Source: Bryoerythrophyllum caledonicum (Eukaryota > Streptophyta > Bryopsida > Pottiales > Pottiaceae). From it: a stretch of DNA of 64,000 nucleotides. The notes beneath the pieces were generated by a model that saw nothing but the letters and a program-made list of their open reading frames with translations, was not told the DNA's origin and did not search any database. The translations under genes and the position numbers were made by a program. Location of the stretch: contig OZ020521.1 of NCBI GenBank assembly GCA_963971425.1, positions 2,358,501-2,422,500 of the forward strand, in the 5' to 3' direction. Positions 1-64,000 of this stretch are shown here, piece by piece; positions within the stretch are counted from its first letter, which is position 1, and each line of letters opens with the position of its first letter.

Positions 1-130
1 AACGGAGGCTTGTTTGGGTGCATGCGCGTTCATAGCAAAACCTCTCACACAAACACATGCTGAGAAGGCAACTCTCGCTACATATTTTGAGGGAGCGGAT
101 CTGGAGCCATGCACAGTCCAAGTGAGTCCA

Positions 131-410
131 CTTTAGGGTTTCATCAACAATATCGCCTGGAGAGGGGTTTAGGGTTTAGGGTTTGTTCTGATCGTTGAAT
201 TGAGGTGAGCCTCCTGTTTGTATGGCGCGTGGATTGGTTCTGTGATGTGGGTTTTTGTGAATGTGGGGTGAGTGAGTTTTTCGCTCTCTTTAGGTTAGGG
301 TTTCACATTGCATGCTGGATGTTGGTTTTGGAGGTCTTGAATGGTGGGGACTATGTGGTATTTTGGAAAGGGGTCTGCAGGGGTTTGAGCTCTGTTTACG
401 TTAGGGTTTC
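131..410 (+). promoter_or_regulatory. telo-box cluster upstream of the rhomboid gene
   Basis: Copies of the TTTAGGG-type motif lie at about 131-140, in a triple run at 166-184, and at about 295-303 and 400-408. Telo-boxes (AAACCCTA) are known plant promoter and 5'-leader elements, often near transcription starts of growth-linked genes. Their place 260-540 bp before the rhomboid ATG fits that use. I infer regulation and see no mapped start site; no clear TATA box stands out. Confidence 0.5.
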
Positions 411-673
411 AAATAATTCATATCGGTTGGGCTTCACATTGTTTGTTGAAGGTTGTTTTGAAAGTCTCGGATGGGAAGTATCCGAGTGACGGGTGAATTT
501 TTGGAATGGGTTGCAGGGGTTTGGGGCATGAGGTAGGGGGGAGGAAGAAGCAGCGCTCTGGAGTGGAGGAACGGATGGGGCACTGAGATGAGGGAGAGAC
601 TATCAGAGGGGGTTTGTTGATGCGAATCGGTGGCAGGATGTAGAGGCAATTGAGGAGTGGGAGGTAACTAACC

Positions 674-1492
674 ATGGGGCGGCCATTACTGTACGATGTG
701 CTGGAGAAGCCAGCGAGCTCGTGCGCCATCGCCGTATGCTCTGCGATATGGTTGCTCATTCAGAGACGGAACGTGGGGTACAGCGACGTGGGACTGAGCT
801 ACGAGTCCGTGGTGTCTCAGGGGCAACATTGGCGGATCATCACGTCGGCGCTCTCGCACATCAGCTTCCTTCACTTGGTTTTCAACATGAGCGCTCTGTG
901 GAGCCTCAGCGTCGTGGAGAGCACTCGGGACTACCATCTGGGAACGGCGTACTATCTGCAGTACTCGATAATTCTGGTGCTTCTTTCCGGGCTGATGGTG
1001 CTGGGGATGTACCATGTGATTATCACTCGGTTTAAGCTGGAATATTACAGACGGGTCACCGCCGTCGGATACTCGTGCGTCGTGTTCGGGTGGATGACCA
1101 TCCTCGCTGTGAGGCAGCCATCCCTGAAGCTCAACTTGTTTGGGCTCCTTTCGCTCCCCATCAGCTTCGCACCGTTTGAGTCCCTCATCTTCACATCCAT
1201 CATCGTGCCACAGGCGAGTTTTCTCGGGCACTTGGCAGGGATAATCGTGGGCTATCTCATCGGTTGGGGCGTAGTGCAAGGCATGACCAACTACTGGGCG
1301 GTCACTTTCGCGTTCTGGATCGCACTTGGGTTTCTGTGGAGTCTGAGCCGGAGCACCTCATTCGAGTTTCCATATTTGAAGATCGAGTCTGTGGCAGATC
1401 TTGACATGCCGAGCGTGGGTGCTGCCCCTTCCGGTTCATCTACAAGCTGGTCAGGACCCTCCCGTACTTTGCAGGGAAGTGACTTGGTATAG
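674..1492 (+). CDS. rhomboid-like intramembrane serine protease (plant RBL13-like)
   Basis: The single-exon ORF encodes 272 aa and starts at ATG in a good plant context (aaccATGG). It closely resembles plant rhomboid-like protein RBL13. Rhomboids cut membrane proteins inside the bilayer with a Ser-His dyad. Visible here are the TM2-type motif [11 protein letters not shown] (residues 61-71, His67 and Asn71), the active-site block [10 protein letters not shown] with Ser134, and [12 protein letters not shown] with His186. About six or seven hydrophobic segments span residues 17-225; the tail after 230 is polar and Ser-rich. Length matches the plant family (about 270 aa), and both catalytic residues are present, so activity is plausible. 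Substrate and compartment cannot be told. The next gene converges on it from the right. It is a well-kept host gene, in contrast to the decayed DNA beyond 5.7 kb. Confidence 0.93.
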
Positions 1493-3116
1493 CACCCAGG
1501 TCAGGTGAAGCGCATCATCTAGTATATATTAGTGTAGAGAGATCATCTGGCTTTCCTCTTCCCACGAAGCAAGATTTTCGAAGTCACTTTGGTGGATCAA
1601 AACTGAGTCTGTCTCATAAACGCATGTCGGCACCAGATGCAGGTACAAAGCAATCGATCATGGATGTTCTTAAGCTCGACCTTCAAGACTGCTCTGAGAC
1701 AGAAATTTCGAACAGCCAACGACTTCCGCCCACATTCAGTGGAAAGAGAATGCCAAGATATCGTTCTTGTTCTCTAGTAGCAACTAGGCATTGCTGCCCT
1801 TCTCTGTGGTAGATAACATACCTCGAGCTCCGGAGCAGTTGTATTAGGCAGTCGTAATGTACTTCAATTCAAAAGCGAGGCACCTTATTCCAGTGATGTG
1901 TTTTATGTGTTTGTTTACTTACAGCGTAGGCTTTGTACTGGCTAGTACTTAGCGGAGCAACAACCGAGCATTCAACCAAGCACAGGACTCTCTATACTCG
2001 ATTTGTTCACAGGTACGGCTCTCATGCTTGATGCCGAGTCTTTAGAATGTGAACGTTGCTTTTCGGTATCAAGATTCTAAACGACAGCGTCCCGAGTCTG
2101 CCATCTGGGCGGGAGAACTTAATAGATCGGAGATCGAGGGCATCTTCGGCTTGAAGTTTGAGGTTCTTCTGGTCTTTCCTGAGACCTACTACCTGTTTGT
2201 AAACCCCATAGTCTACCTACTCCAAAGTCTTTCCGGCTACGATCTTTCGCAGACGCTTGCAGGAGCTCCAGGAAGTCAGTGGTTTTGGTTTCGCATGGGC
2301 TGCAGTTTGTGTCGTCGCTTCCGGTCAGCACATGTCAGTTGCTTTCGGTTGATCATTGACATTGTTTGGCGGAGGAGGACGTCTACCTACACTTGCAAGC
2401 CCTACTTTACCTTCCTACGCATGGGAATCTGGGCTTAGGAGGAACCGATTCAGCGACAACCAGAAGCAGGTTTTCGTTTTTTCGATGTTCCCAGTTGGGG
2501 GACAAAAAACCATGCCCGGAGCTGCAGCTTCTAGAACTTCGTGATGTTCTGTTTCGAGTATCCAAGTTGCACTTGACATGTTCACCTGCAGATTTTGCAA
2601 CTGCACATCTTTCGAGAGCGCACCTACAGGTGTAACTTGTCATGTGCCCTATCCTGCTATGTATAGCAACCATTTCACACTGCAATTACAAATATCGAAG
2701 CTACGAGAATTCACTGTTGCATTGTACACACTAACTCCCCCAAAACACTTCATCCAATCACTCAAAATTTGTCCCCTCAAGAACCAGGCACCGTGTCAAC
2801 GCGCGAGAGAATACGTCTCCAATGTCCAACCATACGACACACGCAAGTATTCATAATAAACTTACTTTAATTTTCTTTATACTATCCGTGGCGGATCAGA
2901 TTAATGATCCGCAACCGGACCAAGTTTGTACAGGCCGCCTCATCTAGTCAGAGAGGCATATGTGCACCAGTAGAGAAGGAGGCCACGACGAGCGTGGCCG
3001 CCTTCTCTACTCGTGACGACGATGATACCTATTGTGCTCCGGCCGCGACGCGAATCGGGCCGAGTCTGTGAATTTTGTACAAATACATTATGAGATAATA
3101 ATCAGGGGAGTTGTCC
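1493..3116. other. convergent intergenic region with both 3' UTRs
   Basis: This gap between the rhomboid stop and the F-box stop holds no supported gene. Short ORFs here (for example 1624-1812 and 2049-2438) show no recognisable domain and are most likely 3' UTR or chance frames. It should contain the 3' ends of both converging transcripts. A T-rich stretch near 2855-2880 could carry the polyadenylation region of the minus-strand gene. Confidence 0.5.
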
Positions 3117-4413
3117 CTAGGGCTGAATGTCGACCCGCAAATGGACGCTGAATCCCCCGTACGCCGCCATGCTCTTGGTCTTGCTCCCCGGCGAGCTGGG
3201 CAGGATGTGCCAGAAACGATCCTCGAGGTCGTAGAGCCAGCGCTCCCCCGTGGTGGAGGAGATGAAACACAACCCCTCGGAGTCGTCGTAGGAGCTGTAC
3301 GCGCACACCTTGAAGTGATCCAAAAACTGCTTGCTGGGGCCGAGCGGAACGTCCGCCAGGGGCATGGTGACGCGCAGCCCGACGCGATCGAGCTCAGAAA
3401 TCTGCACGCGATCCGACCCCTCGTACTTCTGCTTCATGACGCGTGAGATGAGCAGAATGCGGCCGTGGTGCTGCACCAGGTGGACGTTGCTGTGCATCCC
3501 GGGCAGCGAGACGTGGTAGCTCTCCCAGAGGCCCGTGTCCATGTCGTAGGCGGAGATCCCCGTCTTGCACTGCGTGGCGCACACGAGCGTGGCGCCGCGA
3601 ACCACGGCCTGCGTCGGCGTTCGGTCGTAGTACGGGAACTGGTGGCGCCCCGGCACCGACTCCGTCTGCGTCCACGCCATACACCCGCTGCGGTACAGGT
3701 GCGTGGCACGCCGATCGTGGTCAATGAGCACGATCTTGTAGCTGCGCGTGAAGTTGTCCACCACCATGGCCACGAACACGGGCAGCGTGTACGCCTTGTC
3801 CCCGTTCCCCCAGCGGGACAGCACACGGTAAGATCGCGTCGCGGGGTTACACACGCCCACGACGACCTCGCGATTCGTGGCCGCCGTGCCCTTGTACGCC
3901 ACGAAACAAAGCAGCCCGCCGCCCACAGACGTGATGTACAGGTCGCGGAACGGCAGGCACTCCAGCGACATGTTGAACCAGTTATTGGCGATGGGACAGT
4001 AGAGCGAGCTGCTGCGCACGTAGTAGAGCTCAGGCCCCTGCTGGAAGAACGAGAACGCCGCCAGCGCCGGCTCGTTCACTGTCAGCACGTACGCCGGGCA
4101 CTGCACCGTCAGCCGTCGCTGCGCGCTCAGGAACATCGACGTGCGCAGCAAATAGTTCCATTTCTGGCACACCGACCGCATTGGCAGCAGGTACGGCAGC
4201 GGCAGGCGCGCTAGGATCAGCTCCACCAGCGGCTCCGGCAGCGCGCCCCACAGCGCCGGGTCCATCCACGCATTCTTCCCGCGCGTGTCGCTCGTCAGAG
4301 ACAGACTCGAAAGGTTCACATTCAATCCTGCAAATCCAAAACAACTCCATCAGTCACCGCGGCTCAAAAATCTCATCACCAAACCACCCCTCTCATTCCC
4401 ACATACCAGGCAT
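3117..4413 (-). CDS. F-box protein with kelch-type C-terminal half (two exons)
   Basis: Exon 2 (4327-3117) has no ATG before residue 21 of its frame. A classic donor (G|GTATGT, intron from 4406) and acceptor (TTTGCAG, ending 4328) join it to a 7-base coding exon, ATGCCTG (4413-4407), in a strong CACCATG context. The product starts MPGLNVNLSSL and is 405 aa; the intron is 79 bp. The F-box covers about residues 27-65 (LPEPLVELILARLPLPYLL then RSVCQKWNYLL). The rest resembles plant F-box/kelch proteins: hydrophobic strands, GVCNPATRSYRVL, and GLCFISSTTGERWLYDLE near the end. F-box proteins bind SKP1 in SCF ubiquitin ligases, and the C-terminal half selects the target, which is unknown here. The fallback is a start at the in-frame ATG at 4265 (about 385 aa). 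Confidence 0.88.
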
Positions 4414-4818
4414 GGTGAATCGCTGCGTTAGTCACGAGGATAGATTTCGAGGAGAACTGTCACAGTACTCCAACTGTGCCTCAAGCTTCAGTTTCTGGCG
4501 TATGCTACTTCGACCATCGAATTGACAAAGACGGAGAGAAAAAGCCACCCAGCAGCATTCCCAGGCTACGTAGTCCAGGCTTGTACGTTATCCCAAACCG
4601 TAGCTCAGACTCCCAATCCCCACAAGCTAGCTAGCTCGCTCGGAATGCTACTCACTGCAAAATGTCACGCCAACACCAACCCACCCAATTCACAGCTCTA
4701 CACGAATCGAGTCGTGAATCTGGTAGTAAACAACCAACAGGGAGTAAGCTGATGACAGAAGAGGGCGAAGGGGATGGAGTGAGGAAGAGATTGAGAGGAA
4801 CCTAGCCGGGAGAGGCAT

Positions 4819-4830
4819 GCTTTATAAAGC
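4819..4830 (-). promoter_or_regulatory. candidate TATA box of the F-box gene
   Basis: The palindrome GCTTTATAAAGC lies about 410 bp upstream of the F-box start codon. On the minus strand it reads as a good plant TATA element. A 5' leader of roughly 380 bp plus the 79-bp intron would follow. The assignment rests on position and motif only. Confidence 0.4.
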
Positions 4831-5750
4831 AATCAATTCAAGGGGAGAGACCAGTCTAGAGCGTACAGTAGTAGGCTTTAGGCCCGGCAGTAGCTTGGCT
4901 GGTATTCAAGGGATCGTCTGGAGGACCTCCTGGAGCAGCGCATTCACGTGAACTTGCGCTTATAATTCCGATGGAAAATTCAACCTTTCCTTCCCCCTTT
5001 TGCGCCTTTCCTGGGAGTTTGTTTTTTCCTCCCTGGGGCAAGGTTTTACCTCCTTTCTTGGGATTCAAAGGAGTGGGTCAAATCTGAGGCAGAAGGAATG
5101 TGTGTCTACTTTTATTTTTATATCTTATATTTTGTTTTTGTCTCTTTGGTTTGGAAGATGAGTCTCTTTTTGTTCTTCTTTATTTTCTGTTGTGGGGAGG
5201 GTTTAACGTAACTTCCTGTTTTTCTGCGCGTGTGTGAGTAAGTCAATTGCTGTTCCGCAATTTTTTTATCAATGGAAAGTGCAACCTCGTTTTCCACCTT
5301 GGGGAAGTAGAGGGTTGATGAGAGGCGGCTGCTGCTCCGGCATGAATAACTGCACAGTGCGGTGAAAAGGCTGGGGAGCTCGGTCAAAATTTGCTGCTAG
5401 GGATGGTCTGTGGCTTAGGTAACCGGTCGGAGGAGGCCGGTTATCGGGGGCGATTTTCGGGGAAGGACAAGTTGGGGAGCGATGAGTCCTTTCCCAATAA
5501 CCGGCCGGTTACCTTATGTATCCGGTCGAGGGCTGTTGGATTTAGCTTGATCAACAGTTGAAAATCAACCCAAATTTTGTGACAGGGGAGTTGGTTACCA
5601 CTACAATACACCAATCACTGAATGTAGTGTGGATTCGTAATTGATGTGGTTACCCACCCTAATTTCCATCAAGCACATGCATGTCAAAATTTGATTAGCT
5701 ATTCGTTTTCAAGCAAGTGTATTAGTCGCTGATTGGATGTAAATTTCCAA
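4831..5750. other. intergenic region left of the repeat-rich zone
   Basis: No supported gene. It contains a T-rich tract around 5100-5190 and a short inverted pair of GTAACCGG/CCGGTTAC motifs at about 5420-5511. From about 5520 onward the base composition changes to AT-rich, marking the border between the host-gene part and the transposon-rich part of the window. Confidence 0.4.
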
Positions 5751-5753
5751 TTA

Positions 5754-6105
5754 GGGGGGTTTCACACTAGGGGCCGAGCTCGAGGGGCCGAGCAAATCTA
5801 GCAATTTGATTGGCCTAGAGTTGAAAATCGGCCCGTGGGCCTTCACACTAGGGGCCAAGGGCCAAGGGCTGAAGGGCACCAAAATGCTTACATGGCAGCA
5901 CTTTTTGAGAATTTTGGCACCAATAGTTCGGCCCCTCGAGGAGAGTTTGGGTCCAACAAGAATAGAAACCCAAACTCTTGCCGAGGGGCCGAACATTTTC
6001 TCATTAAAATAATTTTAATAATTTTTTACAACTCCAAAACTCGGCCGCTCGGCATAGTTTGGTCTTCAATGGAGTTCGGCCCTTGGGCTTAGTGTGAAAC
6101 GCCCC
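5754..6105. mobile_element. Tourist-like MITE, copy 1 (GGGGG-TTTCACACTA termini)
   Basis: The left end reads GGGGGGTTTCACACTAGG and the right end reads TAGTGTGAAACGCCCC, forming imperfect terminal inverted repeats 352 bp apart. TTA lies on the left and TTG on the right, close to the 3-bp TWA target site of PIF/Harbinger elements. It has no coding capacity of its own. A related element is at 56522-57264 with clean TTA on both sides, which supports the border assignment. Confidence 0.7.
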
Positions 6106-6567
6106 TTGATGTAGAAACTGGAACTAGTCCACACTACAGGTAGTGTTTGGCGTAGTAAGTAGCTTCCTCTCAGTCAACCGCGTGATGACACACATGCCGT
6201 ATTGAAACCTCTGCCAGTTACAGGCCTTTTCAGTGTGATGCAAACATGAGTGTAGCACCCAAAATAAATAAATAAATAAATAAATTTTAATTTTTTTAAA
6301 GTAGGAAATTTTGGTTATGGTTAGGCGAGGTTTGATGTGGGACGTCCTGTTAAGTTAGCCCATTTTGCCTGTTGGATCTGGTGTAAGGTTTGTGTCAGAT
6401 ATGAATGGTTGTTTGGTGTTTCTTGGCTTCTGTGTATTGCATGCCTATTGAGTGACGTGGTAACTTCCATTGTTGAAACACAAATGACAGCCTGAAATTC
6501 CTTTTCCAAGTGAGAGTAATGAGTGGCTTTCTTCAATGTACTAAGTGGCACGTAAGGTAAGTGGCAC
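6106..6567. other. non-coding stretch with a short AAAT microsatellite
   Basis: No gene is supported. A short (AAAT)n run is visible at about 6260-6285. Just before the hairpin at 6568, a 17-bp unit (GTGGCACGTAAGGTAA type) is repeated in tandem. Confidence 0.4.
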
Positions 6568-6694
6568 GTAAGGTAAGTGGCTCTTGAACCGACCCTGTTT
6601 CTAGAACCGACCCCTCTTGAAATGTACACTGTAGGTACATTTCAAGAGGGGTCGGTTCTAGAAACAGGGTCGGTTCAAGAGCCACTTACCTTAC
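6568..6694. repeat. perfect 60-bp inverted repeat (hairpin, 7-bp loop)
   Basis: The left arm 6568-6627 and right arm 6635-6694 are exact reverse complements over 60 bases, separated by ACTGTAG. Each arm also holds two GAACCGACCC-type submotifs. A transcript would fold into a very stable hairpin. Perfect arms beside decayed repeats suggest a recent origin by template switching, or a small foldback element. No target-site duplication is clear. Confidence 0.9.
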
Positions 6695-7149
6695 TTCCGC
6701 AGCCCTCTTTTGTCACTTCCTCAAAGATTAAAATAGATATTGAGAGAATTAGAATATGAAAATTGAATGAAACTGGTACAAGGGATAAGAGCGAATAATA
6801 TACCTTGAGTTAGAGAAGTACATAAAATAGATTTCAAAATTTTGATGAACAAAGTTGCACATGAAAAAGAATCAAAGGTTGAGACATTGAACTTCCCACA
6901 TGATCTGCAATTCTTGAAGGACACATAATTCAAAATGATTCAATACACTATACAATAACTTAAAGTAGTATAATTTAGTTTGGAGCACGTCAATCTGGAA
7001 GAATGTAAATTTAAAAATGACAGCAAAACAAATTGATATACCAAATGAAAAATCATATTAATTGGGAAAAATAAGATTTATCTAAACAAATATGTGGGAC
7101 AATTTATAGGTTGGAGTCCATAGAGCACCTTATAACCTATTTTCTATTT
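6695..7149. other. AT-rich non-coding stretch
   Basis: No ORF of note, no recognisable element borders. AT-rich sequence leading into repeat R copy 1. Confidence 0.4.
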
Positions 7150-8100
7150 CCTCAATGCTTCTATCTCTTTACACACATTTGCTATAACCCCTAAGAGCCC
7201 AAGTGTACCTTGGGCGTACGTTTTGGATTTTGGGCAGATTCCTAAAATTTGATTTTTTAAAATTTTAAACTCCTATACTAGATTGTCCCTGATAAGAGCT
7301 CCATGGAGATATTTTATTATTATTTTTGGATTCATGGTTTGAAAGTTAGTACCACTCAAAGTTAGAAATGAGGACTCGCGGCAACTCCAAAATTTTGCTA
7401 GAAGTCTCTATTGACATTATTATTTTCCATACATGTAGATATTATTACCTTCTTTGATTATGTCAAAAAATATTCTTGTCTTCAATGTAAAAAAACATTT
7501 TAACTCGAGTCAAACATATTTACACATTTCTAGCAAGCGGGGGAAAAACTTAATCTTTTCTACATAAAACATAGAGATCTTCATACTTTTCACTTTTTAT
7601 TTTCTCTACAACAATATGCGGTGTAAACCTTTTTATTGACCGTTTAGATTACCATTCTAAAACATATGAAATTCTCAAAAATAAATCGTGAATTGGAAAA
7701 TTTTGAACCTCCACTCCTTGCACACTTGTTTTGAATATGCTACACCCCTTCTCTAACTCTAAGAATTGTTGTATACGGAACTAACATCATGCTCAACACA
7801 ATGGTGAAAGATTTAGAGCTTGAAGGGAAGAAATTTAATGAAAGTGAAGTCAAAGTCTGCTGATCGACTCAATATAGGGAAGAAAATTAACCATTTTCTT
7901 AACTTCAAACATTATAGTCTTTCAATCCGTGCCGTCAAAGTGTATGAAATTTTGTGAGTATGTTACTTAGTAAGTCTTTATGGAGATCCTACAATTAAAA
8001 GGATAAATATGAGGTTTTATTTATTTCCTTACTCATTGTACTAGATCAACAATTTTGAAGTGTTTTTGGTGTGAAACTGTCACGGGCCTTTAGGGGATAA
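7150..8100 (+). repeat. dispersed repeat R, copy 1
   Basis: This AT-rich stretch of about 0.9 kb recurs at 13775-14900, 16870-17860, 20880-22240 and, partly, 56195-56400, all in the same orientation. Shared landmarks in order are TTATTGACC near a TTTAGATTACCA, GAATATGCTACACCCCTTCT, GAACTAACATCAT, AAGTCAAAGTCTG, TCTTTCAATCCGTGC and GAAGTGTTTTTGGTGTGAAA. Divergence between copies looks like 15-25 percent by eye. It has no coding capacity and is probably a non-coding part of a transposon family. Confidence 0.75.
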
Positions 8101-8344
8101 GGGAAATACTTTCTCACATGAGTCCTTCAACAAGGGCCAAAGCGTTTTTATTTTCCATGTGGTATTAAGTCCTCAAGTACAATACATCATTAGGCGAAAG
8201 TAAATGTTGTAACTACTTTAAGAAGGTTGTTTATATACGGAAAAAATAATGGAGATAATTATAGATTGTCACATCACTCCATGTAAATAATGTAGTGGGG
8301 TCATCTTAAGTGATCAAATTGTTACACCTAGGTATCGTACTTCA

Positions 8345-8600
8345 GTCTCTCAAATCTAGCCACGTTGATCAATGAAATTTTGACACGTTGGTCAATCACA
8401 TTTTGCCACATTCATGAATCAAATTTTGCCACGTTGATTAATGACATTTTGCCACGTTGATCAATCACATTTTGCCACATTCATGAATCAAATTTTGCCA
8501 CGTTGATCAATCACATTTTGCTACATTCATGAATCAAATTTTGCCACGTTGGTCAATCACATTCTGCCACATTCATGGATCAAATTTTGCCACGTTAAGC
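8345..8600. repeat. tandem array of 23-bp units, two alternating types
   Basis: About eleven 23-bp units follow each other. Type A is like TTTTGCCACGTTGATCAATC and type B like TTTTGCCACATTCATGAATC, each ending in a CA or AA variant. Over much of the array they alternate, giving a 46-bp higher-order period. There are no spacers. Such subterminal arrays are common next to DNA-transposon ends, but no function is shown. Confidence 0.85.
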
Positions 8601-9180
8601 TTTACACTTTCCACGTTTTTCTCTGACATTTTGCCCAGCTGCTCTCAGATAAGTATTGACTTTATCAAAGGTTGTCACATCGGTGCATGCAACTGATATG
8701 TTAAGGTCTTCTACACTTCTACTTTACCACCTAACAAGTAGGTGGGCATGAAAATTGGGCAGTGGAATTATGATAGACATCTTGCCAGGTTGCTCTTATA
8801 TCTGCCACATTTTTCTATGATAGACATCTTGCCACGTTTCTCTTATACTTGCCACATTTATCTCTGACATTTTGCCCAGCTGCTCTCAGATAAGTATTGA
8901 CTTTATCAAAGGTTGTCACATCGGTGCATGCAATTGATATGTTAAGGTCTTCTACACTTTTACTTTACCAACTAACAAGTAGGTGGGAATGAAAATTGGG
9001 CAGTGGAATTATGATAGACATCTTGCCAGGTTGCTCTCATACTTGCCACGTTTTTCTCCAACATTTTGCCCAGCTACTCTTAGAGAAGTATTGACTTTAT
9101 CAAAGGTTGTCACATCGGTGCATGCAATTGATATGTTAAGGTCTTCTACACTTCTACTTTACCACTTAACAAATAAAACA
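8600..9180. repeat. three tandem copies of a roughly 190-240-bp unit
   Basis: The unit starts with ACATTTTGCCCAGCTGCTCT at about 8626, 8868 and 9061 and carries GTCACATCGGTGCATGCAA and GTTAAGGTCTTCTACAC landmarks. The third copy is shorter. Diverged relatives of the same sequence directly follow the end of the first DUF7869 copy (20272-20530), so this array belongs with that repeat family. Confidence 0.8.
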
Positions 9181-9230
9181 CGCAATTAAGCAATTATGCA
9201 CTTAGCCAAGTGCACTGGTTGCTGGTAGAA
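9176..9230. repeat. inverted partner of the motif at 54955-55005
   Basis: The segment begins AACACGCAATTAAGC and ends near CTTAGCCAAGTGCAC. Its reverse complement, with small changes, is at 54955-55005 downstream of DUF7869 copy 2. Here it lies about 0.55 kb beyond the 3' end of minus-strand locus A. In both places the reading-direction order is gene, then this motif. It may mark a shared 3' or subterminal end of two related elements. Confidence 0.6.
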
Positions 9231-9774
9231 AGCCGCAAGTTATTTGCTCATAACTTTTTTTTAAATCAAAATTTGGCAAAAGTTTAGTATGTTTTTTGTC
9301 AAATTTTTTTGATGTTTGTCGTGTCATACCTTGGCATCTTTATGTTCATATTAGTAATATATTTTTTACATTTCCTACCTTTTTTTAGAAAATATATGAT
9401 TTCTAATCAAGTTTACAAATCCTGCTACAAAATTATAATCATGTGCCCAAAGAGATTATAAATTTGTTATCAGCTATTATAGGATTTTAGAGTAGTGCAC
9501 TACAAATACAATGTGTAAGAGATACAAAAATATATATGCAATTTCCTAAGACAGTGTAAAGTACCTCACTGTATTTTATAATGCAAAAACATACATAATC
9601 AAGCAATTCCACACTATTGCTGAGGAATTCTAAAATCAAACATATCATATGGACCACCCAATATATAAATATATACCACCCACCGAACGATAGACACATC
9701 TCAAACTGCATTATACTGACGTATTTGCCACCTAAACTGCGTGCATGCTCTACTATAGTATATAGCTCCAGGGC
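9231..9774. other. AT-rich spacer downstream of locus A
   Basis: No supported gene; chance ORFs only. On the minus strand it would be the 3' flank of locus A. Confidence 0.4.
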
Positions 9775-11028
9775 TCAGAGCTCATCTTCTGGCGGAACGA
9801 CTCCCTCCACGTGTCCAATGGCGCTACCTACCATAGCGGACAGTTCATGATCCTGCACTGAACGATCTTCCACACCTTCGATGCCAATGGACGCACACTC
9901 AACATATCGGTAATTGCCAGGAACACCCTCCCGCGTATGCCTTACCCTATCATCATTGTAGAAAAAGCCATCCTCTGGATTGAAGGACATCTCTCGCTCT
10001 AACGAGAACGCCCCCTGAAATGCAATGATGTCCTCGGATATGCTTGATCTTGGAACGGAAGGCAAACCTGGTCCGGTATCACTCTGAGTATCTCCGAACG
10101 TCTCTTGTGTCTCTGATACAGGCTCTGATTGAGAAGGCATCGAAGACTGTGGAATCCTCCTCTGTACCGAAAAAAATTCTAATGAATCCAATTCTTCTTC
10201 CTCCATCTCCAGTCTAGGACCATCAAATGTACGCCCCCCTCCTGCCCCTGCCGCCAAACCAACATCCACTACATCGGTATCTTGGATCCTCTCTGTAGGT
10301 GTTGCAGACGTCTCCCCTGAAGTATCTCCCACCGCCCGCTACGTTGATGGAATTCTCTCTCTTGGAGGAGACTGGTTCACTCCATCTTCATCGGCGTCTA
10401 AACTACTGCGAGATGAGAAATCTTCAGTGGTACCTGAACGTGGCAATCTCTCATGTAAACCACCTCCATCCTCATTGTCGTCTTCATTCCTCACTCCACC
10501 AACCGCCGCTTCGGTCTCAGGTACGATGTTGCAACCAGTACTTCTTCCACCAGTCCTGACCAACAGTTGTCCTTGGAAATTGTCGGACAACTTATTGTAT
10601 AGAAATGAAACTCTGTCTGTACAATCGTCAATGATGAAAACCTCAGATCCTTGGAAATCTCCTTCAAGGATCGTGGGAATGGTCGTAGATATGTTACACG
10701 CCACTAAACCCCATCCACGGGGCAAGTATGAGCCCACTAATCTTACCAGCTGTGTGGGAGATCTCTCAAGTGAATCAACTTCAGAGGGTTGGTGTGCCTC
10801 ACTCCAGTGATCCAAGAAAACAAGAGGAAGTGGAACGTCTCCAGAAACATAGTTCGAGCCAGAAGATGTATCCACAGGGTGCTGCATACAAATCACAACA
10901 TTGCCAATCGGTTGTACTACATGCTCCAGACGCCCATTCTCTGTAAAATCGAAAGCATAGGGATTAACCGAGTTCGGATCAAATGCCCAACATCCACGTC
11001 GCATAGTACATCCCTCTGGAAGCTTCAC
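9775..11028 (-). pseudogene. locus A, C-terminal part (unknown protein)
   Basis: I do not recognise this protein. One frame runs from 11028 to 9775 (about 417 codons) with one in-frame TAG at 10341-10339. The first half is globular-looking (CTMRRGCWAFDPNSVNPYAF, then VRLVGSYLPRGWGLVACN); the second half is acidic, Ser- and Pro-rich and probably disordered. No intact ATG with obvious context opens it, and an open frame leads into it from upstream sequence in another phase (near 11030-11090). It is best read as the 3' part of one long decayed gene 13740-9775. The stop is explained by CAG to TAG. Repeat R lies on both sides of the locus, which points to a transposon cargo or transposon-borne gene. 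Confidence 0.55.
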
Positions 11029-11087
11029 CTTCGTGAAAACTCTTCATTGGTATACACGGCCGTTGGTAACAAGAAGATGACGTTCCA

Positions 11088-13316
11088 TCATTCAATATTT
11101 GCCATCCATAATGATAGTTGTACAAAAGCTGCGGATAACTGGGCGTCTCCCCAATGATCATCTCCATGCCTCCCACCGCCACGTCGACAATCAATCACCC
11201 ACAAACATGGTTTTCCCAACTCTATGTAGTCGGTTCGGAATAACCCTCTTCTACACCGAATCGGAAGAAGATTCTCTGTGTCGCTCTGGCCTAACCTCTT
11301 GACTTCCATCTGCCATTTCCAATTAGCAGTAGCATGTCCTCTCACATCCACGGACAATCCAATGTATCCACGCCCCCCTGCTGCAATGTCACCATAATGA
11401 AACCTGATGGAAGAAGGGATGAGGTAGCCTATGTCTTCCAGCTTAGACACCTTCCCCCGCACAGGAGCAGTCCAAGTTTTTTTCGTGGTAGCATTCAAAA
11501 GCTTCTCAAAGGTATCAAGTTGTGCGTTACTCCTCGGAAAATACTTCCCTACACGAATACGAAAGAACTCCTCCATGGAATCAGGTATACTTTCCTTGTT
11601 CTTCACCATCAACCAACGGATGGAATTGATCACAGCTTCTCGTCTCTGATATCGGTCACAAACACCGGCAATCGTACGAGGATGTGGATTTTTGTCTTTT
11701 TCACCGTCGAAGTAGTATGCTTGACGAGGTCTTACTCCATCCTCCATAACCGGCTTCGCTGCAGCAGACTTTGTCAACCAAAGATAATATGGAATCGGAA
11801 CCCTACCTAACGGCCTCAACCAATTCTCGGTCATCTCCTTTCTTGTTGGTCGTACGTCCACATTTGGATCCAGCTCTTTCTTCCTCGCCATGTCCTTCCA
11901 CTTGTCCTCTTCCTTCTTGTTGTAAAAGAGAATGCCGTCTTCGTAGTCCTTGCATACTTGAATGATAGCTTCGAAGTAGTCATTGCTCGGATTCCATGCA
12001 TGATTAGTCAGATCCTCCATATTTTTGGCCAACCTCTTCACCGTGACAACTCCATCCTCCTTGGGCAACTTATGCAGTGCACTTGTCGCACTCACCAAAG
12101 CAACAGCCCTGCGTGCATCGTCTGCACGTAGTGTGCTATCAAGCCTCCCGTATAGATCCCAAATCTGACGGATCTTCCTCAAATCCTCCTCCATGGTAGA
12201 ATATGAATGTCTCTAGAACTCCGCCACGTTGATCCGCGCAAACTTTTCAATATAAAATCGACGATCATCATACATCACAAAAGAGGCCTCCCGCCGCTCA
12301 AACGTGTCCAGATACTCGTTTAAAGGCATTGTACCATCTCTCCACTACTGTTGTGCAAACTTACAAGCTGCTACTATGTATTACCCATCCACCGGTTCCC
12401 AAATGATATGATCTTGAAACCAAGAATACTCGGATCCCATAGCACCCTGTGCAGAAGCACTCCCGTGTGCAATGAACATGCGCTCAAACTCTCGTGTGGT
12501 ACCTACCAACGGAAATGACAATTCTTCCTTCTCAACGACACCATCGTCGGTGGTAGTATGCACGATGTATCTGATCCGTCGAAATACCAATCTACTCACC
12601 CGAGTCGCGGATTCTGGATCTCGTAAGCGGTTGAATACTTCTATGACCCTCTTCTGTGATAAAACCCAGTGGTTGGTTCCCGGATTCTCCACAGAGACAA
12701 TGCGGTCTATGTGTGCCTTAAACACAAAATTCCCCCACACAGATCCTTTCGCAATCTCCTCTGTTGTAGACACTGGTGCTTTTAAATACATTGGAGTTGG
12801 AAGATCCTGTGGTATCTCCGCATTGTCTTCAAAATCCTCTGGTATACTGTCTGGAAGGTTGTGAAAACCTTCTTCCTCCGGCGCCATGGCTGACAAATCA
12901 GCTAAATCTCCCGGTGTAGATGTAGGGACCCTACGATGACCATCAGACGTCCTGAGCCCCGACCTAGGAATCCTGTCACCCGATCGTGAACTTCTCCCAA
13001 TCAACCTCCTCCCACTTGGATCCAAACTTGATGGGCCTTCTCTTGAACCAGAAGCTACATCACTGTCAACACGCCGTGGCCTCTTCGTAGGAGGTCTACT
13101 CGTTAATGGAGGATTCGGTAATGTCTGTACTTCAGAAGTTGTGGTGGAATGTTGGCCTCGACTTCCTCTTCCCCCCCTCCAGTGGTAGCCAATCCAATTG
13201 CAATGGCTTAGCAAGAATTCGATAAACTTCTGTTTCTTCTGGTTCCGCTGGTGGGGCTTGAGTTGTCGCACGTGATGGGTCCCTCTCCCGAAATGCTTCA
13301 TATCTAGTATGTTCAT
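11088..13316 (-). pseudogene. locus A, central part (unknown protein)
   Basis: A single frame of about 740 codons runs from 13316 to 11088. It is broken by stops at 12383-12381 (TAA), soon after by TAG, and by TAG just before the ATG at 12194; coding-like sequence (ACKFAQQ, NEYLDTFERREASFVMYDD) continues across them. Features include a basic, Pro-rich block with a nuclear-signal look (PPTKRPRRVD), a long Ser/Arg/Pro-rich linker, then a globular region with PIPYYLWLTKSAAAKP, SIRWLMVKNKESIP and RFHYGDIAAGGRGYIGLSVD. Near 11180 a second frame looks more protein-like (ETPSYPQLLYNYHYGW), so a frameshift or intron is likely there. No known domain is recognised. All three stops fit C-to-T change of CAA or CAG. 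Confidence 0.55.
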
Positions 13317-13740
13317 CGATAATCTTCTTAGCCTTCAATACCATCTCCGGTGATAACGCTAAACAGGCTAAGACGTTGTTGTATCTAGAAGTACGTGCCG
13401 CAAGAGAGATGTTTAACCAAAACGTCTGCAATGATTTGAGGAATTTCACCTGACCTGGATTTTGAAGAAGATTCAAAGGGACAGGTGCCAAAAGCAACTT
13501 CTTCGAAAGAGAAGTCTTCACCTCCGATTGACCTGGACCCACTGCGCAAGTAACGTATACCATATCATCACGTCGAAGAGTGATTGCCTGGATTTTGCCA
13601 AAACTCTATCTCAACGCCGATGTACGCTTCCCCAGCTCAAAGGGATAACCCGTCACCCATAAGAAGGCGCTCGACTCATCCACTTCTGCGATCCACCAGC
13701 CGTGGCTCTCCCAGATTCTATCAATATTTGGTGGTGCCAT
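13132..13740 (-). pseudogene. locus A, N-terminal part (unknown protein)
   Basis: The likely start is ATG at 13740 (MAPPNIDRIWESHGWWIAEV). The frame continues through one TAG at about 13608-13606 into VTCAVGPGQSEVKTSLSKKL and ends at 13132, overlapping the central frame by about 185 bases. The overlap implies a frameshift or an intron between the two. The region FLKSLQTFWLNISLAARTSRYN is helical and amphipathic. Function is unknown. The frame is well kept apart from these lesions, so the locus decayed fairly recently or is under-annotated. An alternative is a multi-exon host gene, but flanking R repeats and in-exon stops argue against that. Confidence 0.5.
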
Positions 13741-13774
13741 AACGCAACACTCAAAAAACCTGTATATCATTACA

Positions 13775-14900
13775 AAACGATAGTCACTATTAGTATGGAA
13801 TAAGAATTTTTGAACCACCACTCATTGCACAATATTTTTGAACATGCAACACCCCTTGTCTACCTCTAAAAACTTTTGCACTACACAAGATCTAAATCCC
13901 ATACCATCGTGTTAAGCATGTTGTTAGTTCTTTGGTGAAATAGCATATTAATCCAAGCCAATTATTTTCACACATTGTCACACATTTTCGGGGAGAGTAC
14001 CAGAAGACTTCTACCTTTCCACATAAAACTTTGAGAACTTCGTACGATTCACTTTTGATTTTGCCTACAGCACTATGCGATGTAAAACTTCTTATTGACC
14101 ATTTGGATTCTCATTTAAAACAACATCAATTTCACAAAAAAATATAACGTGAATTGAGAATTTTGGAACCTCCACTCATTGCACATTTTTTTTGAATATG
14201 CTACACTCATTGTCTACCTCTAAAAAGTGTTGCACTACACAAGATCTAAATCCAATACCATTGTGTTAATCATGTTGTTAGTTCTAAATTGGTGAAATAG
14301 CGTATTAATCCAAGTCAATTATTTTCACACATTGTCACACATTTTCGGCCATGGTACCAAAAAAACTTCTACCTTTCCACATAAATCTTTGAGATCTTCG
14401 TATGATTCACTTTTGATTTTTTCGACAGCATTATGTGATGTAAACCTTCTTATTGACCATTTGGATTCCCATTTAAAACAATATCAAGTTCACAAAAAAA
14501 TATAACGTGAATTGAGAATTATTGAACCTCCACTCATTGCACAATTTTTTTGAATATGCTACACTCCTTGTATACCTCTAAAAATTGGTATATAGCAAAC
14601 TAACATCATGCTGAACATTATGGTAATTTGTTAAGACCCTTTGAAATGCCAAAATTGGACACCAATTGAGGTCAAAGACTGCTGATCCATAAAACGCAGG
14701 GATGAAAATGAGCCTTTTCTCTACTTCAAACATTATAATCTTTCAATCCGTGCGGTAAAACTTTATGAAATTTTGCGAGTATATTACTTAATAAGTTATT
14801 TTTGAGATCCTACGGTTAAAACTACCAAAAAAACTTCAATTTTTTTTCCTTGCAAATTGCACTAAAACAAGCATTTCTAAAGACTTTTGGTTGAGATATT
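13775..14900 (+). repeat. dispersed repeat R, copy 2 (about three tandem 355-bp units)
   Basis: The landmark CCACTCATTGCAC recurs near 13825, 14174 and 14530, giving a period of about 355 bp. The last unit continues into the R landmarks TCTTTCAATCCGTGCGG and GAGATCCTACGGTTAAAAC. It immediately follows (on the plus strand) the N-terminal end of locus A, so R brackets that locus with copy 1. Confidence 0.75.
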
Positions 14901-15286
14901 CTCTACATCATTTTTGGTCAAGGGTGCTTGGGGTATCAATATCGAGGGTATCTCCACCACGGTATGAATTATTGGGCCCCACAACCGGTTATCAACCGAT
15001 GTATCGTCTTAGGGTTTGGAATTAGGGTTTTCAAATTTAGGGTATCAATACGGATATCAATGTGTTGCACCTTTGGGTAGTCCTACGAGGGGTGTGGGCG
15101 TGCACACCCCTGGTAGTAGTTTGTGAGGGTGGCTATGGGTGTAAGAGAGAGGGTTTGGAGGAGGGAGAGGTTGTAAGAGACTTGTGGGATTGTGAGAGAG
15201 GGGCTCGTGAGGGCGGAGGGTGGGGAGAGAAGAGTTGTGAGGGAGAGGAATGAATGGGAGGTGAGAGAAGGGAGGTAAGTTTTGGG
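14901..15286. other. non-coding, G-rich on the right side
   Basis: No gene is supported. Purine-rich, GGAGGGTGAGAG-like sequence leads into the assembly gap. Several frames across the gap appear open only because unknown bases contain no stops. Confidence 0.5.
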
Positions 15287-15486
15287 NNNNNNNNNNNNNN
15301 NNNNNNNNNNNNNNNNNNNNNNNNNNNNNNNNNNNNNNNNNNNNNNNNNNNNNNNNNNNNNNNNNNNNNNNNNNNNNNNNNNNNNNNNNNNNNNNNNNNN
15401 NNNNNNNNNNNNNNNNNNNNNNNNNNNNNNNNNNNNNNNNNNNNNNNNNNNNNNNNNNNNNNNNNNNNNNNNNNNNNNNNNNNNNN
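15287..15486. other. assembly gap (200 N)
   Basis: Exactly 200 unknown bases, most likely a placeholder of fixed size. It lies between G-rich sequence and a telomere-like minisatellite, both hard to assemble. Confidence 0.98.
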
Positions 15487-15654
15487 AGCACCTTGCGCGA
15501 GGCCGTTCAACGTTCAAGAAGCACCTTCACAGGGTTTGAGCTTTCGGCGTCAACGATTTTGGATATGGTGATGGAGGACCACCAGCAGTTGGAGGGTGTG
15601 TGCGCGCACACCTCCAGTCTACAGTTGCTCCATGAGATGTTGTGCGAACTCCAT

Positions 15655-15790
15655 GGGAACGGCGGCTAGGGTTTGGTTGCGGCTGGGGTTTGGTTGCAGC
15701 AGCTAGGATTTGGTTGCGGCTAGGGTTTGGTTGTGGCGGCTAGGGTTTGGTTGCGGCAGCTAGGGTTTGGTTGTGTCGGCTAGGGTTTCA
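15655..15790. repeat. telomere-like minisatellite (GGCTAGGGTTTGGTTG)
   Basis: Six or so units of about 21-24 bp share GCTAGGGTTTGGTTG with a GCGGC or GTGGC linker. The core resembles the plant telomere repeat TTTAGGG but is not it. It ends at about 15790 with GCTAGGGTTTCAGG. Confidence 0.8.
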
Positions 15791-16869
15791 GGTAGTGTGC
15801 TGATGTGCTATACTCAGGACTTAGTGTCATTCTACGAGCTATCTCTTGACTTCAGTTTTGTGTGGTTTTTGTGTCAGTGTTTTAGTAGTACAAAACATGC
15901 ACTCTCTAGTTGTTGACTGCTATCTTGTGTGAACATTAAACTTTTGCTGTAATTGCAATTTTAATCATATTCAAGTTCATGTTCTTAGTTGTCTGCTCCA
16001 ATATTGGTACTGCTCTCTATTGTAACTCTAACTGACTTTAGTCATCCTGAACCTAACCCTAGAGTTCCCTCATATTCAGAATTGAAACAAAGCTTATCAA
16101 ATTCGCAAAAATCTCCTCGATGTGCAAATGTCCTCCGATCTACACAGTACATACAAAGTTGACAGAAATACTGAATGAAGAAAAATGCGCATGGCCTTTA
16201 GGTTTCAATTGCAAGAGAGCTCACCTTAGAAACTGGGAAGGGAAGAGACCTCTAGATTTGCATAGAAACCTTATATCCTTGTTGGAACCTTGTGCCCCAA
16301 GTTTACTAGTCAAAGTTTGACTTTAGAACTTTTGACCTTTTGCTTTGCTTTTCCTTTTGTTTAAGCTTTTTACATATTATATTAAAATTTTGGGCTATGT
16401 CATACAAAGATAATTAGGACTTTTTATCACATAGTTTACCATATAAATTTTATGCATGTGTTGTAGGTAAAGTGGGAAGAGTTGAAAAACATGTTCAACA
16501 ACAACGATGGAATGGTGACTTAATGTTGAACGCCATCAAGCTCCAGTGCGCGTACGACTAACACCTGCAACGTATCTTGAGGTAAACATTTATTTATATA
16601 CAACTTTAATTTTATGTGTTGATTGAGCTTCTGTACTATGTTGTTTGTAGAATAACCTTTATGTCGATGTACAAACCCTTTCTTTTATTAGCAAGCAAAA
16701 CAAGTTCCAATGGTGTCAATAATAGCAAGTAGACAACATGGTTCATTTTCTTCCCTGGGTTTAGCGGATTCCCTTCGTTTAAGTTCAGTTGGATTCAAAA
16801 GATTGCATCACACATGATCTAGATTTATTATCATTATGTCAGAAATGATATTGGTGCTATTTTATACCA
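15791..16869. other. non-coding stretch
   Basis: No gene is supported. A 66-codon frame at 16120-16320 has no recognisable domain. A TGTTGTAGGTAAAGTGGGAAG segment near 16470 could be an old exon fragment but cannot be assigned. Confidence 0.35.
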
Positions 16870-17860
16870 ATGATTAGGGATGCAAAAGGGATGTAGCATA
16901 TTTAACCCCTAAAGGATCAAGTGTCAAAAATGGGCTTCTTGAAAATTCGGTTAGGTTCCTATGGTGTCCATTTCTAACATTCATCTTTGAAAATTTTACT
17001 ATAGAAAGGCATTACCAAGACTTTAGGGGGATTACAATTTTTACCTAAATTGGACATTTGATCAAAAAGTTTTAGGGTTTTGAATTTCAAATGGGGAGAG
17101 TAGGCAAATTGGGCATGTCCAAAATCTATTGCTAGGACACTCTATTGAATGTGAGATTTTCAGTACTCGCAAGTAATATTATTTTCCTTGATGTTGTCAA
17201 AATAAGTTCTTGTCTTTAGTGAAAAATAACATATCAACCTAAGTCAAACATTTTCACACATTGGTTTTCATTGTTGGGCAAGGTACTAAAAAAACTTCTT
17301 GTTTTCCAAATAAAACCTAGATTTTTTTTTTATTTTTCACTTTTTATTTTTTCCACAACAACATGTGGTGTAAACCATCTTATTGACCATTTGGACTACC
17401 AATCTAAAACATATTAAGTTCACAAAAAATTAAAGTGTGAATTAACAAATTCTGAACTTCCACTCATTGCACACTTGTTTTGAATATGCTACACCCGTTC
17501 TCTACCTCTAAAAATTGGTGTAAAAGGAACTAACATCATCCTTAACAAGATGGTTGTAGATTTAGACCTTTTGTAGTGCAAAAACTAGGCACCAAGTGAA
17601 GTCAAAGTCTGTTGATCCACAACACGAAGGGAAGAATATGAACCATATGCTTGACTTCAAACACTATTATCTTTCAATCCGTGCGGTCAAAGTTATGATT
17701 TTTTTTAAAAAATATTACTTAATAAGTCTTAATTGAGATCCCACGGTCAAAACTAGAAATAAAAGTTTTTGTTTACTTTTTTGTTCGTTGCACTGGAATC
17801 CAACAATTTAGAAGTATTTTTGGTGTAACACTGTCATTGTACCTTCAGGGCTAAAGACTT
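16870..17860 (+). repeat. dispersed repeat R, copy 3
   Basis: It carries the full R landmark series (TTATTGACCATTTGGACTAC, GAATATGCTACACCCGTTCT, GAACTAACATCATC, TCTTTCAATCCGTGCGG, GAAGTATTTTTGGTGTAACA) in plus orientation. It ends about 200 bp before DUF7869 copy 1 and forms the left bracket of that block. Confidence 0.75.
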
Positions 17861-18073
17861 CGTGCAAGGAGTTAATGTTCTAAAAATTCTTAATTTTTTC
17901 ATTTCAAAGTAGTTTTTATCAAAAGGTCCAATATCATCATCATATTTTGAACAGTAAATGTGTGTTTAGAAATATATCTTTTATCAGATGAATGGTGCTT
18001 TGAAGGTTAACAATTGGTACATGTATTTTGACTAATGTGCAGCAATAATGTTCTTATTTTTTTAATAGTGTTA

Positions 18074-20272
18074 ATGGAGAGCCGCACGATTCAGACTCCT
18101 TTGATACGGACACACATCCAAAGGGACAATATGCCTTCTAATAGCTCTGTGGGGGCCCGATTAGTACGAGCAGCACGTGCAAGGCAAATTCAACAGAGAT
18201 TTGTTGGGATCATGACTTCTGAATTGAAAAGGGCAGTAGAATTGCTTTCAGAAAGAGGAGATGTGGTGGGCTTAGCAACCAGGGAGCATGCATTCAAAAG
18301 TGGCATGGAATTTAATGGGTCGAAGTTGTTCTCATTCGAGGTGGCAATGCGTATCACTAGGGTAGATGATGCATTGCATTGGACCGGAGAGATTGTAGAA
18401 GAACGCCTTGGCATGTGTGTGGGCTTGATCATTCATTGGCATCGATCTTTGCTACGTGTAGTGGCTGTAGAACCTGATATCACAGGTGTCTATGGTGACA
18501 TTGGATCACAGATAGCGCTTACAGAAGTGATGGCCGCAGAATTTGATTTTCCTGAGTTCATCAACACACCAGGATCAACTGAGAGGTCTCGACGCAGTAG
18601 TCAAGCTTCTAACGCCATAGATGAAAATTCACCGTTTTCCCAATCTACTCCCTCAAATATCCAAGATTTGCCCCATGTAGATGGATTTACTTATGTTAGA
18701 CCAGCACGTCGTCCCTATTCTATGCAAAATAGGAGAAGGAGAGATTCGGGAGAGCCATCATTGATAGAAGCTGCACCATCGAAGATATCCCTTAGAAGCG
18801 TGCAAATTGCAATGGCACAAGGAGGATGCAAACGGAATTGTTTGAGGGACGTTCCAGCAAGGTATCTATTGGACATGCAATATAATGCATGGGCCAATGA
18901 GTTTTCAGTTCGAAGTACGTGAATGAGACATATGCTGGTTTCTTTTTATACAAGGACGGAAGGAACTCGTCGTGACAAGTTTGTAACAAAGTTAGATGGG
19001 AAAGAAGTTTGCAATGCTTGCTACGCTCTTGGGGTTGGATATTCACAAAGGCGTTTTAAGCAATTGAAGAAGAATTGTCTAATATATGGAAGAGTGACAT
19101 CAATTCACAGCAATACCCTTTCAGATCCGATTAGAGAGAGCACTGGAATGTCTGCGGCAAAGGCTTGTTTTAAATCGTTTGTCGATGAAGCTGGTTGTCC
19201 TCAAAGTCATCGTTGTATTCGCCGTAAGAGTGACAACGAAGTGGTGCCTCTTATTCTCCTTCCTATGAATACTGCCAAATTTGATATATTCAATTACGTG
19301 AACGAGGAGGTGAAGAGAATTTGTAATGGAGAAATCATTTCTATCAGTTCGTTCCGGAGGATGTGGCGCATCAAGTATCCCCACATTCAGGTACCTCCAT
19401 TCTCGAGATTCTCAAAGTGCTATCATTGTTGGGAGTATAAATGTACCATGGAGGGAACCACCAATGCAGATGCAAGGATAAAGATAAAGGAGTTGTTTAT
19501 GTTGCATCTGCACAACCAGATGGAAGAACGTAGGCATTATCGGATATTCAAGAGGTCATGTTATATTAGCCCTGAGTTATACATGTGCATCATAGTGGAT
19601 GGCATGGACCAAAACACAACCATGGTATCGAGGATGCGTCAGACTGTGAAGAACATTGACCACCGGTTTGTGAAGACCCATATGTGTGGTGCTCTTGTAC
19701 AAGGGATTGGTTTATATTGCGACGTGTGGTTTGGGGCTCTCCACAAACACGATAGCAATCAAGTCGTGAGTACATTGTTGTACGTGATTGGAGATGTGCT
19801 GCGGAGGAGGGGCTTTTTGCCACCAACATTGCGAAATCAGGCCGACAACTGCACGCGTGAGAACAAAATCATTTATATGTTTGCTCTATGTGCTACATTG
19901 GTGGGATTGGGGTTTTTTCAGGAGGTGGAACTATCTTTTTTTATAGTGGGCCATACCCACGAAGATATTGATCAACGTTTCAATTGTATATCAAATACGT
20001 TGAAGAGGTCAGACGTCGACTCGTTGAAGGAAAGGATTAGTCTTATAGAACGAGGAACATCTCTTACGGAGGCATTTGTTAGCGCCCGGCTGCTAGAGAA
20101 TGTATGGGATTGGAAATTGTTCATAACTCCTCACTTACTGACAGGTCAGGATTCATTGGTGGGCATAACATTTCCGCACCACATGCGATTCTATATGGAC
20201 AATCGAGAAGGGACTCGTGAGGTTCGAGCACAACACAAACATTATTGCTAGGATCCATGGGGACCGGAGGCC
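18074..20272 (+). pseudogene. DUF7869-type putative transposase, copy 1 (3'-truncated)
   Basis: The frame starts at ATG 18074 (MESRTIQTPLIR), runs about 280 codons, meets a TGA at 18920-18922 where copy 2 has Trp (TGG), and continues in phase to a TAG at 20249-20251. The protein resembles proteins with the domain I recall as Pfam DUF7869, whose function is not established. Visible are a Cys cluster (CKRNC; later KCYHCWEYKC), then IIVDGMDQN, QADNCTRENK and VGHTHEDIDQRF, spaced like the acidic residues of an RNase H-fold transposase. Over the shared part (about 18186-20272 with 51349-53432) it is nearly identical to copy 2. Similarity stops at about 20272, where repeat sequence like 8600-9180 begins, so the gene's last third is missing. 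Confidence 0.75.
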
Positions 20273-20530
20273 ACGTTGATCTCTTAAATCTTGCTCGGTT
20301 GTTATTCCTCACCACATTTATCTCTCGTGTCTTATTAGCTCTAGAACACCTTCTCATGTTGATGATCGAAAAGAAAGGCTTACTTTGCCAAAGAGAGTCA
20401 CATTGTCACATGCATATGATATGATAGATTGTTAATTTTTGTTTACTGGCTAACAAGTGGGCCGCTAAAAAAGTTTGATGGTTGAAGTATGATAGGCATT
20501 AATTATTTACCTTTTCTTTGTTCATGAGTA
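20273..20530 (+). repeat. diverged relative of the 8600-9180 repeat
   Basis: The segment has CCACGTTGATC, CACATTTATCTCT, GTCACATGCATATGATATG, TAACAAGTGGG and TATGATAGGCAT in the same order as the 8600-9180 units. It abuts the broken end of DUF7869 copy 1. Confidence 0.55.
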
Positions 20531-20879
20531 AAACATACAACCAATAAATTAATCAACTTTTATATACTTAGATTATTCTATATAAAGGTCAAGCTAGCCA
20601 TGCATGACATCCTACAGTGATAAAAAGCCACCCAATATGAAGGCTTATTTAAATTTTTTTCAAGTAAAAAATAACTTTTGTACTTCCGATTCGGATTGAA
20701 CAAAAAAATTGATCATTTTCATACTCATAAATTTGAAAATAAGAATAATAAAATAAATACCTTTACATCATATAAAGAGAAAATCACTATAATTCTAATA
20801 AGTTGATTGTGTACTTCAATCAAGCAAAAGTTTAAAAACTTAACTAAAAGCAACTTTGAGTTTAAATTGAATGCTACAA

Positions 20880-22240
20880 ATGATTAATCTTTAAAATATC
20901 TATTGTCCAAACTGGCACTTTGAAGACTCGTGTAGGTTCATATAGTGTTAATTTTTAGTGTAATCTTTGAGACTTTTTTGGTAGTACTATAAAACTTTGT
21001 GTAGTACAATAAAAAATTCACTTATACATTGGCATTGGACATTGATGCTATTTAGAGTAGGTTCTTTTGAGGACATGCACTTTAGGCAGTTATGCTAACT
21101 TCCTCTACCTTACATTGAAATTTTATATGAAACTAATCACTATGACCTACTTTGAGATTTTACAAAAAGAAAATACTTCGTGCAATGCAAAACTTTCACA
21201 CAAGAGAAGCAAACTCTTTGGGCATCATGCAAAAAAAAACCATATTCCTTCATTTACAAACACATGATATTTACCTTTGACACATTAAATGGTTTTTCCT
21301 CAACTTAAAAAAAACAATTATCTTTATCCTTAGTGTTTGGATTATGATTCTATGAGAATAATAGAAATCACAAAAATTCAAAAAGTAAGTCCTTCCAATT
21401 TTTGTGGTCAAATATTATGATAATAAAAAATGTAAGGAGATCTTCTAGTGTTTTTTAACAAGATCCTACAACTACAAGTGAGAAGGTCATTATTTGTCAT
21501 TTTCTAGTGACCACATCAACCAATTTTGGAGTGTCTTACATTTAAAGTAACCTTCATGGTAACCAATCAAAATCCATAATTGACTCTTAAAAAAATTGGA
21601 ATATATGCAACCCACTTCCGTCCCATTACCTTCAACTACAACTTCAAATGGAGGTTTGCTATTAGTCATGACCCCTTACTTTTGGTCCACGTTTATAGGG
21701 GGTTACCTATTGGCCGCCACTAGCAAAACATAGGAGCACACTTTAACAATTCATAACCAACTCACATTTCACCAAAACAACATGAAATCACTTGCCTTGA
21801 AATTGTAATTCTATTGGCTCTCACTGCAAAATAAATGCATAATTCTTTCTTCTCTCCATGCATGCACATTTTTGAATATGCTAGACCCCTTCTCTTCCTC
21901 TAAAAATTGGTGTATAAGGAGTTAATATCATGATCAACATGATGTTTTGAAATTTAGACCTTGTGTAAGTGCAAAACTTTGACATCAAGTAAAGTCAAAG
22001 TTTGTCAATCCACTCAATGCAAGGATGAAGATGATCCATTTTTTCTACTATAATCTTTCAATCTGTGGGGTCAAAGTTGATGAAATTTTGTGATTATGTT
22101 ATTCATCAAGTTTTAAATGAGATCTTTCGGTTAAAACTAGAAAAACAATTTTTATTGTTTCCTTCCTTACTCATTACTCTAGAATTAACAACTTTGAAGT
22201 GTACTTGGTGTGAAATTGTCAAGGAAATTTAGGGGTTAAC
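20880..22240 (+). repeat. dispersed repeat R, copy 4
   Basis: The best-kept part is 21860-22240 (GAATATGCTAGACCCCTTCT, TCTTTCAATCTGTGGGGTC, GAAGTGTACTTGGTGTGAAA). Weaker similarity to copy 3 extends left to about 20880 (TTCATATAGTGTTAATTTTTAG). It is the right bracket of the DUF7869 copy 1 block. Confidence 0.65.
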
Positions 22241-22976
22241 TTGTTGGTTGCTTCTTTCCTCTCTCCATATATACACATTGCATAACTTGTCGGTTATGCT
22301 ACGGCACATGTGAAAATAAAAACCATCACAAAAGTCACACATGCAATGGCATTTGCAACAATGTGAATTGAAATACGTACTCGTGAGTCGTCACATTGTG
22401 GCTTCTGCCACATGACAATGACTGACATGACATAATGATCACCCACCAAATCCGCACACCTGCAGAAATTCACAAAAGTGAAAAACTGCAACTTCCTCCG
22501 AGACCACTTTGCAGAAGTGGGTCACACCCAATTCAGAAGCTAATGATGAGCACCTAACCATCTAACTATAAAGGCTCCCAAGTTTAGCCCAACGGCACAG
22601 ATGGAGCGCATCGGACGGTAAATTTGCGTCCACATCAACCCACCTGGATCTCCCTGTTATTTTGACTGATAGCACTTTAACCCATAGTTTAATGCTTATT
22701 CCTCAACTTTTAGGGATGTTCCGCAGCTTTTTCCTAGTTAAGGTGGGAGTCGGTCGGCACCGGCCAAGAATGGAAGGCGCCATCAAGACGCGCATTCATG
22801 AGGAGAGCCGCCCTACTTACGCCAACAGTAAATTCACTTGGATTGGCAAGGTGCAGCATTTATCTATGCATCTCTATACTTTGGTGGTACGAGGTTCTAC
22901 AAGGAGGTGGGCCCTTGTCTTAATGGCACTCTCTCATTTTTCTGGTCCTCTCGTTTTAGAGGGTCCAAAGACTTTA
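22241..22976. other. non-coding stretch between R copy 4 and a MITE
   Basis: No gene is supported; frames at 22294-22491 and 22662-23030 have no recognisable domains and the second overlaps the MITE. Confidence 0.4.
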
Positions 22977-23312
22977 GAGCATCCCCACCCCTACCCGCTC
23001 CCTGCTGCGGTGGTGTGGAGTTATTTCTGATACGCAGGGTGAGTACTCAAGAGGAAGCCCCACCGGCTCACATTTGAGCCATATGCCCACAAGAATCCTA
23101 TAGGCTGCACCACCCAAGCTGCGAGAATATAGAATGTTTGCAATGAATGCAACCAATAAGTGGACACCGGGCTACAGCCACCGGGCCCGCTGCTCAAACA
23201 TGAGCGGAGTGTGCGGAAGAAGGGTGGCAGGCCGCCCGGTGGCTGGGCCCCGCCACTATTCAATGCAAATGCATTGAATGCCCACCAGGTTAGAGCACCG
23301 GTGGGGATGCTC
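22977..23312. mobile_element. Tourist-type MITE with TTA target duplication
   Basis: Terminal inverted repeats GAGCATCCCCACC and GGTGGGGATGCTC are perfect over 13 bp and are flanked by TTA on both sides (22974-22976 and 23313-23315). Length is 336 bp and it is non-coding. TTA duplication and the GAGCATCYCCA-type end are typical of plant PIF/Harbinger MITEs. A third GCACCGGTGGGGATGC-like stretch lies just inside the right end. Confidence 0.85.
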
Positions 23313-23315
23313 TTA

Positions 23316-24011
23316 GACTGCTGGGGGGCATATGTAGCACTTGCAGCCCCCATTTGCATTTCCAATTTTCCAGGTTCTCCATCCAAAAATAAATAAGCTA
23401 GAGGAAGGCCCAGCCAATTTTTTATTGGCGAATTTTCGCCACGTCCTAATTGTAAATCCACGTTGGCGAATTTGAAGCTAGTAAAATGATCATTTTTTTT
23501 TGAGTTGGTCGCCTTGAATTGACTGGCTGGGGCATCATGGCGGCCTGTCCCGCTCAGCCTCCCCCAGTCACCTCGCCGTCTCCACTCACCCAGCCTATCT
23601 CTCCATCGCTACCCCACTCCCCCATTGGATCCCATGCACGCCACCCTATTTCCCCATGAACAGTGCTCGCCAAACTCATTTCTCTCCCTCCCGCTTTGGT
23701 GTTTGCCAGCCGCTCTTGCTATTGATGATTCTATAGCCGTTCTCCCCCGTCGCGCCAATGTGCACTCGCCATGTCATCGCTTCTTCGTTTAGCATTTTAG
23801 TGCCAGGATTTTGCATTTTGGGAGTGTGGCAGGCTTTGTGATTTCGGCGTGGTGGGTTTTTAGAATTCTTTAATTGGCTGCTAGCGCACACACAGAAAGA
23901 TTTAAGTCCCCTCCCGAACCTCTCGATTACCTCAACTATTGTTTGCGTGAACTGTTTGACTGTGGTGCTTGTTTGCATTGGGATTGCATTTGTGCAATTT
24001 TCGTTGTTGTA
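23316..24011. other. 5' flank of the hAT pseudogene
   Basis: C/T-rich leader-like sequence without a gene of its own. A perfect hAT terminal repeat could not be picked out by eye. Confidence 0.4.
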
Positions 24012-26549
24012 ATGGCGCCCAAGCAGTCGATACTAACTAAGTTTCTGTATGGTGGCAGTGGTGAGGAAGTGGACTGGCTAGGGGTGGAAATTGGAGAGTT
24101 GCGGTTTGGCACCACGTAGGTGGTGGAGAGCGGTGGTAGCGCAACGCCGCCCAATGCTGATAGTGAATCCGTTCTGCCTTTTTTGTGTGCAGGTGCAGCT
24201 TCGGAGGGCGATACGGTGGCAGCTCCCGCATCGGAAATGCCTGTGCATGCGAGCTTGGAGGTGGAGGAGCTCGACCCTATTGTAGGGACTGCCGGTCATG
24301 AAATGGCCCGAGCTCGCCGGCGTGGGTACGAGAAGAACCGGCATTGGCAGGATACTTGGGCGGCGCATTTGCCTTGGGCAAAATCTGTGGTGTCTCCCAA
24401 TTGAGAAATTCGGCAGGTTTGATGCAGAACTTGTTCAGAGGTTGAGGGGCGTGACAAGCTCTTGGTCCGGAAAATTGATTCCTTGTGGAAGCATACTGGT
24501 CGCCGGAAGGCCCTCGCAAGCCATGGGAATCTCCGAGCACGTCAGTTTTATTTTCTCTCTGGAAATGCTCACGCTAAAAATGAAAAGATTTATTTTGCTC
24601 GTCATGGTAGGGTTGGGAGTATTGTTGTGCAACAAGTACAAGCCGCTGCAATGAAAGAGAGGCGTCGAAAATTAGTCCAGTTCAGGGCTGTCTTTTTTCT
24701 GCTTCAACAGAGACATCCTATGTCCGATTTCTGTGATTTACGTGAGCTTTTCGAAGTCCTTTGCGTCCCTAATCTCCCGAAAAAACACTGGTCTGTTGGG
24801 TTGGGATGGAATATGGCTGATCATATTGCAATGACCCTCGCTGCTCACACTAAAAAGGTGATATCCAGCGCTCAATTCATCTCCCTGTCCGCTGACGAGG
24901 TCACTACAGTCGACCATCAGTCCTGGTTGTCTATTCATTGCTATGTCTGTGTTCAATTTAAAAGAGTCCCCATACTGCTGTCCTTGAGTCGATTAGAGGA
25001 GGGGAATGGGGCCGCGGCTGTTGGGAGTGCAATACATGAGCAGGTTGCTTTTGACACTGGCTTGGACGATGTGGCTTTGGCTGGTCGAATTGTATGCTTT
25101 GAGGCGGATGGGGATAGTTTATTCCAGGGATGCTGAAATGGTGTCACTGTAAGCATGAGAAACCATGCTGCTCCATTTATGTTCGGTGTGCACTGCATGG
25201 CACATCGCACGAACCTGGCTGTAGAGCCACTCTCTAATCTTCCCATTGTAGCGAAATTAGAGAACCTCTGCCAGGCCATGTTCTCTTACTTCAGCAAGAG
25301 TCCTAAACGGCATTTGGAGTTCCAAAAACTTGCCGAAATAGAGGAAACAGAGGGCCTTCGAATGCTCTCAAACGTCAAGACACGTTGGATTTCATTGCTT
25401 TCTCCTTTGCGCAGGATCATGGCGTAATACAAGACACTGTTGGTCAAGATGTGCGAGGACGCTGCAGTGAATGAGCCGGAAATGACTGCGAAGCAAATGG
25501 CTGCTCGGGAGTGTGCTCGAAGGAATTACGATTCCCTTTGTGATGTCGACACCTTGCTGGCCCTGCCCTGTATTCTGCCAATGCTGAAATCTGTAGATTC
25601 CCTAATGAAGTTTGCTCAATCCAATAACGTGTTTGTTGCTGATTATGTTGTTGCTATCCGGATTTGCCAAACTGAACTGTACATGATGTACAGTGACGAT
25701 GCCACGGCTTGGCAGCAGCAGCATTTCGGCATGTTTTTTGATATTCTCAACAATAATTCCTACGCTATAGCACAGGAGTGGGTTACTGACCTGAACATTG
25801 GAGATGTGTAGTTGTCATTCAGAATTGGTGACCATACGTATCCTGCTCACTCGATCTATGCCATCAGCGGGAAGAAGCTGCCGGTGTCTCAACCGGATTT
25901 GGAGCGTATCATTAGCTTAGTCAAGGGGCAATGCCAAGATGCCGCTGAGTTGCTACGGCTGGAACTGGACACCCGGTTTCCTGAGGTAGAACTCATGAAT
26001 GCTTTGGGAATAGTATTTCCACAATATTGGCTCCAAACTAACACTGATGATTTGTTCATTTTGCACCTGAAAACCTTGAAGGCGCAGTATAGTATGTGCC
26101 GCGAGGTGAACTTCGGCACCACTGTAGAACCTGAGATGAAGCAGATTGACCCCATTGTTGATGGGCAAAATCTTAGCTTGCAGTCCATTCTCTTTAAGCT
26201 CACAATGAAGTCGCACGCCAAGGCTGCCATGCAAGAACCGCACGATCAAAATCCTGTGACGAAGCTCTGGTCTCAGGTTGGCCAGAATGCTCTTATGCTC
26301 AATCCGCTTTCAGAGTATATAAAGGTGGCGGAAATTGCCATTATGGCTGTGCTAGGCGGTGTGGAAGATGAGAGGACTTTCTCCACGTTAAGTTTCGTGA
26401 AATCGAAACTCAGGAACCGCCTCGGTGGGCACCTGGACTCATGTGTCAAGCTGTATTCACAGCAATTCTTTACCTTGGGAACGTTCCCTTTCCATGCGGC
26501 GATGAGCAACTGGCGAAATGAATCTATGCGAAGGGGTGCGGATCAGTAA
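24012..26549 (+). pseudogene. hAT-family transposase, single frame with six stops
   Basis: One frame runs from ATG 24012 (MAPKQSILTKFL) to the stop at 26547-26549, 845 codons, with no frameshift. In-frame stops are at 24117 (TAG), 24402 (TGA), 24420 (TGA), 25134 (TGA), 25425 (TAA) and 25809 (TAG). Family signs are an N-terminal Cys-type finger (CRTCSEVEGRDKLL then DSLWKHTGRRKA), SLSADEVTTVDHQSWLSIH, the VHCMAHRTNLAVEPLS block, KTRWISLLSPLRRIM, and a C-terminal dimerisation region with GGVEDERTFSTLSFVKSKLR. hAT transposases move DNA by cut-and-paste in the nucleus. The stops are compatible with C-to-T changes, fitting a silenced, methylated copy. No 8-bp target duplication was identified. Confidence 0.88.
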
Positions 26550-26959
26550 GTGCTTTGTTTCCACTATCTCGGCGAGTATTTGATTTCAGATTAAATACAT
26601 TACTAACTTGGGTGGGGGGATGGGACTGCTACCTGCACTGGGTAAGGCCGATCTCGGCTGGGGTTCAACTCCTCTTAGCAGAAAATAAAACTGATGTTTT
26701 TTGCTTGTGTATGATGTTTGTTGCTTGTGTGTGATACGTGTGATTTTTTGTTTATGCTTATGTCTAGTTTTTATGATGCTTGTCGCCGTTTGTACCACTC
26801 GGGACTCCCGAGCCTCGCCATATTTGCTCCTCTTCCACTGTCCATATCGCCATTAGCATAGTAGAATTCTGAAGTTTGTCGCCACAGTGAACAATGAACT
26901 ACATATATAGTTCCTACGTAACTGTAGAATCAGTCGCCGGTGACGAGGGGTGAGATGTG

Positions 26960-27415
26960 AAAAGTAGCCACTTTTACACAGTGGTGAAAAAAAAATGCCA
27001 CATCAGCTACTCTGTGGACCCTGAGGTTATGTGTCGCACACCCTTCGGAAATTCATAAAAAATTGGCTGCTTCGGAAGGCCTGGGAGGATATGCTCAAGC
27101 TCTGCACTCAAGTTTCGGAGAAGAGCGAGTTTTACGCTAAGCGCTTCAAGTTGCAATGGTGTTGCAATGATGTTCTTGCTTCTTGGACCGACAAGAGACC
27201 GAACTGGAAGCTGCTTTCCAGTTACTTTACCAGTAGGAGTAGTTTTAACAGGACCCTTTCTAACACATTGTTTGTTACTAACAACTGACCCGGCCCGGGC
27301 CCCGGCCCGGCCTCGCCGGCCTTGGCGGGGGCTCGCCTTGTTTCCTTTCTTGCAGTAAAGCTTTCCTTTACTTGTGTCAAAAAAAAAAATTAAAAAAATT
27401 AAAAAATAAAATAAG
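26960..27415 (+). mobile_element. poly(A)-tailed retroelement fragment (LINE 3' end or SINE)
   Basis: An 85-codon open frame at 27031-27288 (WEDMLKLCTQVSEKSEFYAK) is followed by a G/C-rich stretch (CCGGCCTCGCCGGCC) and an A-rich tail from about 27379 with AAAAAATTAAAAAAATTAAA. The tail and the C-rich 3' region suggest a 5'-truncated non-LTR copy. The protein frame has no sure domain. Family is not determined. Confidence 0.45.
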
Positions 27416-27456
27416 GTAAGCCCCCTAAAACAGACAAGTTAGAGCCTGGTTCGATG

Positions 27457-27817
27457 TAATGCCCGACCCGTCATCTCTTATGGGGTCGGGTCACTTCCAT
27501 GTAGCCAACCTTCCACCCTACCCGAAAAAGAACCATCGGGTGTAGCGAATTATCTCGGGCATGGTGGAGCATATTTACAAGCCTGTCAACCTCCCCTTCC
27601 TCCCAACATACTAATCAGAGCAATGACGCATGAAGAACTTCAAGGAAGGACCTCTCAGATTCTCTTAATAAAGGTAATTGGGATACTACTTGGAAGCATC
27701 TAAAGCCTTGGGTTGATTAAAATAGTTCACGGGTGTGATGCATGGAAGTGGCCCTACATATTCTTCCCTACATTTTGCAAGTAGGGAAGCTACAGTAATA
27801 ATTCGGGTCGGGCATTA
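27457..27817. mobile_element. foldback MITE (TAATGCCCGACCCG termini)
   Basis: TAATGCCCGACCCG at 27457-27470 is matched exactly by its reverse complement at 27804-27817. The 361-bp unit has no coding capacity. A TA target site is possible because both ends carry TA, but this is not certain. Superfamily is unassigned. Confidence 0.65.
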
Positions 27818-28192
27818 TATGGAAATTCGCCCTTAAGGAATGTGCATATATGGAGAGAGGAGATAATTATACTATTATTTTTCAGTGATAGCCAATAGAA
27901 TTACAATTCCAACCGAAGAGATTTCATATTTTTTTGATATAAATTGAATTAGTTATGAATTTTCAAACTATGCAGCCATGTTTAATCGGTGGCCAGTAGT
28001 AGGTACCCCCATAACCAACCACCAAACCTAAGGGTCTTGACTAATAGCAAACCTCCATTTTGAGGTGAGTTGGTGGTAATGGGATGGAAGAGGGTTGGGT
28101 ATACCCCAATTTTATAGGCGTTGGCTACGGGTTTTTGTTAGTTATGGGGGCCCTTCCCTAAAAGGAGCCAGGTTTTACCCCACCACCCCTCT

Positions 28193-28478
28193 CGAACCTC
28201 GGCCCAAGGCAAATTGACCCCCTCGTTGGTACTTATCCGAAGGGACCACATGGTGGTGGGACCAAACCTGGCCCCTATTTTGTTTTTGGATGGGGCCCTA
28301 TTTTTGGCAAAGGTATTGTAAAGCAATCAATGGCAGTAGGCTCCAAATTTGTCCAAAAAATCCAAAAAAAGCCTCTGGACCCCCCAAAATAAGAGGGCCA
28401 GAAAAATGACCCTGTTAAGACGGGGCCCACCTCGGGTAAGTACCGGGGTCAATTCGCCCTGGGCCGAACCTCGTACCA
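28193..28478. mobile_element. long imperfect inverted repeat (foldback element)
   Basis: The left arm (about 28193-28300: CGAACCTCGGCCCAAGGC, AATTGACCCC, GGTACTTATCCGA) pairs with the right arm (about 28360-28478: TCGGGTAAGTACCGGGGTC, GGGCCGAACCTCG). Arms are 85-90 percent complementary by eye. It is non-coding and its end points are approximate. Confidence 0.6.
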
Positions 28479-28479
28479 C

Positions 28480-29460
28480 CGAAGCATGTGAGATCGGTCC
28501 AACGAGAATTCAATCTGGGCCAACTGGTACCTAACTGGAAACCATCTTGCACTTCCCTTATTCCCTGCTTTTCGTCGTGCTAATTTCGTCCCTCTTTCAT
28601 TAATGACGCTTCAACTATTATCCCAGGCCGTGTTGTTTTTGGGGCAAGTATCTCTTACTTTTACTTTATGAGCTTGGATTGTGCACCTTTTACTAAAAAC
28701 CTTGAGATTCGTCTGTCATTATTGGCGATGCTAAAATCCATGTGGCTCTTTATGCATGGTAGAGAAGAATATAATTCGAGTTCCAGTTGATTTCGCCTTT
28801 TCTTTCTGGGCCTCCGTGTGTGTGATTTATGTGGGTTGATGAGAAGATTGGCAGCCTTTTCTTACTTCTTTTTAATACCCTTAAACGACGGCGACAGTTC
28901 TCATTTGAACTCTGGAAGTACCTTGGATTAAAGAGTGGTGACAACCCGATGTCAAGTTCACTATTACATCTGATTCACACCACTTTCACACTCACAAGGG
29001 TCATTTACACTTGGGGCAGAAGGGGGTGCGGGTGCAAGAGGGTTTACTTTTTTTGTCTCCAAGTTTGTAGAAGGGGGCGGCAACCGGGTGCAAGAGTGGG
29101 TGCAGCCACACCCACTATGAAGTGGGTGCGGGTGCAACGAAGTGGGTGCGGTAAGGTTGACGAGACTCTTATTTACTACTTTCAATGGCAAGATTACTTT
29201 AAGCTCCATTTCAAAATTTTTAAAATTCAATTATAATTTTGACTCTATGAGTTGCAAGTTTAAAAAAATACGACTGGAATATTTGAAAGTTGCCTTAAAG
29301 TAAAAAAGACACAATTACAACATGATAAGTCTTATCAAGTTCATATTTTAACAATTTTATAAAATTAAAAATACAAAGTAAAAGTTTTCTACTTCAAGAT
29401 TAAATGGTCTAAATTAAAAGTAATCAATTTGAAATTCTAATTTTATAAAGTAAATAGCAA
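28480..29460. other. non-coding stretch with GGGTGC minisatellite
   Basis: No gene is supported. Between about 29010 and 29155 the motif GTGGGTGCGGGTGCAA recurs several times in degenerate form, giving rise to spurious Gly/Arg-rich frames. The right part is AT-rich and may be the outer flank of the Harbinger element. Confidence 0.45.
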
Positions 29461-30546
29461 TCATACTACTAAAATCATAATCCGCGTAGTGAACCACACA
29501 GTGATCAATCGCGCAGTCAACCGTGCACTGAACTATAGGAATGGTGCAGACAACCGCGCGGTTAATTGCGCAGGCAACCGCATAGTGAATCATGTTACCT
29601 TTTTTTTAAAATATAGTTTGTAATATAAAAACTACATTAAAAATGGTTGGATGAATGCGTTGCAAAGCATTAGCTTGAGTTTTTGGGTGTGAAAAAATTG
29701 CATTTGCGTATTGCAATTTGTGCTCTTGATTACAAATTTGACGTTAAAAATATTTTTTGAGTTAAGTGCTTACTAAAAGATTGAATTGTAAATTATGAGT
29801 TGTAAACTTGGAATGAAAAAGTTGTGAAGTTGGAGTTGTGATCTTGGAGGTTGGCATACAAAGTTGGAGTTGTGAAATTGCATATTCGAGTTGTGGAGAT
29901 TGAAATTACAAGTTTGAGGTGAGATTGCAAGTTTTGAGATTTTAATTGCAAATTGAGATTGTGGGTGTGTGAAATTGAGATTGTAATCGCAAGTTGAGAT
30001 TGTGGGTGTGTGAAGTTTACATTTGAGTGTTGCAATTTGTGCTTATCCAAAATGAATTTGAAACTCTTGATAACAAATTTGACGTTCATAACATTTTTGA
30101 AATTCCATGTTAATATGCAAAAAATCTAAAACCTAATTTTTTATTTTTTATTCTATTCTATTACATAATTAAAATTCATGCATAGGTTTCAAAGACATTT
30201 ATATTTATGTAGATTGTTGTTTCCTTTCTTTTTTATATTTTGTGATATAAAAACTACATTAAAATGGTTGAACTAATGCATTGCAAAGCAAGCGCCAACT
30301 ACTATTATTATTATTATTATTATTATTGTTATACTACTAAAATCATAATCTACGCAATGAACCACGCAGCGATCAACCACGCAGTCAACCGTGCAGTGAA
30401 CTACAGGAAGGATGTAGTCAATCGCGCAGTTAATTGCAGTCAACCGTGCAATGAATCATGTTACCTTTTTTATTTGTAGTTTGTAATATAAAAACTACAC
30501 TGAAATGGTTGGACTAATGCGTTGCAAAGCAACCGCCAATTGCTAG
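29461..30546 (+). mobile_element. non-autonomous Helitron-type element, left copy
   Basis: The 5' end is TCATACTACTAAAATC, close to the TCTMTACTAYTAAAA start of plant Helitrons. The 3' end has a hairpin (GTTGC-AAA-GCAAC) about 10 bases before a terminal CTAG. The flanks are A on the left and T on the right, the known A^T Helitron target. Length is 1086 bp, without a helicase gene. Inside are two more copies of the terminal motifs (ACTACTAAAATCATAATC again at about 30333) and a (TAT)n microsatellite at 30300-30330, so it is a composite. An almost identical copy lies inverted at 32401-33498. Confidence 0.8.
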
Positions 30547-30679
30547 TTAAGTATAAAATCGACTTTTTTACTTCTATGACCAATATAAATATTATAAATG
30601 TGCAATGTTATATTTGTTATATTCACTAAGTATATTGAATTTTTTTATTTTTTTATTAGAATCTAAAACATTGGCGGCA

Positions 30680-31999
30680 ATGGCAAGAATTAGTACACCT
30701 AAATTAAAACATTGCAAACAATTGATTAACATATATTTTAGAGAAAGACAAAAAAGAGTCTCAGATGACAATGATGAATTTTATATGCTCATATTTCTCT
30801 TATTTTTATCTTCATTCTCATCTATTCCAAAACCACGATATTATCTTCCAAATAGAACTATGTGGTTGGACTATCGGCAAAAAGTATTATGGGAAGAAAT
30901 TTGCACAAAAGAGTGGATGCGTAGAGGAGATCTTTTAGATAGCCGTTGGACAAAAGAGTTTAGAATGACTCATAGACAATTTTATAAACTTGTCGAAATG
31001 TTGTCTCCATTCATCACCAAAGAAAAGACAACACTGAGGGACCCAATTCCCAATGATAAAGTTTTGGCTATTGTTTTGCATAGATTGGCATATGGTGGCT
31101 TTGTATACATTGGTGGTCATTACTTGGGTGTATCGGCTGCAACCACATCCAAGTTCACCCATAAAATTTGTCAAGTTTTAGTGAATCAATTTTATAATCG
31201 TTACATCCGTATTCCAAAAGGTGATGAATTACAAGACATTATGATGGGTTTTGGAAATTTAACTGGAATACCGTATATGTGGGGAGAAATTGACAAAAGT
31301 CATATACGCTTAGCTAGAAAACCAACTACACAACAAATTTCTGCCGACTATTTGAATCGTTTGAAATTTCACTCAATATTATTACAAGGTGTTTGTGATT
31401 ATAGGCAGCGATTTTTAAATGTTTGTGTACAAGCACCTGGAGGTTGCCATAATGTTGCCTACCTTCGATCGTCTATATTGTGGAAAATGCTTCAAACAGA
31501 CCAACTTCCACATAATCAAGTTTACAAAGTAAATGGGAAAAACATCCAACCATATTTGCTTGGAGACTCTGCATATCCTCTACGGATAGGATTAATGAAA
31601 TGTTATAATTCTACTAAATGTGGAGATTCAAAAAAAGATTTATTTGATAAGAAGTGGAGAGCTGGTAGAGTTAAAATTGAAAATGCGTTTGGAATTCTTA
31701 AAATGAAGTTTCAAATATTAAAAAATATGAATGTTAAATTAGAATATGCTCCAATAATAGTCACAACTTGTTGTATACTTCATGACTTCTTAATTGAAGA
31801 ATGAGATGTTGGTAGTGATGACTTTGATAAAGAACTTAATTCTACTAAAGCCATGTCCTCAAAATTCATTCTAGAGGTTGAAAAAATATCAGAAAATATT
31901 GCTAAGCAAAATAGGGAAGTCTTATTTGAGAATTGGCTTGAAAAAAAATACAAAAGTGAAATCTTGAAGTTGAAAAGACAATTGGCAAAGAAAATATAG
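30680..31999 (+). pseudogene. PIF/Harbinger transposase (DDE_Tnp_4 type)
   Basis: The open frame 30605-31804 has its most credible start at ATG 30680 (MARISTPKLK); a TTTTTATTAG acceptor-like stretch precedes it. The DDE triad is clear, numbering from 30605: Asp230 in GEIDKSHI, Asp321 in LLGDSAYP and Glu359 in VKIENAFGILK. Family blocks GGFVYIGGHYLGVS and CCILHDFLIEE are present. A TGA at 31802-31804 ends the frame, yet coding-like sequence (DVGSDDFDKELN, ENWLEKKYKSEILKLKRQ) continues in phase to about 31999, so the true protein was probably 65 residues longer. Such transposases act in the nucleus with a Myb/SANT partner; one lies downstream at 33508. Catalytic residues are intact. Confidence 0.9.
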
Positions 32000-32400
32000 C
32001 TAAAAAAAATGAAATTGTCACCACTATAACATTGTAATCAAGCTCATGGCTCTAGAGATTTTCTCTTAGTTTATTAGGAGATATTAAATATACATTTTTA
32101 TTGTGATTTTAGATTATGGGCACCTCAATAACTTTTATGTAAAAGATATTTTAATTTCACATTTCATTTTACTTTTATGCAAAAACTATTTTAATTTTAA
32201 TTTTAGATTTCATTTTATTTTTTGGTAAAAGATGTTATAAATTTAGATTTCATTTTACTTTTATTCCAAAATTTTGAAAGTATATAAACAATGTAAGTAT
32301 TTTATTTTTTTATTTATATAAAAAACATACATGAGATTATATTCTTGGTATAGCTTCAATTATAATTGATTACCTATTTATCCACCTATTATATATATTA
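32000..32400. other. AT-rich 3' flank of the transposase
   Basis: No gene. AT-rich sequence with short repeats (CATTTTACTTTTATG) that probably served as the 3' UTR of the transposase gene or the spacer to the Myb/SANT ORF before the Helitron entered. Confidence 0.5.
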
Positions 32401-32619
32401 CTAGCAATTGGCGGTTGCTTTGCAACGCATTAGTCCAACCATTTCAGTGTAGTTTTTATATTACAAACTACAAATAAAAAAGGTAACATGATTCATTGCA
32501 CGGTTGACTGCAATTAACTGCGCGATTGACTACATCCTTCCTGTAGTTCACTGCACGGTTGACTGCGTGGTTGATCGTTGCGTGGTTCATTGCGTAGATT
32601 ATGATTTTAGTAGTATAAC

Positions 32620-32656
<37 letters not shown>

Positions 32657-33498
32657 GTAGTTGGCGCTTGCTTTGCAATGCATTAGTTCAACCATTTTAA
32701 TGTAGTTTTTATATCACAAAATATAAAAAAGAAAGGAAACAACAATCTACATAAATATAAATGTCTTTGAAACCTATGCATGAATTTTAATTATGTAATA
32801 GAATAGAATAAAAAATAAAAAATTAGGTTTTAGATTTTTTGCATATTAACATGGAATTTCAAAAATGTTATGAACGTCAAATTTGTTATCAAGAGTTTCA
32901 AATTCATTTTGGATAAGCACAAATTGCAACACTCAAATGTAAACTTCACACACCCACAATCTCAACTTGCGATTACAATCTCAATTTCACACACCCACAA
33001 TCTCAATTTGCAATTAAAATCTCAAAACTTGCAATCTCACCTCAAACTTGTAATTTCAATCTCCACAACTCGAATATGCAATTTCACAACTCCAACTTTG
33101 TATGCCAACCTCCAAGATCACAACTCCAACTTCACAACTTTTTCATTCCAAGTTTACAACTCATAATTTACAATTCAATCTTTTAGTAAGCACTTAACTC
33201 AAAAAATATTTTTAACGTCAAATTTGTAATCAAGAGCACAAATTGCAATACGCAAATGCAATTTTTTCACACCCAAAAACTCAAGCTAATGCTTTGCAAC
33301 GCATTCATCCAACCATTTTTAATGTAGTTTTTATATTACAAACTATATTTTAAAAAAAAGGTAACATGATTCACTATGCGGTTGCCTGCGCAATTAACCG
33401 CGCGGTTGTCTGCACCATTCCTATAGTTCAGTGCACGGTTGACTGCGCGATTGATCACTGTGTGGTTCACTACGCGGATTATGATTTTAGTAGTATGA
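32401..33498 (-). mobile_element. non-autonomous Helitron-type element, right copy (inverted)
   Basis: Read on the minus strand it starts TCATACTACTAAAATC at 33498 and ends CTAG at 32401, with A before and T after, as for the left copy. Length is 1098 bp; the 12-bp excess equals four extra units of the internal trinucleotide repeat. A 98-codon non-coding frame inside is identical in both copies, and another differs at one residue, so identity is above 99 percent. It lies 9 bp before the ATG of the Myb/SANT ORF. Confidence 0.8.
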
Positions 33499-33507
33499 TT
33501 ATAATTT

Positions 33508-34009
33508 ATGGCTTCTTCAAAAGATGATAGTTCAAAAGAAGGCATCAAAAAAGGCTCTACAGAGGGTCGTAAAATAGTAGGAAAAACTGACATAGCTATA
33601 TGGACTCCTCAAGAAGTCAATCTTCTTTTGACATATTATAATGATAAATTTTTAAACCTTAATATGGGAAATTTTAAAAAACGCCATTGGCAAGAATGTT
33701 CTACAGTTGTAAATGAAGGTAGAAATATCATTGATTGTCGATCGAAAACAGCAGAGCAATGCAAATCAAAATGGAAATCATTGTCACGCAGATATGTAGC
33801 TGAGCGAAGTGCGGGAGTATCAAACAGGGGGTGTGAAATCTTCTTGGGATTTGTTTTCAAGGATGGATGATATTATTGGATCTAATCCCAAAATTATTGG
33901 AGTACCTGGAGGCAAAGACACTGGACAATCTTCACCAATGAGATTTTAAAAATAATGGATTCAAATGAAGAAATGGAAAAAGAAAGTAAAAAAATTGAAA
34001 TAGAAGGAA
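33508..34009 (+). pseudogene. Myb/SANT-like (trihelix) protein of the Harbinger element, 5' part
   Basis: The ORF begins MASSKDDSSKEG and contains a Myb/SANT or trihelix DNA-binding domain: IAIWTPQEVNLLLTYYND, then RHWQECSTVVN and SKTAEQCKSKWKSLSRRY (about residues 30-105). Harbinger elements use such a protein to bring the transposase to the ends. After about 33835 the likely reading changes phase (SSWDLFSRMDDIIG), and it changes again near 33940 (MDSNEEMEKESKKIEIEG), so this copy is broken. At 34009 it is cut by the LINE; the matching 3' part resumes at 46218. The acidic tail on the other side continues the same phase. Confidence 0.8.
33999..34009. repeat. target-site duplication of the LINE, left copy
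   Basis: AATAGAAGGAA here is repeated exactly at 46218-46228, flanking the 12.2-kb minus-strand LINE. The two ends of the Myb/SANT reading frame meet in phase across it. Confidence 0.8.
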
Positions 34010-34240
34010 GAAGAAGAAGAAGAACGCCGGTCCCCGAAGGTGGCCGGCGTGAATGAAGTGTCCATTCATTCCACCACTAAGTCCATGCCCACCGGGCATG
34101 GGTTAGTAGTATGGAACTACTTCCCCATTTCGAGGGTAGACACTATGTACCCAGTAACAAGTAACCAATAACAAAGGGACCCAAGGTCCCATTGGTTTCC
34201 AAAAGAGAGAGGGCGAGTACGGTGGAATGCAAATGTAGGT

Positions 34241-36663
34241 CTATGGAGGGGTGTTCGATGCGTCAGGAAGGGGTTGGTTGTTTTCCAGTTTTCGTTTATG
34301 CAGGAGTATCGACATAGCATGTTGAATTGCAATAGTGTTAATATTTGAAAAGGTGGTTTTGATTGAAGTCATGGGGATTTTAAATGTTTCTTCAACGGTT
34401 GTCATTGAGGGAATGAAGGTGGTGGCTCTAGCACCCGCAGTGATGACAATGAGGGGGTCTACTTTCCATCCAAGTGCTTGAATATCGTCAAGTAATGGTT
34501 GGTATTTATTTGTTTTGTTTGCAATAGTGTCTGGAGAGAATCTATCATTGCAATATGTGAATTCAATAAACTGGATAGTGAGACTAGGGTCTATGTGGTT
34601 TGGTGGGGGGGTCTTTGTATGAAAGTCCTCTAACACAAAGTAGGTCCGGTTTGAATCGAGCATTGCAGTGGCACCTTTGAGTGCGACATATGCATGGTAA
34701 TAGCCAAGGAGGGACCGTATTTTCTTGTGGGTTGTCATTAAAGGTTCCGGCATTCATGAGAATGAAGCACCGGGATTTGGTTGATGATATAAGTAGTTTA
34801 CGAATAGCCCATACGGCTTTGTTATGTCTTTTGACAATTAGTGAGTGTATATGGGGGTTTTGGCACTTGAGTAAGACATGTAGCCATGTGTCCGAGTCCG
34901 TGGTGTTGCAAATTGGACATGTTATTGTAGGAAATCTTTCTATTCCAAAGAAGAGTTGTTTGCGGGCATTTCCCATGTATTGTCCGGTGCGGAATTTGAT
35001 TAGACATGTGATTTGTGGATCTGTAATTATGGGATTTTTCCAAAAATTGTTGGACAATACGTTGTGAATGTTTGGGTTGCCGGTCCATTTATCAATATTG
35101 GGGAAGTTTTCTGTAAGTTTTTCTAGGTTATTTACAAGATCATGTTTTTTGAGGTATTTGTCCAAGAATCGTATGGGGCCTTTATCGGGAGTTTCTCCCA
35201 TAGAGGGCCATTCATATCTATGAAAGTAATATGGGGTGGCATGGGCGTGTTCGTATGGGTGTACGGCATTCTTGTGGGTTTTTTCTCTTCCTTCTTTTGC
35301 TAGTTTGTCGGCTTGTTCATTACCGGCGATATTAGCATGAGCTCGGACTTTATGGAGTGTAGTAATTTGTGTGCGATTTTAAAGCATTTCAACCATAGAT
35401 GTAAGGATAGTTTTGTCTGGATGACTGTTGTGTAAAGTGGGGTGTTTAGTGTGTGTATTTAGGAGATGTAATACATTTATGCAATCTGTAAAAATGTGAG
35501 CCGGTTTGTTTGGGTATTGAGTGGTGATTATCTTAAGGGTTGTGTGTATGGCCATCATTTTGGCTCTTAGAATATTTTATAGTCCATGCAGTATTTTGCC
35601 TAATTTTATTTGTTTGGTTGAATTGTATACCCCATAACCGGCCTTTTCTCGGTGCCAATGCCCCGGGCTTACTTTGGTTGGTTCTTTAAAGGAGCCGTTA
35701 GTATAGTAGCTAAAGTTGGGGTCAAATTTAAGGTCGGAATTTATTTGGTAATGGGGAAGGGGGGGGGCTCAATTCGGTAATTGGTATTGCGGAGATGTTT
35801 GTGTGGGGGGTTTTAGACCATTTTTTGTTACGGTTTACACGGATTGAAATAGGTGTGGGAGGGGCAATTGCGGTGTTTACCTTGTTAATGTTTAGATTTT
35901 TTGCTATCAAAGTGAGATGAATGAGGTTTTCTAGAGTCCCTATCTTTCGAGTTTGGTGATGTATACATAGGATACGTAGGGTTGCTGGTTCAAGGCGGGG
36001 CGTTTGTATTTGCGGTGGTATATTGGATTTTTTGTAAGTCATAGAGTCTGCTTCAAATAGTACTATGATGTGAGAGTCCGGGGATGGGCCTAGGTGTGGG
36101 TTGGAGTTGTGGTACCAATGTGTGTCGGGAGTAATAATAATGGTGATGTTGTGGTTGGGATCATTGTTTGCCGCTAGGGGTGCCCAATGTGTTGCTTGTT
36201 GTGTTTCTACTTCGTTGTGAGGGTGCGCAAGGCTTATTCAACTCCATCTATAATCAAAAGCTTTCCCAAGAGAACCAAAAATCTTATCACGTTCGAATGG
36301 GGAGTAGAATTTTGAAATTTTTGTGGAGCATGTAACGGGGGATGAGAAGTATGAATGTGTGATATTTAGAGATGTAATAAGGTAGTCTAAGATAGGGTCG
36401 GGTAATGTGTAGGGTGCATTTTTAAGGGGGTCATTTTTGGGTGTACGGTATTTATATCTTTGGTATAGCCAAACAATTTCAGTTTCAAATGTTTGGGGTA
36501 TTGGTTCAATGTTAATGTGGGTTTGGAGTGCGTTGTGATATTGGTTCCACAGCCATTGTAGTCTAGCCAGTGGTATGGTTATTAGGTGTCTACCATTACC
36601 TTCGTATATGTGGGCATTATCTTGTTGTATTTTGATTGTATTTGTTTGTGTGAGGATGTCCAT
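34241..36663 (-). pseudogene. LINE ORF2, C-terminal part: RNase H and Cys/His motif
   Basis: Pieces of one coding region: FYSPFERDKIFGSLGKAFDYRW (36240-36300), ADSMTYKKSNIPPQ (about 36030), an RNase H-like block (HIFTDCINVLHLL at about 35480; KVRAHANIAGNEQADKLAKEG at about 35300) and CPICNTTDSDTWLHVLLKC (about 34900) of the zf-RVT kind, followed by VKRHNKAVWAIRKLL. RNase H removes RNA from the RNA/DNA hybrid during retrotransposition. Frames shift between 36237 and 35201, and a TAA interrupts the RNase H region near 35375, so the copy is defective. Confidence 0.75.
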
Positions 36664-37401
36664 TTCGGGGTTGCATTCGGTTGTGAAGATGTTAAGGAGG
36701 GGGATAATAAGAGGTGGCGTGACAGATGTTCTATCTTGAGGTTGTGCTTGGGGGTGGTGTATTTATATGATGTTCAAGTAGTAACTGTTTTGAGTTCTAA
36801 GATAGTATTGTGTGAGGATTTTGGAGTTATGTAAGGAAGCGTTTGGGTTGTGCCAAGGGAAGAGATTTCTTTGCGGGAGCCATTTGGTGTAGGTGGTGTT
36901 GTTGTGGGGCCAATGGCATAGGTATGATGTATATTGTTTGCTTATGTTGTTGGAGTCAGTGTACTTTCTATGTTTGTGCGCGGTTATGTTGTTTATTGGG
37001 TGCATGGAAGGATTTTTTAATATGTGTGGTGGGGGGGCATATGGTTGAGAATGTGTCGGGTTTGGGGGGATTAATGGGAGGTTGATGTTGGGGTGGATGT
37101 CATTGTGGCCAATGATGTACGGGTCTTTAAGTGTGTAAGGTGGGGCGTGAATGGTGCAAGGGTTTGGGCATATAGGGAGGCATGGAGGTTGACAAAATAA
37201 TTGTTTGGCAATATTTAGTGCACTTTTTATTAATTTGTGAGGGGTACCGTAGAATGTTTTGTAGCTCTTTTCGTCCATAAGTTGTGTTCCATTTGGAAGT
37301 GTAATTTGTTTTAGATCGGTAATGTTTGCGGAATTCCTTTTTTGTAGGAGTTTGGTGGATAATTGTCGGTCAAGTCTAGGGAGGTTATGTATTTCATTTG
37401 C

Positions 37402-38942
37402 CTAATTTTGTTCAAGCGGTGCGGGGTCTAGTAGGAAATCTTCTAGTGTGCTTTTTAGAAATGTTTGGCCTACTGTTTTGAGTAGAAAAAGTGTGTGGGT
37501 AATAGGGGACCGAAGGCAATTAAATTTTTTAAGTCTTTGGAGGTATTGTGCTCCTCCATAGATGGCAAGTATGTGCCTAAGGAGTCTACTATAAATTAGT
37601 CCTAGTCGTCCTTTGTCGTTGAGTGCATTTTGGAGTTGTTCACGAATGCATCGGAGATAGGCATTTTTTAGGGAAAAAGCTTCTAATCCAAATAGTTCAT
37701 GGGGGAGTTGTGTTATGACATTGGGCATACACTTAGGGAGTCCACATACTTTCTTTTGTATGGCTATTATTTTTTTGTCAAGTTTGTTTATTCCAAGGTG
37801 TATGTAGGGTTGGTTTTGGTTGAGTACCGGAATTGGTTGGTTACGATAGTGGATATTGGTAGCTTGTATAAGGGCTTTGAAGGCGGTCGGGTTTATTTTG
37901 GATTTGTTTGGGCATCCAGTTACGGCGCATTTTTGGACCCCAAGTTCCATTCCGGTCCATAGACAAAATTTGTCTATTTGTCTAATTGAATTTGAAGTGG
38001 TTTAAGACGTCCGGAGATGGCCGCTAGATCGACGGCATATGCGGCCGAGTTTATGGTGACTTTTGAGGTGCCAAATGTGTAGCCATTATTACCTCTTTGA
38101 AGCCATCTCAATAGAGGTTCTAGAAAAATAATAAAGATGTATGGGCTCAGTGTATGGCCTTGGATGGTACCACGTTGAATGGGGATAGGGCGTGTATTAC
38201 CAAAGAATTCTCTAGTGTATGTAGTGGTAGATTGGGAGTATATATTGCCAACCAATGTGACTGCGTCTTCCGGATACCCAAGATCGCTCATAATGGCTAG
38301 CAATCGAGGATGGTCAATGGAACCGAATATGTTTTTGAAGTCAATGTAGAGTATGTAAATGTCTTTATTGGGGAATTTTGCATCCTCAAGAGCGGCAATG
38401 AGGGTTTGAAGTTGCCGTGTGGTACTTCTCTCGGCTCTAAACCCTTCTTGGCTTTCGTGTAATATTTGGTGTTTTTCCCCGTAGGCCGATAATATTGATG
38501 TTAGTGTGCTAGTATATAATTTGTAGATGGTGTTAGCTAAGGCAATAGGTCAGTGGTTGGGTAGCACAGATGGATTGCATAATGATAAAAGGTCATGAAA
38601 TCTTAGGGGCATGTTTTTTAGAATTGAATTAGGTATATGGTCCGGGCCGGGGGCTTTATTGGTTCCCAAATTTTTTAGGCACATGTTGTATGTGTCTCTG
38701 TTATAATATGTGTGGAGGGGTGTTGTTGGTTTGCCTCTTTTATCAATGGTAAATCCGTCCAAATCGTGCCATGGGTATTGCCTGACTCTGCTCGTGCATG
38801 TTGATGTATGTAGAGGTTGGAAGTGACATGGGGGGGTGGATGGTCTATTGTTTATGGATTGTTGAAAATGTATTTCGTGTGCGATGTCATCTAGGCTAGT
38901 TAGAATGTTATTGTTTTGATCTAGAATACAGTCTAGTGGCAT
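37402..38942 (-). pseudogene. LINE ORF2, reverse transcriptase domain
   Basis: RT blocks are in order: NKAPGPDHIPNSILK (about 38640), PIALANTIYKLYTS (after a TGA at 38550 where Trp is expected), GFRAERSTTRQLQTL, LYIDFKNIFGSIDH, PIQRGTIQGHTLSPYIF, and the catalytic box AYAVDLAAI, where YAVD stands for YADD, so one catalytic Asp is lost. A frameshift lies near 37970 (QLDK to IDKFCLWTGMELGVQKC). The thumb-side sequence PIPVLNQNQPYIHLGINK is typical of the group. The enzyme would copy element RNA at the nicked target. Confidence 0.85.
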
Positions 38943-39212
38943 GTTTGTGTTATTTTTAAAGACTTTTCTATTAATCTTTTTTGGGCTAGTTTCGTATAGT
39001 TGACAATACTTAGAAATGGATTTTTTGACACATTCTCTTGCATATTTTGTAGTAATTTTCCTAACTTCTTTGTTGGCAGCTTTTGCAATGGTTGCAATGG
39101 TTTCTAGCCAGTCTTCGTGAGGGGTGTTGGGTAGTGGTACTTGTGGGATTTGGGGGTGACGGAGGTTTTGTATCTCGGAGAGTAAGGGGTGGGTTCGCCA
39201 ATTTTGGTTAGT

Positions 39213-40930
39213 TTAAGCAATATAAATTATTTTACAAATAGTGTGGTATGTGGCAAGATGTTTCCACTTTCTGGCCAGTTTTCTCGGGAGGTACCCCCCT
39301 TGTTTCGAGGTTCTAGGTATGAGTTGTGGAATCGGGGGTGCTTTACAAGTCTTTTCTAATATAGTAGAAATTTCATCAATAAGTTTGTCAAGAGACGTAC
39401 AAGCTTCTTGCCATTGTATGTGTGTGAGGTGTTGGTGGTTAGAAAGAGTATCTGTAAGGGAGTCTATTTGTAGTGAATTTTTTTCAAAGAATATTGTATT
39501 GAAGTAATCAAGGTTTTCTTTTGGGATGGGATTTAGTATTTTAATATTATATGAGTTGATGGTTGTGGGAGGTCTACTTATAAGGGTGTTGTGAGGTATA
39601 TTGAGTTGGATTGGGAAGTGGTCCGAGTTTAAGTTGGCTGTGGTATTGGTGGTGGATGTATATCGGGTGTGGTTAGGTGTTTTAATGTAAAATCCATCAA
39701 TTAGGCTAGTGTGTGTGTAATTAAGTCCCCCTTGCCGAGAGTATGTTGTATCGGTTGGGATTAAATATAATTTTAGGTCATCCGTAAAAAATTTCCATTG
39801 ATAGTCTATGTCAAGTGGGGTGGTAAGAATTCCTCCGTTTTGTCTTCCGATAAGGGCGATATCTCGGTTAAAGTCTCCGCAGAGTATTATTGTATGGTTA
39901 GTGTGTGTATTTATTTGTGAGGTGATGGAATTTTGGATCTCCGGAATAAGTCTAGAGTCTTCTTTGTGCGAGGGCATGTATAGATGAAGAATGATCCATG
40001 GTTGGAGGGGTCGGTTAGTAATTTCAATGATTTGAAGATATGGTGATATATTAGTCGGGGTAGGGATTTTAGTAATATTCCCAGGGAAGGCATATGATTG
40101 GTGTATGAGCATGAGTAGACCTCCTCTTGCCGATGTATATGGCCTTTGTTGTTGGATACATCGTGTGAGAGAATGTGTGTTATTAAATATAAGTTTATGA
40201 TCGGGGAATGTTTTTTGGATGTATTTTGTGGATTTAGTAGTGGTTAGTTTAGTTTCTTGTATGGCAATTATGGCGGGTGGTGTGTTGGTGTGGGCAGTTA
40301 GATTGTGGATGCATGGTAAAGCTGTGTTTAACGTTGAGGCGTTCCATGTCGTTATATATGTGTTTCTATTGTCTGTAATGTCGTGGTTACAAAGTGGAGG
40401 GGAAATGTAGGCGGGTGTCGGGGTGGGGTGCGTGTAAGCGTGGATTGGTTCAAAGCATCTAAGAGTTTCAAGGATGAGATTGTGCGGGAAGTAGGGAAAT
40501 TTTAGTTGTAGTTCATCGGGGGAAGGGGGTGGGGTTTGGCTATGAATAAAGTTATATAGGTCATTGTGTAGAGAGGTTTTGTGTTCAAAAAGGTGTTGGT
40601 TTTCTTCTAGGAATTTAGTGTATGAGTGGGGTGTGTCTATATGTCTTTCAAGGGGATTGTGTAGAGAGGATAAGGTGTTTAGTAATATATTTGTCCAATG
40701 TGTTGGGTTTGTGTTGGTAGAATATTGATTGGTGATATTGTTGCATTCGTCTATTGAAGGGTGGAGGGTGGTAATTATGGCGAATAGGATATGTGAGGAT
40801 GGGTGGTTGTTGTCTTTTTGACGTATGTAGCGGGAAATGTTGGGGTAGAGGGTGGAGTAAGTTTGGTGGAGTATGTGATTACTTTTTAGGAGTGGCGCAA
40901 AGGAAGATGCTAGGTGTTGATATTTGGGAG
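39213..40930 (-). pseudogene. LINE ORF2, APE-type endonuclease domain
   Basis: From the first Met at 40112 downstream the frame gives GDFNRDIALIGRQNGG and LNSDHFPIQLNIP, the hallmarks of apurinic-like endonucleases, which nick the target. Upstream the same frame stays open (TWNASTLNTALP, AIIAIQETKLTTTK) toward 40.9 kb, giving the usual N-terminal EN strands. It ends at a stop at 39213 where the RT linker should follow. It is well preserved apart from that stop. Confidence 0.85.
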
Positions 40931-40940
40931 GGGTGTAGAG

Positions 40941-40995
<55 letters not shown>
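40941..40995 (+). repeat. (GTT)n microsatellite
   Basis: About 18 GTT units followed by a short ATT run, between LINE ORF1 and ORF2. Confidence 0.97.
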
Positions 40996-41161
40996 ATTAT
41001 TATTATTTTGTTTATGATTTGTTTGGTAGTATATATATATACTTTAATTATTTTATATGTATTATTATTTTTTTGGTAGATTTTTGATAATTGTGTAGGA
41101 TATATTTTAATATATAAATATACTATATTATTTTTCCTAGTTATAGCGTTGTTTGACGCTA

Positions 41162-42759
41162 TTAGTTTGTCGTATCCATTTTGTTCTCAATGGCTCGTTG
41201 TTCACGTTCTGTTGCTTGAGTTTCTGCCGCCATGTTGGTTGCAATAAGTTGGGACCGGAGAGTTGACATTTCTCCTCTTAGGGATTTGACCATGTTCGCT
41301 TGTACCATGTCCGCATATTGCCTTGCTTCTTCTATAATCTCTCCTTTCATGGTCTTGATTTCTCTTCGGAGTTGTTGTAGGGTGACTCCGTTACCTCTGT
41401 TTGGGCCATTCTCCAAGGCAATCACCGCATTAGCTACAGTCGCATTTACATCCGTATAACCTAGTCTCGTTAATTCTTCAGCGCTGGGTTTGTTGCTGCC
41501 ATCTAAGCTCTTGGAGTGAGGGATAAACATAATGTATTTTCCATGTAGTTTTTTACTTTGTTTAACAAATTTTTTGTAGACCGCCGCATTTAGACATTCA
41601 ATATTGCAAGTCCCTACATGTCGGCCATATTCAAGTTTGAAGAATGTGTCCACCACATTCTCCTCCTCAAGTATGGATTTTATTCCCTCCACAAGTTCTT
41701 TTTCGTTTTTTGTTTTGTTAAGGTTCTTTGCAATGAGGATTAGGCAGTTCTTTTTTGCAATCTCATCCTCATTCATTTTCTGGGTTGCAAAAACAGGCAC
41801 AAAAACCTCATTATAAAATGAGACTTTATAGTCCTTTATTTTAGCAGCTTGTTCCGGGGAGGGAGTTTTGATCCATGCAAACTCTGAAGAACTCTTTTTT
41901 TCCACTCCTGTTACTTTGAAATCATAGCTTCTTGCAAAGCTATCTTTCACAATCTCTTCATGCAAGTTGTATGGTTCTACATTGACAAGACTAGGACTTG
42001 TTATTTTTACCGATAGGAGATGTGAGAAGGCCAAGGAGTCATATGCCTTGCATATTTTTCCTTGGTGTGGGATTCCTTCATTCAAAGTGAGGATGAAAGG
42101 TCTTATACCTTGCAATAAGCCTTTGCCATCGATACTCACGTTTTTTAGGTGGAGTTTTACTACACCAGTCCAATTGTTGGATTGGTGGTGGCAAAAAACC
42201 GCTATTGGTTCACCAATGCGTGTCCCTGTAGGTATCCCCATCTCTCCAAGTCTTGTTTTAACCATGTCTAGTACCAACTGTTTTGTCCATAATTGGTTTC
42301 CCAATTCAAAGTAAATGGAGACTTGATAGTCCAAGGCAAATGGAGACTTGATAGCCATCTTCATCCACCTCAACTTCACTTGGAAATTGGGTGAGATTGA
42401 AGTGGTTTCCTTCCTTCCCATTAGCCTGTTTAGAGGGCCATTCCTCTTGGAGGACATATGGGAATGATGGCATTGCCTCAAAACTCTCACATGCTTCTTT
42501 CTCTTTTTACCCGTATTTTACCAAATCTTCTAGAGTAACTAGAGGCACTTTTTCTTCTCCATTTTTCCTTGCAATGATATTCATTGTTTGGAAGCTTAAC
42601 CACTATTTGGTGGAAGGCAAACTTGTTGCCTTCACCATTTTTTGGGTGGAGTTTGTGATAGCCAAAGCATTTTTTGTTGTATTCACAAGGCTGGAGTTTT
42701 CAAGCACTTCAACAAATAAACGTTTAGAGGGAGTAGCCGTCGTTTGTTGCTGAGACATG
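41162..42759 (-). pseudogene. LINE ORF1 protein (RNA-binding, coiled-coil)
   Basis: The original start is probably ATG 42759 (MSQQQTTATPSKRLF). The coding sense passes through several phases before 42300: a TAG near 42603 is followed by coding-like NIIARKNGEEKVPLVTLEDLVKYG, a TAA, then EWPSKQANGKEGNHFNLTQ. After a 25-bp tandem duplication (42313-42356) the long frame down to 41162 carries VSIYFELGNQLWTKQLVLDM, an RRM-like middle and a C-terminal coiled coil (about 41400-41180). ORF1 proteins bind element RNA. The duplication shifts the frame and is a simple inactivating change. Confidence 0.7.
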
Positions 42760-43149
42760 CTGTAGAGAAAGAAGAGAGTGTTACTAGATGATCTATAGAT
42801 TGTTATTGCAGTTTTCCTCCTTTCCTTCTTGTTCTTAACATCTCCCCTCAACATACATTGAGGGCTTGTTGATGTTAAGGTGTTTAAGAAGGAGTAAAAG
42901 ATAACAACATATATAACATGCAAGTAATGGAATTGACTTCTACTTCCTAAGATTTGAAGATAGGAATGATTAGAGTTGTGATGTTTAATTACTACATAGA
43001 CACACATACATGAGAGGTGCCAGAAAGTTGGTCACCCCCCCAAGAGAAAACATTTGATATTAAGATTTGTTCGGATGCCCATTGGTTTCCAAAATAAACC
43101 AATAGACAACAAAGAGCATGAAGTTGTAACGGGGGTGTGAGAAGACTAT

Positions 43150-45645
43150 AACCTGGATATATGGTAACCACTTGGCTTCTGACGTAAGCGCTTGTGGTTC
43201 TGGTCGTTGAGAGAGGCTGTAAATTACCCTTGCTACGGAATTGGGTTGGGCGCCAAAAGTTTCCTTGGTGGCTCTTGCCCGTTGAGCTTCTTCTCGTGGC
43301 TAGGGGCTCTGGCTGGGAGCACGTCGTCGGCAGAGCACTTCGATTCTTCTGCGAGCTCCTTCTCTTTGAACCTGCCTGCGTCTCCTTTCGTCACCTACGG
43401 CTCTGTCTTTGTCACCCTCCTACTCCCTGGGGTTTCTCCTCCCGCCTTTTGCATTCGGTGCTCATCTTGTGAGTTTTCTCTGCATGCTACCCGCCGACAA
43501 TGTTCTCCTAGGGTTTCTCCGCTCGTCTCTTGCTCGTCTCCCTGGGTTCCTCGGCTCGTCCGCCGACAGTGTTCGCCTAGAGTTTTGCTGTTCATCTCTC
43601 CTTCGACTCCTTGGGCTTCTCCGCTCGTCCGCCAACAGTGTTCGCTTATTGAAGTTTCTTCGCTTTGGCTCGGCCTGCGAGTTTCGCCTGTCGTTCCTCC
43701 TTCCTTGCCTGGTATGGAGTGTTGCACCGATGTTCTTCTCTTTGGCGTATGGCCGGTGATTCGTCCTCCACTCGATGTAGTCCCGGTGTGCCTTGTGATC
43801 CTGGCGATGGATCCCGTGAATTTCGGCGTGGGTTTTTGGTTGACGCTAAAGCGGCTTGCGTGACGGAGCTGCTCTGTTTCTTGTCGGTTTCTGCTTCGAG
43901 TATGTTTCTCCAACTTTGGCTTGCCTCCTTCTGGATCTTGCTTCCTCCTATCTTGGTCTGTGTGTATGTTCTTGGTGTGATTTGTTTGTGTCAGCAGCTG
44001 CGTCTCCTATTTTGCAATAATCTCATAATTTTTTCCTACAAAATGCAACAGGATCGTGAGAGATCGGCTGGGACTTATGGGAGGTGGACCATACGTGAGG
44101 AGTCACTGTAGTGTTGGCTTGGTGTTGCGAGCTCTCGTGATTGTCGGCGGCGGTTCTCGCTCTGCTGGAGTTGGGGTGTCGCTGGATCGCTCAGTGCTGA
44201 TTGTTGGCGGCGGTTCTCGCTGGATCGTTGATGTTCCCACCTTCTGTATTTTTATTGCGAGATACGCTCTTCCAAAGCATGTGCAGGGAAAGCTCTGAGG
44301 TTGTCGGTTTGTTGTTTTGGGAACAATCTTGAGTTTTCTCATCCTGAAGTCTTCACTATTGCTGTTATTCTGTGAGTCTATCAGATTGGAATAGTTAGTA
44401 TGTGCGTGAGGTCTATACACATCTATAGGGTACCAAAGTAGTGGTAGGTAGGGCACATGAAATAAAAGCAAGAAATCAGGGAGTAAGGTTAGAGGTACTG
44501 CTCTGAATGGCGGCGCTGGATCTTCCTTCTCTGGATCTTCCTTCTCGTTCCTCCTCGTTCCTCCTTGTTCCTTCTCTGGATCTTCCTGATTGGTGTCGTA
44601 GTATGTGTATGTGCTATGTGTGTGATGGGCAGTGTCTACATGATGTGAGTGCTTGCTCCCTCTAGAGGTGTGAATTGCAGCAGGAGAGGGAGTGTGGGGT
44701 GGGTGAGAGAAAGAGGATTTTTTTAAGGGGGGTAGACGGATTTTATAACTTGATGAGTATGCTTGGAGCATGATGTATTTGTCTGTTGATGTTGGATGTT
44801 TTTCACTCTCATGTTGCTGGCGGCTAGGGTTGTGTGGTGGTGCAGTCCGTTTGATTGGATCTGAGTGGCTGTGATTTGAGTCTTCATTTTCTATCTGCTT
44901 CACTTGCTCTTTTTTGGGGACAACGGCGTTAGGGTTTCGTCCGTTTGTGTTGATCTTGATGTGTGGAGTGTTGAGTCTGCTAGGAGCATAGTCAAGGTGC
45001 CGTTGGGACAAGCTGAAGGTTAATGTGGTGTCCTTTTTCCTGCAGGTGTTAGTGCACTTTGGTGGAAAAAAAAATGCACAAGATGATCCATGAAGGTGGT
45101 GTGAGAGAGCTTACCTGAGGTAGGGCGTACCTGTTATGTGAGCTTGAGTCTTGTACATCTTGGTAGTAGCTATGGAGCTTACGGTTTTGTTGGAGTTTCT
45201 TTGGTGTTGAGGTTTTTGTTGTTGGTGTAGCCTGACTTGACTAACCGTTGCTCCTGATGTTCTTGGTGTAGGTCGTTCGTCCTGGAGATGGTGGTTGCGT
45301 TTGACGATGCTTCTGATAGGTGGGGGGATATGATGTTGCTGCAGGTCCTCCGTCTAGTTGACGCAACCAGCTGCCGTTGGTCTTTGTAGCCGCCAGCTGC
45401 CGATTGGTTGGGAGCGCGAATGCTTCTGCTCAGACTCGCTTTGGTTTGTGCGGCCACCTGTTGCCTGCCTCCATGTCACCTGGTCTGCCTCTGTGCTTGG
45501 GATTCCTTCTAGTATTTCGAGGATGTTCTGGTTGGAGTATGTGATCTCTGCAGCCTGACTTCTCCACCCTCTCGCTGTTTATATGCCTCCTCTATATCTG
45601 AGTGTCCATTATGTAATAAAACCTATTGCAAAAGAAAAAATTGAG
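43150..45645 (+). mobile_element. possible nested plus-strand retro-insertion inside the LINE 5' region
   Basis: This G/C-richer block contrasts with its surroundings. It contains a minisatellite at about 43500-43640 (CTCCGCTCGTCCGCCGACAG units), a duplicated GTTGGCGGCGGTTCTCGCTG at about 44145 and 44203, and ends in a polyadenylation-like stretch (TAATAAAACCTATTGC followed by A-rich sequence) at about 45615-45640. That layout suggests a 5'-truncated, poly(A)-ended element. No RT domain is readable and target duplications were not found. It could equally be the LINE's own 5' UTR. Confidence 0.35.
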
Positions 45646-46217
45646 AATGGCTGGTATGCAAGTAGGTGAGAGTAAGGGTGTATCTGAGAGTCTTGGGAGT
45701 CTTGGAGGTTGGCGGTTGTCTTGTTCGAGTTTGTGAAGCCCTCACATTCTTCTGTTCTTCAATTTTGTTGGTGATGCCTGGCAAGGGAGGGTTTGGATGT
45801 GTGTGTCTCTAGTGGTTTGCTACAAGTCTAGATCTGGATATGTATTGATGGTTGCATGGGTCTATGGAACTATCTTAGATCTAAGTCCAACACCAAGGGG
45901 CCCGCTTCAGATCCACCACTTAATCTAGTGCTAGAACCATACAAACATCCTTGCAAATCACATATCAGATCCAGATCTAAACCATCCCGTGCCAACACAA
46001 ATACACACTAGGGACACATATTCAGCACAATGTCAAGCAAGTCCAGGAGTAGTAGTGAGGCCCAACAACTCTCACTACAACTTGCTACCCATCTGTGCCT
46101 AACATCCAAAGCTCTCCTCACCAGGTTTTACGGAGCTATTCCTCTCTCAACATCGCATTCTCCTAACATGCCCATAGGTGGTAGATTTGATTTGCGCACA
46201 CATTACATGAACACTCT

Positions 46218-46705
46218 AATAGAAGGAAAGGATGAAGAAGAAGAACAAGAAGAAGAAGAAGAAGAAGAAGAAGAAAAAATAAATTGAGGAAATTAATGTT
46301 GACAATAGAGAAGTTGGAGATAAAGAAGGTGTAAATGAAAAATCTGAGAGTTCTTCGTCGTTGCAAAAGCAAACACGTGGAATTATTGGACAAAAATTGT
46401 CCCAAAAAAAAGGGAGAGGGAAAAGAAGGAAAACAAATCCAGAGATGTCAGATGATTATTTAAATTCTTTTGTAGCTGCATACAAGGAAGTTGCGGCTAT
46501 CAGAGAAGATCCGGAAGATAAACAAATGCAAAGTTTAATTCATGCATTAAGTGGAATTCCAACAAATAAAGAAGAGACAATTTTAACAGATGAAGAAGTG
46601 CAAAGTATTGGAGACAACATTAAAAAAGAAAAAAACATTGAAGAAAAATATACAAACATTAAAAAAGAGAAAGGTAAAACATGTGATAAATCTAATTTTC
46701 CATAA
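46218..46705 (+). pseudogene. Myb/SANT-like protein of the Harbinger element, 3' part
   Basis: It begins with the second copy of the target duplication, continues EGKDEEEEQEEEEEEEE (a GAA-repeat acidic tract), and after a phase change reads SESSSSLQKQTRGIIGQKL, KKGRGKRRKTNPEMSDDYL and FVAAYKEVAAIREDPEDKQ up to TGA-free sequence ending at 46705. The basic KKGRGKRRK stretch is a likely nuclear signal. It is the downstream half of the ORF that starts at 33508. Confidence 0.7.
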
Positions 46706-46798
46706 TATGTATACATATTGTTTTGTATATCTTTCAAATATTAAACATAATGTACAAACCCATGGTCTTGCTAAACATGATTAACATGAATTTGGTGG

Positions 46799-47170
46799 AT
46801 GGAGCCATTATTTTTGATATGGGAAGACCAAGAAATCTTGATGTCAGAAGATAGATGGCTAAGTACTTCAATAATGGATGTTGCATTTAAAATATTATAT
46901 GATGATATTTTAGTACATAGAGGATTTCATCCTCATGAAACTTGCTTTGACGGCAACTTGAAGAAGCCAAGACCACCATTGCTAAAACCATGTCTCCAAT
47001 TTTTTCATACAAAGAGTATATGCATTGGATGTTAATATATTTTAATCCCACTAGCGATCTCTTTCATCAATGTCATGTATATGACACTTTGGGTAGACAT
47101 GATATTGATTTAAATTTTTTTGAAAAGATTTGGTATTCCTGAAAATATAAAATAAAAGTACATTCATGTA
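46799..47170 (+). pseudogene. Ulp1-like (C48) cysteine peptidase, N-terminal part
   Basis: The frame gives LFLIWEDQEILMSEDRWLS, the region that in Ulp1-like proteins carried by transposons reads EDREIL...WL.D.I..AA..LL. A later piece (HQCHVYDTLGRHDIDLNFFEK, about 47065-47130) fits the strand before the catalytic Asp. The gene is broken by at least one frame change and is cut at 47170 by the Tc1 element; the remainder is at 49973-50147. These peptidases cleave ubiquitin-like modifiers; their role in transposons is unknown. Confidence 0.6.
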
Positions 47171-47732
47171 TAGTGGGGTACCAATCAAATGTCGTTTTTG
47201 AATTCGCAGTGAGAAAAATTTCAGTACTGCCAACTTTGAAAGCCTCCTGAGAGCTCAAAAATTGGTATTTTACCACGAAAGTTTTACCAAAGAATTATCT
47301 TTAAGTTAATTACATGCGTGACAAATTTCAAGGCCAAAAGATTCACCGAAAAAAGTTATTCAAAATCTACCAACATTGGTAGCTGTGGAAATTTTTTCAC
47401 TGCTGCCAACTTTGACAGCCTCCCAAAGATTGAATTATTATTTTTTTACCATGAAATTTTTGGAACAAAAACATATTTATGTTAATAACATATGATAAAA
47501 ATTTCAAGGCCAAAAGATTAATACAAAAAAAGAAATCTACAATCTACCAACATGTGTAGTTGTGGGAAACAATGGGGGAAACCATTTTATTGCTACCAAC
47601 TCTGACACCCTCCCAACGGTTGAGAAATTGTCTATTTACCATGAAATTTTTGGCACAATATGATCTTTATGGTAACAACATTCATGCCAAATTTCAAGGT
47701 CAAAAAATTTATACAAAAAAAATATTTACAAT

Positions 47733-48743
47733 CTACCAACGTGTATGTCCTTCATTTGCCTCAATCACTACTTGTAACCTAGAGGGCATAGAATGACATA
47801 GTTGAAGGAGCTTTGTACCATTGATTAACCTCCACTCTCTTTCAATAACTACCTTCAAGTCATCTAAATTTTTTGGACATATTGGGCCATGTTGCACAAC
47901 ATCTTTCAAAATCTTCCTAAGGTTCTCAATTGGATTGAGATCAGGAGAATTTGCACGCCAATCGAGCTTCTCCAAAAGGTGTGTTTGTCTCCATTCTTCA
48001 CATACTTTGCTACGATGGACATGTGCGCCATCTTTCATGAGCAATCCCTGTGGCACTCTACTCATAAAATGAAGCAACTCGACATTGTAGACCACTTCAA
48101 CAAAATCCTTAGCAGAACGTCTATCTTTGGGCATAAAAACAAGTTGTGACTTTTGCCCTCCAGCAAATGCACCCCAAATCATCAAAGAAGTTCTCCCACT
48201 CTTAAAAGTTGGAACTATAGAACTTGATGAATATCGCTCAAATGCATTTCTCCAAACATGAACTTGTTTAGAATTTTTTCCAACTTCAAAGGTAGACTCA
48301 TCTGTCCAAACAACTCTCTCCCATTCTTTTATAGTCCACCCACAATACTTTTGAACAAATGCCAGTCGTTTAGACATGTGACGATGTGTCAAAAAAGGTT
48401 TTCTAACAGCAATTCGATTGAAAATGCCACTCTCATGTAAGGCCCTTCAAATAGTCAATCTAGACACTTGAGTAGAACATATATTAGTGATCTCAGAGAG
48501 TTTCGAGCGACGATGAGTTTTTGAGACACGTATAATAGCACGGACATCTCTATCACTAAGCTTTTTAGCATGACTTCCACCACAAGGTTTGCACTTGTAG
48601 GTTCCATCTTCTTGAAATTTCTTCACTACCCTCTGAACTGTTCTAACATGGACTCTAACAATAGCTGCAATGTCAACTCCTATCTTCCCTGCCTCATTCA
48701 AACCTACTATGCGAGCACGAGTTTCATCTGAAATAGCCATCAC
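47733..48743 (-). pseudogene. Tc1-type DDE transposase with one stop
   Basis: About 337 codons in one phase from ATG 48740 region (MAISDETRARIVGL) to 47733. The N-terminal half has two helix-turn-helix regions (GVDIAAIVRVHVRTVQRVV; THRRSKLSEI). Catalytic motifs are VVWTDESTF (Asp), LLMKDGAHVH (Asp) and WRANSPDLNPIENL (Glu). A TGA at 48449-48447 splits it; Arg (CGA) is the likely original. Apart from this, it is nearly whole. It would cut and paste the element at TA sites. Confidence 0.9.
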
Positions 48744-49384
48744 TCAGTGACCATGATCTAGCCTTCACTTAATCACCATGATCCAGCCTCACTCACTGAG
48801 CATATATATAACCTCACTCAGTCATCAGAAAAAAATCTCACATACCTTCAATCACTCACCATCATCCTGCCTCACAGCCTTCACTCATTCACCAGACCTA
48901 ACCAGTCACCACATGTAAGTTATAACCTCACTCACTCTTAAAGAAGATCTCACATACCTCCATATATCCTCAGACACTCATCCCATGCCTCATCACTCAG
49001 TTATCACATAGCCTAGACTTACTTAGTTAACTCATCTTTCATGCACTCAATCACTCATGTTCACAAAGTTTCAATCCTGTGCTTAGAAAATAATCACCCA
49101 TCACTTGCTTCTCTCATCATCCCACATCCCACCTCCTATAATGCTCTATTGTAAATGCAAGCATTCTTATTGAGAGAAAAAAGCTTCTTCATGCATATAT
49201 GGTCTCCAATTTTAAACAAGTGCAGTCTTTTAGATGTGACAAGTGCACACAACTAAATTTGGCTATCCTTGAATTTTTTGAGAAGCATTTATGATTAGAG
49301 ATTGCATCATCTGGAGAATTTCAATCTAGAAGCATGATTGTATGACATACTTCAACAATTTCAATGTTTTTAATAAAAGGTATC
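48744..49384. other. Tc1 element 5' spacer
   Basis: Upstream of the transposase on the minus strand; non-coding, with degenerate CACTCA-rich tandem sequence (TCACTCACC-type words) at about 48750-49100. Confidence 0.6.
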
Positions 49385-49972
49385 TCACAACTACACACAT
49401 TGGTAGATTGTAAATGATTTTTTTTGTATAAATTTTTTGACCTTGAAATTTGGCATGAATGTTGTTATCATAAAGATCATATTGTGCCAAAAATTTCATG
49501 GTAAATAGACAATTTCTCAACCGTTGGGAGGGTGTCAAAGTTGGTAGCAATGAAATGGTTTTCCCCATTGTTTCCCACAACTACACATGTTCGTAGATTG
49601 TGGATTTCTTTTTTATATTAATCTTTTGGCCTTGAAATTTTTATCATATGTTATTAACATAAATATGTTTTTGTTCCAAAAATTTCATGGTAAAAAAATA
49701 ATAATTCAATCTTTGGGAGGCTGTCAAAGTTGGCAGCAGTGAAAAAATTTCCACAGCTACCAATGTTGGTAGATTTTGAATAACTTTTTTTCGGTGAATT
49801 TTTTGGCCTTGAAATTTGGCATGCATGTAATTAACTTAAAAGATAATTCTTTGGTAAAACTTTCGTGGTAAAATACCAATTTTTGAGCTCTCAGGAGGCT
49901 TTCAAAGTTGGCAGTACTAAAAAAATTTCTCACTGCAAATTCAAAAACGACATTTTGATTGGTACCCCGCTG

Positions 49973-50147
49973 TACAACAACAAGCAGATTTGTCATTTTG
50001 TGGATTGTATGTCATTGCCTTAGCAGTGAGTATAGCATACTTTAATGATTTTGAGAATGCAATTTATGAGTTGACACAAATTCGTGCGCATTTGTATAGT
50101 TGTATTTTGAAAAGGAAGATGATACCATTTTCTAGGATTGTATTATG
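49973..50147 (+). pseudogene. Ulp1-like cysteine peptidase, C-terminal part
   Basis: Right after the TA duplication the frame reads VQQQADLSFCGLYVIALAVS, the Gln/Cys box of Ulp1-like peptidases (catalytic Cys in the CG pair), then LTQIRAHLYSCILKRKMIP and a stop. The pattern QMR.HL..C.....M.PFP is the family's usual C-terminus. It continues the gene that begins at 46799. Confidence 0.7.
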
Positions 50148-51348
50148 AGATTTAATCAAAAGGCTGTAAAGATGTTGGCCCATTTTATATTTTTAATAAA
50201 AAATCATCAATATTTTATTTTTGAAATAAGAAACTAGTGTTTCATTTCATATTACTTAAAACTAAAATAATGATTTTCAACAAAATTCCGTTTCAAAAAG
50301 ATTTTTGAAGAAAAATGCATCAACGATGCCATGGTAGTCTTCATTTCACAATTTCCGTGAAATAATTGCATGTTTTTTTAATAAACATTTCTTTTATTAT
50401 GTAGTGCATGAATTCATTTCATCCAATCTTAAGTATCTCCAATTAAAAACACAATTTTTTCTCAATTCTAATAAATATGTGTGTGTTGATAACATATTTT
50501 TATAAAATACGTTGGCTATAAAGGTTTTTATTTAAGACCCCAAATTCACATATTACAACACACTTATGTTGTTTCCAATATTTCTACTTTCATTTGGAGG
50601 TTGACCACAAACCAAATCTTAATTTTCATAACATTCTTTCAATTTAATCCTATATTCCTTGTTGAAAAACTCACCCTTTCTCCCCTAGTGCGGCTACCTC
50701 GAGTGTAAATGAAAATTGGTTCTTGATACAAGGGTGGAGAGAGTGGGGGCAGAAAAATGGGTGCAAAAGTGCGTTCGGCCACTCCAAGTGAGCCTATGAC
50801 CGTGGCATCAATCTAAATTTTCAATCAATTGTATGCTCTAATTTCTCATCAAATATAAGTGGAATTTTAATTTTTTTAATTTCAGAGATGAGATCATGTC
50901 TTGATCATGTTACAAAAATCACAGATTTTTTTTGGTGGAAATTTGAATTTATTGTGATTTTCTGAAGAAAGTGAAGAAAATTCACAAATTACATAATTTG
51001 TATTTAATATGAATTTTCTTCAAATTCATATTAAATACGATTTTCACAAATTATGCTAAAAAATTCTGAAAATTTCACCAAAGGTGGACATTATAGTGCC
51101 AAAACTTGTGGTGTAAATGAAAGTTCCGTGTTCGGCTAAAATCAGAACAATGGTTGTAGGTCCAAGTTCAAATTGCAATAACTTATTCAATTTTACGTTG
51201 TTTTTTAATTTTCAAAATGGTATGAAAACTAGACATCATTGGCTTTGTTTCATTAGTTGGACTCAAATTCAAAAAATACCATTTTGTTGGCTTGAATTCA
51301 GGTCTAGAGCTAAAGCTAGAAGTTTCTCAATTTCATTGTTACAAGGCA
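50148..51348. other. AT-rich non-coding stretch
   Basis: No supported gene. It probably holds the right flank of the Harbinger element and the left flank of DUF7869 copy 2; no clear terminal repeats were seen. Near 51000-51050 there is a small inverted repeat (TTAATATGAATTTTC / GAAAATTCATATTAA type). Confidence 0.4.
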
Positions 51349-54300
51349 AATTCAAGAAAGATCTCGTGAGGTCATGACATGTGAATTGGGAAGGACAATA
51401 GAATTGCTCTCTGAAAGAAGGGATGTGGTGGGCTTAGCAAATAGGGAGCATGCATTCAAAAGCGGCATGGAATTGAATGGATCGAAGTTGTTCCCGTTCG
51501 AGGTGGCGGTGCGTATCACTAGGGTAGATGATGCATTGCATTGGACCGGAGAGATTGTAGGAGAACAACTTGGCATGTGTGTAGGCTTGATCATTCGTTG
51601 GCACCAATCTTTGCTACGTACAGTGGTTGTAGAACCGGGTATTGCAAGTGCCCCTGGTGACCTTGGATCACGAGCAGGGCCTACTGGAATGATGGCCTCA
51701 GAATTTGATTTATCCGAATTCATCAACACACCAGGATCAACTGAGAGGTCTCGACGCAGTAGTCAAGCTTCTAACGCCATAGATGAAAATTCACCGTTTT
51801 CCCAACCTACTCCCTCAAATATCCAAGATTTGCCCCATGTAGATGGATTTACTTATGTTAGACCAGCACGTCGTCCCTATTCTATGCAAAATAGGAGAAG
51901 GAGAGATTAAGGAGAGCCATCATTGATAGAAGCTGCACCATCGAAGATATCCCTTAGAAGCGTGCAAATTGCAATGGCACAAGGAGGATGCAAACGGAAT
52001 TGTTTGAGGGACGTTCCAGCAAGGTATCTATTGGACATGCAATATAATGCATGGGCCAATGAGTTTTCAGTTCGAAGTACGTGGATGAGACATATGCTGG
52101 TTTCTTTTTATACAAGGACGGAAGGAACTCGTCGTGACAAGTTTGTAACAAAGTTAGATGGGAAAGAAGTTTGCAATGCTTGCTACGCTCTTGGGGTTGG
52201 ATATTCACAAAGGCGTTTTAAGCAATTGAAGAAGAATTGTCTAATATATGGAAGAGTGACATCAATTCACAGCAATACCCTTTCAGATCCGATTAGAGAG
52301 AGCACTAGAATGTCTGCGGCAAAGGCTTGTTTTAAATCGTTTGTCGATGAAGCTGGTTGTCCTCAACCTCATCGCTGTATTCGCCGTAAGAGTGACAACG
52401 AAGTGGTGCCTCTTATTCTCCTTCCTATGAATACTGCCAAATTTGATATATTCAATTACGTGAACGAGGAGGTGAAGAGAATTTGTAATGGAGAAACCAT
52501 TTCTATCAGTTCGTTCCGAAGGATGTGGCGCATCAAGTATCCCCACATTCAGGTACCTCCATTCTCGAGATTCTCAAAGTGCTATCATTGTTGGGAGTAT
52601 AAATGTGCCATGGAGGGAACCACCAATGCAGATGCAAGGATAAAGATAAAGGAGTTGTTTATGTTGCATTTGCGCAACCAGATGGAAGAACGTAGGCATT
52701 ATCGGATATTCAAGAGGTCGTGTTATATTAGCCCTGAGTTGTACATGTGCATCATAGTGGATGGCATGGACCAAAACACAACCATGGTACCGAGGATGCG
52801 TCAGACTGTGAAGAACATTGAACACCGGTGTGTGAAGACCCACCTGTGCGGAGCTCTTGTACATGGGATCGGTTTATATTGCGACGTGTGGTTTGGGACT
52901 CACCGCAAACATGATAGCAACCAAGTCGTGAGTACATTGTTGTACGTGATAGGAGATGTGTTGCGGAGGAAGGGCTTTTTGCCACCAACATTACGAATCC
53001 AGGCGGACAACTGCACACGGGAGAACAAAAACATTTATATGTTTGCTCTATGTACTATATTGGTGGGATTGGGGTTTTTTCAAGAAGTGGAGCTATCTTT
53101 CCTCATAGTGGGCCATACACACGAAGATATTGATCAACGTTTCAGTTGTATATCAAATACGTTGAAGAGGTCGGACGTAGGCTCGTTGAAGGAAATGATG
53201 AGTCTTATAGAACAAGGAACATCTCCTACGGAGGCATTTGTTAGCGCTCGGCTGCTAGAGAATGTATGGGATTGGAAATTGTTCATAACTCCTCACTTAC
53301 TGACAGGTCAGGATTCATTAGTGGGCATAATATTTCCGCACCATATGCGATTCTATATGGACAATCGAGAAGGGACTCGTGAGGTTCGAGTACAACACAA
53401 GCATTATTGCAAGGATGCATGGGGACCGGAGGCGGGGACAAAAACTTTGAGGTCGTTGCCAAGTAGGGATGAGCGACCATCATATGCGGAAGTATTTGGA
53501 GCGGACGAGCGGGAATTGAAGGCGTTGGATGACTTCATCGTATATAAACAAAGATGCATTCAAAGGTTGCACCATGAGGACAAGAATCGTGAGGCAAAAG
53601 TAGAGGCTGAAAGATTGAAACTCTATTTAACTGAATTTCCACACAAAGACCGTAGCAATGAGCCTCGTACCTCACCATTTTGGCCTTCAGAGTTCTCCAA
53701 TATCAGACCTACAGGGAGTGCATCTTTGGATGTAATAGATGGTACAAGTGAAGAAAATCGCGAGATAGATGTCGTAGAGCAGGTAGTGGCGATGCTTCCA
53801 AATGCTGAGGCTCGAGGATACTTTGGTTTCTCGTAGAGGAAGACCCTCTAATCAAGCACTGCGTAGGGCACAACGAACAAAGCGCAACTATGTTGAGGAA
53901 AGAGCCGAAGAAGGAGCAATGTATGAAGGTAATCACGACCCATTTCCACCATTTAATCCACAATCTGATATCTAATGTGGACAATTTGTAGCCTTGAGTG
54001 TTGATCGAGCAAAAATAGAAGGCGGTGTACCATTCTATGTGAGGAAAGTGATTGAGGAAGGAAAAAGCCGATGGAGACTTAAGATAAAGGTTTGTTGGTA
54101 TTGGCCCATCATCCAAAGGGGGGTTGTTGATGGACATTGGTCTTCAGCACAACGGTATGCAAATTGCATGGATTCATTCTGGGAGTCATCTGGGGAGAGC
54201 CATAGTTGGGTAGAGAAAGATGCATGCATTTTTTCATGGATAGACTCTCCAGAAATAATTATGTCAGGGGCCAGCGGGTGGAGAAAGCGCAATGTATTTG

Positions 54301-54428
54301 GAGTGCAGGTTGAAAGCAGGATTCATATTTTTCAATCGACAAAGGCTCACATACTACAATATATTGCAATGCAAACCGAAGCTATCGATGACGACCATTT
54401 GCAAGCAGCCCTAAATTCTATGGAGTAG
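51349..54428 (+). pseudogene. DUF7869-type putative transposase, copy 2 (with 3' part)
   Basis: The coding sense starts near 51374 (MTCELGRTIELLSERR) and runs to a TAA at 51908-51910 (copy 1 has Ser there), then continues in phase over 51923-53836. In the latter part, counting from 51923: a Cys cluster (CKRNC at 23-27; KCYHCWEYKC at 219-228), Asp280 in IIVDGMDQN, Asp362 in QADNC, and VGHTHEDIDQRF at 396-407. After about 53830 the sense moves to another phase with an AT-hook-like SRRGRPSNQALRRAQ, meets a TAA at about 53972, and ends with a domain at 53990-54428 (FVALSVDRAKIEGGVPFYVRKV, IKVCWYWPI). The first part of the gene, before the homology with copy 1, is missing. RNase H-fold transposase activity is an inference. 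Confidence 0.75.
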
Positions 54429-54954
54429 ATAGTGTGCCTTTTTGAGAGTATACTAGTTATGTATGGTAATTGATATATAGAGTATGTGTAAGAGTAGTAT
54501 ATTCTAAGGGTGATGTAAGACGTTATGTCATTAATCCTTTAGAGTAAACCTGTGTTTACTATTGGTGCTAAGTCCAATTGTAGAAGCATCTATATTTAGT
54601 TCCCACCATTGTATGCATTATGTTCTACGTAGAATATCTTTTAACCAACTGCCAACCCTTGCATAAAGTATGTTTTTTGTGATTACGAGTGTTGGTATAC
54701 TACAATCCTTCAAATCTATCTTTGAAATATTGTGAAACTATATTAAATACACATTTATCTAGTATTAACGAGGGGCCACCACAAATTAGTTGAAAATGCC
54801 AAAAAATCGCTTCCAATATGAATAACCATGATTGTACATAATATTGTTGCAGAAGCTCAATTTTTTTTCCTTTGGAAAACATTTTTTTTCTTTGATTTTT
54901 TTTTTTTTTTCAATTTTGCCACTTTTGTTTGCAATGGCCGCCGTTGTACCCAAG

Positions 54955-55005
54955 TGCACTTTTAAATGGCCAAGTGCATAATTGCTTAATTGCGTGTTTG
55001 TATTG
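54955..55005. repeat. inverted partner of the motif at 9176-9230
   Basis: AAGTGCAC, then GGCCAAGTGCATAATTGC and TTAATTGCGTGTT, the reverse complement of the segment at 9176-9230 apart from a short internal insertion. It lies 0.53 kb beyond the DUF7869 reading frame. Confidence 0.6.
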
Positions 55006-56194
55006 AGATCCGTGTTACAAGCATTTTCTTTCTTAGATAAAACATGATTACCTCAATGAGGCCAATTTCATCATCATCATCTAATGCTTGTACATACAAG
55101 GAACTCTCCAAATATAAATTGGATGAAAATAGTTGTTTAGTTGATTATCATCCAACAATGTCATCCGAGAAGCCAATTTTTGGCTGCTTCGGCGTTTAAG
55201 GGTTAAGGAAGTCTACACCTTTAAGTATACATGAGAGTAACACTTAAATGTAGGAATTGGATATTGTAAAGAAGGAATCAATTGAGTGTGATGAGTATTG
55301 AATGTATGTATCTTGTCACCATGTGTAATTTAGCTTGTGGAGCTTGGCTATCTAGTCATATAAATGAGTACGAAGCTAAATATGTTCCTTGGATATAAAA
55401 TAATTAGGAGTTCCTTTGGCAATTCAAATTGATCAACATGGGTGACTTAATATTTAGACTTATTTGGTAAGCCTATAAAGAGTAATTAATTATCCTACAT
55501 GGTTATCTATTAGGTAAATTAAAATCTAAAAGACAAATATACATTTTTAGTGACATAGAAAGTACCTTGAGTAAAGAATAAAAATGTAGACTAATTTGGA
55601 ATATCACTCTCAAGTTAGTTTGAATTTAAAGAATAACATATCTTGTGCACCATTCTTTATTTTTTTTAAAGCAATAATGTTGGATGAGTTAAAATAAAGC
55701 TTGAGGATAAAAGAACTAGCTTACACTTCAGATTGTCTAGTTGTTTGACAAATATGACATGTGACTACAAAGGCTATTGTTAAATTGGTTGATTCAAGGA
55801 ATCAAAAACACGTTTATGTAACTAAATGAATGTACAATTGGAATAAATTGGAAAATAGTTACATTGTTACTTGCACATGACCTTACATTATACAAGAGAC
55901 TAGATAAAAAGACTTTCTCCAAGTCATTTAAGAGAATGACTAAAAAACACAAATAAATGGGAAAATATAAACACAACTACATAAATGAAAACTTAAATCT
56001 TTCAACAATTTCATACATACTACAATAAGTTAGAATGCAAACGCATGTGATGCAATGGTTTAAGAGGATATTTTTGTATATATAAGTTTTGTATAATGCG
56101 TATAATATTGTGATTTCCATTGTCAATCTTTAGATATACTTATTAAAAAAAATTACTCTTTCAACGAATGTTCAAAATATAGTTTACTAGATTA

Positions 56195-56400
56195 CATGGA
56201 AAAAGAAAATTTTCTTTTTTACTTCAAACACTATAATCTTTCAATATGTGCTATTAAAAATTGCAAAAATTTGTGAGCATGTAGTTTTAGTAGTATAGAT
56301 GAAGATCTTACAGTCGGAGATGTAAATTATGACTTAGTTTTTTTTCTCTTTGCACTTAAATGAGCATGTGTTTTGAAGTGTTTTTGAGCGAGAAATAAAC
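56195..56400 (+). repeat. dispersed repeat R, partial copy 5
   Basis: CTTCAAACACTATAATCTTT, GAAGATCTTACAGTCGG and TTGAAGTGTTTTTGAG match the end part of R in the same order. More diverged than copies 1-4. Confidence 0.5.
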
Positions 56401-56521
56401 TTTGAATTTTAGAAGTTGAGCATAACTAGCCTCTAGCAATTCCTCCAACTCTCCAATTCTAAATCAAAAAATGAGGAAAGAAATTTGGACAAATCATGTA
56501 GTCGTATGATGTGGCAATTTA

Positions 56522-57264
56522 GGAGGTTTCACACTAGGACCAAGGGTCAAAGTGGCCAAGTGCTACTAGCAATTTGATTGGTCTCGAGCATCAAAATTGG
56601 CCTTAGTAAGCCTCAGCTTTCACAACAAGAACCAACGTTAAGTGGCCAACGACATCCAAAATGCCTACATTGCAACACTTTTTGAGAGTTTTGATGCCAT
56701 AAGTTTGGCCTCTCAAGGAAAGTTTGAATTGAACAAGAATAGAAACTCAAACCCTTACCAAGGTGCTCAACATTTTCTTCATTACATTCAAAATATTCAA
56801 AACCTCATAAGATCTCAAGCATTAGATCTCTTTTACTTGAAAGTTTTACCAAATTTGTTACCTATACTTTTATGTAAATTCTTTAACACGAATTTTCACC
56901 TAAATTTTATTGTGTCACTGCTTGTGCTAGAATTTTTTGGATAAAGAGCAGTTTGGTCCTTTTGTTAATGTTTTTTTCGAAAAAAGAATTTCACCAGAAA
57001 ATGTGTTTTCTCCTAAATTCCATGACTAAAGAAAGTGAGAGAGAGGAAAGTTTCAAAAACTAAGGTTCTTCAAGAAGTAAATTCAAACTTGAGATATGTC
57101 AAATGGTTTGGATCACGGCTTCTCAACTTGGCCCTTAGGCTTTCATGCTACAAGGACCCAAACTTCGCAATTTTTTAATGTTTTTTCCAACTCCAAAACT
57201 CGGCTTCTTAGCATACTTTGATCTTTAATAGAGTTTGGTCCTCGGTCCTAGAGAGAAACCCCCC
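56522..57264. mobile_element. Tourist-like MITE, copy 2 (743 bp, TTA duplication)
   Basis: Starts GGAGGTTTCACACTAGG and ends CCTAGAGAGAAACCCCCC, flanked by TTA on both sides. Interior stretches (TTTTTGAGAGTTTTG, AACAAGAATAGAAACTCAAA) match the copy at 5754-6105, but this one is twice as long. No transposase frame is present. Confidence 0.75.
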
Positions 57265-57899
57265 TTAGGATACCAACTATGTGTAGAAACTTGGACCCTA
57301 TTACACTAATAATGATAATTAGTGTTAACCACTTTAATTTGTTTTTAAATGCCATTACTCTTTTGCAAACTATGTTTGCAATGATCCCCTCTTTGAATAG
57401 TATAGATGGTTGTGCTCTAAGTAAAAATATTCTTCAAAAGTAAAAAGTTATAGCATTTCCAAATGAGTTGGTATGGTTACAAAAAATACCATTATTGGTG
57501 TAGCGTCCCTAAGAAATCTTGCTCATAGTGAAGCACTTGTCATAGATATGAGCCCAAAATTTCTATTAATTTCATTTTTCTCCATTAATGTTTCGATAAA
57601 ATCATTGCTCTTGCAATTAATTTTTCAAAAGATACATATTTTTTCATTCATAATTCTATCCCACATATAGTAACAACATCTTGTGTTAGTGGAAATAGGT
57701 GTGTCATTGATTATGCGATGAGAGTGCGAGGGCGGTTGCGGCCTCGCAACTACGTGATCCAAAGTTTATAGAGTAACAATTACCTGATTGTCAACATTTG
57801 CTCAATTCAACGTTCGTAGCGATCCTCAAGCGCCAAGCATTGGTCTGGATCAACTTACAAAGAGTAGAGAAATATAGAAAAGGTTAGGGTTGAGTCTGT
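57265..57899. other. non-coding stretch before the L1-type LINE
   Basis: No supported gene; AT-rich up to about 57700, then GC content rises toward the LINE. Confidence 0.4.
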
Positions 57900-58127
57900 A
57901 AGTTTTAGTTTCTAGAATTTAAGGGTTCGAAATAGATGTGCAGTGCTTTACATAGGAATTGAGATCACGGCTCAATTACTGGCGTTGAACACTGGACACT
58001 GATTGCAATAACCAGCTGTAGTAGATCGTAACCTACAACTACAAATTTCTGGAAGTATTTGAAGCATTTAGGATTGCAGTCAATAGACAAGGGAGGGTGT
58101 AGCAGATCGCGTGGGCTCTTGCGTCAT

Positions 58128-59640
58128 AGCCGATCAACTTTCTCCGCCACCTTCCTCTCTTCCATCCGCGGCCCTGACCTCAGACATTGTTCTTGGAGGT
58201 CTCCAGCTGGCACCCCCGACGAGTTTTGTCGAGGCTCTCAAGGCTCATACTGCCGACACGTCCATTAAACCCTAAGCTTTGGAGGAAAGAAGGAAGGCGG
58301 AAGCATTGCTCAAACATGAGCTCCCAGAACCAGAAGTCGTAGCTGCGCTGGCACAGTTAGGGAGCCACGCCGAATTCAACCCATCAAAAGCAACCCCTGG
58401 TGAATTTCTTCCAGACTCCTTGTTTTGTAGCGGGACATGGTTTTTGTTGAGCAAGAAAGCTGCTCTATTCACGCTTGATGATGATAAGGTGAAGATGGAA
58501 ATGGAACATTTCTAGCATCACACAGTGATTGCTTATTTTGTTGGGTGAAAATTGAGATGGGATCCCGTTCCAGCATGGTTCGCGACAATGTCTAGGGATG
58601 CACAAGCGGAATGCTCTTACGGGCCCAACCTGGATATCCAAATTATCACCAAAGATGTATGTGCCACCCAATAGTTGCTCATGCTTACTACACACATCTC
58701 GCGATGGGGGACGTGCATGCTACAACCATGGGTAGCAGGATTTGATCCTAGCGCTCCTGTGAAAGCGCACATGCGTGTGTGGATCAACCTTTAGGCGGTG
58801 CCACACGAGTTCCGCAGCAGCATCCACGACATCGCCAAGTGCATTGGCCGGATAGTGGGTAAATACAGAGGCAATCAATATTCCGCAGACCAGAAATTTT
58901 GTGTCAACATTAAGACGGCCAAACCGTTTGTCAAGAACATCAACGTCATGAATCCAGTGTTAGGAGAGATGGTGACATTAGCAATGGATTACAATAACCT
59001 ACCAATACGGTGCAGATACTGCCTATCCACGTCACATTTGATCAAGGATTGCGGCGCGCTACAAAATCCAGAGGCAAGAAAACCACTAAGACAACATGGG
59101 TCAAGAGCATCGTCGTCCAACCTAGATCGCACCTCCTTAGGGGCGACTCAAGAGGGACAGTCGCCGAGAGCTAGATAGAGTACGTTCTTGATAGAAAGAG
59201 CTCCGACACCTGGGGAGAAGCGGCAAGGAGTGGAAGAAAGCCCTGCCCAACACCCAACACAAGAAAGCCCTACCCAGCAGCCAACACAAGAGCAAATGCC
59301 GCCACCGCCACCACCAAGAACTGCATCGTAGTCACGTACAGGAGAGCCGCCGAAACAAATAATTATCGACAACGCAAACGTTGCAGGTCCGTCGGAACCA
59401 GGACAGACACGCGCAACCTCGACCTCCAAGGATTGGGAAAGCGTTCAAGTAAGGGAGTTACGGAGGAGCTTTAAAGCTCACATGACAACATCAGGAGTTG
59501 GAAAGAAGAGGAACATGAAAGGGCGTGGATCACAACCCAAACTGAGAATTAGCCATGCAGACACTAATACACAGAATCAAGCGTACGGGCCGCAGGTGGG
59601 GGACTTCGCTGGTTCACCTTAGTCTAAGGCCCAAGACACG
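58128..59640 (+). pseudogene. L1-type ORF1 (DUF4283-like domain and CCHC knuckle)
   Basis: The sense begins at ATAGCCGATCAACTTTC (58126 on; the expected ATG now reads ATA). It runs with stops through LGGLQLAPPTSFVEALKAH, WDPVPAWFATMSRD, and VKAHMRVWINL...VPHEF, and reaches a CX2CX4HX4C knuckle, CRYCLSTSHLIKDC, at 59011-59052. A Pro/Ser-rich tail follows. ORF1 proteins of this kind bind element RNA and chaperone it. Stops after PFVG-like and INL-like positions fit lost Trp codons. Confidence 0.75.
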
Positions 59641-60072
59641 GCCTCATCAGCTAACTCCGGAGCACCTGCGTTTGCGCCAAGCCATATAAGTGCACCGGCA
59701 GCAGTCTACACCATTGCTGACTTCTCTTTGCCAGAAGGCGAAACTGGCAGGAGGAGAGAATTCCCGGCTGACAGGCAGGGATTCAGACGATCTCAGCCTG
59801 GGGCCTGTCTACTTACAAGGGGCGCAAGATTTCTCGGGAGGACCGAACAAGAAGAGCCGAGCTCCTGTCTCTGCCATCATTGGTTTGGTGTACAGACAGT
59901 GGATCCGTGATCAAGGCTGGGACGACGTGTTGGAGCCAAGTTCTCCCAGCAAGTCGTAGTCTTCTATACGGCCGTCCAGAGAGCAACATCATGTCCAACA
60001 ACATGCTCAACAGAACAAATCGATCATGTTCGGCCCACCGGTGAACACAACTAGAGGTGTGTATCCCCCGTT

Positions 60073-61000
60073 TATGAAAGTGACAATTGTATCTTATAAT
60101 GTGCGGGGAATGAATGAATTTACTAAACGGGATGTCATTAGAGATTATTACTCTAGATTGCTCGGGAAATTAGATATTATTTGCCTACAAGAAACTAAAC
60201 TAAGAGGTAGTAAGTTCCAGGCACCATCTAGTTTATTCTAACCAGGTGCTAGCTTCATAGGCCAGGAAGCACAAGTAGCTTATAGCAATGAAGAGAGAGA
60301 AGATGGAGTTGGGAGCGGCGGGACAGGGATGTGGATATCACCCAAACTCACGCATTTGATTAGTGGCCAAGGACATTTTCAAGGCAGTAGTGCACAGTAG
60401 GTCAAGTTTACGGGACTTCCAGGTGGAGATATAGCCATCCTCAACGTCTACTGTCCGCACATTCCGGCTTAGCGGTGTGAACTCAGGAGAGAGTTGTTCC
60501 GGACGCTACCTCGCGAGTGTCGGTGGATACTTACAGGGGATTAGAACATTGTGGAATCAAAGGAAGACAAATCTAATTTTTGTGAGTCCTATCGTATCGT
60601 AGAAGAGAAACAATTATTCCAAGAGTTGAAGAATACTCTCGCTGTTGAAGATGTGTTTCCAGTAAGAAGCCGAATCCGGTTTTCATGGGATAGTAGAAGG
60701 CGGGACGGACGCCGGGTTTTGGCGAGACTCGACTGTACTTGGGGATACGGTACGAGTCACTTGTGGCCTATGGGCACACCCCCAGAAGAGAAACAATTAT
60801 TCCAAGAGTTGTACGTTTCTGGGGGCGTGCCCATAGGCCACAAGTGACTCGTACCGTATCCTTGGCGACACATTGTTGTCAGATCATCTCCTTGTTTGGA
60901 GAAAGGTGCAGCTGGAACCCACTCAACAACGGTCGTCAACGTATGTGATGAATGCCACGCACTTGAAGCATCCCGATGTACAACAAGGCATCCGTCATAC
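60073..61000 (+). pseudogene. L1-type ORF2, endonuclease domain
   Basis: MKVTIVSYNVRGMNEFTKR and LDIICLQETKL are the N-terminal strands of APE-type endonucleases, and AILNVYCPHIP plus LTGD (before a TAG in place of Trp) and DTLLSDHLLVW (about 60862-60895) are later motifs. A local inverted duplication at 60743-60861 interrupts it between the LDCT and YRILGD segments. Confidence 0.8.
60743..60861. repeat. 45-bp inverted duplication inside the L1 endonuclease
   Basis: Left arm 60743-60787 and right arm 60817-60861 are near-perfect reverse complements. The 29-bp spacer contains most of a 28-bp sequence (AGAAGAGAAACAATTATTCC...) that also stands at 60601-60628. The pattern is that of a template-switch insertion. 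Confidence 0.9.
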
Positions 61001-61004
61001 CTGA

Positions 61005-62660
61005 TTGTGCCACCCGGACTTGTCTTTTTTTGGGAAGCCAAGGAGAGCGGTCCGCTTCTATAAACAATTCTGTATTGTCAAAGCGCAAGAGAGTAAACAA
61101 GAGGAGTCACAAGCGCGTAAAGAGTTGGAAGATGCCCATATGCATCTCCAGTTGGACCCTGACAATCAGTCGGCCCAAGAACAACTTGCTACACTCTCTA
61201 TTCGTCTACAAGACTTGGAGAAGAAGAAGGTTGAAGGGTTGCGGTTGAGGAGCAGACTCAAATGGGTGGAGGTGGCTGACAAATGCTCACGAGAGTTATT
61301 CGCCTCGCACAAAGTTCGATCGTCGGCTTCGCAAATCATGGAGTTAGTAGACAAAGAGGGAAGGCTTGAGACATCTCGCTCAGGTTTAGAGAATACCTGC
61401 CAAAGGTATTATGAACGATTGTATGCGGTGCGTCCTTCATCCCTTGCAGCGGAAAGAGCGGAATACCAGGCTTTCTCTTATCTCAACGACAGACTTGATG
61501 GGCGCATGAAAGACACTTTAAGTACATCAATTATAGAGGAGGAGCTGAAAAAAGCCTTGTGTGACATGCGCTCAAGCAAGTCACCGGGCCCTGACAGCAT
61601 GGTAGTGGAGTTTTATATCGTCTTTTGGAATCTCATTGGCACCAAATTCATCGACATGATCCTTACCAGCATCAGCGTAGGCAAGTTGCCACTAGGAGTG
61701 ACGCACGGCCTGCTTGCTCTGCTACACAAGGGGGGTTGGAACGTCGGATCTTGACAAACTAGAGACCGATCTCTCTATTGAAAATTGCATACAAGATCTA
61801 TGCCAAAACTTTACAGAGACGTTTGCAACCCATCTTGATGGACATCAATAGCTCAGAACAATCCCCTTTTCTTCCTCTCTGATTTATCCTCGATAACTTG
61901 TTGCTCACACACAAGACCATGTCATGGACTGAGCAATCAAACCAATCTCTACTCTTTCTGAAGTTGGACTTTTCTAAAGCCTACGACATGGTAGACTGGG
62001 AGTGCATGTATAAGATCATACAAGCCTTTGGCTTCCCTGCCGATTTTATTTCAATGATCAAGATCCTCTTTCAAGAGGCCACCTCTGCTGTTAAGGTGAA
62101 TGGCAGACCAGGCCCAGCGTTTAAGATCAAAAGGGTTGCCCACTTGCACCGTATATGTTCATAATAATTGTAGAGGCCTTGAACACTATGGTAAAATTGA
62201 AGGCACAGAATGGCTGTGTGGAAGGCATCAAGCTCCCGTGTGCAGACCGGCAATAGATCCTTGCGCAATGTGCCGACGATACCACATTCACACTACTTGA
62301 GAAGGAAGGACTTGTGAGGTATTTGATTCATATTCTTAATATCTTTTGTCTTGCTACAGGCCTGGTTATCAATTGGTCCAAGTCATGCGGATATTGGCAA
62401 GATTGAGGAGGTCCTGGCAGATCGTTATGGACAGACCATTTGGACATTACCTGGGCAGAGCTGGAAACTGTTAGTAAATTACTCTTATCCCCGTTTGGCA
62501 TGACGCTCTCCACAAGTTCAGTGGACAACTTCCTATACGAGCGCATCTCCAAGAAATTAGTCTACTGGAGCTCTGCAAAACTCAACCCTACCGGGAGAAG
62601 CGTGATTGCCAACAACGTTCTCCTGTCAGCTCTTCTATTTTTCCTGTCAATCTGAGGAGG
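61005..62660 (+). pseudogene. L1-type ORF2, reverse transcriptase domain
   Basis: A long coiled linker (HLQLDPDNQSAQEQLATLSI, ESKQEESQARKELEDAH) leads to SSKSPGPDSMVVEFY (61571-61615), RPISLLKIAYKIYAKTLQ (after a stop), FLKLDFSKAYDMVDWECMY (61960-62015), and CADDTTFTLLEKEG (62268-62310), where CADD stands for F/YADD. Plant L1 RT order is complete. Stops and frame changes occur near 61755, 61880 and 62140-62340. Reverse transcription in this family is primed at the nicked target DNA. Confidence 0.85.
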
Positions 62661-64000
62661 CACGAAAAAGGGTAGTACGAGAGTCAAGGGATTAATCATG
62701 AACTATTTGGCCTCCGGCACGATGAGGCGATCTCGCACTCGTGCAAGTTGGATCCGGTGTTGCCAACCTAAAGCCCGTCGCGGGTTGAATTTAATCATTA
62801 TTGAAGACGCATCAACGCCGCTTCTGACAAAGTGGGTGCTGAAGGCCATGGAACCCGGGGAGTCTAATCTACATTCCCTCCTCAGATACCGTCTTGCTTC
62901 ATTTCAGCCCTTTGCCAACGGTAGATGGCAAGCCATTCTGAAGTATTTTACGTTGACTAATGTCAAAGAGAGGATCCATTGTGTGGAACCGAGTGACGTC
63001 TGTATGGAAGTCAATTCTCCCTACTCTGAAGTACAGTCCACCTTCCACCCTTGACGAACTTTTGGGATGCAATTTCTGGTTCTACCCTACTGCTCAAACC
63101 ATCGGCCTTGGGTTCGCTTGCTCGCGGGCGCTGGAGTTGAATAAACAAGGGATCCATCATTACTGAGATGTTTAAAATGGTGACCGCTTCTTCAATTTGG
63201 AGGAGATGCGTGCCACTCACGCCCTTGCGGAGTCTAAAAGTGGGGCTTGGCTCGCCCTTACACAAGGTCTGTGGGGTACATCGAGCCGACTTCTCCGCAT
63301 GAACCACCTGCGAACAACTCCTGGGGAGTGGGTTGGCATGTTTAATGCCGAAAAGGCTCTGATGTCGGTTATGGTGTTACAAACTAGTGAGCGATTTCAA
63401 CCTGATTTGGGATGGCAACGGTCGGAGATCCCTTCCAGTAGAGATGCTTTCGTGGTCAGACCGGCATCACACTACCTGCAGAGCATCAACTGGACGGAAC
63501 GCCTCAAGGTGGCGACGAGGCCTCCTAGCTGGAGTTTCTATGCAGATGATTGGATCTCCACACATTTTGGTATGTTTCGTCAAGTTCGGGTTGCGAAGGT
63601 ATTTAGAGGCACCAAAAAGACCACCATGCACTTATTCTACGGAAGAAGTGACATGTTGATGTGGGATCCAAAGCGTTTCAAATGGGATGGAGAGACCTCT
63701 TTCATAGAATTCTCCACCAAAGTTGGCCGCAAGCTCATGCAGCTCAGGCACCAAGTGCCCTCTATTGTTGTTAACAAGGGGAGTGGGATCCTCCCGGCAT
63801 CATATAAGCTCAAATGGCTCAATATCTGGGACGCCGATAGGACGTAGAAGGAGGTTGGCTTCATCTGGGCCATTTGGCATAAGGCCACCGCTGTCAATGT
63901 GTGGAGAGGGAGGATTCACTCTTCTGCCGATCAAAATTGCCCCGCGTGTAATTGTGGGACCCCTGAAACCATTCTCCATAGATTCTGGGAGTGTAAGTCC
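62661..64000 (+). pseudogene. L1-type ORF2, C-terminal region
   Basis: ARRGLNLIIIEDASTPLLTK and WVLKAMEPGESNLHSLLRYR (about 62770-62890) match the post-RT region of plant L1s. The frame changes several times, then 63197-63847 is open, and the zf-RVT-like Cys/His cluster begins at about 63931. No RNase H domain is seen before the window ends. Confidence 0.7.

Follow-up and report, generated by a model that had tools for sequence, protein, structure and literature searches.

The moss Bryoerythrophyllum caledonicum carries two genes of the DUF7869 type in the 64,000-nucleotide window analysed here (contig OZ020521.1, positions 2,358,501 to 2,422,500), which raises the question of whether these genes belong to a mobile element and, if so, to which kind. 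An earlier note on this DNA had described the gene as a probable transposase that had moved or been copied recently. Both copies are present. Copy B matches the Pfam family PF25273 at E = 6.9e-50, and the DUF7869 matches to this family score 169.8 and 172.9 bits (cut-off 26). Copy A and copy B align without gaps over 2092 bp (18180-20271 against 51342-53433), with 1969 identical positions. 'Nearly identical' is a somewhat strong wording for 94.1% identity. The flanks of the copies differ, as had been noted. Our analysis indicates that both are dead, end-truncated remnants of one DNA transposon family. The idea of recent movement holds for a mobile element; the moving unit, however, is a two-gene element of about 12-14 kb and not the gene of 2.1-3.1 kb.

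Comparison of 51349-54428 with the genome yields matches that span nearly the entire query at 92-100% identity (40 scored of 1140 candidates). The borders were mapped in 18 loci around other copies (L009-L026). The right border of homology lies at 54995-55007 in all 17 loci that include this side. On the left, 16 of 16 loci of full width (L011-L026) begin to align at 51340-51342. Because these loci continue to match one another further left, copy B must be truncated at 51342. The alignment of copy A to 16 oriented genomic copies stops at 20270-20271, which shows that its right end has been lost. Its left end is preserved: 39 non-self long matches to a query covering 7500-10800 start at window positions 9150-9182 (40 scored of 8532 candidates), and, in reverse complement, the end at 54998 recurs in the window exactly once, at 9177, with 22 of 22 bases identical (0 occurrences in shuffles). 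The terminal inverted repeats (TIRs) are 27 bp long. The left one occupies 9177-9203 (+), the right one, placed by TIR comparison, 54972-54998 (-). Copy A is a left-hand remnant (9177-20271, +, orientation set by its DUF7869 gene) and copy B a right-hand remnant (51342-54998, +, from the alignment borders in other loci). The borders given in the earlier note for the moving unit do not stand, with copy A starting at 9177 and copy B ending at 54998.

Copy A contains a second gene, ORF-A, on the opposite strand (9778-13821, -), located by tblastn with open pieces from two other loci (L029 and L032; 90-95% identity). Stops and frame changes, the latter near 11037 and 13175, disrupt it. In copy A, the DUF7869 gene (18035-20251, +) lacks its 3' part; it contains a TGA at 18920 and ends with a TAG at 20249, shortly before the breakpoint at 20271. 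The gene of copy B (51342-54428, +) is interrupted by a TAA at 51908 and a frame change before a TAG at 53834, near which it is out of frame; the original stop is at 54426. The stops are reciprocal, copy B being open at the position of TGA 18920 and copy A at that of TAA 51908. This agrees with the earlier observation, and its reading as recent deaths of one active type fits both copies.

A 200-N assembly gap separates the two genes of copy A (15287-15486). Gaps of the same size occur at a comparable site between both genes in L020, L022, L024 and L025 and in the extended loci L018, L019 and L021. This region, repeatedly unresolved by the assembly, adjoins GGGTGTGCGCGCGCACA and TAGGGTTT-like repeats. 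Elsewhere in the assembly, the contigs C894 and C821 carry full-length psaA/psaB-like frames without stops and are apparently copies of the plastid genome; the host is accordingly photosynthetic.

The window contains several other elements. A Tc1/mariner-like element at 47167-49976 has inverted terminal regions of about 580-600 bp composed of repeated units of about 180 bp; these regions are 97-99% complementary in parts and flank a DDE_3 transposase fragment (47736-48446, -). A 415-aa open frame of the PIF/Harbinger type (30557-31801; DDE_Tnp_4 and Plant_tran) is possibly intact. A long LINE-like stretch (34244-42517, -) shows strong strand skew and several stops, and includes an RVT_1 reverse transcriptase fragment at 37977-38549. 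Two plus-strand frames at 24423-26546 resemble hAT transposases by eye, the second of which (25812-26546) gave no Pfam match at E <= 0.01.

The ends of the family are abundant in the genome. Allowing up to 2 mismatches, the terminal 22-mer is found 1058 times in forward and 1076 times in reverse orientation in the 437-Mb assembly (2134 in total), compared with 0 matches for the reversed 22-mer used as control. Six left and seven right ends were compared further inside: the motif TGCACTT is found at base 21 in 10 of these 13, and the inverted AAGTGCA in 13 of 13, at base 32 in left ends or base 37-38 in right ends. Among 100 sites listed of the 2134, 28 convergent neighbour pairs lie within 30 kb. 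Twelve of these span 11.3-14.7 kb and thirteen 2.2-7.1 kb, with single pairs at 9.9, 19.1 and 25.1 kb. The short pairs, 2-7 kb apart, presumably represent non-autonomous forms with internal deletions. Two counts weigh against the transposon reading: among the 100 exact end sites listed, 44 lack an exact convergent partner within 30 kb, and 4 pairs of neighbours are oriented otherwise. Identity reaches 99.9-100% across about 7.4 kb among three copies located on different chromosomes. The family is abundant and has been mobile recently, and outside the window many of its copies still have open genes.

Both ends were compared for 22 pairs, and 21 were scored; the insertion at C6:2.24 Mb was left out as its left slice contains no exact 15-mer. 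An exact 4-bp target site duplication (TSD) is present in 18 of the 21 insertions, and the other 3 have one mismatch. Duplications of 3 and of 5-10 bp were found in 0 of 21 and of 2 bp in 2 of 21. For mismatched left/right pairs, the rate of 4-bp agreement is 0.7%. The empty sites prefer CAC-N4-GTG, with a mean of 3.7 of 6 matches versus 1.4 in the surrounding flank; at least 4 matches are reached in 12 of the 21 insertions versus 3.7% of 874 flank positions. The preference recurs in 16 flanks of other insertions, where a mean of 1.7 of 3 bases at outward positions 5-7 agree with GTG, compared with 0.9 at control positions. These flanks include both surviving window ends. L031 and L037, already among the 21, were left out, and 11 loci of L010-L037 without an exact 19-mer end contributed no flank.

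TIRs together with a TSD of fixed length place the family among the TIR (class II) DNA transposons. Since copy B keeps only one end, a Helitron, LINE or Crypton was also considered; these were dropped because the left TIR and the TSDs were found. A DUF4283 open frame with a zinc knuckle by eye (L024:1081-2217), probably a LINE ORF1, was considered as a part of the element and rejected: it lies about 1.2 kb outside the right border. The window copies, 31 kb apart and overlapping in the middle only, are what might remain if a single host locus had been rearranged or segmentally duplicated. That such an event explains them is extremely improbable, as copies across the genome have unrelated flanks and exact ends, and the 4-bp TSDs contradict it. 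Copies lacking sharp borders did not occur among those examined.

Which protein moves the element? The 641-aa frame of copy B (51911-53833) contains IIVDGMDQN at residue 281, QADNC at 364 and VGHTHEDIDQ at 400 (52751-53137, +). The core aspartates D284, D366 and D406/D408 are 82 and 40-42 residues apart, in line with the spacing of about 80 and 40 originally reported. An alignment of six proteins shows them unchanged in 6 of 6, among these the two window copies and two proteins that share no more than 42% and 47% identity with copy B. These divergent relatives from the same genome keep IIDGMDQNT or IVDGMDQNT, QADNCGRENKN, VGHTHEDIDQRFS and C224-C227. The Cys cluster was also correctly recognised, both pairs (C88/C91 and C224/C227) being invariant in the six-protein alignment. 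An AT-hook-like RRGRPS can be seen by eye in the intact relative L018; the corresponding stretch of copy B is out of frame.

The order of the motifs is that expected of an RNase H-type DDD/E nuclease. The earlier note had proposed a D-D-(E/D) site on such a fold; the fold was not confirmed. Two AlphaFold2 models have very low confidence (mean pLDDT 32.4 and 43.3), and Foldseek returned no match at E <= 0.001 for the second. A PDB profile search gave chance-level matches only (best E = 0.18). A crude Chou-Fasman profile, which carries no weight in the argument, suggests a strand before the first Asp, mixed structure before the second and a helical tendency at the third motif. Searches for DUF7869 relatives in viral contigs and prokaryote genomes found none.

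Open DUF7869 frames of 1066-1087 aa are numerous (150 scored of about 3600 candidates). Six open copies belonging to this TIR family, 1066-1081 aa long, yield dN/dS values of 0.16-0.25 in all 15 pairs, which places the protein under purifying selection. The copies were chosen for being open, a choice that excludes stops but not missense changes. The DUF7869 protein is very probably the transposase of the element, because its gene is found together with TIRs and a 4-bp TSD, is under selection and has near-identical recent copies. The transposase-like behaviour originally suggested is borne out by the sharp borders, the multitude of end sequences and the many open frames.

Complete elements contain DUF7869 and ORF-A as divergent genes on opposite strands. 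An element at C8:15.05-15.06 Mb has both ends and the TSD GTTA; its DUF7869 frame is 1077 aa long, and an ORF-A frame of 1096 aa lies on the opposite strand. Of 1653 candidate copies of ORF-A, 54 were scored, and 17 of these have the 1348-aa frame free of stops. Five open pieces (841 aa) gave dN/dS values of 0.24-0.39 in 9 of 10 pairs and 0.64 in one close pair, which places ORF-A under purifying selection as well.

Searches of Pfam, NCBIfam, PHROGs and the PDB gave no significant match for ORF-A. For pieces of the divergent L084 gene, the chance-level rows were PF03347 in Pfam (E = 0.056, 13.4 bits, cut-off 27) and NF053644 in NCBIfam (E = 0.035, 13.4 bits, cut-off 450); the remaining rows had E values of at least 0.3 in PHROGs and at least 0.6 in the PDB. 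A permuted, methyltransferase-like motif order, suspected by eye, was rejected: hhalign against four phage ParB-methylases gave a probability of 0.1, while the positive control reached 97 for the methylase part. The ORF-A side of this alignment had few sequences, so that a very diverged methyltransferase domain could escape. A stretch reminiscent of ParB by eye (EPVDGQH..AAC...VVYDD) has no significant family match. In hhalign, the ParB part likewise gave 0.1; the positive control also missed ParB here (1.2), and the method is therefore powerless on this part. No relatives of ORF-A were found in viral contigs.

A divergent ORF-A homologue, 21-40% identical in the parts that align, is situated on the opposite strand about 3.3 kb upstream of one divergent DUF7869 gene (L084, L082). 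In the 5-kb stretch L085 near a second divergent DUF7869 gene (L083), an ORF-A homologue was not found; a divergent ORF-A is thus seen next to one of the two divergent DUF7869 genes sampled, where both genes may lie in one element. The present TIR, with up to 6 mismatches, is absent from the first 2400 bases of the divergent element in L084, where the left end was not found.

It is conceivable that ORF-A is the real transposase and DUF7869 a captured host or regulatory gene, given that ORF-A is selected and encodes a long protein that is open in nearly a third of the scored copies. We consider this assignment quite improbable. An acidic triad was not seen in ORF-A by eye, and no transposase family matched it significantly. 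DUF7869, in contrast, has the acidic motif set and the lower dN/dS. It is also better conserved among divergent relatives, with 42-47% identity as against 21-40% for the single divergent ORF-A. A transposase role for DUF7869 remains our preferred assignment, and a class II (TIR) transposon of about 12-14 kb, with the DUF7869 protein as transposase and ORF-A as a selected accessory gene, is in our assessment highly likely to describe the family correctly.

In this arrangement, the DUF7869 protein would bind the 27-bp TIRs and then cut out or copy the element; a cut-and-paste mode would be our first expectation. It would join the element to a 4-bp staggered break centred in the weakly palindromic CAC-N4-GTG target, with D284, D366 and either D406 or D408 of the 641-aa frame presumably forming a D-D-D catalytic site. 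ORF-A would act as an accessory protein, most likely by binding the element's own DNA or chromatin. As ORF-A is selected too, a sharing of the catalytic work with DUF7869 would also be compatible with the sequence.

Second genes are known from other plant transposons. VANDAL and CACTA elements carry a regulatory one (VANC and TnpA, respectively) and resemble the present family as autonomous plant TIR elements with a non-transposase gene. They differ from it in TSD length, which is 2-3 bp in CACTA, in transposase family and in gene order. For MULEs, TSDs of 7-12 bp are described (PMC10741241).

Closer agreement is found with the Sola superfamily. Sola elements are described as having a DDD transposase, a 4-bp TSD and TIRs of 11-1124 bp, and as measuring mostly 2-9 kb, with some exceeding 15 kb (PMC10741241). 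They occur in Physcomitrella (P. patens), for which Sola1 is recorded (PMC10741241, PMC9033089). The Sola1 group, including that of Physcomitrella, and the present family are alike in their 4-bp TSD, short TIRs (27 bp here, within the Sola range), large size and moss occurrence. A DDD-type motif may be a further likeness, with three invariant Asp motifs present here in a protein whose AlphaFold2 models are of very low confidence. Sola1-1_Ec32 from Ectocarpus is a large element of 21.5 kb in which the transposase and a single accessory gene are encoded on opposite strands, which is the layout seen here (PMC12477816). Its accessory protein has 1104 aa and combines ParB-like and DNA methyltransferase domains (PMC12477816), whereas ORF-A (1348 aa) has no significant match to either.

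The anatomy agrees with Sola wherever it was compared, except for the accessory-protein domains, which were not found, and the element would work like Sola and is probably a member. This likeness is one of anatomy, as described in the literature. On balance we favour placing the element within Sola, with DUF7869 being a Sola transposase that Pfam does not label as such. The DUF7869 elements might instead form a superfamily of their own, distinct from Sola and from other named superfamilies. The papers searched do not mention 'DUF7869', no Pfam transposase domain overlaps DUF7869 at E <= 1, and complete elements hold a second, selected gene with no significant family match, all of which would suit a separate group. 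It is nonetheless rather unlikely, considering that the length of the TSD, the TIRs, the large size, the opposite-strand accessory gene and the putative DDD motif all correspond to what is described for Sola and Sola1. Similarly doubtful, to much the same degree, is the fuller proposal of a separate superfamily of giant two-component transposons that inserts at CAC-N4-GTG, has spread recently and uses the divergent, selected ORF-A to bind or shield its own DNA. Probable membership in Sola remains our preferred classification.

With these results, PF25273, so far a domain of unknown function, can be tested as the transposase of a family that is abundant and has moved recently. The ends, TSD and target site of the element are defined well enough for a transposition assay. 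The second selected gene, which has no recognisable domain, bears on the question of why the opposite strand of giant transposons holds accessory genes. For other plant genomes, the findings suggest that DUF7869 gene models should be checked and masked as transposon genes.
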